Assembly (NCBI GenBank): GCA_946122785.1
Contig: CAMGYJ010000002.1
Span: 56,259,703 to 56,323,702 of the forward strand
Length of the DNA: 64,000 nucleotides
Reading direction: 5' to 3'
DNA from: Linum tenue
Taxonomy: Eukaryota; Streptophyta; Magnoliopsida; Malpighiales; Linaceae
Shown: piece after piece, positions 1-64,000 of the stretch
Layout of the letters: each line of letters begins with the position of its first letter
Position numbering within the stretch: the stretch's first letter is position 1
Notes under the pieces: generated by a model
What the model saw: the letters and a program-made list of their open reading frames with translations, nothing else
What the model was told of the DNA's origin: nothing
Databases searched by the model: none
Position numbers and translations under genes: made by a program

Positions 1-2841
1 AAATGTAATGTCCAATTCATCACTGCACACCAATTTTAGTAACACTTTAATTTTATCAACATTTTTACATACATTGAACATAGATATGTAAATGTAATCC
101 CACATTAGCATATCCACTAGCTGCATTGGTCACAAAATTCATGATTTGATAAGGTCTTAAACTGACAGATTTCAAACTGGTAACAAGTGATGCATCTGTT
201 TTACTTAACAATAGTGTGATCCAAGGTGATGAACTTGATGGTAGGGAACTAAAAGATTGCAGTGCTCATTCTTGAAGCGATAAGCATGCCATCTCATGTC
301 CTTCTATTTCAAAGACACAAGGAAATAAGCTTCACAATCAAACCCCATTATCGCCCTTGGTTTTATTTTTATGTCTGTAGTTTTCTTCTTTCTGAAACCT
401 GTGCCAGAACAAACCCACTTGCGCGATACTATTTCTTTGCTTGTGTTTCGTTAAGTATTACTCTTTCTAATTCCAAATCCAATTGCTTAGGAAAATCTCT
501 TATAGAAAGCTTCACCATCCTCCACACTATTGAAAGACATTCTGTAGACATCAGTAGCCTTCAACTTAGTCAAATTTTATCATTCTTCTTCCTCCACATT
601 CTCAACATTAACAGACTGTTATGTTTCTCCTTCTTCCTCATTCTCAAGATTCACAGACTATGCTATTTCTTCTTCCTCTTCACGACTAACAGCTTGTTCA
701 GTCTCCGTTCTTTCTTCCACCACAATAAGAGTCTCCTCTAAGTTTGACCCTATCCTAACCACGACCCTGTAAAAATAGAAATAACAATGATTGTAAAAAT
801 TAATTCATGAGTTAAGTTCGAAATAAAAAACAAATCACAATTATGGAGGACTAACTCGGCCTCTGTTGTCGGTGCATCCTTGGCCTTGCTGCTGGGATCA
901 ATTTCCCCCCTCTAACTTATCCTGCTAACGCGGAGCTAAATGCTTTGGTTTTCTTTTGCCGTAGCGGATTATTGTAATCTTGCATTCTCCTACCACGCAA
1001 GAAAAATCTAACGCGCTGGTGGCGTTATTTGCTTACCCTGTTTCCGGGATTTTTCTTACGTAGATTCAGGGTGTTGGATCGTCAAGAAGAAAATAGGTTG
1101 AACTGAATTGGAAGGCCAGGGAATGACTAAGTCCCAATTCTGCCGAGTGCTGTGAAGTCAGTCCCAATTATGATGAGAACTAGACGAAAATTGACTGACT
1201 AAAAAGGGACGTGAATATTAATGTCAGACGCAAGCAACTAATATATCTTGGATGAGAACTAGAGGAACACTTGTCAAGATGAATTGATTCTAAAACCTAG
1301 AATTGATTTTGAATATATGCTTAACTGTTGAGTTTTTCTTTTCCTTCAAGGGAATATAAGGTGAAGAATAGAAGAAGCCTACTTCCTCTCGGATTCTGAC
1401 AGGGAAACAAAAGCAAAGTACCCATCGATTTTCATTAAGTTCACTTTTTATGATTTGCATATAAAATGATGCATTCAAACCATCTCTTCATACAAAAAAA
1501 CAATAGTAGGGTGTTCCTGTTTCCGACGAGGCTACAACATGAAACCACTCCACCTCCGTCGAAGTTGCAGCCCAACTCTCCAACAGTTCGAAACCGCTTT
1601 TAGCCACACGACATGTTGCGTCGCATTTCATTTATATGAAGAAAAGGCTGAAATAATATGCTATTAAGATTAAGAGATTCGTTGGGCCTCATTTTAATTG
1701 TGGGCCTCCAAAAGTGATACTTGGGCATTTATCACATGCGGGATTAAGTCAAAAATGAGAGCCCTAAGCCCATAAACATAATCGCAAGGAGAAGAAGAGC
1801 CTTTCTCGATCAAACACAGCTTTCCCTTTCTTCAACCACCTAATTTTTATGTTCTTCAATCAACAACAGAGGGTTCCAACGATGTTTGGTGTGATTTGCT
1901 ATAATCAGTAAAATTGACGACTGAGTATCCCCCCAGAGTCAATCAGTACTAGCAAAAATTAGTTTCCCCCTTCGATTTCCATTTATCAAGCCGAAGCCTT
2001 CCCCAACATTTTCACGAACAGGGCCGCACACATCTACCACGCAATGGCTCATTTATTTTATGTGTAATCCACATCCATATCATGCAGATTCGTTCTCCAC
2101 GATCCACGTTCTTATCATTGCCGTATCATCCCTTGTCTTTCCACGTTGCCGGTGGCACCATCAGAGCTTCTGGCTCGTCGTCGACTCTAACATCAACCGG
2201 GATGGTTTTGCACGGTGGATGAGTCAGCGACTCTAAGAAATTAGTTCTTAGTTGTAGGAGTTGGAGTTGGCATTGCCTTCAACCTGAGATTGGGTCGTCG
2301 TCGGGTCAATGGGTCTTCGATTTTGGTGGGAGCGGCATAGGGGAAGAAGAAAAGCATAATTTGGGCCACTAAATTGAAAAACCCACCCCTTTTGTTGCTT
2401 TCCCACGACTTCCCCCCGCCAGCTCACCTATTGCCTGACCTGTTTATGGCGATACTCATTCCGGCAACTTCCCTGTTGGATTCGACAGAGTCTTCGTCAC
2501 CGTTCCTCCTTACATGCTGTCAATTCCATGTTTCTCTCCCCCAAGATATGACGATTTCGTGAATCAATCGACGCAAGTGTGATATTGATGTATAGAGGGT
2601 TGGATGGATCGGGGACTTCGAGATGGAGGTTTTCCGATCATGGAATCGGCAGCCACACAATTCGGCGGCCGCACAATTCTTCAGATGGTAAGAAACTTAG
2701 AATTGAGGAAATGAAAAATAGTGACCTCTTGTTGTTTTATTAATTTCACGGAGGAATCAATATGTCGGACTGGGAAGGTTAACAGAGATTGGGAAGCTAG
2801 ACGCTACCCACTGGGAAGAAGAATAAACTGATTGTCTCCGT
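1..2841. other. No gene recognised
   Basis: This stretch is AT-rich intergenic DNA with scattered stop codons in all frames. The only protein-like hint is on the minus strand at about 740-560, where a glutamate-rich reading (repeated Glu runs after short Ser-Val-Asn-like units) is broken by stops. It could be a decayed low-complexity coding end, but nothing in it identifies a family. Positions 2374-2562 and 262-741 are open by chance and show no domain. Confidence 0.5.
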
Positions 2842-2910
2842 CATCGCCGGCACCAATCCGCATCTCTGCCATCGCTGGCACCAATCCGCATCTCTGCCAT
2901 CGCTGGCACC
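2842..2910. repeat. 28-bp minisatellite, about 2.5 copies
   Basis: A 28-bp unit starting CATCGCYGGCACC is repeated head to tail at 2842, 2870 and, in part, 2898. Copies differ by single bases. The unit length is not a multiple of three, so it does not encode a simple peptide repeat. Confidence 0.8.
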
Positions 2911-3539
2911 ATCGCACCAGCTGCCTCACCAAGGCTATGGAAATCGTCGTTGGTGATTCTTCATCGAGATTCTTCATCATCGGTGGAATCGTCATTGAAT
3001 TCACTGTTTGCTCATGATTGAGCTCGAGTTTGCGGAAAATTGTTTGCAAAATTGTGTGGATGGAATTAAAACATCGACTTAACCTTCTCCCCCAGCGACA
3101 ATGTCCACCGTATCACTCCCAAATGACGTTGAAGCATCATTTATCGCTAAGGACAAGTAGATCAACTTATCTCAACACAAATGAAGACTAGATCTATGCT
3201 TCTCAATTTGAGAATAATCAGAGCTCTTTGTTTTCTGAGAAGGGAGTTTCATTGAAGGATTTTGATTGTAGACGGTTTTTCACTTCCATTTAGGATGTAG
3301 AATCACGATATAGACCTTGAATAGGAAGTTTGTGAATCGTTGCTCCGGTGGCGGGACGAAGGTCATGTTGACCGATTTTTGATGCCGATGCAGGGATATT
3401 GTATCTCATTTATTATTTTGAGAGAGAAAAATATTTTTTGTTTTTTGTTTTGAAGCAGCTTGTGTAGATGCACCAACAATGTATGGAGCCACTTTATGTT
3501 GTTTACCTCTGTGTTGTTAGACTAGCTTAGCTTAATTGT

Positions 3540-4130
3540 TTAGTAGAATGCACCCTACGAATTTCATAAAGCAGACCACTAAAGCATACAACACATAATT
3601 CATAAGCCTACTAGAAACTTTCTAATATAGCCCGCAAACACATTAAAACAAAATCACAAAAAACATACTAAAAACCTCCTAATGCAGACCACAAATCTCC
3701 TAAAACATACCAGAAACACCATAAATCATACCACAAATATTTCTAAAGCACACCAAAAACCTCCTAATGTATACCACAAACACGATAAAGCAAATCACAA
3801 AAAAAAAATACCAGAAACCTCCTAATGCATACCATAAATCCTCTAAAACAAACCAGAAACCTCACAAAGCATGCCACAAATATTTCATAAGCACATAAAA
3901 AACTTCTAATGCAAACCACAAACACAGTTAAACAAACCATAAAAAGCATACCAGAAACCTCCTAATGCAGACCACAAATCTATTAAAACATACAAGAAAC
4001 TCCACAAAGCAAACCAGAAATAATTCGAAAGTACACAAAAAAAACATCTTAATGCAAACCACAAACACGATAAAACAAACCACAAAATGCAAACCCTAAA
4101 TCTAAGAATGCAAACCACAATATCCGTTGG
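3540..4130. repeat. About 140-bp higher-order tandem repeat
   Basis: The motif CCTCCTAATG recurs at 3675, 3818 and 3958, a spacing of 143 and 140 bp. Each period consists of a longer sub-unit of about 85 bp and a shorter one of about 57 bp. Both are built of words such as CCACAAA, CCAGAAAC and AAAGCA. About four diverged periods are visible. Long open frames on the minus strand across it are rich in Cys, Phe and Val and are a by-product of the repeat, not a gene. Confidence 0.75.
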
Positions 4131-4134
4131 TCGT

Positions 4135-4435
4135 TTACCAAACTACAATGATTGTCGGTGACCAGATTCCAGCGCTTATAAGCATATTTCGGCCTCGATG
4201 ACCAGATTCCGACGACGATAAGCATATTCCGACCCGATAATCCAATTATGGCGACGATGAGCATATTCCGGCGATGTTGAGCATATTCCGACGACAATGC
4301 GCATATTTTTGCCACTGTCGACCAGATTCTAACGACCGATGACCAAATTTCGGGGACTGGTGATCGGTTTTCGACGATCGGCGACCGGATTCTGGCGACC
4401 AGTGACTGGATTCCGACGAACAAAAAATTAGGACA
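4135..4435. repeat. Degenerate short tandem repeat
   Basis: Directly after the 140-bp array, words like GAGCATATTCCGACGA and GACCAGATTCCGGCGA recur every 24 to 30 bp with many substitutions. The block is GC-richer than its surroundings. No coding function is visible. Confidence 0.55.
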
Positions 4436-5590
4436 CAAAATAAAATTTTAATTTTAGAATTATTTTAATTTTCTATTTTTTTATTATTTAATATAATATT
4501 CATCATGACTATTATACTTTCGTTAATTTTTCACTAGGTCAACCTAGCTAATAAAAAGTAATCACAATCCTAGCTTTCTATTGGGTGGACACTAGTGTTG
4601 TCAACCTAACAACATAAGGGTGTTGTTTGTCACCCTATCTTTTCCCGAAACCAGGATAGTGGAGAAGACAAAATCGCGTGAAGGAAATCGAGAGGCGACA
4701 AGAGATGTTGAAACTCGTGACAGCAGGAGGAGACAGAATCACATGGAGGAATTCGGGAGACGACAAAATATGAAACGGAATCGCGGAGGAACAACGACGA
4801 CTATAACAAAGATGGAAATTCGCGACAGAGGGAGGAGATGGAACTAAGGAGAAGAAATCGGAAAGAGGGGGGGGGAAGTTGAAACTGAAATGAAGTTGAG
4901 CAGTTGCACGCACGAGTTCATTTATTTTAGATGTCTTGACTCTTGGGTTGTCGCCAAGTTCTAGAAATTTTGAGGTTGTGCTGGATTTCAATGTGAAATT
5001 CGATCCATTCGTCGTTTAGTTTGGAATTCTCATATTTAAATATCAATTTAACCAAAAGTTTCAAGCGTGGTTTACATTGAGTTTTTTCAACTCCTCAAAA
5101 GCAAAAAATTTCAAAAATTGAACACCATCACTTGTACTCACAAAAGTAATTTAATTTACCTATTAATACTCTACATACACCTTTGAGTTAGTTTACGCAG
5201 ATAATGAAGAGCCACAGAGTTCTAGAAGATGATCCCACAAAACCGGTTTCACTAATTTAGGAGAGCAGACGTGGCATCATCCAGCTGCCCCAGCCTGTAC
5301 ACACAGCTCGACCATCCAACCGCTCACAATCAACCCCCACGTAATTCCGAAAATCCCAGCCATTAAAACTGAAAACCCCAAAAGCACCAAACAGAGGGAT
5401 GTTTCTTTTTCTTTTTTTCCTTTTTTCCGTTCCGTTTTGACTTTGACCTGGGGTAAAACGGGAAGTCGAAGCGAAGCTTGGCTGGCAAGGAATATCTCCG
5501 GGGAACTAATCAGGGCAAAATTCATGGGGGCAGGATACGTGTTGCTACAGTAAAGGAAAACCTCCCAACCCTTTCCCCTCTTTTTTTTTT
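4436..5590. other. Intergenic, upstream of the MYB gene
   Basis: No gene is recognised. A GC-richer block at 4620-4990 contains purine-rich text without a recognisable domain. The last few hundred bases are presumably promoter sequence of the MYB gene that follows. Confidence 0.45.
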
Positions 5591-5597
5591 TATAAGA
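5591..5597 (+). promoter_or_regulatory. Possible TATA box of the MYB gene
   Basis: TATAAGA follows a run of T about 165 bp before the start codon at 5756. That would place a transcript start near 5620 and give a leader of about 135 nt. This is a position-based guess without expression support. Confidence 0.35.
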
Positions 5598-5755
5598 AAC
5601 AAACGCTCGTTCACGCAAAAATCAATAATAATTACCCCATAAATTAAGCAAGAACCAAAACCAAACCCCGCCCGCTGTGATCAATCAATTCAGTTGATCG
5701 AGTTGGGGTGTGGGAAAATCCCAGGAAAACCAAAAAGAAAAAGAAAAAAAAAACA

Positions 5756-7143
5756 ATGGTGAAGGAAAGTGCGAGGAAGTGTTCGCACTGCGGCCACAAT
5801 GGCCACAACTCCAGGACGTGCAACGCTGCCAAGCCACCTGCCGCCGGAATCAAGCTGTTCGGCGTCAACATCGTCGAGAAGTTGGCTGCACCGGAACATC
5901 AGCCGGCGTTGATGATGAAGAAAAGCGCCAGCATGGGGAATCTGGACTCATGGATCAACGGCTCCGTTGGCCAAAATGCGGTGGTGGAGGAGGCAGGGTA
6001 TCTGTCCGACGGATACCTCAGTTCCAAGCGTGGCAAGGCGGCCGCTCACGAAAGGAAGAAAGGTACCTACCGACCACCTTCTTTTATTCTCCTTGTCCAT
6101 CTGTTTTAGGAAATTACAAGGCAGGGGTTTTTTTTTTTTTTTGGTTTTGGTTTGGGCAGGGAAGCCATGGACGGAGGAAGAGCACAGGGTGTTTCTGGCG
6201 GGATTGAGAAAGCTTGGGAAAGGGGACTGGAGAGGGATCTCCAAGAAGTTTGTGACGACCAGAACTCCGACGCAGGTTGCGAGTCATGCACAGAAGTATT
6301 TCCTGAGACGGTCTTCGATCGACAAAAGGAAGAGGAGATCCAGCCTCTTCGACATGACCCTCGACGCTGTTTCTTCTTCCTCATCGATATCACCTTCTTC
6401 ACCATCATCCGCGGTACGCCTCTTCTTCTTCATGATCCATAACATATGCATGTGTTTCCGGTTCACACCGGGTTTTGACAGAGGTATAAACGCAGGTTTT
6501 GGGGTCTCAGGATTTGGCTCCAGTAATCAAGACACCGAGAACGTACTCTATCCAACAGGCAAGTGTTCCGCAATCCGAGAACGAGAAGGTAACCGAAACC
6601 CTACTGCCATTGCCAACGCCACCTTCAACTCGGATTGCCAACAGCAACAACAACAACAGATTTCCACATCTGGGCATAGAGAGTTATCCCAAGTTTCAAC
6701 CAGCCACAACCACCACTGCTCGCTTTTCCAGTTTCCATCCGGGTCCTTACATGGCAAGGATTTTGATTGAGTACCTGATTCAACACTGAAACATGATTCA
6801 ACCCATTCTGCTGAGTTTGACATCTCTAATATGTATGCAGGACTTTCTGGCTTCCAAACCTGTTGTGCAGAACTTCATGTGCCACCCGAGTTTGGTTTAC
6901 TATACCCCTCCAGTTTTTCCAGGTTGTTTGCCTGTCGTGGCTCACCCTTCAGGAATACCATGGCCAAGGTCGAGTTTTGCACACTCGCAGCAGGTTTCGT
7001 CAGCTTCGCCAAGTAAGAAGCAAGATCCCCTGAAGCTGGAGCTGAAAGTTGGAGAGTCATCTTCTGAGTCAGCCTCGTCACAAGGAGCAGCAGCAGCAGC
7101 AGATATCCCATCTCGTCCCCCTGGAGCAATTAGTGTACAATGA
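5756..7143 (+). CDS. R1-type MYB transcription factor with CCHC knuckle and SHAQKYF motif
   Basis: This encodes a nuclear DNA-binding regulator of the plant one-repeat MYB group (KUA1/MYBS3-like), whose members bind I-box or TATCCA-type elements. The proposed exons are 5756-6062, 6160-6413, 6496-6753 and 6841-7143, giving 373 residues. The N-terminus carries a CCHC zinc knuckle with Cys9, Cys12, His17 and Cys22. The single MYB repeat runs from about residue 104 to 151 with Trp106 and Trp126, ending in SHAQKYF at 144-150. The middle is Ser/Thr/Asn-rich. Near the end, residues 337-341 (LKLEL) fit the LxLxL EAR repression motif. The first two introns are ordinary GT-AG. The third needs a GC donor at 6754 to keep frame, since GT donors nearby do not join the last exon in frame; that junction is the least certain part. 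The family is clear, the exact paralogue is not. Confidence 0.88.
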
Positions 7144-7607
7144 ATGGGAAGGCACCTAAATTTTTTCATTCTTTTCTTAGTTTTTGACAGCAGTAGGAAT
7201 AGAGTGGCATGTAGGAGTAAAGTATATATAGGTTAGTTTTTCCAATAACGTTTTTGCATTCAACGGAAACTTTAATAGTTCTGGCGTGATGCAATGAAAT
7301 GTCTGATGAGATTGAGAAAGCTACCAAATGTTGAGCATGGAAGGCTTTTGACATAAAAGAACAATGCCATTACTGAATCTTTTGTACATGGCCTTCACAG
7401 TTAGACCCAAACAAAACGAAAAGGGAACATGAACAAGAACAAGGAACAAGACGCAGGACGACCAAACAGCAGACGTGTTTAGATGAACAGAAAAGAGATA
7501 ATTTTGTGATGGACTAATATAGGGAATGGATTATGATCAAGGCTACTACTAGTAAGAAGCCAATCCTGCACATGCGGTGTTGTTGCCAGTCGCCAACCAA
7601 ATGCGAA
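7144..7607. other. Convergent 3' regions of the MYB and Rab genes
   Basis: The MYB gene ends at 7143 on the plus strand and the Rab gene ends at 7608 on the minus strand, so this 464-bp gap should hold both 3' untranslated regions. It is AT-rich with several AATAAA-like words. No further gene is seen. Confidence 0.6.
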
Positions 7608-9525
<1,918 letters not shown>

Positions 9526-9922
9526 TCTGGAGTCGGCGACCAGATGGACAGGTCCGGCGGGCAACTGAAATGGAATTTTATGAGAGAGAGATTGAAACGC
9601 ACAAAAAAAAAAAAAAAGGAGATCGATATTGATTCCAAGCTTATGAGGTGACACGATGAAGAGTGGAATTGAGGAGCTGGCAGCTACTGAGATGAGCGGC
9701 AGAGGGCAGGGCACCGACACCCCTTCTCGTGGCGTTTGCGGCAGAAAACAGAAGCTGTGAAATGTCTTTTTTGTTGTTGTTCTTGGCCGAGTTGGAAATC
9801 AACGTCCGCCGTCCATTAATTAATAAATAATAATAATCAAAACATAATTTTTTTAATAATAACCGGTTACAATGTGCTACTAGAGTAGAGGTGAAGGGGA
9901 AGTGTCGTTACTAAGAATCTAA
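9526..9922. other. Upstream region of the Rab gene
   Basis: This is the presumed 5' untranslated region and promoter of the minus-strand Rab gene. It includes a poly-A run near 9602-9616 and AT-rich sequence. No distinct TATA box was settled on. Confidence 0.45.
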
Positions 9923-9930
9923 CACACGAC

Positions 9931-10624
9931 TAGGGATGGCAATCAAACCCATGATCGAGGGTATCCGACCGTCCCCGACCCAGTCAACGTGGGGAATCCC
10001 CGCATTGACCGGGTATGGGTAAAACTCGCAAAAAGTTTGATGGGTATGGGGCGGGTATGGGTTTAGCCTCCCCCGACCCATATCCATACCCATACCCATA
10101 CCCGCCCCACCAAAAACATTTCTTCACATATAAAATGTACATTAATTAAATTGTAATCTATCATTAATAGCAAGGGTAACTCATGAAAATAAATAGTAGA
10201 AATACAATTGAGTGACCACCCAAATCAAAACATAATTCATTTCCTCCAAATCATCCTTCATTTTTTGACAGATGTACCAAAGTCAGAGAATAATGATTTG
10301 GCTTATATTGTTACTCTGTCTTATGGATTATTGGATGTTTTAGAATAAGATGCTTAGAATAGTATTAAGAATGATTGTTTCTTTGTCGACTTTATGAAAT
10401 AGTAGGTGCGTTTAGTATTATAATTGAAATTTTTGTATGTAAAATTTCAGCTATTATAATGTAGGATGTACGAGACGGGTATTACCCATGGGTACCCGAA
10501 ACCCACGAGTATGGGGATGGGTTTGCAAATCCTTCCCCGCATGGGTATGGGGCGGGTATGGATTTGGATATTTGAAAGCGGGGATTGGGATGGTTTAGGC
10601 AAACCCGCCCCATTGCCATCCCTA
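9931..10624. mobile_element. hAT-type MITE, 694 bp, with 8-bp target duplication
   Basis: The ends are inverted copies of TAGGGATGGCAAT, and the flanks 9923-9930 and 10625-10632 are both CACACGAC, an exact 8-bp target duplication typical of hAT transposition. Subterminal blocks repeat GGGTATGGG and its complement many times, as in hAT MITEs. No transposase is encoded, so the element moves only with outside enzyme. It lies about 0.4 kb upstream of the Rab gene. Confidence 0.9.
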
Positions 10625-10735
10625 CACACGACCTTTTAACGGGGAAGTGTGCCGACTCACCAGCTAACTAGCCCTCGTTCGCAACATAATTTGTAGTCAT
10701 ACTCTTACACAAAAAAAAAAAAAGAAGCTCCCATT

Positions 10736-11661
10736 GGAAATGCAGATTCGCTTTGACGGATATTTTCCGCTTTGATCCGTAGTGGGACGAATAAAATCCA
10801 ACCCTTACTAGAACGGGACAAATCATGATCCGATCTGCTGATAGAACAAGGTGGATATGATTAATGTTGATGATCCATCTTATCCTGGCCCGCCTTTTGC
10901 ATTGGGCTCTTTCATTAACTGATAAAAATAATCAGTTAGTCTGCCAAAATTCTCTTTTCAGAAAGATAAGAAATGGCTCCACGTGCTCTTATTTTTTATT
11001 TGAAAAAATGGGAATTCCAATAAAAAATAAGAGCATTATCAAAGTTTTTCAAAGAAGGGTTATCTTGACTCAGGTCCTAGATTCATGGAGATATAGAAGA
11101 GCATATAAGTTATCATGCTTGCATATCCACCATTTGAGTCTCCAACAATTATTCCAATAATTACATATCCGATTTGACCTATGGACGAATATGCAAGCAT
11201 ACGTTACATGCTTGTTTGAGTAATAGCAATGATATTTCCCACTATCATGCTCCCCAGACTTGATGGATAATATATCACTTCGAGAGTAGTAGCATGTTTA
11301 TACCTTTCCTCTTAATATATTAACAAGTTGACAACATTTGAATAAGACAATTGATGAAGGAAATAACAAATGGGTCTTTAAAATGGATCATGAAGTTTTT
11401 CTACTTATGACTTTTGGGTTTTGAAGTCCATTAAGATTTTTTTAGAAACTTAGTGCCTTTCAAGTTTCTATTTTATGGGAGGATGGTTGAAGATGGGGCA
11501 GAGCGGATTATATATGTCCCATGCGGAGCAAAGTATGGGGCGGATATTTTTGTTCCCTCGTGGGGTGTTGGACAGAGCGGGTTACGAGTTTTGTGGCGCG
11601 ATGGGGCAGGGCACGAATTTGGTACTATTCGCCTCAAACATGACTCGTTGCCATTCCTAGC
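10736..11661. mobile_element. Possible worn hAT-type element
   Basis: The right end reads GTTGCCATTCCTA, the complement of the usual hAT MITE end seen elsewhere in this window, followed by GCTCCCAC. A weak partner end starts near 10736 after GCTCCCAT, so the flanks agree at 7 of 8 bases. The block 11487-11661 is GC-rich with repeated GGGGCRGAGCGG-like words. The left end is doubtful, so only the right part is well supported. Confidence 0.4.
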
Positions 11662-13710
11662 TCCCACTAACGCATTAGTGGGTTGTTGTCCGTGGACCGG
11701 ATAGTAGGGTGGAATCCTAACTAAACCAAATGGGAGATTGCAGTTTAGACCAAAGTATATGGTTTGGTCAGGATCGTGAGACAAGAATCATAGTCTGGTT
11801 TGGCTTGCGGTCTCCCCCCTTTAGAGCACGGCTTGACGTGGTTTGGACCGCAATTAGCCGTCACGGCTCTTGACCCACTACTTACTAATCCAAATTAAAA
11901 TAACAGTAAACCTCTATTTCCATATTTGGAAAAACAACCCGATCCTAATAAATCCGAGTATAGCGAGGAAACAATTCGATCTTCCGATTATAGATTTCTG
12001 TACAAGCACAATAAATCTATTGATTCTTTATCCAACTAAAACCCAACAGACTACTTAAGTAATCCCTTCAGAGCATGGTCTGGTATGCACTTCAGAATGC
12101 TTAAGCTGATCTGGGAGCAGTCAACAGAAGGCTGAACAACCTGCCTAAAGACAAAGGGAAGACAAAGCTGGAAGCCTGCACAAAGGGGGAGTCATCTCGT
12201 CTGCAAACTAAAATAGAGGAGACAACCCTAGGGAATACTAGTGGGCACAATACGCGACCAACTTGCAGGGAAAAGTATTCAGATCAACATTATGGGGTGA
12301 TGATGTTAGTTCATATTGTGAGTTGGAAGAGGAACCTGAAGAGGGACTGCATGATAGCTTCTCTGATGGGGAGATCTTAGAAAATGAGTCTGGCCCTGAA
12401 TACGACTTCTAGAAGAAAGGTGCATCCTTTGAGTGAGGCAGAGAGTGTCTTTTTGAACGATTAAAATTGCACAGTTTGTTTCTTTCTTGTGAACTATTTG
12501 TTTGGCAGTAGAACTCTAGTGTCTATTTCTTCAGTTGGATTTTATGAGGACCTGATTTGCTAAGTTTCAAAGTTTGTTTGAATTCTACTTCTATCTGTTG
12601 GCTAGCGTGATCTATGATGGCTAACCCTTGTATCTGGTATTTTGTGTGATTAGCAACAAGTTCAGTCATTGCCAAACTGAGGACGAGAACGTTGGGGACA
12701 ACGTGGCAATGACAATAGAAACCGCAGCAACTACCACGAGCTAGAGAAATCATTTACATCAGCACCCGTAGCAGCTAGCACCAACTGGAGAAAGATTACG
12801 GGAATCATCCTCAATGGCTCGCACCGAATATGGAAAGCTATAAAATCAAGGAGCAAGCAAGGAAAGTAAATAATTTGATTCAAACAGCTCTAAGGAGAAG
12901 ACTTGTATATATGGAGAGCAGAAAACTAAAGTAGTAGTCAGACTTTTCTACGAACAAGAATCGAGAGCACAAAAGGGTTTGTGAGCGATTAAGGAGAGAA
13001 AATCGGACAAATTTTTGAGTGATTTCTAGAATTGATATTTGGGAATATCAAGTGTTATTAGCTGGATAGCTAGTGTGAGTGTGAGATTGGTAAGGTGAGA
13101 TCTATTAACGGGGAGATCATCAATTGGTTTATGAGTGAGTTGTAAATCTGTGAACATTGTCGGAGGTACACTCCGATCATCTGACTGTGGAATAGTCAGT
13201 TTTGGGATCCTCATTCTCCAGACATTGGAAACCATGTAAAAAATCGTTTGTCATGTGCATTTTTTCTTAATCTGTTTTGCATTTTAGTTATGGAATTTTG
13301 TTCTTGGTTGTTCTTCTTTTGAGTATTGCAGGGCGCTCTTCAACCCGAAAGAAAAAGGAGCAATTGTTGGCTTGTTGGTAAAGCGCACAGTTTGTGCAGG
13401 TTAAGTAAGTTTGTTAGTTCATTCTTATTAGTAACTAGATATTTCTGGCACTTCGTTGTGCAAATTTTGTTATTACGCATATGTTTAGTTTGATTTGTTT
13501 GATTAGTAATGAGGGCTAGTTAAGGGGACTAGGAGGTTCTCAAACCAACACACCAAGGTTTGCAGGTTCAGTCTCTCAAGCTAGTTAAGGGGACTCATCC
13601 ACTGAGGTAAGTTACAATGGTGATAGACCATATGGTAATCCTATTAGCCAAGCAAAGGCATTTGCAGCCTTCACTCCTGAAGAGATAGAATAGACTTAGG
13701 CCATAATTTC
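11662..13710. other. No gene recognised; retrotransposon-like debris
   Basis: At 12290-12412 a short acidic reading on the plus strand (Trp-Asp-Asp then many Glu and Ser) ends in a stop and is not assignable. Sequence at 12690-13450 has the look of an LTR or leader, AT-rich with stop codons in every frame. I could not find matching ends and make no firm call. Confidence 0.35.
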
Positions 13711-14835
13711 CTAGTGCTCTTCATCATGCACTGTTATGTTACCCTTATGTTCTTCTTTATGTCCATATTCATCAGTGGCTTCATCACTGCAGCTCCAAGT
13801 TGTTGTCATAACCTTCTCTCGATTCAGTTTCTTGTTTGGACAATCTACTCTGAGATGTCGTGGTCTTCCAAACCCGATACATGTGACAACAACTTTATCG
13901 ACATTCAAATGGTTTTTGTGTCCATCAAATCCGTCTAAATTATTTTGGTCATGGTTACTTCTTCTCTTGCCAAATTGTTTGCCATCATAGTTCATTCTTT
14001 GTTTCCTCTTAAACTTTAAGTATTATAGTTGCTTACTTAGAAAAGCGATTTAACTGTCAACTTCTTCCTTATCATCATAATTTATATTGGGTTTTCAAGG
14101 CTAAGTCTTTCCTTTTCTTTTGTTTCTCTCCATCTTCAATTCTTAGAACGCTCTCATGAGAAGTGAGAGACCCTATTAGCTCATTAAGCTCAAATTTGGC
14201 AAGATCTTTTAATTCTTCAATAGCTGTGACTTTAGGCAAAGAATTTAACTTACTGACTAAGTTTGCATTGCTATATACCTATCCTAGCGTCATTAACCCA
14301 CTAACGATCCTTGTGAAACAGTCATACATTTCATAGATGCTTTCATTTTTCAGCATTATGAACATTTCATATTCATTAACTAGCATCCTAATATGAGTAT
14401 CATTAACTTCAGACGTACCTTCCTAGGTGATTTCCAATGTATCTCAAATTTCTTTCATTGATTTACACATAGCCACTTTCCCATATTATTTTCTGCCAAC
14501 AGCACACTTTAGAATATGTTTTGCGTTGGCATTGATCTGAAGTTTCTTGAGATCATGTTATATCCAGATGTCAATCTCATTGCTTACTTTCTCTAGTCCT
14601 TTATGTATATTAATCCTGGTAAACATATCATATGCCTTCGCAAAATCCTCTATACAGCTCCTCCATAAGGCATAGTTATTTCCATTCAACTTGGGTGGAC
14701 GAGTAGCTGAGTGCCCATCCATATGATTTGTAGGCGGTAGATGCTCACCATTCTGATTGATGAAGTTGAAGTGTACAGCGGTAAATTGAGCATTTCATAT
14801 AGATCTACTCTGATGCCAATTGAATAACAACAGGA
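13711..14835 (-). pseudogene. Copia-type gag remnant
   Basis: Read on the minus strand from about 14790 to 13711, this is a broken gag polyprotein of a Ty1/Copia retrotransposon. It begins with the usual Lys-Leu-Asn-Gly-x-Asn-Tyr-x-x-Trp segment, continues through the UBN2-type gag domain, and ends with a damaged CCHC zinc knuckle (the first cysteine pair is partly lost). Several in-frame stops and frame changes occur. Just upstream, at 14811-14822, TGGCATCAGAGT resembles the primer site that pairs with initiator tRNA-Met in Copia elements. That suggests the 5' LTR began near 14823. The pol part is missing. Confidence 0.7.
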
Positions 14836-14935
14836 ACAACAGAGGTGAGAGATAAATCGAAAGCACAAGCCTAGAAGGAACTATAACACTGAGTAGTGAA
14901 TATGAAGCAGTTTGGTTGATTCAGGCCTAAATATA

Positions 14936-16440
14936 CACTTTTTATCCCCATTTCCCTTTGATGTTTGTGGCAATTGAGCTCCAAAAAGGGTGGTTTTACG
15001 CTAGGTTTCTTGTGTTTCAATGTGTTTCAGAGTCTAACAGGTGAAACCAACCCCGGACTCGAAAGTTGGAAGAAAAGGAGCAAAGACTGAGCAAAGATGA
15101 GTTTTTAGTCGCAATTCACAGTCAAAACTTGGAGTTCACGGTCGCTACGACCGTGAAGTGGAACCATAAATCGTGAACCGCGAAGCGTCCAGAGGGTTTC
15201 CGAGGTTACTGATGCCGAGGCAGTTCACGGTCGCTAAAGACCGTGAACTGGGGTCATGGACCGTGAACCCCATAAGTGAAGCGGCACGTTTTGCTCGAAG
15301 TTCACGGTCGTTGCCTGATGTGTGAACTGGGAGCGATTTGAGTATAAATATAGAGCTGAAAGAAAGAAGAAGGGAGAGCCCAAAGTGAGAGAAACCTTCT
15401 TCTCTTGAAAACCTAGAGAGAGAAAGTCATGAACCAAGAAGGAGAAGAGGCTAGGGTTTACTCCAAGTCAAGAATTGGGAAGTTCCTTTTCAAGGTAGGA
15501 TCTCTACAAGCAAAAAGGAGGATTTATGCATCATCCATGATAGTTTTTCCCCTTTCCTTTGTGTTCTTCCTTTTTCTAGCATGGAGTAGTCTCCTATTCA
15601 CTTGGATATTGTAGAACCCTAACTTATACCATGTAGCTACTTGTATAGATTGAATGATTGTGTGTGGGCGATGTTTAATTTGAGATTTGAGGTATCTTTC
15701 ATGGTGATTGTGCATTGTGTGTGCCTTGCAATCTATTGTGCTATTCTAACCTAGCTTAGAGGGAAATCCCCCTTTTCTAAAGAGACTCTAATTGAGTTGG
15801 GTTTCCTAGGTTTTTCATACCTCCTAACTAGGTTAATGTAGGGCAAATCTCTAAACTCAAATCGAGCATCTAGGTTAATTGTGCTTTGGCCGCACCAAAC
15901 CCCGGTTTGAGGGAGAAGTTAAGGCAACCCTCAATTGCTTGGGCCAAGAGGGATACATTTGTAGCCTATAATGCTTTCCTTAGCCTAGCAATTGAGAGGT
16001 GGTTTCCAACCATTGTTGTCTCTCCTAGCGGCTCACAATCGCCTTATCACACACCGATTCATTCGATCTCACGGTTCATGGTAGTTGGTTAGAGGGAAGT
16101 AACACCCGAGTGAAGCTTCTCGTCAAGAGTTTTCCACCACTTTACTTTTCAAGTCTTGCTTTTGAGCAGTAGATTGTAGAGATTTTCGCAAATCAAACAA
16201 TCCGCTAGATAATGTTTCAAACAATCAAAGTAGGGGTACATGGGCCGGCCCGAATCGATATTTAAACATACTTGCCCTATATTGCACTCATTTAAGGTTT
16301 ATACTTGGACCTTAAATGGGATTTATTGTGATAGTCGAAGTGAGTCATTGGTCAATATTATTTTTGTCTTAAATGGGTTTCGAGAACATCAACCCACAGG
16401 GTGATCTGTCTAGTTAAGGCATGCTTACCTTCAAAATCAT
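14936..16440. other. Probable LTR-retrotransposon-derived sequence with short palindromes
   Basis: No coding domain is seen. TATAAATA at 15343-15350 is followed by a purine-rich leader-like stretch, as in the R/U5 of a plant LTR. Before it lie perfect hairpin words: TTCACGGTCG and its complement at 15135-15157, and CAGTTCACGGTC with its complement at 15221-15250. The layout resembles a Ty3-type LTR, but no second copy or integrase was found in the window. Confidence 0.4.
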
Positions 16441-17445
16441 TCCCACTTCTCCAGACGTCCCTGTAATATCACCAAACAGAGAAATAGAGGAAAGTAGAGC
16501 AAGCACGATATTGGCAAATAGCATAGAGCCAGAGAGTGGACACAATTTTTTTTGTTAGCTGAGTTATGTCTATTGCTTAGACCTCGACTCAAAGGTGGCT
16601 ATCCTTTTAGATATAGCTTTCCTAGCTAGGGTTTATCTTATTTCTTTTTTTTTTTTTTTTTTTGGTAGAAAGTTTATCTTATTTCTCAGTCTAACCACAA
16701 GTGAATTTTTTTTTTTTTTTTTTGGGTGGAATTCAAACCCTAGTACAGCCCACGAAACAGAAATCAAATGAATTTTCTTATACACAATCATATATATATA
16801 TCTAAAGAAAGTGTCTCCGCACTACTATCACTCGAGCAATCCCAGAGAGAAGTAACCACTACTTCGCACAATCGCTAATCACAGAGTTCTAGTACCAATT
16901 TGATTTCGATCATAGTTTGTGATCCTCTTCTTCTTCTAAACTTTCACAAAACCTGCAGTGGCTAATGTGTTGGATCACCTGATTTGTTGGACCTTTCTTC
17001 TATTCTTGATCATTGTTTCTGCAAGATATATTTCACAATATTTGATTGCTCCAAACTCACCTTTTCTCGTTTGTCCTAGAAAGGAAAGATGAGCTGAATA
17101 GGTGGCGGGGCAAAGGATTTGTGAAGATGTAGATGAGTTCAGACTCGGGCTTGATTGTTTTGATGGTGGTCAGGAAGAGGTTGTTGTGGAAGATTTAACG
17201 GAGGGGATGATTTTTGCATGTCTGAATTTGTTTGGGGTGGAGTAGAACGGAGGAGATGATATCGGAACATAATAGTTTCTTTATTTTTTTTCTTCTCCCG
17301 TTTATATATTTTTTGGAAAAAATTATTGTATTCAATTTTTAGCGGTGGATGAATGAAATTGTTGACAAATGCACAATTTTCCGATTTTAGTGTCACACGA
17401 GGCCATTTTTTCACTTTAGCGATACGAACTCCCCAATTCTCATAT
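16441..17445. other. No gene recognised
   Basis: AT-rich sequence with two long T runs (about 16646-16661 and 16708-16723) and no domain-like frame. Confidence 0.45.
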
Positions 17446-17453
17446 ATCAGTGG

Positions 17454-19584
17454 TAGGGATGGCAATTACCCATCCATGGGTAATTATACCCAAATCCAAG
17501 TAAACCCATTCATAATGGGTTGAGTATGGGTGAAATGCATATGGGTTTGGGGGTTTGTAGATGGGTTTGGGTAAGGTATATATATTGCTTTCATAATCTA
17601 AATGGGTATGGGTTGGATATGGATATCCATTTACTTGAGGGTGTTTTAACTACACATGCAAAAATTGGACTTATTTGTAAAACTTGAAAAGTTTAGGTAC
17701 CAAATGTAAGACCTAAAAAATTTAGGCACCAAAACGTAATTTTCCATCGATATTTTGAGGACTTATATGCAAAAATTTAAATTTAGGTACTAAATATGCA
17801 TATCTATTAAGTTTTAGGTACCAAACTGTAATTTGCATTTGGGCATGGGTACAAACCCAAATCTATTTGTTGAAACCGGACCGGATTGACCCGGTTTTTT
17901 ATAACCGTTTTGGCAAATACCACAACCGGAGACGGGATTGGATTGTATCCGGTTTCAACCGTAACCGGATTGGGTTCGATCCGGTTTTAAACCGAAAACT
18001 GGGCTGGCATCTAACCTCTCCCAGAACGTTGTCGTTTGAATAAAAATTGAGGAAGAAAAATAAAAATCAATAAAAATAAAAATGAAAAGAGGGATCTAAG
18101 ATATCTCCTTCCTCCACTTCTCGACAACTCCCTAGTCCCTACCTTTCTCAATCTCTCTCTATTCTGGAAATCAAAATTTTCTCTACTCCCATTCTTTCTC
18201 GATCTTTCCTCTGCCTTTTCTCCTCCCTGGAGAGCTCTTTGCCTTCTTCATCGCCGTCGTGCGCAGGGAAGCTGAAGAGCTTCGTCGTCGTCGCGCGCAG
18301 GGAATCCGAAGAGCTTCGTCGCCGTCGCGCGCAGGGAAGCCGAAGAGCTCCCTGCCTCCATCATCGCCGTCGTCGTCGTGCGCGGGTCTTGCATGTTTCT
18401 ATATAGGAGAAATCCAGAGGAAGGCAGGTCAGGTCATGCATGTCTCGATCCGGGCGAGAAACAGAGCGATGGCGCTTTCAAATCGGCTGGTGAGACTGAG
18501 AAGAGAGAGGCAGAGCTGCGGTTGCTCCAAATCGATCGTCTTGGTGTCGCCGCCGCCGCCGCCATGGAATCGGATGAGAGGCAAGTAGAGAGGGTGAGTG
18601 AGATAGAGTGGATTTGGGAGATGGGAGGGTGGTTTTTGGCTTTGCCGTTGGAAGAGATTTGGAGAGAAGGGAAGAGATCGAAGAAAGGCGGCTGCGCCTT
18701 TGAGTGTGAGCTCGAGGGAGACGAATGTAGGGTGTGTGGAGTCGGGCTTTAGGGGTTTGGGAGGGTTGGTGGGCCTGTAGATGGCTCCGGCCTAATTAAA
18801 TTGTAGAGAGAGGTGGGCTTGCTGGGGAGATGGGGTGGGCTCAAGTTGGGCTATCCGGTTTTTTCCGATTTTAACCGGATCGGACCGGGCTGTGACTAGG
18901 GGTGGCTATACGGTCCGGTCCGGTTAATTGGCCCAAATTGATCCGGTCAGTCCGGTTTTTTTTGAAAATATAAGGACCGAAGATTGGATTGGATACAGTC
19001 CGGTCTTGAATCCGGTCCGGTCTTGACCCGGTCCGGTCCCAATTCGGTCTTGATTTTATATTGAGATTGTGGGAATTTGAGTGGCCTAAGGCCTAAAAGG
19101 GTGAGGAGTTGGTTAAGTTTTGTACTAAGTGCAAAGGTTTGTGACCGTTTATGCAAATTACCCTTAAGTTTTGGAAGGTTGAGCTCTCTTATCCGGTCTT
19201 TATCCGGTTTTTTACCTCAAATCTAAGCCCAAAGATTGGATTGGATTGTTTACTATCCGGTCCCGGTCCGGTCTCGGTCCGGGTTATACGGTCCGGTTTC
19301 CGGTTTTTTCATCTGGTCCCGGCCAAATAGCCAGCCCTAGCTGTGACCACTGCAACCGCAAACTGGATTGGGTTACTTGGAATCCGGTTTCCGGTTACAA
19401 CCGGGACGGTTTAAACTGGTCGGTTTCCGGTTTGGCCGAAAAACCGAGACCGGATTCCCAGCCCTAGGTATGGGTACAAACCCATCAACCTCTACCCATA
19501 TCCATCTATTTGAATTTCATACCCAACCCAATTGGGTTGGATAGTAAAAAAACCCATGGGTATAGGCAAAATTGTCTATCCCGA
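17454..19584. mobile_element. hAT-type element containing further insertions
   Basis: The left end TAGGGATGGCAATT is mirrored by an imperfect right end at 19571-19584. The flanks ATCAGTGG (17446-17453) and ATTAGTGG (19585-19592) match at 7 of 8 bases, which fits an aged hAT duplication. Subterminal text repeats ATGGGT/ACCCAT words. Inside, from about 17870 to 19466, is another ACCGG-rich element whose right end CCAGCCCTA is clear but whose left end is worn. It carries a GC-rich, gene-like block at 18180-18760 with no known domain. A third, younger element lies inside that (18897-19339). Confidence 0.65.
18897..19339. mobile_element. hAT-type MITE, 443 bp, innermost of a nest
   Basis: The ends are TAGGGGTGGCTATACGG and, inverted, CCAAATAGCCAGCCCTA. 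Flanks 18889-18896 and 19340-19347 are both GCTGTGAC, an exact 8-bp duplication. The subterminal CCGGTCCGG words identify it as the same family as the MITE at 23107-23418. Confidence 0.9.
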
Positions 19585-19592
19585 ATTAGTGG

Positions 19593-19980
19593 TATTCAAA
19601 GCATTTCATTTTAGAATTGAGTGTAGACGACGGGTAACAAAAGAAAAATACATATACAAATGACTACAAAAAAATTTGTTTGTAATGAAATTGGTACAAG
19701 GGATAAAAAAGACCGCGTGATCAGTACCTGCTAGGGAAAAAAAAGAGAGATTTTTTTTTATACTACTCGTAATTTTTTATAAGAAACAATTATATTAACT
19801 TATGATTATACATATGTAAATATAATAATTATTGTATATAGTTCATGAAATTCTGTACTAGTTTGTCGATGTGAAATTTACTTCTGTATAGTTCTAAGTT
19901 CTAACGCTTACAGACAACATCCAAAAACTATTAGAGTTACTACAAATGCAATCCAATCCAATCGAATCGAGTCTAGTGTG
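19593..19980. other. Intergenic, upstream of the membrane-protein gene
   Basis: AT-rich sequence without an identifiable gene. It presumably contains the distal promoter of the gene that starts at 20121. Confidence 0.4.
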
Positions 19981-19987
19981 TATAAAT
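19981..19987 (+). promoter_or_regulatory. Likely TATA box, with CT-rich leader downstream
   Basis: TATAAAT lies 140 bp before the start codon at 20121 and would set a transcript start near 20012. A (CT)n tract at 20054-20073 falls in the predicted leader, a common arrangement in plant 5' untranslated regions. Confidence 0.5.
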
Positions 19988-20120
19988 TATAACTCCCCCA
20001 GCCTTTTTATTCCGTTATAGTTTTCTTCATTTGTCTTCCTGAGAAATTCCCCTTCTCTCTCTCTCTCTCTCTCCACCCCAGAAGCTCGAAAGAAGAAGAA
20101 ATCGCAATAAAAACGAGAAA

Positions 20121-20653
20121 ATGCACAGATCGGCAAGCTGGACGCGGGGCCCGCCGGATGACTACTTCATGCACTCGACGCCGATGGCGGCCTCGTCGGG
20201 CCTCCGAGTCTCTTCTTCGGCTGCCGACGACAACGAGCTCCCCATGTACAATCCCACCGTCGAGATGGCCAAGAAGGAGAAGTCCCGCCGTTTCGCCGAA
20301 AACGCGGTTCACGTCATCCCCTTCCTCCTAATCATCTGCGGATTCATCTTGTGGTTCTTCTGCAATCCCCGTAATATATCTTCGTATTACATTAGATCTG
20401 TAACGTAACATTTTGTTATTAATTAATTTAATTAATCCCTTTTTTTCCAATCAAAATTAATTTAAATCAATGTGCAGATGGGATGAAAGGAGATTCCATA
20501 GCGACGAGGATCGAAGGATTGACCATCGAAGGGGATAGCGACCACGATAGCGACGGGACCCAGACGGGATTCTTACCCATTGAAGCCGACTCGAAGAGAG
20601 CTATTCGCGGCCGCAGGAAACTTGACGAGATTCTCATTTGGAGACGGAACTGA
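20121..20653 (+). CDS. Small plant single-pass membrane protein, unknown function
   Basis: Two exons, 20121-20370 and 20478-20653, join in frame across a GT-AG intron to give 141 residues. The N-terminal half is polar, with Ser/Pro-rich and acidic segments and a basic KKEKSRR patch at 51-57. One hydrophobic stretch follows at about residues 63-80 (VHVIPFLLIICGFILWFF). The remaining C-terminal 60 residues are acidic then basic, ending Trp-Arg-Arg-Asn. With no cleavable signal, it should be a single-pass membrane protein; by the positive-inside rule the basic patch before the segment would stay in the cytosol. I recognise it as a type of conserved uncharacterised plant protein and cannot assign a role. 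Codon use and intact splice sites suggest a real gene. Confidence 0.75.
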
Positions 20654-20956
20654 TCATTAATTAATCATTCATCAATATAATTAATTGATTGGTTAATTAC
20701 TTAATCGGAGTGGTCGATCGAGATCAGCAGAGAATACTCGCGTCATCACCTGGAGAATGTATTTGTTTATTTATTTTTTTTTCCCCTTGTTCATTATTTT
20801 ATGTATTTCTTCAATATTCCCACGTGATATATACAAGTATTCATACACAGATTAACCCTTTCAGAATGTGTTTTCTTTCAATTAGCGGGCGAGTTGTGTG
20901 CATGTTGCTTCCTTGATCAGCTAATCGCTCTGCAATTAATTAATTTCTGTTGAATG

Positions 20957-20994
<38 letters not shown>

Positions 20995-22020
20995 TCTACA
21001 TCCAAAACAGTACTCAGAATACCAACCCAAATTTGGTCATCTCTTATTTAGTTTTCTATATATATATATTCCAATCTGAAATGTGCTTTCTTAACTATTT
21101 TATGGCGAACGTAAAAAGCTTAGTTACTCTTTTCTTACATTAGTTGCAACCGATGCGGTTCCAAGAATTTGCCATAAAAAAAAAAAACCACAGAAAATTA
21201 AGGAAATGAAACTCATCTGCGGTGGATGAGGGCTAAAAGAAAATGAAAGCGGATACCCTCAATAATCAATTTTATAAACAATTAATTTTGACCTAATCAC
21301 AGTGTGACACATGGGCTGGCAAAAGCCACCGCCAACAACCCAGTTTGCTACTAAGTTTCGCCCTTATGAAATTGGTAAATATATTATGTTTGAAATACAT
21401 GGTTCTTTTATCATGATTTTAGATGAGATAAGTCATTACTTTTTAAATTTCGACATAATTTTAAGGGCAATATATTAAAAAATTTGTGAATTCTTTGTAT
21501 TTAATTAAGATTCTCTCATAAAATTTGATTACCAGTATGCTTGAAAAAAACATTCGTCCTCCTAATTGAGAATTCTGGCTCCGTCCCTGTATTACATATG
21601 TATCAGAATCACATTGCCCTCAACTCTGAACTCCCATTACAAGCTCAAACAACCGTTGAAAATAATTCATATATTTACAAATTGCAATTTTTTTATCATT
21701 AAACAACGCATTGTCTAATAAATGACACATTTCATGCACAGAAACCATCTCCATGCATTTTATTATTATTTTTGTAACATATATAGCACGTAGATCCCTG
21801 GAAAAGGCCATCCTTACAAAGAAGAAAAATAACACACTAGTAATACTTATCCTGTTGCAAAGAACACGAGGAAAAAATATATATCACCCATGACTGACCC
21901 ACAATGCAACGGAAAATACAAATAATAGCTAGCACATTAATTCTTAGTTCGTCACAATACTACTTCTTTCACATTACTACAGTTGCACAAGAATAAGCAT
22001 CATTACCAATATTACCACGA
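20654..22020. other. Intergenic, with (TA)17 microsatellite at 20958-20991
   Basis: The gap separates the 3' ends of the membrane-protein gene (+) and the dioxygenase gene (-). It holds a 34-bp TA microsatellite and AT-rich sequence. CTCCGTCCCTG near 21581-21591 looks like one end of a CACTA- or hAT-type element, but no partner was found. Confidence 0.5.
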
Positions 22021-25000
22021 TCACTTCTCGATCCTCAACGTATCAATAAAGCTCTTGTACCCTTGTGTACCAATGTCATTCTTCGACAACGAATCCAGAA
22101 AGTCTCTGAAGCTGCTCTCTCTGTACCTCTCTTTCCCTTCATCACCACCAACAAGCTCCTTAGCAACTCCCATTTTTTCATCCATCCCAAGGCTATGCAA
22201 GCTAGCGATCGATATCCTCGTCTTCCTCGAGTTAAGGGCAGCCCTGTGCACCACGCTCTTGTACGTTCCATTGCTGAGGACCTCGACGTGATCCCCAATG
22301 TGGACCTGGAGGGCGCCCCGAGTATCTGGTGCGGTCTTCCAGGTCCCATCCCTGGGGTCGAGGATCTCGAGGCCCGGGGTGCTCTGGAGCACCACGGTGA
22401 TGCAAGAGTAGTCAGAATGAGGCGGGAGGCCTAGGGCAAGCTCCGGGCTAGGGCATGGCGGGTAGCAGTTCACCGCCATCGTTTGCATTCCCCCGTCCAG
22501 CCTATGTGCCAGCTGGCACGACGTCGGATCGAGCCCGAGGCTTTCGGTTATCGATTCCGCTATCTCTAGGGCTACTCTTTTCACCTCTTTGCTGTACTCG
22601 CCAACTCTTTCCCTGGTAGCCACGTGTACATAATAATAATACAATTAATAATGTTTACGTTAATTAGGATCTTATTTGCGACTTGAAGAAAGAGTGATTT
22701 CGGTTTCATTTATAAAAAATTAAAATCAAATAAAAAATCAAATGTAGCAATGACATCACGGCAGAGATCGAGCTCTCTCTAAGGGGAACGCACTGACCGA
22801 TCAGATGACGGCGTGCCAATTGCATGCATTTATGTAAAAAATGACAAATTCTGCATATAGACAATGTTCTATTCTATAGCTGGGCAAAGAACAAAGTATT
22901 TGGAATTTGGAGACTAGTAATTGCAATTTCCATGTGAGTTTGTTAAAAAAAAAGGAAGGAAATCAATCAAGTTAATTATAGAAGGCAACCAGAATTTGTT
23001 TTCCAATTTTCGAGGAAGTTCTGGTCAATATATATATAGGGTTAACTTCTTGGTCTCTGACGTCTTTTTTTTTTAATTTATTTAATGAATTTCGTCGCGC
23101 TATAGCTAGGGCTAGCTATTTGGTCCGGACTGTTTGGTTTTACCCGAAACGGAACTGTATAACCCGGATCGGGTCCTGGCTGGGACCGAATAACAAACAA
23201 TCCAATCTCATATTCGGACTTAGATTTGAGGTAAAAACTCGGATAAAGACCGGATAAGGGACCCCCAACACCTAAAATCAAGATCAAATTGGGATCGGAC
23301 CGGGTCAAGACCGGACTGTATCCAATCCAACTTTGATCCTTATATTCCCGAAAAGACCGGACTGGGACCGGATCAATTTGGTCCAATTTAACCGGACCGG
23401 ACCGTATAGCCACCCTTAGCTATAGCCACTCCTGGATATAACCTAGCTTCGTCACTGAGTGAAAGGGGTAGATGCATGTGTAGGTTACGTACCTGTAGTG
23501 AGGTGGGTTTTGGGGCCAGGAATGAATCCAGTGGGCGAGAGGGTTGGCGTAGTGCTTGAGGAAAACCCTCCAGAACTGGACTTTGTCCTCCCCGTCTTTG
23601 ATGCTGCTGCCGTACCTCACCGGCTTGAAAACATCGTTGGACATGAACTTGGCCTTCTCCCCCGCCGGCAGCTTGAAGAAGTCCGCCGCCGCCTCCAGCG
23701 CCGCCTCCATCACCGCCTTGCTGATCCCATGATTCACAACCTGCAGGGCAAAACCGGAAATTCGAACGAGAGGAACTACAAAATTTACGCATAGAGAATT
23801 TGAACTGGTGAGGGGGCTAACGTCTTCTCAACTACTATATTTTGAAAATTTATTAGGGTGCGTTTGGATACAATGATTTGGATTTGGTATTTGTGATTTG
23901 GATTTCCAAATACCAAATCATGTGTTTGGATATTAATTACATTTGGTATTTGGATTTGTGTCAAATTCATGGGGTGATTTCCAAATACACGTCTAGTGTA
24001 TTTTTTGTCAACTTCAAATACATTTCAACAACTAGTGATTTGAAATACCTCATAACAAAAAATTGGACCTATTTGTAAAATATGAAAAGTTTAGGTACTA
24101 TAGTGTGAGGAAAAACATATAAAGGTACCAAAATGTAATTTTACCATCAAAATTTCAGGACCTTTTTGTAAAATTTTAAAATTTTAGGTACTAAATTGTA
24201 AGAAAAAATAAATTTGGGTACCAAACTGTAATTTACCAAAATTTGTAGTAAGTGACTAGAAATTTAAAAATTCAAATTGAAAATCGTAAAATACAAAATA
24301 CAAACAAATTACAAATGAGTATCCAAACAATGAATTTGAATTACATGTATTTCAAATGCTAATATTTCAAATACATTCATTTCAAATGCTAGTATTTCAA
24401 ATACCTTACATTTAAAATACACTTATCCAAACGCACCCTTACAAAATTTTGCATGTAATTTACAAGATTATGAGAGTTGAGGGGGCTTATAATTGCTCCT
24501 GCCACTAAGGTAGCTCCTGTATGCAGTGGCGGCGGAGGGAAGTGTTAAGGAGAGGGGTCCTAGCTAGGACCCCACTTGGCCAAAAAAATTGGTAACAAAA
24601 CCCTTTAGATACATAGAGTTTTGTACAATTATTCAAGTTCAGGACGCTTGAGCACTTCTATTATGCTATATAGCATTGGTGCTTTAATGTACAACTTAAA
24701 ATTGTACCTTAACATTAAATGTATAAGTTTAGGTTGTACCATAAAGCAATTTGTATCATTATGTTATGGTACAACTTTACAACTTGAAGTTGTACCATCA
24801 CATAAAGGTACAAGCTCAAGTTGTAGCATAAAAGAATTTTTCCCAAAAGTATAGGTACAATCTGAAGTTGTACCATAACGTAAATGTACAATTTTAAGTT
24901 GTACCATAAAAGCAAAAAACCAATAGCACCAATACTATATAGCATTGTAAAATTTCTCGTATTAGTATTAATGAATTTTGAAGGACCCCAATGAACACAA

Positions 25001-25402
25001 AGTCTCGCTAATTAATATATCGCAAAACATTTGTGCATGCAAAATATCTTGTGCATACGTGATATGTTGGTTTCAAACGTTTGAATTCCACTTTAGGACA
25101 GAACATAATGAAAATGTCCGTATTAGAAAAATGTAGAAAGTATAGTTGATGCTTACTTGGAAGAAACCTAGTTGGCGAGAGGCGTTGCCAATTTGCCTGA
25201 CCACATTGGCCCTCTGGGAAGCATCCTGCAGCCTCAACCCGCCCATGTCAATCACGGGGATATCAGCCGTCCGATCATCGGCCGACGGCCGGCGGTCAGA
25301 AGATGATGGCAGGACGTAACAGTCAGGCACATAAGGCAGGGCTTGCTCCTGGGCAGTGTTCCCCATGGAGAAGGAGCTGCTGTCTGATTCTTTCCTAGCC
25401 AT
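22021..25402 (-). CDS. 2-oxoglutarate/Fe(II)-dependent dioxygenase, flavanone-3-dioxygenase-like
   Basis: This encodes a soluble plant dioxygenase that uses 2-oxoglutarate, O2 and Fe(II) to oxidise a small molecule. Minus-strand exons are 25402-25157, 23740-23493 and 22612-22021, joined in frame by GT-AG introns, giving 361 residues. The DIOX_N domain covers roughly residues 45-150 (DIPVIDMGGL, then VVNHG after exon 1). The catalytic double-stranded beta-helix has iron ligands His230 and Asp232 in PPHSDY and His287, with Arg297-x-Ser299 for 2-oxoglutarate. NCYPPCPSPELALG before the HxD is typical of the flavanone-3-dioxygenase/DMR6-like branch. The substrate cannot be read from sequence. Both introns have gained MITEs: 23856-24438 and 24663-24946 in intron 1, and 23107-23418 in intron 2. 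All catalytic residues and splice sites are intact. Confidence 0.9.
23107..23418. mobile_element. hAT-type MITE in dioxygenase intron 2
   Basis: A 312-bp element with ends TAGGGCTAGCTATTTGG and, inverted, ACCGTATAGCCACCCTTA. The flanks 23099-23106 and 23419-23426 are both GCTATAGC, an exact 8-bp duplication. Subterminal ACCGG/CCGGT words match the MITE at 18897-19339. Confidence 0.9.
23856..24438. mobile_element. Tourist-like (PIF/Harbinger) MITE in dioxygenase intron 1
   Basis: The 583-bp element starts GGGTGCGTTTGGATA and ends with its exact complement. It is flanked on both sides by TTA (23853-23855 and 24439-24441), the three-base target duplication of PIF/Harbinger elements. The interior is AT-rich and repeats ATTTGAAAT-like words. 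It has no coding capacity. Confidence 0.85.
24663..24946. mobile_element. Possible MITE with internal repeats, dioxygenase intron 1
   Basis: The ends carry about 22 bp of near-perfect inverted repeat (ATGCTATATAGCATTGGTGC on the left). The interior repeats TTGTACCATAA and AAGTTGTACC five or more times in both orientations. The target duplication is unclear, so the family is left open. Confidence 0.5.
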
Positions 25403-26135
25403 TTCCCTTTCAGATGGGGGGAAAATGTGAAGTGTTTGATATTAATTGTGAGGCGTGGGTAGAAGAAGCTGGTTATTATATAGGTTTGTTGGAGGGAAAC
25501 GTAGCGGTGGAAGGAAGGATATTCAATTAATTAATTAATGTGACTTGGATTTGGATTGATCATGAATGCAGACAAGTGGAAAGTCCAGAAGCTAAAACGG
25601 TGCAAACTAGAATTTCCAGTTTTGGGGCAGCAATTTAAAAATCTGCAACTGGGAAATTAAACAGGGGGACAAAAACAGACTACCGGGAACTAATTCAGGG
25701 TCCACACATCAGCAGCGAGCATAAGAAAACAAAGAAGCACTTTTTCGCAGTGGGCAGATCCTCGGAATCAAGTTGGGGTTGGATCGCATGCATTGATTAC
25801 AGCCGTTACTGTGTTCCTCTCCGGTCAGGACTCTGTGTCCCCTTTCGTCCAATGCTCTTTCTGCATTCATGATGGCTGCCAAGCCATTTTGGAGGAAAGA
25901 TGAATCTGTTCATACTGTGCGTATTTGGGCTTCTTTTTTTCCTTTTGTCTCCTTTGTGGGTTTCGTCTCTCTTTGTTACCGCGGGCGCAGGGGAGCTGAA
26001 TTCCACCTTTATTGCATTTATTGGCCCAGTTACTATGTTGTGCGCAGTTGACTCGATATCATATGGTATCATGTTACCTCGTTCTTATTATCATTGAGGT
26101 TTGTTTATTTATAGAACTCAATGCTTCTGGTTGGA
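25403..26135. other. Promoter-side intergenic region of the dioxygenase gene
   Basis: AT-rich sequence upstream of the minus-strand dioxygenase. Short open frames at 25806-26097 show no domain. No other gene is supported. Confidence 0.4.
25476..25482 (-). promoter_or_regulatory. Likely TATA box of the dioxygenase gene
   Basis: Read on the minus strand this is TATATAA, about 75 bp before the start codon at 25402, a fitting distance for a short leader. Confidence 0.5.
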
Positions 26136-27066
26136 TTTTTTTCTCCAAATACCCAAAAATATCTAAGTTTGGAGTGATTCGAATTCAATGGACTCGAACC
26201 ACTACTGGAATCGAGTTAGAGGGCCTCGATCGACTTTCTAAGGTAGTGGATCGAGTCTATTGAACTCGAATCACTGCGTTGAAATTTTCAATAGCCTTAA
26301 CTTTGTGTTCGGTTATCTGATCGTAGTGGGAAAAAAATTATTCCACATATCTCTTTGAGTACTACAACTTTTTTCATAGAAATATTTTCAGAATTTATCT
26401 GAAAATGTGAAAAGTAAGCTAACCTTATTCTCAAAACCCCTTATATTCAAAAAGATTTCCTATTTTAAAAATTTCTTCCTGGTAAAAGTTGTAGTATTCA
26501 AAAACTTATGCAAAATATAAAATAATTCACTACAATCGGGTTATGGAGCACAAAGTTATGATCGTTTAAAGTTTGACAAATTCGAAAAAATTGTCATTTG
26601 CTAATCCAAACAACCAATTTTTCAATTTTTTCCAAACTTTAGACGATCATAACTTTGTGCTCCGTAATCCGATATTCGCATAGTTTGTTTTGATTTTGCA
26701 TAAATTTTTTAGTCCTACAACTTTTACTACGATGAAATTTTCAAAATAGGAAATCTTTTTGGATATAAAGGGTTTTGAGAATAAGGTTAGCTTAATTTTC
26801 ACATTTCCACATACATTCTGAAAATATTTCTATGAAAAAAGTTGTAGTACTCGAAAAGTTATGCGGAATCAAAAACAATTCGCTACGATCGGATAACCGA
26901 GCACAAAGTTAAGGTTATTGGAAATTTCAACGCAGTGGTTCGAGTTCAATGGACTCGATCCACTACCTCAGAAAGTCGATCGAGGCTCTCTAACTCGATT
27001 CCACTAGTGGTTTGAGTCCATTGAACTCGAACCGATCCAAACTTGGGTATTTTGAGAAATTTTTTT
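26136..27066. repeat. About 930-bp near-palindrome (foldback element)
   Basis: The left arm (about 26136-26595) and right arm (about 26622-27066) are inverted copies with scattered mismatches, separated by a loop of a few tens of bases. Matching landmarks include GGAGCACAAAGTTATGATCG near the centre and GAATCGAGTTAGAG near the outer part. Arms this long could fold into one hairpin when transcribed. No coding capacity is seen and the target duplication is not clear. Confidence 0.85.
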
Positions 27067-28737
27067 ATAAGTCTTGTATTTTAGAATTTTTTTTTAATTG
27101 TTACCGGGGAAAACACCCCTTCTAGTTTGAGCCTTTCCAAAAAAAGATGATCGGATTCAAAATAATTAAGGGTTATATATTTTTAAGCTACACTTTTTTT
27201 CGGAGTAGTCCATGGGGCTCAAGATAGGGTGCATAACTCATGGTTATGCACCATCAATAACCAAATCTGGACCCTTCATTTAGAAAATTCAGATCTAAGG
27301 ATGGAGAATTAAAGGTCATTTTTATTTTCACTAGCTTTCTTAATTGACTCATATTTTTTTTGTTTTAACTCGGATTTTATTTTTTTTTGCACAGATGGAA
27401 CGAGTTCATCGTGCTCTACAAAATGAGATCAATTTTCAATATTTTTTTAGGGAAAAAAAATTTTGGCCTCTCGGTACCAACTGCATACCATATGGTATCT
27501 TCTTCGTTTTTCATTCGTTTTTGAAAACGTTTGCACAGCAGGGACGAGTTCATCATGATCTATTGGATCTACAAATTTCTGGGTGAACAAATTACAAGAC
27601 CAAAAAAATACCACCAAATACCATACAATACCACCCTGGTACGGGGTGGTATTTTATGGTATCTTATGGTATACAATGTTAAAAGTCGTAAATGACAATT
27701 AATATACTTCTACTATCATGTATTCAATCATCCTACAGTCTTGGTTTGTTCATACCACCATGGTACGCTTTTCAAACCATAAGTATGCTCTTATTTCAAT
27801 ACCATATGGTATAGACTGGTAAAAAATGACTCAATTTTTTTTGTTCGAAAAATATATCAAAGTGGATATCATTTTGAAGAGCACAATTAATCTGATCTAA
27901 CTGTGCAAAAAAAAATTAAATTTCAACTTAAAACGAGTGAGAAATCGTCCGTCAAAGATTAAGGAGGGGAAAATTAAAGACTTTCCAAGAGAAAGAGGAT
28001 GCTGATGTCATGCTGATATGGGCGGGTTACTCATTGTTACTCACCATAAGGTTATTGACCTGATCCGTTCCCAGTCCATGGGCGAAGGAAAAACATATAA
28101 AGACATGGATAGAGAAAGTAGAGAGATGATAGTTTATGTATATATTGGTTGAATCATTTATGAGAGAACTCCTATGGACATACTTTTTTGGATAGGTATA
28201 TGTGTGTGAAGCACCGCTCAAGTCATTAATGATTTAATTTGATCGGGGTGTTAGTTTGATATAAATTAGATACCATCTTATCTTATCTTATCTTATCTTA
28301 TCTTATGGTTGTTCAAAAACAACTTCTTGCCACATAAGCACTTGGAGAATTCACAAGTTGCCAAGGTGGATAATTTTCTTACAAGCAAAAAAGTTAGTTA
28401 ATGAGTTATTTGTGGAGTTATCTCTCTCTTCTTTTAATGGTGTTTTCTTTTATTCAATAATTCTTTTATTTTGGTATTATATCTATGTTTGTAGAAGAAG
28501 GCTAATGTTTGTAGAGTGATATACTAATATATCACATTTGTTTAAACAAAAAATATCTTATTAAATTTTATAAGCAAAATTTCTACTAATTTTAAACAAA
28601 TACACACATAAACAATAATATTTTCATCAATTAAACAAAATATAATGATGGAAATAAAGAAAATAATTGTTAGAAAATCAATCAACTTTCATAAACGAAC
28701 TATATTATTTTATATTTTTTGGCTATTAAACACTCTG
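27067..28737. other. No gene recognised; (TTATC)n microsatellite at 28275-28306
   Basis: AT-rich intergenic DNA. It contains a pentanucleotide repeat of about six copies at 28275-28306 and a 10-bp-stem hairpin (AATACCACCC with its complement) at about 27626-27653. No domain is seen in any frame. Confidence 0.5.
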
Positions 28738-31700
28738 TTTCGAGCTTTTATACGAAGCTCCGGTCCCTTTGGAAGGAGGCGACAGCTATCTCGCCCACTC
28801 CTACTTGTACCTACGGTCGCTGCATATGCGGCGTCTCTCTCAAGATCCGCGAGCAGCAGGAAAGCTCGCGTTTGTTTGATTTCCTCATGGGGCTTGATGA
28901 CGCCTTCTCAGCTGTCCATACACAGGTGTTAGCAATGAAGCCAAAACCGTCTCTAGCCGAAGCTTTTAACATCACGTTGACCGAAGAGCAGCAGAAGTTG
29001 ATTACCCAGAACCGTCGTCCCGTGGTCGAGGCCGCTACTTTTGAAGCTCGCAATGAGGGCGATCGGGGCGCACAGCGGGGGGGGGGGGGGGGGGCAAGGA
29101 GAAGCCGCGCTACAGATACTGCCAAAAGCTAGGCCACCTATGCGAGAGCTGCTACTCCTTGCATGGTTTTCCTCCCCGCGACGACCGTGAGTCTCGTGAT
29201 GGTCGTGACGGGCGTGAGTCGCGCGAAAGAGCTGGCGATTCGCAGTGGCAGAACAAACCTCGTCCTGCTGGAAAGAGGGCCCCTCGTGATCGTGATCGTG
29301 ACCGACCTCCTCATGCTACACAGGTAGAGCACGACAAGGATGATGCCAGCCCGGTTGCTGGCTTCACGTTGGCCAGCTCGAGCAACTCAAGCTCTTCTTT
29401 GGCACCAACACTAAGGGTGCTGATGATCCTAGTGCATACCTCGCAGGTACGTTTTCTTCCGGAACTGAATGGTTGCTTGATTCCGGGTGTAACAAACATA
29501 TTATTATGGATGATGCTACTCTAACAAGCAAGATGCTTCATGAACATGGTCCGCCGGTAAGGATTCCCAATTGCGCTAGTATACCGGTGGTCATGTGAGG
29601 AGTGTAGAATTACAACCGGGTTTAGTGCTTAATCGCATCCTTCATGTCCCAGAATTTAAATGCAATCTGATTTCGGTAAACCGTTTTGCCCATGAAAATC
29701 ATGTTCCTTTAATCTTTCTCGATGATTTTTTCGTCATTCAGGACTTACTCTCCAAGAAGCTGATTGAGAAGGGTGAGTTGCGTGATGGTCTATATTATTT
29801 GCGTATGTTTGGAGTTGGACAAGCTCAGGCTTGTGCGGCACGGAAGCATAGCAGGGTTTCTGACGAAGTATGGCATGCTCGGCTGGGGCATCCATCTCTG
29901 GCAAAAATGCAGCAATTGCGGGATTTTCTTGATCTTTCCTCATTATCTGATAAACATTGTGATTCATGTTTTAGAGCTAAACAGTCTAGACAGACATTTC
30001 CTTCTAGCACTATTAATACTCAGCAGTGTTTTGATTTGATTCACGTTGACATATGGGGCGGTTACAAAACAGCTTCCCTCAATGGAGCTCATTATTTCCT
30101 TACTATTGTTGACGATTATAGTCGTGGTGTTTGGGTTTGCCTGCTTTGTTTTAAGTCCGAAGCAGGTCGTTACTTGCTTTTGTTTGACCAGATGATTCGG
30201 CGGCAGTATGGTCGGCGACTCAAACGTATCCAAGCTGACAACGGGCCTGAGTTTAATACCCTCGCACTCCAGGCCTACTATGAGAGTGAAGGTATTGTGC
30301 TACAAACTTCGTGCACGGACACCCCCGAGCAGAACGGTGTAGTCGAGCGGAAACATCGCCATATTCTGGACACTGCTCGAGCGCTTCGTTTCCAGGCTGG
30401 CCTCCCTGCTCGTTTCTGGGGAGAATGCATTCTCACAGCTGTCTACTTAATCAACCGACTCCCGACCACCGCAACTGGTCGTACTCCGTTCGAGATATTA
30501 TTTGGAAAACCAACCCCATACACACATCTCCGCGTTTTTGGATGATTGGCCTATGCCAAAGATACTCATGCTTCATTGGACAAGTTTGGGGAACGTGGTC
30601 GTGCTTGCGTTTTTCTTGGGCATGCCTCCACGCAGAAGGGCTACCGGCTTTATTGGGGATGAGTTTCCTTTCCACACTACTACTTCTCGGCATCTTCACA
30701 AGGTCCCTCGACCCGTTTTCCTTGAACCTGGACATGATTCTGATGAGGAAACGCTTGCTGACCTGGGCCCCTCTGACATCAGCCCGCCGGCACACCCTGA
30801 TGGGCCAGTCAGCCCAACACATTTCGGCTACCCCAGCACCGAGTCTTTGGCTGCCAGCGATGGGCCTTCGGCCCCTCCTCTGTCCGAGCACGCCATTTCA
30901 GCACCTGATGGGCCGCCCTCTGGCCCAGCTGAGCCGCAGCCTCTTCGTGGCAGCGACCGGGCCCGCTCTCGGCCCAAGAACTTGGGTCTCTATGATACCC
31001 AATTCGCTCTGCTGACTGATCAACCCACACAGGGAAGTACCTCGACCCAAGTTACATATCCTCTCTCTGATTTTATTACTTATGACAAGTTTCAGTCCAC
31101 TTATCAATATTTTCTTGCTGCAGTGACCACTCACGATGAACCTCGCTCCTTCAAGGAGGCTTGGGCTGATCCCCGATGGCGTGCGGCCATGACTGCCGAA
31201 ATCCAGGCTCTCTAGCGCAACGGTACTTGGAGTCTTGTCACCCTTCCCCCTGGGAAACACACTATTGCAGCCAAGTGGGTTTTTAAAATCAAGTATCGTC
31301 CGGATGGCACTATTGAGCGCTACAAGGCGCGTCTGCTTGCAAAGGGATATACTCAGATCGAAGGTATTGACTTTCATGACACTTTCGCGCCCATTGCCAA
31401 GCTTGTCACTGTTGTTCGTTGTGTCTCCTTGATGTTGCCATTAGCAAGGGTTGGTACCTTCATCAACTCAACGTCAACAACGCTTTTCCTCCATGGTGAA
31501 ATTGAGGAAGAAGTCTACATGAAGCTGCCTGCCTCCTGGTTGTTTGCAGCACCTGGCGACGCACGTGTTTGTCGTTTTCACAAGTCTCTTTATATGGCCT
31601 CCGACAAGCGTCTCACAACTGGTATCACAAATTCACCACTGCTCTCTATGCTCTCGGTTTCCGATCCTCTCCTGTCGATCACTCTCTGTTTATTTTTTGG

Positions 31701-32450
31701 CGGGGGAGCACCTTTGTTGTGGCTCTCATTTACATGGACGATGTCATCCTCACTGGTAATGACTTGGCTTTCATCACTAAAGTCAAGAAGTCGCTGGATG
31801 ATCAATTTAGCATCAAGGATTTGGGTGATCTTCGCTACTTCCTGGGTATGGAGTTAGCTCGCACTCGTGACAGTGTGGTCCTCTGTCAGCGCAAGTACAC
31901 CCTGGATATTCTTGAGGATGCGGGTGTCGAGGGTGCTCGCCCAAGTGCGTTCCCTGTTGAGAAAAACCATCATTTGACCCGAGCTGTTAGTGATGTCGAG
32001 TTACTCCTTGATCCGTCTTCGTATCGGCGTCTTATTGGTCGCCTGCTCTATTTGACCGTCACTCTGCCCGACATCTCTTATGGGGTCAACCTTCTCAGCC
32101 AGTTTGTTAACGCTCCTAGTCAATCTCATATAGACGTTGTTGTTCGTATTTTGTGGTATCTCAAGTCGTCTCCTGGTCAAGGTATTTTCTTCCCGCGTAC
32201 CAGTGATCTTGCTCTTACCGCTTATTGTGAGGCTGATTGGGGTGGTTGTGAAAGCACCCGCCACTCTACGACAGGTTATTTCATCACTTTAGGAGGCGCT
32301 CCCATTTCCTGGAACGCCAAGAAATAGCATGTTGTGGCTCGTTCCTCTGCTGAGGCTGAATACCGTGCCATGGCCAGCACGGTGAGTGAGGTACTTTGGC
32401 TCCGCTGACTTCTTGATGAACTTGCTGTTCCTCAACCATGCCCCACTTCA
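28738..32450 (+). mobile_element. Decayed Ty1/Copia retrotransposon body, LTRs not found
   Basis: Domains appear in Copia order on the plus strand. A gag piece with UBN2-type text runs over about 28740-29130, lacking its first part. A protease motif (Trp-Leu-Leu-Asp-Ser-Gly) lies near 29470. An integrase follows, with its His-His-Cys-Cys zinc region around 29870-29970 and catalytic Asp, Asp and Glu in DIWGG, QADNGPEFN and QNGVVERKH. Reverse transcriptase has YMDD near 31735, and the RNase H-like tail is around 32220-32400. The frame is broken by stops at 30542-30544, 31213-31215 and 32326-32328 and by frame changes, one beside an 18-G run. It breaks off mid-RNase H at about 32450. It is inactive. 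Confidence 0.88.
29077..29094. repeat. Run of 18 G
   Basis: An uninterrupted G18 tract sits inside the gag remnant of the Copia element. It falls where the gag frame is lost, so it may be a slippage product or an assembly-sensitive homopolymer. Confidence 0.9.
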
Positions 32451-33120
32451 CGAGGAGTCCACCGCTCGGCCCAAGTCAAGCGTTGCAGCCCACACGCCAT
32501 TCTCCTCTTACTGCATGTCATACGTAGTAGAGAAGGATAATGATCCTCATGTAACCCTAGGTGCTTTGGAGAAGGGTATATATATGAGTTTTAAGCGGCT
32601 GTTGTCGTGTGTGGAACTAAGCAATAACAACAGTAGCTTGAGTGATTCCAGCTCTCCTGTGGATTAGTCCCGACTCGTCGGGATACCACGTTAAATCGTT
32701 GTCTTATTCTATTCTTTATGTTCCTCGTTTGTTATATTTCTCACTATTTTGTTGGCTTCTTTGATTCGATGCGTTCTTCCATCTATGCAAGCTAGTATTT
32801 TTCATTTTTTTGAGCTACGGATCCCTTCAATGATTGTCTTCAGCAGCTCAGGTTTGGTTTCTCATATTTGTTTGCTTTTAGGGTTGTGTGAGTGGTTGTT
32901 GGATGGATTCAAGCAATATAGAAAATTTACAGCTAAGTTCGACGACAAGAACTTCCCCTGTGGGAATTTCAGTTTCGTAATTTATTGAAAGGAAACGCTT
33001 TTACATCTTTTTGAAATATCCTTTAGCCCTTTTGTCTTTCAACAAGCATAGCATATGCTCTTTTCGATTTGCTTGATTTTCTAAACCATTTTCTCTTTTT
33101 CTTTTGCTCATGTATCTAGT
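32451..33120. other. No gene recognised; LTR-like text
   Basis: After the Copia body breaks off, 32600-32720 reads like the end of a Copia LTR (CCACGTTAAATCGTTGTCTT is a common type of U5 text). No second copy exists in the window to confirm it. The remainder is AT-rich without a domain. Confidence 0.35.
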
Positions 33121-33260
33121 GCTTTACTAGAGCATTAGACCTTATTAGTTGAGCAAGAGTAATTTTGTATCTCTGAATTCGACAAAGTACTTCTTTTTTA
33201 ACTCTTTTTTCTCAATTCGATTGGAGGGTCAATGGAATCAAGGGGTGTCAGAAGATGTAC
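33121..33260. repeat. Dispersed repeat shared with 63800-63915
   Basis: The words TTATTAGT, GAGCAAGAG, AGTACTTCTTTT and GGAGGGTCAATG occur in the same order and near-equal spacing here and at 63800-63915. The two copies are diverged. They probably derive from the same retrotransposon family. Confidence 0.65.
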
Positions 33261-34565
33261 TTGTACTACTAGAGAGGAACCAGCATCTAGCGGGACAAAA
33301 AAAAAATTAACTGGTAGCTCTTCCAAAATCCTTGTTGTGCAATGAATAGATGCCTCAAGTGTTGGGCTTACCCCACACTTTCTTTCATAGCATGGAAAAC
33401 ACAAATGATACTTTCATGTCTAGATTTGGCAGGTTTTGCATTTGATAGAAGGTGTAGTTCACTCAGTGCGAAAAACTTTTGAAAAAGTGGAGACTCAATG
33501 GATAATAAGAAATTTATAACGAATCAAATATCATGACATTTAAAACATACTAAACTAATCATAGTGTGTCATTGACAATCATATCCTTCATAGTCACTAC
33601 ACTATCCTCCCTAGATCAAGTGAAATTCATAAATTCATTTATTCAAAGTACGATGAGTATTGAACATGTTTGTAGTGAATGACTAAACAAGTCGATAGAT
33701 GGATAAAAATTCTTCAGCATTTTGTAAGTTTTCATATTAATCATAACAATTATATATTGAATAAAACTTAAAAAACAAATGACTAAACATATAGCATGTA
33801 ATAAACACATTAAATAAAACATTGCAACCTCATTTCCACCCCACTTTAGACAAGACACTGCTCTCAATGAACTAAAAAATAGGTGAACAATGAAAAGGGA
33901 CTTGAGAGTCGAGATAGGACCCATCGTGTTCTCCCTCGACTTCGTCGTACTAGAGATGCAAACTTATAGAGATTACTCTATTATCTTTGGGAGAACTTTA
34001 TTTGCCACTTCTCGGGCATTAATCGATATTCCTAAACATCAACTTACGATGAGAAATCAATAATGTGGTGCATATCATACACATGACTTTCCCGGAAGCC
34101 AAGAAAGAAATATTTGATTCCCACTCGAGTCCCACCCATGGTAGGCTGGAGTTGTGGCTCCTCGAAAACCCTTATGTCGGCTATGAGAAAGGATTCAGTT
34201 TGACGTTCAAATTGATATTAAAAAGGAGTTAGAATTCTACTCTCGTAAATTCAACGAGGGAAACTCGCTATCGCCTAACAGCAAAAGATATTCCAAGGAG
34301 ATGGTGTGTACCTTGCATGTTAAAGTGTATGAACCACCTATGGTTCATGACACTAACTATGGTGCCTCCCTCGAATTACCTCCCGATAATTAGGGAGAAG
34401 ATTGTCCAATCGAGCCTCATTGGTCTGAAAACTAGAAAGTCCATGCCTCATCTAGCTCAAAGGCATTAAAGAAAGGACGAGGCGTGGGAGGAAATCCATG
34501 GATTGTCTAACTTAAAGACAATAAATAAAATACTACCGAGAGATAGCTCATATTTGTTAGGCGTA
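33261..34565. other. No gene recognised
   Basis: AT-rich intergenic sequence with stops in all frames. Nothing identifiable was found. Confidence 0.45.
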
Positions 34566-34710
34566 GCTTCGGGTACCCGTTACCGTGGGTACCCGACCGC
34601 TCTCAACCTAGTCAACGCGAGGAATCCCCGCATTGACCGGGTATGGGACGGGTATGGGTAAAACTCACTAAACATTTAATTGATATGGGGCGAGTATGAT
34701 TTTAGCTAAA
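34566..34710. mobile_element. Fragment of the 9931-10624 hAT MITE family
   Basis: The block containing GGAATCCCCGCATTGACCGG and nearby GGGTATGGGTAAAACTC matches the left part of the MITE at 9931-10624 closely. The ends are missing, so this is a truncated copy. Confidence 0.75.
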
Positions 34711-35873
34711 TGTTAACTTCTCGTTGCAATTTTGTTATTAATATTGATTTGGCAACATGATAATGACTTGAAAGAGACACGTGGAGGTAAATATTCTAAA
34801 ATTTTAGTATTTAACAAAGAAAAAAATTACAAAATTATTAAAGATAACAATTTTACTTTCTATCGTAAGTGGGCTATCAATTCACAACACATGTATTTGT
34901 TATTTGGTTTTGATGGGCTAACTACAAGTGGTCAATACATGGAGCCCATGACTACTTAAAGCCAATATGAGTCCAATGATTGGAAACCCCCTACATATCC
35001 ACCTTCGGTTTTATGGGAGCCCATGGGAAAACTTGTATATAAAAGTGCTAAAGGTTGTGACTCCCAACACTCTTAGATCAAAACACTCTCTTTTTCTCCC
35101 CATCAAGAAGATCAGAGGTTTCTCGTGAGTGTAACTAAGGCGGCTTTGTTGAGGAAGATCATAAAACCTCATGATCGTGCTTTATGAGTATCATCCCGTT
35201 CCAGATCGATGTTCATATTCCGCATCAAGACCTTGGCAATCAATCTACTTGAATCCAAGTATTCCAATAACCTTTGATAATCTGACAAGATGTATTTCGA
35301 GGAATTGCATATGTTATGCTTAATTCTCTCAATAATCGAAGAAAATTATTATTGGTAGGAGATGCACGAAGAGTACTTTGCTCGGATGGAATCTAAACCA
35401 GCGCCAGAAAATCTCTGTTTGTCGTTGTCCCATGCCCAATATAAGGGCTTTCTTCCAAGCTTGTTAACCCTCGGGTCAACCCTAAAGTTAAACTGGAGCT
35501 CTGTCCTTATAAAACAACTAGCGCCACTCTCTCGCGATTCGACCCACTACAAGGTTTTCGGGTTGGAGTTCACAAGTCGTCTTTTTTCTCTTTGTTTGTG
35601 AATTGCGCCTCTTTTCTAGTTTTCTCATTCGCCTAACCATGTCTTTAGAATTCTAAATTGAACATTTGAATATTAATGTTATATGATTGTGTTTGAATTT
35701 TTACTACATGTTGGATCCAAATACGAACTATTATTTTAGTGTAATGTTATATGTCATTACCAATATGTTAATTGAGATTTGATATTATATATATAAACAT
35801 GAAAACTATAATAACTTTTTTCATATATACAGTCTAAACCGGTCAAAACGATCGAACCGTTAACCCTCAAAGT
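34711..35873. other. No gene recognised
   Basis: A TATA-like word (TATATAAAA near 35036) is followed by a CT-rich stretch around 35080-35100, suggestive of an LTR promoter. No partner copy or coding domain was found. The open frame at 35362-35601 shows no known motif. Confidence 0.35.
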
Positions 35874-38205
35874 TCAGGTCCTTAAGGCCTCTTTTTTAAG
35901 AAGAACTTAAATCCTTGTGATTGGCTAACTCAAATTTAGGTAGTTAGTAGGGAGTTATTAGTTAAATAGTTGTTAGGGGTATTAAGGAGACTACAATTAA
36001 ATTAAACAGGTTGTCTCTTTTTTTCAAAAACCCTAACCCGCCCACGTCTCTCTTTATTTTCGTCTGCTCATTATTCCTCCCGCAAGCAGGCAGGCGAAAC
36101 GTCAAGTCACAAGTTCCTCCGGCCGTCGTCCCTAGTTCTCCGTCCCGAGAGTTCTCCGGCCGTCGTCCCTAGTTCTCCGTCTGTCGTCCCTTCTCCGTCC
36201 GGTTGTCGCCTGAGGTCTCCGTCCGGTTGTCGCCTGAGGTCTCCGTCCGGTTGTCTTCCCTTCTCCGTCCGGTTGTCGCCTGAGGTCGACGTTGCAGCTA
36301 AAGGGGAGTCCATGAAGATGGTCCGTTTTTTGGCCGCTGTTGCTTGCCGTTTCTGATTCTTCCGTCGCCGCCGCTTGCCATCATGCCATGTCGCTTTCTG
36401 GTCGATGTCTTCGTCAATCAAGGTCATCAAAGAAGCTTATCATCATCATCACTGAAGGACAGTCCAGAGAGTTTGGTCGTCTGTGTTTTGGATCCCTTGA
36501 GGAAGATGGACACGTTCTTAGTTACCAATATGTTTTATTACGATTATTAACGTTTTTGTTACCCGTTCATAATCTTTTATTGTTAAGTTAGTAACGTTTT
36601 ATATGTCTGTTTGTAATGTTTTTGTTATCACTATTAACATTTTATTGTTAAATTAGTAACATTTTTGTTATCAATATTGACGTTTTAGGTACCGATTCGT
36701 AACTTCAATTGTTAATGGGTTGATGGTGGATTTGTGTGGGATGTAAACGTACATTGAAATACTAATGGTTTTTAGAATAATTGTTAACGATTTAACTTAT
36801 CGTTATCAATGTTTATACAACGTGGCAGATGTTTTCAACGTTTATGCAAAAGGTATACAAAATCATTAATATTGACAAGTAATAAAAATTATTAATAATT
36901 TTTGGACAATTGTCAACAATGTGCTCAAACATTATCAACTTTTATGCGAGGTATTTTTAAAAGTTTATTCGATGTATTATTAATGAAATACAACGTAAAT
37001 AATATAACTTTAAAAATTATCAATAATAAAAGTATTAACATTTTTCGGAGAATTGTTACAATGCAACATAACGTTATCAACTATTTATGCAGATAATGCA
37101 CACTATACAATCATTATTATTAACGTTTCTTGCAAGGTATCAGTAATGATATGCACAAATATTGCTAGCATTTCATAAATAAAATTGTGAACTTACTTAA
37201 AAATAATAATTACTAACTTAGAACCACAATATATACGCTTAAGAAAAAAGTGGATTGTATTGATAATGCTAGTAAAATTCTTGATTCTAAACTCGGAACT
37301 AAATATTTAAAGTAGACTTATGCTATTCATAAAGTGAACAAAACTATTAATAATACATAACATAAACATTAATATTTTTATGCATTGTCGTTAATAATGT
37401 TTAAGCGTTCCTTTTTTTGCACTCTCGTACTAGTGCATGCCAATTATTATTAACAATAATAGCACCTCAGCAATCATAAAAATGTTAACAAACACAGGTA
37501 ATAGAATTATCAACCTTTTATCAAACAATTGTCAACAAAATTGTCATGTGCTATTACGCTAGTGTACAACAACATATATCAATAACTTTTTGAACTGTTA
37601 TTAATTTTCTTAACCCAAATTATTAACATTTTCTACCTATGCACAACACATCCGGTTAACAGAATCGTCGAAGGTGGAGACGTGGTTGGGATGCAATTTA
37701 GGGATTTTGGAAGCAACAATGCGGCCGGAAATAGGAAGCGTATACGTGGGGTGGAGTTTATTAGCGAGTTCCCCCTATTGGTTCCTCTCTCCTTCAAACT
37801 TCCGACCGGCGGCTACGTTCACGGCGAGATGGCGAACGAAGTGGTGCCGGTCCGCGACGGACTGACGATGAGGACGACGATGTCGCCTTCGGTCACGGGA
37901 TAGAAGATACCAAGACGACGGACTGCGTTGGGATGGTAGATGGCGGCGCCGACTTCGGCTGGACGAGTCCCTCATACTACCGCTGCTGCTTATCGCTTTT
38001 GGCGGACGGGAGGTTGAAAAGTTTAGGGTTTTTTTTCTTGTTTTCTTGTTTTTAGTAACTATTAATTTTCTTCATAATACCAAGTTTACCCTTAATAATT
38101 ATCTAACTAATAACCTGCCAATCATTACTTATCACTTTCTCTCCTTCTCCTATTGGCTGGAAGGGGTTTAAGATCTTCCTTAAAAAAGAGGCCTTAAGAA
38201 CCTGA
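35874..38205. mobile_element. 2.3-kb terminal-inverted-repeat element with GC-rich ends
   Basis: About 38 bp at the ends are inverted: CTTAAGGCCTCTTTTTTAAG near 35881 is mirrored at 38178-38198, with TCAGGT just outside. Inside, GC-rich gene-like blocks (about 36040-36550 and 37640-37990) flank an AT-rich core that repeats words like TTAACGTTTT and TATTAAC. No transposase domain is seen. The target duplication is ambiguous because the ends sit in TTAA palindromes, so the superfamily is not assigned. Confidence 0.55.
36193..36287. repeat. 24-bp minisatellite, about four copies
   Basis: The unit CTCCGTCCGGTTGTCGCCTG plus four bases repeats head to tail, with one variant copy. As the unit is a multiple of three, all frames read as a peptide repeat, which explains the open frames here without implying a gene. 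Confidence 0.75.
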
Positions 38206-38301
38206 TCTAACCCGCTTGTTCGATTGTGCAAACGGGTTAAATCGGATTGATAACCTTGTTGTCTTCTATAATTTTAATTCTAAATTCTGAATATTTAATT
38301 T

Positions 38302-38561
38302 TGTTGGACCCGTAAATATGACACGGCTCAACTCGAACAATAGCCGTAATCCACAAGCGCAGATGGGCCAAAGCCCACAAAGACCCAATGAAAGCCCAAT
38401 GAAGGATGACAAGGCTTAACCTATAAATATACCTTTAGGTCTTCCAAGGAAGGGATCTCTTCTTCTCCTCTTCTCACTTTGACATATGACTTCTCTCTCT
38501 ACACTATCTCTCTCTACCCATGCTTTCCATGTCGGAGCTTTCTTGTTTCTTGGCTGAAACA
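38302..38561 (+). repeat. 5' LTR, 260 bp
   Basis: Contains TATAAATA at 38422-38429, followed by a CT-rich R/U5-like segment. It reads the same as the 3' LTR. Confidence 0.93.
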
Positions 38562-39429
38562 ATTGGCGCGCCAGATAGGGGGATCCAAGAAAACTGAGTG
38601 CGTCAAGACTGAACATATTCTATTAGGTGCTTGTTCGGTCTCCCCAAGTACTTGGGTCATTCGGCAGTGAAGATGAGTAGATCTGGAAAAAAAGGGAAGG
38701 CAGAGGGCGAAGAACCCAGTTTGCGGCGGCGGTCTTTTGAGGGGAATGATGTTGGCCTTGTTAGATTTGCACAAAGGAGAGGCTTCATCAAACCCACGCG
38801 AAAGAGGAAAGGCAGAGGGCGAGGAGCACAGTTTGTGGCGGCGCTAGTCGGTGAGAACGCCGACGCAGCTTCTCTTCGGGTGAAAGAAGGAGACAGATGG
38901 TCGTCTGTGTAAAGAAAAGGTAAACTCCCGTCTATGATTGTTGGTGGGTCATTTTGTGAGGAAACTGGTCGGGAAAGTTCATATTTGGCCCAATCCACCA
39001 TTAATTCTTCCTTCTAAACACAGATCGAAAAATCAAAATTTTCCTTTAATTTGGGTTCGTTGAATTGAGGGGGTCTTTTCTGTTCATCCTCATCATCCAT
39101 GTCCCCAACCACTTTCGTCTCGTCTTTCTCGAAAAGGCTTGGAGAAGCCTGAAACTTTTCTATTCCATCTGCTTCAGAAAAAAAAAGGAATATATAAGGA
39201 ATATATATGTGTTATATATATTGATAAGATTTGCAGAAGAAACTTGAAAAGAAAGAAGAAGTGGCGAGTTCCGTTCTTCCCTTGCAAAGATTTGCCTGGT
39301 TATTCATCCCCTACGGGTTTTTCCAGAAGGAGAGTTAAAAATATCTCAAATTCAGGCAATTATCACTGATCGGAGACAGATTGCGGCGCCGGAACTCTGA
39401 TGAGAAGGGATAAAAACCCTAGAGCGGCC

Positions 39430-39655
39430 ACCCATCAATTGTGAGGAGGGAAGGCGCCTACCGCTAGCGGGAAGTGTGAGCAAGCGCATGGGCGCATGGA
39501 CTTTGTGGGCCTGAGCCCAGCCATCCTAGCTATGCGCTCCTTGTCCAACCAAAAAAAAAAAAAAGAGAGCATGCGCCTACATCTGCAAGATTCGAACCAG
39601 GCGCCTTCATGAAGAAAGTTAGGCTCCAACACCATTAAGCTACATTATGAAGCTT
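39430..39655 (-). repeat. tRNA-like, SINE-like repeat
   Basis: On the minus strand, TAGCTTAATGGT (39642-39631) resembles a tRNA box A, and GGTTCGAATC (39598-39589) is a perfect box B about 40 nt further on. A T-run and an unrelated body follow. That is the head layout of a tRNA-derived SINE. A weaker similar block occurs at about 40970-41030. It cannot fold as a whole tRNA and lies inside the LTR element. Confidence 0.45.
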
Positions 39656-40350
39656 GTTCTAATGTCCCAGACAAGGGAATATACTAAGTTTGTGATGTAT
39701 GATGGAACGCTCCTATTTATCAAGTCATGGCCGAGGGGCCTAGATATCAAATTTATACACAATGCAACAACGCCTAGCAAGAATCAGACTCCCGACCCAG
39801 TGTTTGAAAAAGAAAAGTCGAAGTCGAATTTGTCAGACACGTGGATTGAATCTTGCATCCAGTCAACTTCAAGTCAAGCACTTTCACCAACAACAACAAG
39901 CAAAGCGAGATACGTGCCTGTTGTTGGTACCACAACTATATATTGCAGGAAATGCTCCTGTTGTAAAAGAGGTGCGCAACGCCTCAACGGACATTCGAAC
40001 ATGCGCCTCTAATTTTTTAGTAGAGCTTTGTCACCTCCCACCACATTATATTTTTGTTACAAGAGAGGAAACAACTGCAAGTCATTGAAGGAGCAAGACC
40101 CTTTACATCCCACCAAGAAACAAGTTAAGTACCCGCTTCTCTTAAGTTATTGCTTTATGTTCCTGAGTGCTATGTCATGATTTGAACTACTTCATTATTA
40201 GAAATTCTATGACAACATGCTATGCTCGCCTACATGCCGCTTATATCTTTCGTGATGCATATTGCTTTTACGTTGCCATCAAAATACTAGAAACATCGGC
40301 TTGATATTTGAGATACTCTCCACACTCAAATATAGTGTTTCATGGTTGGT

Positions 40351-40566
40351 AATACTCTCCGCGCCCAAATATAGCGCCCTCGATGGAAATACTCTTCGCG
40401 CCCAAATATAGCGCCCTCGATGGAAATACTCTTCGCGCCCAAATATAGCGCCCTCGATGGAAATACTCTCCGCGCCCAAATATAGCGCCCTCGATGAAAA
40501 TACTCTCCGCGCCCAAATATAGCGCCCTCGATGGAAATACTCTTCGCGGCCAAATATAGTGCCTAT
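40351..40566. repeat. 36-bp minisatellite, six copies
   Basis: The unit begins AATACTCTYCGCGCCCAAAT and repeats at exactly 36 bp from 40351, with only one or two changes per copy. It lies in the interior of the young LTR element. The period is a multiple of three, so several frames stay open through it. Confidence 0.9.
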
Positions 40567-41791
40567 GATTGGAAATAATAGTTGCTCCAAGATCTAGTGC
40601 CTAAAGTGTATAGTTCATCATAGAAATCGTAGTGCATGTTATGTCTGCCAGTTCTATAAATGAGACATCAATCATTTATGGAAGCATGCAACTAGGGCGC
40701 TTAATATATGAGAGCAATGTGATCTTTTGGGTAGTTCGTGAGTAGCTGGAATGAGGCGCATGGCTTGTATTATTCCACCTTTCATCTTATAGTTTTTGGG
40801 AGATAAGTGGCATAAGAAAATGGGGTCTGAAGCAATACGAATTTGGAAGGAAAAAAGAAAAACAACATGCTTAGGTCTCTTTTGCTTTGCTTTCAAAGGA
40901 GTAGGCGCCCATTTAAGCTTAGACAAGAAGATGGTACTCCAAGCTCCGCCCATCACACATTGAATGCTTGCAAAGACTCAAACTAGGCGCATTAAAAAAA
41001 TAATGTCTTGACTACCAGGCTACCAGTCTAAATGGCGATCATGTGGTCAATTAAGGACCACTTGTCTTGTTCACATACAAAAACACAAGTGCTGGAATTG
41101 AAATCCATCTGAGTACCCTGTGGAGATAAGCATGCATTGCCGATAGAATGCACTGCAATTTTATAACTTATGAGGGAACACATCCTTATTCAGCATGGGT
41201 TATCTTGGCGACATACACATACGAGGAAGCATATCAAGAGATAAGTTAAGTATTTCCTATCATTATTCGAGTTATCTTCGTAACCAATGCATGAGTCAAA
41301 TTCTAGTACACTACTTCGTATTTGCATGATTATTTTCGTTATTTAGTTAAGGTGACATTGGTGAACAAAATACCAACGGATCTTATGTCAAATTTGGTAA
41401 GTCGGGAACTTTAATTAGTCGTCCAGTGCACCACTAGACGCCTAACTGGGGGACAATTGGGGATAACATGCGCATGCATATTCAGGATTATTATAAGGCA
41501 AACAAATCTTTAATTAGGTGTCTAAAACGCCATAACCATGTTAGATGTCAGAACTGCAATAGTTAATCCTTAATCATGTTATGAGTCACATTATGTTACG
41601 TAGTTCTTTTTCTACATGGTTCTTGCTCCAAATTATTAAGCTATTATGATCATGGGGGCATGGATAAGTTAGCCGGGGGACAAGAAGTGCATACACGTCA
41701 TACGCCAGAAGCAAAACACAAAGGATGCGAAAACATAAAGGATTTTAGTTAGGCATCCAATATACTATTGGATACCTAACTGGGGGACAAT

Positions 41792-42051
41792 TGTTGGACC
41801 CGTAAATATGACACGGCTCAACTCGAACAATAGCCGTAATCCACAAGCGCAGATGGGCCAAAGCCCACAAAGACCCAATGAAAGCCCAATGAAGGATGAC
41901 AAGGCTTAACCTATAAATATACCTTTAGGTCTTCCAAGGAAGGGATCTCTTCTTCTCCTCTTCTCACTTTGACATATGACTTCTCTCTCTACACTATCTC
42001 TCTCTACCCATGCTTTCCATGTCGGAGCTTTCTTGTTTCTTGGCTGAAACA
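41792..42051 (+). promoter_or_regulatory. 3' LTR with TATA box facing the MSRA gene
   Basis: The LTR carries TATAAATA at 41912-41919 in the same orientation as the downstream MSRA gene. Its end is 166 bp before the MSRA start codon. Transcription started about 30 bp after this box would run through MSRA. Short upstream reading frames (one starting at about 41977) would lie in such a leader. Confidence 0.7.
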
Positions 42052-42217
42052 AATTTGATTACGTGGCATGTTTTGATTGGGATGGTGCATAGGTTAGGTA
42101 GTGCACCGGGTGCTTCCAATAAATTTCTCTAGTTCCTTCCGGCCAACGTATCTTCTCAATCCCCCGCAAATTAACTTTTAACCGGACACGTCACTCACAC
42201 TGCCAAAAGGACGAAAT

Positions 42218-43699
42218 ATGCTCCACAAAGTAGCAGCCGTCTCCACCACCGCCACCTCGCCGATCCTTGTACTCCCCGCCTCCGCCACCGCCTCTTCTTC
42301 CTCCGCTCTTTCCAACCCATTCCTCGCTTTCCCCAAAAGACTCAAACTTTTCACTAAAAACCCCTTCTCCATCCCTCAATCTTCCAGACCCATCTCTTAT
42401 TCCCAGCCCACCATGAACATCCTCAACAAACTCGGTTTCGGCTTCCGGTCGCCCGACCCTTCCACCATGGACCCGACGATTCCCCAGAGCCCAGACGATG
42501 ATGTTCCTGCCCCTGGCCAGCAGTTCGCCCAATTCGGAGCTGGGTGCTTCTGGGGAGTCGAATTGGCGTTTCAGAGGGTTTCCGGCGTTACCAAGACCGA
42601 GGTCGGGTACTCTCAGGGTTTCCTCCACAATCCCACATACGAGGACATCTGTACCGGTACTACCAACCATTCTGAGGTGGTTAGGGTTCAGTTTGATCCG
42701 AAAGAGTGTAGCTACGATGCTCTGCTCGATGTGTTCTGGGCTAGACACGACCCGACTACCATGAATCGACAGGTTTGTTTGTATCTTTTTTGTTTATCGG
42801 TTGTAGTTGAATCGGGGTTAAATTTTCTTGTATAGTTCTTCAGATGGTTAGCAGGTCTTGAGGCTCGTTAGAATATCTCTGGTTGCAGAACTGGGTCACG
42901 TCTGTTTTTGTGGTTGTTGGATGTGATCTACATCTATTTTAGGGGAAGCTTGTGAGTCCTTGAAGAGATAGCTGGATATCTAGTTTTGGTATGGTAGAGA
43001 ATGAATTCTGTAAGCTGAAATCCCCGCTGGCTGATGCAAAGGAATCAGTTAGATTGGATTGCTATAGCTCCAATTTTTCGTATTTTAAGCGCTTGGCTCA
43101 GTGTTGATAGATAAACTCGGTAGCTCCTTGTAACCGCTTAGGAATGGACACAACTTGATATCGGTCTCGTGAAAATTAGCAGCTTCTGGTTGTTCAGAAT
43201 GCCTCTCCGGCTATGCTCTCAATGTTGGTTCCTCTTGTATCACTGGACATAGGATCATAGAAGTTGTAGGGCTGGTGATATCAGGCCATTCTGTTCAAGT
43301 ACGGCGAAAAAGCGTTACACTTCTTGTTTCAATGCCCTTCCATATCACCATCCAGTTTTCTCCTCTAAAACTGTAATGGTACTGTTATTCACTAATTATC
43401 TGAACTTGTCGCTGAATCTGATATGTGTTGGTGGTCGATGCTGGCAGGGAAATGATGTGGGAACACAGTACAGATCCGGGATATACTACTACACACCAGA
43501 GCAGGAGAAAGCTGCAAAGGAGTCGATGGAACGACATCAGAAACTCTTCAACAGGAAGATAGTCACGGAGATTTTGCCAGCCAAGAAGTTTTACCGAGCT
43601 GAAGAATACCACCAGCAGTACCTTGCTAAAGGAGGGCGTTTTGGTTTCAAGCAGTCCACTGAAAAGGGCTGCAACGATCCAATCAAATGCTATGGTTAA
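42218..43699 (+). CDS. MSRA: Peptide methionine-S-sulfoxide reductase A, plastid type
   Basis: The enzyme reduces methionine-S-sulfoxide in proteins, repairing oxidative damage, and is recycled by thioredoxin. Exons 42218-42772 and 43448-43699 join in frame over a GT-AG intron to give 268 residues. Residues 1 to about 65 are Ser/Ala/Pro-rich and basic without acidic residues, like a plastid transit peptide. The catalytic motif GCFWG has Cys110. Resolving cysteines are Cys260 and Cys266 in the C-terminal tail ([11 protein letters not shown]), as in plant MSRA. A second in-frame start, Met66 at 42413, begins [10 protein letters not shown], the way cytosolic plant MSRAs begin, so a shorter cytosolic form is possible. 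All key residues are intact. A young LTR retrotransposon ends 166 bp upstream and may replace or disturb the native promoter. Confidence 0.95.
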
Positions 43700-44212
43700 A
43701 GGCAGACAATTGCCAATGACAGGCGGCTGGACTTGAGGTTGAATTATCTTCTTCATGCCTTAGAGTTGTTCATATTTGAATATATGATTAAGCTTGTCTA
43801 TAATGGAGTCATGATATTGTATATGACCGCTCGAGAAGCGCAGCACATAAAACCATTTTAGCTATGGTGCAAATTGTGAGTACTGTGTACTGGTTCTGTC
43901 AAGGCGACAATCAGTTTTATATGCAGGAAAATAAGCAATGTAATTTGTGAGCCAGTATACTTGCCTCATACTACATTGCTTCTGCCGCTTCTTGTTTGTA
44001 TAGTATGATTTTTATTGCAGGAGAAGCACAGGCCATGTCACGGCATAAATACCTATTTTGAATTAATTATTTAGTATCCAGAACGTATTTTAATTGTGGA
44101 CATAATTACACGTTATTCATTCTTTATGGAAAAGACAATATTATGAGTTTTCTGCTTCTATAAATAGAGAACTATCAACCTTTTTTATACACCAATTTGC
44201 AGAGCATAAATA
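43700..44212. other. MSRA 3' region
   Basis: This holds the presumed 3' untranslated region of MSRA and AT-rich spacer. No other gene is seen. Confidence 0.5.
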
Positions 44213-44220
44213 CAAGAGAG

Positions 44221-45177
44221 TAGGGGTGATAATCGGTGACCGGTTAGTCGGCCAACCGAAAAACCGAACCGAAAGATCGGTTTATTGGTTAACCGAAAAT
44301 CGAAAAATAAGATCTCGGTGTCGGTGTCGGTTGACCCATTTGGAGTTATTCGCTAACCGGCGGTTATCGGTTGCTAACCGACGATTATCGGTTGCTAACC
44401 GATCTAACCGACCAACCATCCCTTTGATCTCTCGCTGCCCCCAACTCCTTCATCCTCCCGATCCCCACCTTCCTCTACCTCTCCGCCCAGCTCCTTCCTT
44501 CCGATCCAGGCATCAAATCTTCCTCTAACTCAAAGCCAACATCTTTCCTTCCTCTAAATCGTCCTCGCCTCCCCTTCTCCACCAAAATCCCACACAAACC
44601 CTAAATCCTTTCCATCTCAATTCTCCCAAATTCTGACCTCGCCACCCCTTATCTTTGCTCCGACGGCGGCACTTGCGAGACTGCAAAATTGCTTGCGAAA
44701 CCCTCGTAGACGACGCCAATAAATCCATCTCGTAGTCGTCGACGCCGCCCCGTCTACCTTGCCGTCTCTAATCGGAATCGCAGGCTCGCCTTAGTCCTTC
44801 ACATCGAAATCTGCCATGGCCTTCTTCCTCTACCTCTTTGACTTCCAGTGACATGCATGAGCATGGCAAGGAGCGCCCACACCAGACACCACCACTGAAG
44901 CGCCGCCATTCACATCCCCACTCCGCCGCGCATCAGTCCAATCACACAAATCGCCGTTGTCCACATCCTCACCTTGCCCGTCGCTCCGACTCCCCAATTT
45001 CCAGGCCTTCTCGGCTAACCGCCCATCCCACCGAAACCGTCGGCTGCGGTTATCGGCTAACCAATAGTGCAGTCGGTGTCGGTGACGGTGACGGTTGGGG
45101 ATTTCACCTCCTTCTCGGCGTCGGCTAACCGACTTTGCGGTTCGGTTAAAACCGAAACCGCACCACTAACAGCCCTA
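44221..45177. mobile_element. hAT-type element, 957 bp, with gene-like filling
   Basis: The ends are TAGGGGTGATAATCGG and, inverted, a less exact CCACTAACAGCCCTA. Flanks 44213-44220 and 45178-45185 are both CAAGAGAG, an exact 8-bp duplication. Subterminal blocks repeat GGTTATCGG and CTAACCG words. The middle (about 44430-45040) is GC- and pyrimidine-rich, looks like plant exon or leader sequence, and is open in several frames, but no domain is recognised. It may be captured host DNA. Confidence 0.88.
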
Positions 45178-45371
45178 CAAGAGAGAGTGAGATTCAGAGA
45201 ACTTCGGTTTTTGCACGAATCTGTCGAGCAACGAGAGTGGTTGTGTTATCCTGGAGGCGACCGACTAATAGTCTGTTGTGCACATAACGAGGTAGTGTCG
45301 CAAACGCCTTAAAGATGACGAACTAGTACACGACTCAGTCAGATCAATAACCTTAATTTTATGTTCATTTT

Positions 45372-45630
45372 TTATCGTTTCAGTTTGGTCATTGGTTTGT
45401 GGATGATAAGTTGTGGAATAGTAGATGTCTGTCTATTGGAGACTGAAGACCCAGTCCAAAATCGCTCATGAAGGTGGAAATCTCGATAACAAACAATGGT
45501 GGAAGGCATCCCATGATATTTGAAAACTTCATCGAAGAACACTTGGGCAACTTCCGCAACGGTGTAGGGATGCTTCAAGCAAAAACAAAATGCAGATTTA
45601 GTAAACCGGTCCACTACCATCAAGAGTAGA
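45372..45630 (-). pseudogene. Ty3/Gypsy integrase core fragment
   Basis: The minus-strand reading starts VVDRFTKSAFCFCLKHPYT, then FKYHGMPSTIV and a damaged Asp-Arg-Asp segment. This is the first half of a Gypsy integrase core with its first catalytic Asp. It stops after about 80 residues and abuts Copia sequence, so it is an isolated fragment. Confidence 0.8.
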
Positions 45631-45639
45631 GTCCATCCG

Positions 45640-46883
45640 CAGCGAGGCCTCGATATAACTCAGTCGATATGCGACGGTCCTTGATAACAAAATGAGAGGG
45701 AAAAATTCAACGGATATAGGATTAGTGCCAGTGAGAGAGCTAATAGAAAGCAGGCTGTATGGAGCAATTGGGACGCGGAGAATATTTTTCAAAGTAAGAG
45801 ACATATGAGATAAGTAAGCACGAGATGAACCAGAGTGAGTAATGGGAAGAGAGTTGTTGTTGCCAAACATGACCTGATCATCGCCATTGTATTCGGAGTG
45901 ATGGCCTAAATTGTCCAAATCTAATGTTAGATGATGATTGGTATCCAAATCAAGGAGCCATTGCTGTGGATTAAAAGGTTGGGCTGGACTGGAAGCCATA
46001 TGGGCATGAGGACCAGAGAGAGGGCGAGACGGGCCAAAGGAAGAGGAATGATGGGAGCTGGGGGCGGCAGGAGGGGTTGGGCCACTGGAGAAGATTGGGA
46101 CTGGGCAATTAGAGCGAATATGATCACGCCCACCGCAATTATGACAGACCACATGTTGATTTTTTGGCCACCCAAGCACTCCAGATTTTGGACTAGTTAA
46201 CCTCCTAGAAGGAAAAGAAGAAAGAAGATTAGAGGAGTCGCCTTGTCGGGAAGCGGGGCGACCACGCCCACGATCGCCACGGCCCTGAATTCCCCCGGCG
46301 GTCGAGAAGAAGGTCGACGGCGCCGACGAATCCAGACGCGATGAATACTTCTACAGCTATGACTCTTCGCTCAGCAACAAGGAATGAAAATCTTCAAAGG
46401 TAACGGGCTCCATCTTGGCTTCAATATTGCGGGTGAACGGTCGATACTACTCTCCTAGTCCATCAAGGATCCAGCTCACGAGATCGTCAGTAGAGACAAG
46501 CGCCCCTAGCACGGCCAATTGATCTGCAGCAGTCTTTGCCCTATGAAGATAAGAATGAATGGAATATGTACCTCGATTGAGGTTCGGAAGAGATTTGGTG
46601 AGTTGTCGGAGTTGTGCCATCAACATGCCCCATGAGACAATGACACCCGTGAATAGGAAGAAGCTGAGCTTGCCAGAGAAGGTAATTGTTCAAAGTGAGC
46701 TTTATTGGGAGTTGCAGATTAGTAGGAAGAGCAAGGGCCGGTGCAGAAGAAAACAGAGGCCAGCCGTGGTGGACAATTGAGGAGATTCGGTTGACATTAT
46801 GTAGCATGAAAAAGGAATAAGAGAGGGGAAAAAAAAGGGAGATGACTCGGTAGAGTATAAGATAGCTCTGATACCATAAAAGC
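45640..46883 (-). pseudogene. Copia gag-protease remnant
   Basis: On the minus strand, gag starts near 46800 (LTLNNYLLWQAQLLPI) and continues in pieces to a zinc knuckle near 46150-46110 (Cys-x2-Cys-Gly-Gly-x-Asp-His-x4-Cys). A protease-like region follows around 45990-45680, in which the active Asp-Ser-Gly has become Asp-Thr-Asn. GTTTTGGTATC-like primer text is represented by TGGTATCAGAGC at about 46876-46865, pairing with initiator tRNA-Met. Stops interrupt the frame. The element is truncated where Gypsy sequence begins at about 45630. Confidence 0.75.
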
Positions 46884-47036
46884 TTCAACAATCACTAAGT
46901 TTGTATTATTGTATAATGGTATTTTTAATACATATGGCAGCGGTATATAAAGAACAGAACCAACAGAACAGAGAATGTGCAGGGCCACTAACAGCAAGCC
47001 AAACGATAGCACAAACAAGAGAGAGAGAGAGAGAAC
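46884..47036 (-). repeat. Short Copia 5' LTR remnant
   Basis: This sequence lies just upstream (minus strand) of the Copia primer site. It contains TATATA-like text and ends in a (GA)n tract at 47020-47034. It is probably the 5' LTR of the neighbouring gag remnant, but no 3' copy is in the window. Confidence 0.45.
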
Positions 47037-47046
47037 GTGAGCATAG

Positions 47047-47462
47047 AGTACTCCGCCCTCTCTCCTATTTCTTGGGCATCGAGGTCCATCAGTCCAACTT
47101 CCCCATTGTTCTCGGCCAGAGAAAGTTAATACAGGAGCTTCTTGGCCGGGCAAAAATGATGACTACTAATGCCATATCTACTTTATCTACCATTGACATT
47201 ATCCAGCAAAGTGCCCTCGCCACTTCGCCCATGTTCGCTAATCCAACTCTCTACCGAAGTCTGGTTGGGCGTTTCCAATACCTTAGTTTCACCAGGCTTT
47301 ATATATCCTTCTCTGTCAATCACGTCTCTCAATTTCAACATTCACCCACGGATAATCATTGTGCTGCGCTTAAGCACAATTTGCGCTATCTCAAGGGCAC
47401 AGCTGATCGAGGTTTGGATATTTCTCGCTCTCATTCTCTCCATATACTCGAATATATGAGTG
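47047..47462 (+). pseudogene. Copia reverse transcriptase C-terminal fragment
   Basis: The plus strand reads LSYFLGIEVHQ, GQRKLIQELL, LYRSLVGRFQYLS and LRYLKGTADRGLDI. This is the thumb and connection region after the YVDD site of Copia reverse transcriptase. It runs opposite to the neighbouring gag remnant, so the two are not one simple element. A stop follows at 47468. Confidence 0.8.
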
Positions 47463-48873
47463 TAGCATAAGCTCGTGCAACATGCTCTGTAGTCTCTGGG
47501 GTAGCATCTATCGACAGCGTACCTAATTTATCCCTAAGCCAATTCATCCTAACCACCTCACTGCAATAATTAGTATGAGCTCATCCTAACAATCTCACAC
47601 ACGTTCATTTGATATGTCTAGTATAACGTAATCACCGTGGATCAATTAACCAATCAATGCCACTTCCGATACATAGGCTTTTGGTATAGATTTTAGAGAT
47701 AGATCTTGATCATATAATAAGGAAGATTAATTTATGTTCAATATTTCAAATCTTTTATTGAGTCCTTATTTGTTTGCATATATAATTCCTTTGAGCTCTT
47801 GAAAGCTTTGAGAGGTACAAAGGAATTTCTAAACTGCTTTGTTTGGATGGAAACAATAACAAACAAACAATTCTAAACAAGGACAATAAAGTCAATGATA
47901 TCTCATACTCACAAGCAGTTTAGATGAAAACAATAACATTCCAAATTCTTGATTTTATAAAATTCTGATTTTAACCAAAACCCTTATTTTTAAATCCATG
48001 AAGCAAACAACCCCTAAAACTTTTATGCTAAATCCAAGTTTCCATTAGTTCCCAAACAATCTATATACGTGAAAAATATGAATTGATAGTCAGATTCATA
48101 CTTAATCTATTCCTTTAGAGATAGGGTAAATAGTGAATTTTTATGAATATAAAAATTAACATGTGTACATTGAGTTGCTGACCAAACCACCCTAAACATG
48201 CCATCGGCCGACTCTACCCACCACACCTGACTTCTTTCCAATGTTGTCCAAACCTGACCGAACATCGATCCGAATTAGTGAGAGGTTCAATGTTTATCGG
48301 TCGTAATTAACCGATATTACAAACCGGTCATAAAACGGGCAACATACAAAGCGTGCTGATATCTTGGAGTCGATGGAGATTGAAAAGGCTTTTTATAGGG
48401 AACATCAATTAAAAGGAAAGCAGAGACATATTCCCCAAATACATTAATTGAAAGGGTTTTCTAGGGAACATTAATTAAAAATTGAAATGCCAAAGAAAGA
48501 AGTGGGTGGGTGGTTATTGAACTTAAATTATTTAAACAGTGGAACAAAATGGAGCCTATTGCGGGAAACCGAACAAACTCTCGTAGAAGCAAACACATTG
48601 ATTTGGGCGGGGATTTATTGTTTTTTATATTTAATCGGGAAAGTAAAAATTTTAGAATGTTGGAGTTTCAAACCGTCTCATCAGTTTCGCCGGATTTGGG
48701 CGTAACCCGCTCGATCAGTTTTCTTGCCGTTTTGAGCCTTCCGGGACCAGAATGTTGGCCGGCTTTAATAACACTGCTTCTCCCACTCCTAGAAAAAGGG
48801 AACCCAGCTCAAGGGAAACTAACCAAGCAAATACGAAATTCAATGGAAATAAACAATTGCAGCAATGACCATG
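47463..48873. other. No gene recognised
   Basis: AT-rich sequence with only short chance frames (for example 48487-48884). No motif or repeat boundary was found. Confidence 0.45.
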
Positions 48874-48878
48874 AAAAC

Positions 48879-49542
48879 TGTTGAGAAACGGGGCAGCAAC
48901 CACAAGCAAGAATAGAATGCACAAGACACGATTTTTACGTGGAAAACCCAAATCGGGAAAAACCACGGGACATTTGTCCAAACCACTCCACTAGACTTTG
49001 GTGGGATCACAAGTCCTCTCTAGACTATCTAGAGGATTACAAACATCTCAAGAACACCCTTCTTGGATCAACAATCAACCACAATAGCTCTCACCAACAT
49101 GGTGGATAACTAGAACAAGAACAAGACAAAGAGAGGTTTAGAGATACCAAAAAACAGATTCATACACCTTCTGTCCAGCAGCTATTCCCGACGAACTAGA
49201 GCTCAGAATGACTATCCCTCCTATCAGAATGATGCTCAGACAATTGTGAACCCACTGTCCAAATTTCAAGACGATCCAACGGTTAAATCTTCCAGAACAC
49301 TCACTTGAACAGGCTGCCCTGCTAAAGAAACGAAAAACTGCAGCTCTTTCTCTTTCCTCTCTTTTTCCTTATATCTTCTCTTTTCTTATTCTCTCTCTAG
49401 AAAATGAAAGGCTGGCTCCTCTTTCCACTTTTGACTAGACAATAACTCTCTATTTTGAAAATAGAGGATCTTCTAGAAACCAACCAAAACTCAAACTCAA
49501 ACAGGTTAATCCAACCACCATATGAGTTGGACCAACCCAATA
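48879..49542 (-). repeat. Copia 3' LTR
   Basis: 664 bp. It is the left copy of the pair, alike in order to 52818-53461 but with many substitutions and small indels. Confidence 0.9.
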
Positions 49543-52500
49543 AATCTCCCCCTCCAGCTCATATGGGGGTAGCACCAAACCTGTTTCATCTCGATAGAAG
49601 ATATGTTTTCCACTTGGTAGAGACTTAGTCATCATGTCCGAACCATTGTCATCTGTATGCACTTTGTTGAGCTCTAACAACTTCTCTTCCAAAACATCAC
49701 GAATCCAGTGATATCGAACATCTAAGTGCTTCGACCTTGAGTGGAAAGTGGGATTCTTGCAAAGATGGATTGCACTTTGACTATCATAATAGAGCACATA
49801 CCTCTCTTGCTTGATGCCCAACTCTTGAAGAAACTTCTTCAACCATAGCATCTCTTTGCAAGCTTCTGTCACGGCTATGCACTCAGCTTCTGTTGTTGAT
49901 AATGCAACACATTTTTGCAGTTTAGATTGCCATGAAACTGCAGCACCTGCAAAAGTCATCATGTATCCAAAAGTCGACTTTCTAGAGTCCACATCACCTG
50001 CCATGTTAGCATCGGTATATCCATCAAGTATGGTCTTGCCATTACCAAAGCATACACACACTCTAGAAGTACCTCTCAAGTAGCGAAGAATCCACTTCAC
50101 TACTCTCCAATGTTCTTTCCCTGGATTGGAAAGAAACCGACTGACAATCCCAACGGCATGAGCAATATCCGGTCTTGTGCAACCATGGCACATTCTTCAT
50201 TGCTTCTTTCTCTTCATCACTTGTAGGACAATGCTTCACACTCAACTTGAAATGTCCTCCAAGTGGAGTACTAACCGTCTTAGCCTTACTCATGTTGAAC
50301 CGCTCAAGAACTCTTTCAATATACCTTCCTTGGGACAACCAAAATTTTCCATTCCTTCGATCCCTAGAGATTCTCATCCCTAGAATTTGGTTTGCCGGTC
50401 CTAAGTCCTTCATGGCAAAGGATTTACTCTACTCTTTTTTCAATCTATCAACCCCTCCAAAATTCCGACCCACGATCAACATGTCATCCACGTAAAGCAA
50501 GAGAATGATGAAATCATTTTGAGCAAAGTATTTCACAAACACACAATGATCAGAGCTAGTTCTTGCATATCTGTGGTTGACCATGAATGAGTCAAATTTC
50601 TTGTACCATTACCTTGGTGCTTGCTTCAACCCATATAAGCTCTTTCTCAATCTGCATACAAGATCTTCTTTGCCTTTAACCTCGAACCCTTCTGGTTGAT
50701 CCATGTAGATATCTTCCTCTAAGTCACCATGACGAAACGTCGTCTTCACATCGAGTTGTTCAACTTCCATGTCCAAACTTGCAGCCAACCCAAGCACAAC
50801 TCGGATAGAGGACATCTTCACCACGGGAGAGAAAATTTCTTCAAAGTCAACACTTTTCTTTTGGTTGAAACCCTTCACAACTAGTTGTGCCTTAAACCGA
50901 GGCTTTGAACTAGTTTCCTCCGTCTTTAACTTGTAGACCCACTTTTTCTTAAGTGATCTTTTTCCTTTGGGTAGTTTCACCAAATCATAGGTGTGATTCT
51001 CTTGCAAAAGACTTCATCTCTTCTTGCATTGCTTTGTTCCACTCATCCTTGTCTTCATGATACATGGCTTCTTGATAATATTCGGGTTCTCCCCCGTCAG
51101 TCAACAATAGGTACTCATGAGGGGAGTACCAAGTGGAAGCTTTGCGATCTCTTGTTGACTTTCTTGGTTCTGATAGAGGTTGTTCTTCTTCAACTTGTTC
51201 TTCTTGCTCCAATTGCTCTTCTCCTTGCACTTCTTGATCTAGTGCACCTTGGGGCTCATCAAGCACTACTTCCTCAACATTTTCATGCATTTGGGATGGA
51301 GATATAGGCTCCAAATTAACCGGACCAGCTGCTGTATTTTTTTTCTTTTCGCCCCTTTAGACGTCTTCACTTGTCTCATCTTCAAGAAAAATCACATCCC
51401 GGCTCTGAATAATTTTCCTTGCAATTGGATCTCATAATCTGTATCCAAACTCTTCACGCACATAGCCCATGAATATACATGGCTTTGCTTTGTCATCAAG
51501 CTTTGCTCTCTCATCTTTTGGAACATGAACATAGGCTTAGCAACCGAACACTCGCAAGTGTTCATATGAGACTTCCTTTCCCGTCCATACTCATTGAGGC
51601 ACATCGCCCTCCAAAGGGACCGATGGTGAGAGGTTGATTAGATCAACGGCTGTCCGCATATGCTTGGCATGTGAGAGCATACACTTGATTCTCTCAAAAA
51701 TTGTTCTATTCATCCTCTCGGCGACACCGTTTTGTTGTGGAGTCTTGGGTACACTTTTCTGCAGTTTAATTCCGTGCAATCTACAGCCGCTTTCGAATGG
51801 ACATCTATACTCACACAACCATGGTTACCGTTTGTGTAGGAAGAGAAAAAATCAACTTGTGATGTCACAAGAAAAGAGGCACCTGAGTCAACAACCCATG
51901 TACTCTCTTGACAAGCAAGGTTAACAAAACCGGCATCACAAACAATGACCACATCATAGTATCATCTTTTTCTCGATTTTCCACACCTTTTCCTCTAGCT
52001 TGTTCTCGTTTCAAGATTCTGCACTCTCTCTTCATGTGTCCGGGCTGGTTGCAATAATAACATGTGATTACTCCTCTTGGTCTTGATAATGTTTTTGATC
52101 TCCCTTGGCTATTACTTAGATTCTGAGAGTTTTTGAAGTTGAAATTTCGATTTCTACTTCTTCTACGACTTTCAAAATTATCCACTACCAAAGCATGTGA
52201 CTCCGATGTAATCTCCAACTCTTTTCTCCTTGCCTCTTTCATTCAACATGCTATCCTTGACAATTTCCATCGTCAACTTGTCATTAGATGCTGAGTTGCT
52301 AAGTGAGACCACCAAAGTCTCCCAACTATCCGCTGGCAAAGAACTGAGTAACAATGCTTGCACTTCATCAAGTGCTAACTTCATAGTAGTTAGCTGCTTC
52401 ACAAGCCCTTGAAAGTCGAGACACTGTGCACATCCTTGTACTTCAAGTTCACAATTCTTCGAATGAGTGAGGCTTTGTTTTGAGTCGATTGCCTCTCATA

Positions 52501-52817
52501 CATGGACTCCAATTTCTGCCACAATTCATCTGCTCTTGTATCGTTTGCAACATGGTGAAATATACTTTGGTCAATCCATTGTCGAATGATTGCCACTGCC
52601 TTTCTATGCAAGACCTCTCATTGCTTCTCGGTCTTGTCTTCCGAATGCTCGTTGCCATTTTCAATTGGTTCATAGAGATCCTTGCAAAGTAAAATATCCT
52701 CCATTCTCGGCTTTAGAGTAGTTGGATGATGTCAACTTAATCATTACTCAAGTTGAGTCATCCATTCTTGCCATTCACCATACACATCCCCCAAACAACC
52801 TAATGCTCTTATACCAC

Positions 52818-53461
52818 TATTGAGAAACTGGGCAACAACCACAAGTAAGAATAGAATGCACAAGACACAATTTTACATGGAAAATCAAAATCGAAAAAAA
52901 CCATAGAACCTTTGTTCAAACCACAACTCCACTAGACTTTGGTGGGATTACAAGTCCTCTTTAAACTAGCTAGAGGTTGAGAAATACCTCAAAAACATCC
53001 TTCTTGGATCAACAATCAACCACAATAGTACTCGCCAACATGTTGGATAACTAGAACAAGAGCAAAACAAAGAGAGGTTTAGAGATACTAAATAACATAT
53101 TCGGACATCTCCCGTCCAACAGCTATTCTCGGCGATCAAAATGATGATCCCCGGTCAAAATGATGCTCAAACAATTGCAAACCCACTATCCAAATTTCAG
53201 GATGATCCAACGGTTAAATCTTCCAAAACACTGGCTTGAACAGGCTGCCCTGCTGCAGAAACAAAAAACTAAAGCTCTTTCTCTCTTCTTTCTTTTTCCT
53301 TATCTTTTATCCTTTCTAATTCTCTCTCTGAAAAATAAAAGGCTGGATCCTCTTTTCACTTTTAACCAACAATAACTCTCTATTTTGAAAATAGAAGATC
53401 TAAAAAGCAACCAAAACTCATACTCAAATCAGTTAATCCAACCAATTGGACCAATCCAACA
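52818..53461 (-). repeat. Copia 5' LTR
   Basis: 644 bp, next to the primer-binding site. Its divergence from the 3' copy implies an insertion much older than the element at 38302-42051. Confidence 0.9.
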
Positions 53462-53469
53462 AAAACTAG

Positions 53470-54560
53470 CTCCAAGATCTCTCCCTTCTTTTGCTCCAAT
53501 ACTACATCCTCTATATTTGGAGATCTCCATTTTTTAAGTTTTCCATTTACTTTTTTTTTTTTTTGACAAAAGATAATCTTAATATAATTTATTCATGTAC
53601 TTAAAAACTCATACTTTTTTTGACAAAACTCATACTTTTTTTTTAAGTTTTCCATTTACTTAAAAATGTACTTATCGAACTTAATATAATTTATTCATGT
53701 TAATTTTTGTATAGTTCGTCATCATTTTTAAATACAAATTTTCCGGTAGAAAATTTTTTAATTTTGAGACAAATTTTTGTTGACAAAAAATGATTGACCT
53801 AATTTGGGCTTACATACAACACTTGAAAATTATTGATCTAATTAAACCCCTAACTAATCCCCTAGTTAAACCCCAATTAACCCTTAAAATCTTAAAAAAA
53901 AAAAGAAACACCACTAGGCGGGCTTTGGGGAGTCTCTATATTTGGGGGAACCACCATTTCCACCCCCAAATTTGGGGATCCTTTTGAAGATCTCCCCCAA
54001 ATATAGAGACTCTTCCAATTATAAGGCTGAGTCCAATGGGCACCCCATTTATGGGGGAATCTGCAAAAATGAAGGATAAGATGGTCCAATAGGGAAGTTT
54101 GGGGGGCCAAAAATGGAGGAGCTTGCAAATGAAACCCCAAATTTAGGGATGGAAATGGGGATCCCCAAATATAGAGACTCACCAAAGTCCGCCACGTGGC
54201 TTTTCTTTTTAAGATTTTAGGAGTTAATTGGGGGTTTAATTAGGAGATTAGTTAGGGATTTAATCAGATCAATCATTTTCAAGTGTTGTGTGTAAACCCA
54301 AATCAGGTACATAATTTTTTGCCAAAAAAATTCGGACTCGAAATTTAACAAAATTCTATCAAAAAATTTGTATTAAAAAATATGACGAACTATACAAAAA
54401 TTAACATGAACAAGATACGATAAGTACATTTTTAAGTAAATTGAAAAACTAGAAAAATGAAAACCCCCAAATATGGAGATTGAAGCATTGGAGCAAAAGA
54501 AGGAAAAATGGGGATCAATCCCCAAATTTGGGGTTTTGCATTGGACTCGGCCTAAAGGCT
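53470..54560. repeat. Foldback (palindromic) MITE, copy 1
   Basis: The left arm (about 53470-53930) is the inverted copy of the right arm (about 54190-54560). For example, TAAAAATGTACTTATCG on the left faces its complement on the right. The centre holds a second set of inverted words such as CTCTATATTTGGGG. A T-rich insertion at about 53560-53650 interrupts the left arm. The outermost left end is missing next to the Copia element. Confidence 0.75.
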
Positions 54561-54639
54561 CTATTGGAGCCAACTTTCCCTCAAATATAAAGGATCCCCC
54601 ATTTATAGAGGCTCAATTGGAGTTATACCAACTCCAATG

Positions 54640-55715
54640 CAAGCCCTAAAATTTGGAGATCTTCATCCCTAAATTTTGGGTTCATCCTCATTTTCCCTTC
54701 TTTTACTACATTGCTACATTCTCTATATTTGGAGATCTCCATTTTTTAAGTTTTCCATTTACTTAAAAATGTACTTATCGAAGCCTTAATATAATTTGTT
54801 CATGTTAATTTTTGTATAATTCGTCATCATTTTTAAATACAAATTTTCCCGTAGAAATTTGTTAAATTTTGAGATCAAATTTTTGTTGACAAAAAATAAT
54901 TGACCTAATTTGAGCTTACATACAACATTTGAAAACTATGGATCTAATTAAATCCCTAACTAATACCCTAATTAAACCCCAATTAGCTCTTAAAATCTTA
55001 AAAAAAAATCACCACATGGCTGGCTTTGCGGAATCTCTATATTTGGAAGAACCTCCATTTCCACCCCAAATTTGAGGATCCATTGGAGCCAACTTTTCCC
55101 CAAATATAGACTCCCCTATTTAGGCTGAGTCCAATGGGCACCCCATTTATGGAGGAATCTGCAAAAAATGCAGGAGGAGAAGGTCTAATGGGGAGATTGG
55201 CCCAAAAATGCACGATCCTGCATATGGAACGCCAAATTTGGAGGTGGAAATGGGAGATCCCCAAATATAGAGGCCCGCCACATGGTTTTTCTTTTTCTTT
55301 TTAAGATTTTAGGGGTTAATTGACAGTTTATTTAGAGAATTAGTTAGAGATTTAATTATATCAATCATTTTCAAGTGTTGTGTGAAAATCCAAATTAGGT
55401 ACATAATTTTTTGTAAAAAAAACAGACTGGAAATTTAACAAAATTCTATCGAAAAATTTGTATTAAAAATGATGACAAACTATAAAAAATTTACATGAAA
55501 AAATTATATTAAGGATACGATAAGTACATGTTTAAGTAAATGGACAAACTGAAAATATTAAGAACCCCAAATATAGATTTGTTGCATTGGAATAAAAGAA
55601 GAGAAAATGGGGTTCAAGGCCCCCAAATTTGGGGGCCTTAATTTGGGGTTCAAGGCCCCCAAATTTGGGGTTTTGCATTGAACTTAGCCTTATAGAGGCT
55701 CCATTGGAGTTAGCT
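54640..55715. repeat. Foldback (palindromic) MITE, copy 2
   Basis: The same arms and centre as copy 1, in a head-to-tail neighbour. The ends read ACTCCAATGCAAGCCCTAAA on the left and GGTTTTGCATTGAACTTAGCC on the right, the second being roughly the complement of the first. A local duplication of CAAGGCCCCCAAATTTGGGG occurs near 55615-55665. There is no coding capacity. Confidence 0.75.
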
Positions 55716-56144
55716 TTAGCCTAATATCTGTACAAAAAGACTATGTATCCCACAAGATTGTCCCCGACTGGGAAGTACTTGACGATATTCCTCGCGCAAT
55801 TTCAACAGTGTTACAACCAAACCGGTTTCAATCCTCCCCTTATCAAAAAATTAATCGGATATCAAGATTGCTAACCTATTACCACCTAACGGGTTAGCCA
55901 GTTAACCAGCAAACAAACCAGTTCAGTTGTCAGCAGCACCACAACAATTTCGATACTCCATTAATCGGTTGGCTAGTTACCACCCAAATACCAGCCCTAA
56001 CTCTGACCTGTAAGCATACAAGCTCCCTTGCCATCGATCTGCTTAAAATACATAGGTGTACTTTGAAAACAGATTTGTCAAATGCACAAAAGATGCAAAT
56101 GCAGAATGAAGTAGAGAACAAAGATACACCATAGCATGGAATAG
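55716..56144. other. No gene recognised
   Basis: ACCAGCCCTA at about 55991-56000 resembles one end of a hAT MITE, but no partner end was found. Otherwise nothing is identifiable. Confidence 0.4.
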
Positions 56145-56153
56145 AAGAAAAAT

Positions 56154-57861
56154 GGCAAAATACACTTGTATAGCCATAAGTTTCACGTTTTTGACAAATA
56201 TAGCCAGAACTATTCGAAAACCCAAAATAGCCAGGAAATTGGAGGGTAGTGTGACAAATCTAGCCATTTCCGTTATAAACTTTAACGGTGTTAGTGACGC
56301 CGTCAATTTTGTTAGTGATTTGCTGATTAGGACGCCAAATCAGCGTACACGTCATCGACAAATCAGCATAAAGTGACATGTAGATTATATATGATAATAT
56401 ATAATAAAAATAAAAAAATAATATGAATAAAAAATACATTTAATATTTAATCATAAAAGAAACCAAAAAACCCTAACCCTTCCCCTTCCCCTTCACCTTC
56501 ACCGCCACCATCCCCTTCTCCTTCCTCCCACCTCTGTTCCTTCCTCCCATCCATGGCCGCCGCCGCGGTCACCGTAACTACGAATCTCCCGCGTCACCAC
56601 CATAAACACTACCCAAAAATTTCCTTCCCCTTCCTCACAAATTCCAATCTCACCTTCGCCCTCTCTGGAACCGCTTCCCTTGTGGCCATGCCCATCTCAA
56701 CAATACCTCCCCACCTTCCAGATCCTTCTCCCTTCGAATCGCACCTCATCCGCATCAAGAGGACCGAGAGGGCGTCTTCTTTTCCAATCGCACTTCATCG
56801 AGATCCTCTCGCCACCGGAGCGGCGACAATCCCTGCAATTTCGGCTCAGTTCCAGATCGGGTTCTTCGTCCTGGTTTGATGAAATCCGTTTCGTTTCTCA
56901 CCACCGACCAGCCCTCTGTAGATGAACTGATTGGGCGAATCTCGAGGAAACAATATTAGCTGCAAGAAGGAGCAGTGGGGATGGAGGATTTGGAGTGGTA
57001 GGTCGAGGGAAAAGAAACAAGCAGGTTGCTGCTCTTTGCCTCTGGATATCGAAGTGCTGCCCGCCGCCGATTGGAGGCTTCTTGTCGTCGTTTGGAAGTG
57101 CCCGGTCGCCGATTGAAGGCGTTTCTTCGCCGATTGAAATTTTCTCGCTGGTGGCGTTCCTCACCACGTCGCCGATTGAAAGGTTCTCGCTGGTGGCGGT
57201 GGAGAATCTCTCGACTCCTTGTTGTAGTTGTTGGTTGGTGTTTTTGAATACATAGGGAGGGTAGGGGTTCTTGGGTCTGGGCGCGGAGGCGGCGTCGAGT
57301 TTGGGTTTCAATCGCCGGGGAAGAGTTTGATGAATCTGTTCCCGGGAACTCGGACTTGGGTCTGGGCGCGGAGGCGGCGTCGAGTTTGGGTTTCAATAGC
57401 CGCCTTCTTTGTCTGTCGGCGGTGTGGATTGAGTTTGTGGGGGGAAGCGATGATCTGGAATTGAGAAGAGAGGGGAGGTGTTGTTCGTAGCGGAAGAGGA
57501 AAGAAGAGAGAGGGAGAGAGGAAGGTGAGAACAGGGGAGGATCTTGGTTGAATTGGGGAAGATGTACAGTTGGAGGAAGATGGGAGAAAGATGGGCGGTG
57601 GGTATAAGGTTGGAATTTTTTTTTTTTGTTTTTAAACTAAATTATTAGATAAATAATGATTTTTTTATTTTAATTTTTTTTAATCCACATCGGCTTGGTG
57701 GGGATCATAAATCGCCAACTCAGCATATTCCGTCAGTACAGTCAGATTGTTAAGTAACACCGTTAAAGAGATGGACGGAATTGGCTATTTTTGGTTTTCG
57801 AATAATTTTGGCTATATTTGTCACAAACGTGAAAGTTATGGCTATACAAGTGTATTTTGCC
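56154..57861. mobile_element. Mutator-like element with gene-like cargo (Pack-MULE type)
   Basis: The ends GGCAAAATACACTTGTATAG and its complement extend for about 90 bp with few mismatches. Flanks 56145-56153 and 57862-57870 are both AAGAAAAAT, an exact 9-bp duplication. Long inverted ends plus a 9-bp duplication define Mutator-like elements. The interior (about 56460-57480) is GC-rich. It includes a pyrimidine-rich leader-like run and a frame starting at 56553 (Ala/Val/Thr-rich start, no known domain). No transposase is present. Confidence 0.9.
57270..57397. repeat. 43-bp duplication spaced 85 bp, inside the Mutator-like element
   Basis: The sequence starting CTTGGGTCTGGGCGCGGAGG occurs at 57270-57312 and again at 57355-57397, with the part I compared reading the same. 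It is part of the GC-rich cargo. Confidence 0.8.
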
Positions 57862-58117
57862 AAGAAAAATTTCTAAAAAACAATCAGAAAGCTGATGCAA
57901 CAAATGAGAGATCGCTCAGTTCAGCGGGGTTGTCGCCATACAAACTTACTCTCTATAATAGAGAGAGCCTGTAATCCGGTCTGTTGAGCTTGAATTTTAT
58001 GGAGTCATCACCGCAATCTCATTCTTATCAACAACAATAATAACACAAAATCAATACCATTTTCCATCTAAAATCATAAAGACCAAACTTTTTCCTGAAA
58101 ATGGCAAGACTGCAATC

Positions 58118-58225
58118 GATCAATCATCAGAACGGAAAAGTTGTTCTCATCCACGGCCGTCGTGGAAACGGTCGTGTAGGAAGGTGTCCTAAGATAATTT
58201 TCCTACTTTCATCACCTGACCAACC
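58118..58225 (-). ncRNA. Candidate C/D box snoRNA 2
   Basis: On the minus strand, box C GTGATGA (58215-58209) and box D CTGA (58130-58127) lie at the two ends. Just outside them GGTTGGTCA and TGATTGATC can pair over nine positions if G-U pairs are allowed. A stable internal hairpin (CCACG with CGTGG) occurs in the middle. I could not match the guide region to rRNA by eye, so this candidate is weaker than the one at 58662-58768. Confidence 0.35.
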
Positions 58226-58989
58226 ATTCCACCATCTAAAACAGGGAGAGTGAGAGTATAAGACACTAGTAAGTACTAAAGCAAAACAAAGCTGCAGATT
58301 CAGGAAGCAAATATCTTAACATCACTTGACAATTGAATTGCCAATCAGATCAAGTGTTGGATTGTGATATATGTTTGCTTCATCCCCATCTCTAAGCAAC
58401 ACATTTTTGCAATAGAACAACAACAAAAAAACGTACGTGGAACGAAGAAACAATCAGTGGGAGCGAGCATAGTAATAGCTCCGATTCCGCCAGTACGTCT
58501 CTTCCCACAAATTTCTCGAAACAATTTGAGAACCAATTACCCAACTGCAAAAAACAGTAAAAACTAACGTTTTAAAAAGGAAACTATAATCGATTTTGAA
58601 AAACAAACACTACGAATTTGCATCAATTCGAAGTTTCTCAGATATCAGAAATGGGGAGCCATCGAGAATACTCAGTGATGGCGGTAATATTATAGGTTCG
58701 ATTCTGCCAGCTGATTTCCTCAATTGATAATCAGAAGAGGGAGCTAAGGATCCTCATCGTAATCTCGACAAAGCAACCCCAATTCCAAAACAAAAACAAA
58801 AACAAAAAACAATTACAAACTAATCGACTGAAATAAAGTAAGAGAAAGAAGGACCACAATCAGTTAAGTGAGAATGTCACCAAAGCTACCGCCATGGAGA
58901 GTAACATTGAGAAGCATCTGGCTCGCGGACGCTATAAGGGAAATTGCAAAAGAGGATATTAGGATTCAAGCGGCTGAACTGAAGTACTG
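58226..58989 (-). ncRNA. Probable non-coding transcript (snoRNA host or polycistron)
   Basis: Downstream of the telo-box promoter no frame longer than about 65 codons is open and none shows a domain. Two related segments, one near 58700 and one near 58480 (both start GGC[A/G]GAATCG on the minus strand), suggest duplication within the transcript. The reading as a snoRNA transcript is inference from promoter type plus the two candidate snoRNAs. Confidence 0.3.
58662..58768 (-). ncRNA. Candidate C/D box snoRNA 1, possible 18S rRNA guide
   Basis: On the minus strand a six-base terminal stem (TCGAGA at 58768-58763 with TCTCGA at 58667-58662) encloses box C ACGATGA (58760-58754) and box D CTGA (5875-58672 region, exactly 58675-58672). 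An internal CTGA at 58734-58731 can serve as D'. The ten bases before it, GCTCCCTCTT, are complementary (one G-U) to the conserved 18S rRNA segment GAGAGGGAGC. C/D snoRNAs direct 2'-O-methylation five bases from D or D'. The fold and spacing fit the class; the rRNA match is from memory of 18S sequence and is inference. Confidence 0.45.
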
Positions 58990-59130
58990 AAGTGAAAAGT
59001 GGAGCAAAGGCACTTGATTTTTATAGCGCATTAGCTAGGGTTTTCGTCCAACGGGGTTCGCTCTAACATTGGGCTCAAACAGAATACTCAGCCAAGCCTG
59101 TGGCCGCGGATATTGGGCTTTCTCGGCTCT
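58990..59130 (-). promoter_or_regulatory. Telo-box, site II and TATA promoter on the minus strand
   Basis: Read on the minus strand, two GCCCAAT words (complement of the site II TGGGC core, near 59122 and 59072) are followed by AAACCCTA (a telo box, near 59043) and CTATAAAAA (near 59024). This combination is known from plant ribosomal-protein and snoRNA gene promoters. It points toward the candidate snoRNAs at 58768-58118, and the only nearby start codons open very short frames (for example at 58895 on the minus strand). Confidence 0.55.
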
Positions 59131-59432
59131 AACGCTGCTCGATTCTCTTTTTTTTAACACTAAAGCAAATGATTTTCAGATTTTTTTTTATTAGCTAAAC
59201 TTATTGAGTGCTATTAATTGGGTTAATTGCACCATGTGCCATTTAAGTTTACTATTTATTGCACGTTAACCACTTATGTATTTTTTGTTGCAAATAAATC
59301 ATTTACGTTAACTTTTTGTTGCACCATTACCATTTCCGACCACCGAAATAACGGTAGGTGTCGGTAGGGCTGGAAGTTTGGTACCGGTATTTGGGATATA
59401 CCGAATACCGTACCGAATTTGTCTATATTTGG

Positions 59433-60247
59433 CAGGGTTCAAGAAGGCGCGCCTAGGCGCACGCCTAGGCTCAATTAGGCGCTAGGCGGTGGAGGATCGC
59501 CTTGACTTGGCCATAGGCGTTGTAAAAGGCGCTAGTAGCGCTTAGTAGGTAGGAATAGCGCTTAGTTTGCGCCTAGTGGAGAGATGGCGTGCCTGGGCGT
59601 TCCTGGGTGAGCTTAGGCGGTTAAACCCAATACTCTTCGTTTTGTCCTAGAAAATCAGAAAATTGCCTCTTGTCCTAGGAAATCAGAAACACGGGAAGGG
59701 GATGACCATGCTATGTATGTATTCGTAGATGAGGATGAGGAATCATATTGTGCACCCTCGAGTACTGTTACAGATGCAATGGCGGGTGAACAGAGTGAGC
59801 TTCGCAGGAGTGCACGAGTGAGAGAGCTCCATGATGAAGAATTAGAGCCTGAAGAGGAGGAGGATGGTGAGGATATTGCTTTTGAGGATGATGAAGATGA
59901 AGTGGTGGCTGGACGGACCTACTTGGATGATGAAGAATGAACATTTTCCTATGAACTTATTGACTATTGTTGGGTATTTCGATATTTTATATATGAACTT
60001 GTGATTCTAGGAAGTGGTCACTATTTGCTTGTTATTTGTTATGTTAAGTGTTTACTGTTAAGAACTAGGCATTGCTAATTTTATATGCACTTGGATTATA
60101 TGAATTATTCCAGAAAACAGGAAATATTTGAGAACTTTTTCCGTTTATGCTATGAACGCCTAGGCGCGCCTAGGCTACGCCTAATCAGGCAAGGCGCAAG
60201 TCAGGAGCCGAGCGCCTGCCTTACGCCTAGCGCCTTTTAGAACCTTG
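59433..60247 (+). mobile_element. hAT deletion derivative inserted in another hAT element
   Basis: The ends are CAGGGTTCAAGAAGGCGC and, inverted, CAAGGTTCTAAAAGGCGC. Flanks 59425-59432 and 60248-60255 are both ATATTTGG, an exact 8-bp duplication. Near the ends, GCCTAGGCGC-type palindromic words are dense, as in transposase-binding subterminal regions. The interior keeps one acidic frame at 59713-59940, so it may be an internally deleted copy of an autonomous hAT. Confidence 0.9.
59713..59940 (+). pseudogene. Possible C-terminal tail of a hAT transposase
   Basis: The 75-residue frame has a Ser-Glu-Leu-Arg-Arg-Ser-Ala-Arg segment followed by a long Glu/Asp-rich tail. Such acidic tails are found after the dimerisation domain in some plant hAT transposases. 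The catalytic and dimerisation domains are absent. The placement just before the element's 3' subterminal region fits, but the assignment is inference. Confidence 0.4.
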
Positions 60248-60959
60248 ATATTTGGTATTCCCGAATACACGTATTATTTCTTGGGATTGGGATTGGGATT
60301 GAATTTCAATTGTTATTCGGTATTAGGGATTACGGGATTGGGATCGGGATATACCGAAATACCGATCAATACCGAAATATTAGCTAGTTTGTATTTTATC
60401 CTCTCAACTAGACTCTCTCATTTACTACTACATGACCCTCAACCACCAAAAATGTCATTTAATTATATACAGATCATTCGATCACTATTAATAGTCGTCG
60501 CCCAACCTCCAATTCGTCAAATTAAAGATTATCAATGACAAGAACTTGAGATGTCTCCTCTCCTCCATTCTCCTTAATAATATCATAATTCAAAACTCTT
60601 TGCTTAGTCTTTTTCCCCTAAATTAAACAATAAAATCTAATTTATATATTTAATTATTAATTGTAAAGATAATTAATTTCGTATTCGATAATACCGATTG
60701 GGATACCGAAGTACCGATTGGGATACCGAAATATTTAGGGATTGGAATTGGGATACCGAAATAATTTAGGGATTGGGATTGGGATTGACTTTAGAGTGTA
60801 ATTCGGTATTCGGGATTTCGGTATTTGGTATTGGGATACCGATACCGTACCGATTTCCACCCCTAGGTGTCGGAATGTAATTTCTCATGCCACGAGTGTT
60901 GTGAAACCTAGCTAGCTCATTATATCAAAGTCGAAAAAAGGGGAAAAGTGCCTCTGCTA

Positions 60960-61345
60960 AACCTAGAATGGGAAATCTTCTTCACAAGTGTACGAAAGGA
61001 GTAGGGTGTGGTGCTTATTACAGGATTTCAGAAGCCATGTCAAACTCCATAGTAGCTGCAAGCCTGCAACAACCACTCTATATTTGCGAACAGGGAATGA
61101 TGACCACCGCTTATGACCTGGATAACACAGTGAAACCAATTGTCAATTTCGGGTCTTCATTCGACGGTTTTGTTTTAGCAGCAGCAACGACGTTCGGGTC
61201 GGGGCATGTCGACCCGGAGAAAGCTGCGGATCTCGGGCTGGTGACAATGCTTCGAGGCCGGATCACCTAAATAACCTCGGCAGTCTGAACTACCACTCGA
61301 CTCAGATACTTGCGGTGTTGCCAGGGAAGAGTTTTGCGTATAAAT
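60960..61345 (+). pseudogene. Subtilase (subtilisin-like protease) gene fragment
   Basis: Plant subtilase text is visible in two frames. MMTTAYDLDNT (near 61094) corresponds to the stretch after the catalytic Ser, and FGSGHVDPEKAADLGLV (near 61190) to the conserved Gly-x-Gly-His-Val-x-Pro motif. After a stop at 61268 and a frame change, NYHSTQILAVLPGKSF (61288-61335) follows. The text before MMTTAY does not match a subtilase, so the N-terminal part including the catalytic triad is missing. It ends where a hAT-like element begins. Confidence 0.75.
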
Positions 61346-61783
61346 CAGAAGTGGCAAATGAATTGATCCGTGGATTGGTGGATCCATGGATCAAATGGAT
61401 TGGATCCAATGGATTGGTGGATTCATGGATTGGATCAAGTAGATTGGCGGATTATCCATGAATCCAAATGACAACTTCAACCAAATACCAATATGTAAAA
61501 TGTGAAAAGTTTAGGTACTAAAATGTCATAATGAAAATTTTTAAGTACCAAAACGTAATTTTCCAACGATATTTTTTCATATAAAAAAATAAATTTTGGA
61601 TACCAAAATGTAAAATATAAAAAGTATATGTATCAAACCGTAATTTGCCATTTGGATCCATGGATCAATCCATGAATCCACCAATCCAATTGTATTTTAA
61701 TCAAATGGCTTGGATTTAAATGGAGTGGATTAGGTGAATATTTTTAATGGGTTGGTGGATTGGATTGAGAATTGCCACCTCTA
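61346..61783. mobile_element. hAT-like MITE next to the subtilase fragment
   Basis: The left end CAGAAGTGGCAAATGAATTG is mirrored by the right end (TAGAGGTGGCAATTCTC when inverted). Subterminal words repeat TGGATTGGTGGATCCATGG. The flanks GTATAAAT and GTATATTA agree at only five of eight bases, so the duplication is aged or the border is off by a few bases. Confidence 0.6.
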
Positions 61784-61791
61784 GTATATTA

Positions 61792-63799
61792 TATCAAATT
61801 TTATCTAACATGCATATGAATAATAATAACATTACACCAAAATAATATGTCGTACTTGGATCTAACGTATAGTGGAAATTTACACACACTTACATAACTA
61901 TATAAGATCAATATTCAAATGTCCAACTTAGAATTCCAAAATTATGTTTAGACAAAGAGGAAAACGAAAAAATAGGTGCATTTTGCAAACCAAATGGAAA
62001 AAGACACTGTGTAACCTTCAATCCGACAACATTACAGCGGATCGATCCGACGGTTGTGTGCGGTCTGTTTTTCTCAATGGGCAAGGGTCAACCCGTTGGT
62101 TGAGATTTTAACATGGATTCATGACACGCTAAAACACAACACCTAACAGTGGCCAAGTGTAACCAATGAAAGGGACTGCAGTATAGTGGCACAAGTAATA
62201 AATATCGAATCCACGGGTCTCTAGAGTTACTATTACTCAGCTTCAGTTCATTATCTAGCAAACTAGATTAAGGATTGATTAACTAAACTACTCTACTAAC
62301 TACTCTACTAATTACAAGTTGGGAACTCACTTAGGTATGATTCCCCCTAGCTCCTCAATTAGGTCCAAGTTGCATTTACCTTTGGTTGATCTACTGTTGA
62401 TTAAACTGCGGAAGATCCTATATTAGCTTGGAATCTCTTAAGCTGACCAAGCCCTCTCAGTCCAACTACCCGGCAGACGACTAGTCTTCACCAGGATAGA
62501 AAGCTGAGGCTATGAAAACAGAACTCCACTACTGGAATGAATTCCAGTACAAAGCAGTAAACTGGCTAACTCTCGTATAACCAACCTCCTACTATCGAAT
62601 GAAGAGGCTCTAACAACCTAATCAGATTCTATCTATCTCAGGTTGCAGCAGAAATTGAGAAAAGCTGATCAGACTCCAATCAATTCAATAAACATGCATC
62701 ATTCGGTTAAAATCAAACAGTAATATCATCCCAAGTCATTACAATCAAATCCCTAACACAAGGAACTAGGGTTCTTCATACCCAAGTGAGAGAAAGGTTC
62801 TACTCCATAGAGAGAGAAAGGAAAACGGAAATCAGAGTAGTCATACTCATAAAGATGAGGAAAATCTGCTCTGGGATGTCAATCTTCACTCCTAGGGACG
62901 CAATCTGGGCTTCAATGATGAGAAATCCACTCCAAAATAGCTCCTAGGGTTTGTTCTTCGCTCTTTCTCTCTCTAAAACTCTGTTTTTGCCCAGAAAATC
63001 GAATTCCTCTTCCTTGGCTCGAATCTGCCTCCAAAAACCCGACTCTGGGCAAATTACGGGCAGAATTACGGCCGTAATCACGTCCTGCCCGTAATTCGCA
63101 CCAAAACGCACGTTTCACTTAAGCTGCAGGAGGAGGAGATACGCCCGTAATTTACAAATTACCGCCAGTAATTTGAGAATTACGATCGTAATTACGGCCG
63201 TAATTTAGCAGGGGCTGCCCGTAATTCTGTCTGTGCTTCGCCATTTAACCTCCAAATGACCCGAAACTTACGCCTATGCACCTCTTTACTTGCTAGGACC
63301 TGAAATACGACAAAACAACACAACCTAGCGTAAAATAGGCCTAGGAACAATCAATTCGAGCCAAAATGGACAGGAAACCAGAGTGAAAACATGTGCAAAT
63401 ACGATGCTATCAAATTCCCCCACACTTAACCGTTTGCTTGTCCCCAAGCAAACCTAACTCAAACCAATGCAGCTCTCCAGACCTCTATAGCAACAAACAA
63501 CCCCGATCGTCGGTAGAGGATTTCCTAGACATATAGCAGCTTACGAGGTCAACTGGTCTTCTAAGACGTCCCCTATCTCTCTCAACGCGAGTACTAGACT
63601 CAAGCCAGTATCATGAGAAGAAGTAGAAGTAAGACAGTCAGTTCATGGACAAAGGGACTCACAACACTCACAACCAAGGACTCGTTGTACCGGGGTGCTC
63701 TTTCACTTCATTTCACCGTTGGGACCCCCTTTTTGCACTTTCATTCACATTTTCCTTGTTTTTTTTTTCACTTAGCAGGGGTTCCAACTGCAGTCTTTT
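61792..63799. other. Probable LTR-retrotransposon-derived sequence
   Basis: No coding domain is seen. At 63050-63230 the words TTACGGGCAGAATTACGG, CGGCCGTAATT and GCCCGTAATT recur in both orientations, forming short hairpins like those at 15135-15250. The text CCCCCACACTTAACC near 63418 is of a kind common in plant Ty3-type elements. Boundaries are not visible in the window. Confidence 0.4.
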
Positions 63800-63915
63800 G
63801 CACGGTCGACCCTTATTAGTCGAGCAAGAGCAATTTCTGTACACCTGGCACTCGCCAGGGTACTTCTTTTAACTCCTTTTCCTCAACTCGTGTGGAGGGT
63901 CAATGAAATTAAGGG
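63800..63915. repeat. Second copy of the dispersed repeat at 33121-33260
   Basis: It shares TTATTAGTCGAGCAAGAGCA-like text, AGTACTTCTTTT-like text and GGAGGGTCAATG with the first copy, in the same order and orientation. Confidence 0.65.
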
Positions 63916-64000
63916 GGTTCGGAAGCTCTATCCGTGCCCTTAAAAACACATCCTCAAGTAGGCAAACCGTTCAACGGGTGAAAATTTTACTTGTACTAGA

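Follow-up and report, generated by a model that had tools for sequence, protein, structure and literature searches.

A 3750-bp non-autonomous LTR retrotransposon with a private 72-nt deletion in its LTRs has recently inserted 166 bp upstream of the start codon of MSRA in the wild flax Linum tenue. The conserved block of native DNA next to the gene is intact, and we consider it probable that MSRA transcription still begins from native sequence. The start would stay in the gene's own promoter within the native 166 bp, probably in the conserved 85 bp, and the LTR would at most provide a secondary start site or alter the expression level. Coordinates refer to the window, i.e., the whole stretch analysed (64,000 nt; C2:56259703-56323702), unless another contig is named.

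The MSRA gene and the inserted element

The gene lies directly downstream of the element and is predicted to have two exons:

42218..42772, plus strand: MSRA exon 1, predicted boundary
43448..43699, plus strand: MSRA exon 2, predicted boundary

Together, the exons encode a 268-aa protein with a PMSR domain (PF01625, E 2.4e-61) and the sequence GCFWG, which we take to be the motif of peptide methionine sulfoxide reductase A; the translation matches 2j89_A (E 8.4e-140). All 268 residues are found in an L. tenue protein listed as an unnamed protein product (P0001), which has one additional residue at the exon junction. In a 205-aa MSRA record of L. tenue (P0037), part of the PMSR domain is skipped; the junction concerned, judged by eye, has no donor GT, and the record may reflect an annotation or cDNA artefact. 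Two matching exons are also present at three further MSRA loci in the genome, one on C10 and two on C7. The C7 loci are in opposite orientation and are 94-99% alike across the 9.5-kb stretches compared.

The element and its parts are as follows:

38297..38301, no strand: left copy of the target-site duplication AATTT, single at the C10 empty site
38302..38561, plus strand: 5' LTR, 260 bp, same sequence as the 3' LTR
38562..38590, plus strand: primer-binding-site-like stretch ATTGGCGCGCC, immediately 3' of the 5' LTR
38562..41791, plus strand: interior, 3230 nt, non-coding by Pfam scan
40347..40563, plus strand: tandem array of a 37-bp unit (5.9 copies), with matches in the interior of each of the related elements L031-L034
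41410..41459, plus strand: second, internal polypurine-tract-like stretch CTAACTGGGGGACAATTG, besides the tract at the 3' LTR
41776..41791, plus strand: polypurine tract region, adjoining the 3' LTR
41792..42051, plus strand: 3' LTR, 260 bp, in the direction of MSRA, without 72 nt present in relatives
41912..41919, plus strand: LTR TATA TATAAATA, within the 3' LTR
42052..42056, no strand: right copy of the target-site duplication AATTT

An earlier note on this DNA had described identical LTRs, an intact AATTT duplication, the motif TATAAATA at 41912-41919 in the direction of MSRA and a 3' LTR ending 166 bp before the start codon, and all four readings hold. The two LTRs agree at 260 of 260 positions, starting with TGTTGGACCC and ending with GGCTGAAACA, and form direct terminal repeats of the type TG...CA (TGTTGG...GAAACA). 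AATTT stands on both sides of the element, at 38297-38301 and 42052-42056, and once at the C10 empty site. The 3' LTR extends to 42051 and the ATG is at 42218. A polypurine tract, CTAACTGGGGGACAAT, ends at 41791; GGGGGACAAT is present in two copies in the window element and in L031-L034, and in three in another related element, L035. The first nine bases of the primer-site-like stretch, ATTGGCGCG, also lie 3' of the LTR at three family loci (L006, L007, and L009), and no tRNA for primer comparison was found within the 64-kb window.

The element is non-autonomous because no Pfam domain was found in any of the six frames of its interior (stops read as X, E 0.01). None of its six ORFs has a Pfam family reaching its cut-off, with three weak matches below threshold, and protein search found no homologue of the ORF at 38631-38909. 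An autonomous Ty3 or Ty1 element was considered and rejected, as the same scan returned neither gag nor pol domains. Elsewhere in the window are two Copia-type remnants, one at 29580-31854 with gag-pre-integrase, integrase, and RVT_2 above cut-off, and one at 45601-46350 with zinc-knuckle and Pol_BBD traces just under cut-off.

We searched the 692-Mb assembly (17 contigs) with the LTR and scored 40 matches of 112 candidates, including the element's own two LTRs; the copy number is a lower bound. The closest other LTRs among the scored matches are 94-95% identical, with no near-identical source copy among these 40, and no alignment to any of the 38 others extends past LTR position 231. Four related full elements (L031-L034) have LTRs of 331-343 bp, lengths of 3.87-5.49 kb, and LTR pair identities of 332/333, 325/330 (two gap columns), 337/341, and 343/343. 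Features shared by these four and the window element are the LTRs, a short stretch 3' of the 5' LTR, the array of 37-bp repeats and the terminal 427 nt or more of the interior; much other interior sequence is unmatched. No domains were found in L033 (three forward frames) or in L031 and L034 (one frame scanned each). The interior of L032, on C7, gave zf-RVT and RVT_3 in a scan of three forward frames; both are presumably LINE-derived.

Two further family members are worth recording. L005 (C6:45310657) is an LTR whose flanks on both sides are those of L031 (C6:46552865-46556736), 1.24 Mb away, and has the appearance of a solo LTR within a duplicated segment. L035 (C3:19190555-19196821) has a long interior that, by eye, resembles host-gene sequence enclosed by LTR-like ends, consistent with a possible gene capture or nested insertion.

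In both LTRs of the element, 72 nt are missing between ..CCATGT and CGGAGC.. (junctions 38532/38533 and 42022/42023). Among 28 other LTR loci of the family that were fetched (L003-L030, including some pairs that are the two LTRs of one element), 27 contain this segment; at the sole exception, L023, it was not seen, the match there stopping at position 210. A 38-nt sequence across the deletion junction, searched genome-wide with up to 3 mismatches, a setting that would miss more diverged copies with the same deletion, occurs twice, both times in the window element. The deletion is thus private to this element within this genome. Since both LTRs carry it, it arose in the source copy or during reverse transcription for this insertion, barring later conversion between the LTRs. 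Special constraint on the missing segment was considered and rejected: across 25 loci compared with the L031 LTR (L004-L006 excluded as near-identical to the reference, L023 scored zero), its mean identity is 0.82, versus 0.86 for U3 and 0.835 for the part from TATA to R, and it exceeds both at 9 of the 25. Given that the segment is conserved no better than the rest of the LTR, we claim no special function for it; it might hold a hypothetical poly(A) or splice signal.

Age of the insertion and the second copy of the locus

With no difference between the LTRs over 260 bp, the 95% upper bound on the age of the insertion is 0.38 My at a rate of 1.5e-8, as applied to flax (PMC3544724), and 0.82 My at 7e-9, as applied to L. 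tenue (PMC11114476). The element had been called very young; the identical LTRs and an empty site on C10 bear this out, while slower rates loosen the bound, to 1.4 My at 4e-9 and 3.8 My at 1.5e-9.

Recency is independently supported, because a near-identical copy of the locus lacks the element. Most of the window is copied at C10:5985850-6060461, with window positions 1-12445 inverted and positions 22003-64000 colinear, interrupted by indels; positions 12446-22002 have no match in the C10 stretch compared, except one 127-nt repeat. The copies differ by 266 substitutions over 46,472 aligned sites (0.57%), a patchy divergence that ranges from 0.15 to 1.25% over nine blocks. This figure refers to long blocks: from a total of 20 alignments we excluded ten that fell short of 1200 nt, together with one repeated hit located past C10 6055849, and several of those excluded are less identical (82-96%). 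At 7e-9, a divergence of 0.57% corresponds to approximately 0.4 My. The C10 copy carries a clean empty site, TTTAATTTGATTACG, with a single AATTT. To our knowledge, precise and traceless loss of an LTR element is not to be expected, and the insertion therefore most likely post-dates the split of the C2 and C10 copies.

C2 and C10 are both chromosome-sized, and the divergence between the two copies exceeds the mean within-population diversity of L. tenue, given as 1.3e-3 in PMC11114476. At 692 Mb, the assembly is larger than that of L. trigynum (498 Mb) by approximately 190 Mb, so unmerged haplotypes are possible. The C10 copy may thus be either a recent segmental duplication or an unmerged haplotype.

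Native sequence, LTR and the start of MSRA transcription

Between the end of the 3' LTR and the ATG lie 166 nt of native DNA (42052-42217), with the following features:

42061..42067, plus strand: ACGTGGC, native DNA, from the motif scan
42133..42209, plus strand: conserved block, -85 to -9, matching both C7 MSRA paralogues
42146..42153, no strand: C2 equivalent of ACGTATCT, the site of an insertion in C10
42185-42191, minus strand: ACGTGTC, inside the conserved block

The comparison with C7 covered 4222 nt of native upstream sequence, with the element's flanks joined, and the stretch from -85 to -9 is the sole significant match to each C7 paralogue (E about 1e-11; next best approximately 0.06). 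This block is intact and lies between the LTR and the gene, the LTR being 81 bp outside it. A 21-nt run within this block, TTAACCGGACACGTCACTCAC, which includes the minus-strand ACGTGTC, is identical in all four MSRA copies. We infer that the block belongs to the promoter or the 5' leader and would remain dominant over the LTR. The native 166 bp also holds CCAAT motifs and a minus-strand TGACG at 42189, both from a scan without a chance control; the ACGTGGC at 42061 we take to be ABRE-type. No match to TATAWA was found there in the motif scan, and a TATA-like AATAAATT of C2 reads AAGAAATT in C10 in the four-copy alignment, which makes the native core look weak by consensus; the LTR TATA, by the same measure, looks good.

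Beyond the proximal block, no significantly conserved distal element was found in the 4.2 kb compared with the C7 paralogues, and the element appears to have landed in DNA without detectable conservation to these older copies. This agrees with an insertion that has no measurable effect and is a neutral polymorphism, recent insertions near genes being common. Among polymorphic Ty1-copia insertions in flax, 55 of the 66 cloned (83.3%; 14+30+11) are in or within 1 kb of genes, according to PMC5142383, so such placement is not rare in the genus. Set against this, no start site can be far from an insertion at 166 bp; we regard a complete lack of effect as unlikely without being far-fetched, and it overlaps with the native-start reading that we favour. 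The likelihoods that we attach to the readings overlap generally and are not exclusive.

Alternatively, the element may be silenced, with spreading methylation, or the 3.75-kb displacement of distal sequence, lowering or altering C2 MSRA expression while the C10 and C7 copies compensate. All DNA upstream of 38302 is now separated from MSRA, the three other two-exon loci could supply the compensation, and redTE of apple is methylated (PMC6445120). We find this reading distinctly doubtful, given that the 4.2 kb compared offers no significantly conserved distal element to be displaced.

In its arrangement the LTR could serve as a gene promoter: it lies upstream of MSRA, points in the same direction and contains a core promoter motif. 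The TATA is a family feature, CCTATAAATA being found at 25 of the 28 family LTR loci, and CT-rich tracts are present as well. It is possible from these features that the LTR now drives MSRA, a role that we judge less likely than a continued native start. A start approximately 30 nt after the LTR TATA would give a leader of roughly 270 nt with five upstream ATGs (41976, 42010, 42019, 42068, and 42082), in line with the short upstream frames that the earlier note had predicted for such a leader. None of them reads into the MSRA ATG, the frames stop by 42132, and their number is about that expected by chance (about four in 273 nt with equal bases). Upstream ATGs tend to lower translation.

LTRs can respond to stress, and stress-linked expression had also been suggested for this locus. 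A scan of the LTR found no HSE, W-box, G-box, DRE, or as-1 patterns and two matches to TGACnnnGC, in both cases without a chance control. TGACnnnGC is the antioxidant-response pattern of animals and would fit a redox gene; a plant factor recognizing this pattern is not known to us. Both ACGTG(G/T)C sites (42061 and 42185) belong to the native DNA. The sequence thus gives little support to stress-linked expression from the LTR, and the proposal was not upheld.

Taken together, these features make the 3' LTR an unlikely main or condition-dependent promoter of C2 MSRA through LTR read-out. Its orientation, family TATA, CT-rich tracts and distance of 166 bp to the ATG speak for such a role, as do the want of a native TATAWA and the private deletion, which makes the leader from LTR to gene shorter. 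These points are countered by the intact proximal block between LTR and MSRA, the absence of HSE, W-box, and G-box matches in the LTR, and the upstream ATGs, which would tend to reduce translation. The earlier suggestion that MSRA transcription may now start in the LTR consequently found no support. The favoured native start has a weak point of its own: if the conserved block is no more than 5' UTR, which is possible, native transcription could begin closer to the insertion or on its far side.

A different insertion is present in the C10 copy of MSRA:

C10:6030003-6030778 (L048 4154-4929): 776-bp transposon-like insertion, inside the conserved block of C10 MSRA

It is flanked by an 8-bp duplication, ACGTATCT, has inverted ends (AGGGCTGGTA...TACCAGCCCTTT) and stops 71 nt short of the C10 ATG; C10 MSRA has open exons. 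The duplication and inverted ends, which we take to be the criterion for hAT elements, suggest that it is a hAT-type DNA element. In the C10 copy the block is interrupted midway and the exons are still open, so this block may be dispensable. C2 and C10 MSRA, in copies that are 0.57% diverged, thus each carry a different insertion in the proximal upstream DNA. The two genes might be diverging in expression through these independent promoter insertions, with the shortened LTR starting C2 and the split block altering C10, a scenario that we think improbable. The older C7 paralogues have neither insertion within the region compared.

Comparison with known systems

TRIMs are very small elements of about 1 kb or less, and LARDs are non-coding elements of more than 4 kb with long LTRs. 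With 3750 bp and 260-bp LTRs, the window element is too large for the former and falls short of the latter on both counts. Like LARDs, TRIMs and the flax elements classed as 'undetermined' (PMC3544724), it has LTRs, a polypurine tract and a target-site duplication without gag or pol; it differs from LARDs and TRIMs in its size, which lies between the two classes, and in its private 72-nt LTR deletion. In flax, 32 'undetermined' elements have 100% LTR identity, according to the same paper.

That LTR insertions in plants can rewire nearby genes is already known, and the principle is not new. The value of this locus lies in a clean comparison between C2, with an LTR 166 bp upstream of the gene, and C10, with an empty LTR site and an interrupted block; the two C7 paralogues complete it. 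The C2/C10 pair is thus a natural test of promoter insertions at a stress-repair (methionine-repair) gene. Our literature search, which covered titles and the openings of abstracts, found no report of an LTR at an MSRA promoter, and for LTR alternative promoters in plants it returned pig work only.

In wheat and rice, Kashkush et al. reportedly measured read-out transcripts from LTRs onto adjacent genes. The mechanism proposed there, outward transcription from an LTR into flanking DNA, is the same as that considered here. Of the published cases considered, the redTE element of apple, upstream of MdMYB1, comes closest: it is likewise recent, with identical LTRs and an intact 5-bp duplication upstream of one gene (PMC6445120). 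According to that paper, redTE is gypsy-like, has one close relative (96%) in the apple genome and is proposed to alter MdMYB1, with reporter and segregation evidence for enhancer action. It spans 4097 bp with 1274-bp LTRs and lies 3.3 kb upstream (PMC6445120), whereas the window element spans 3750 bp with 260-bp LTRs and lies 166 bp upstream.
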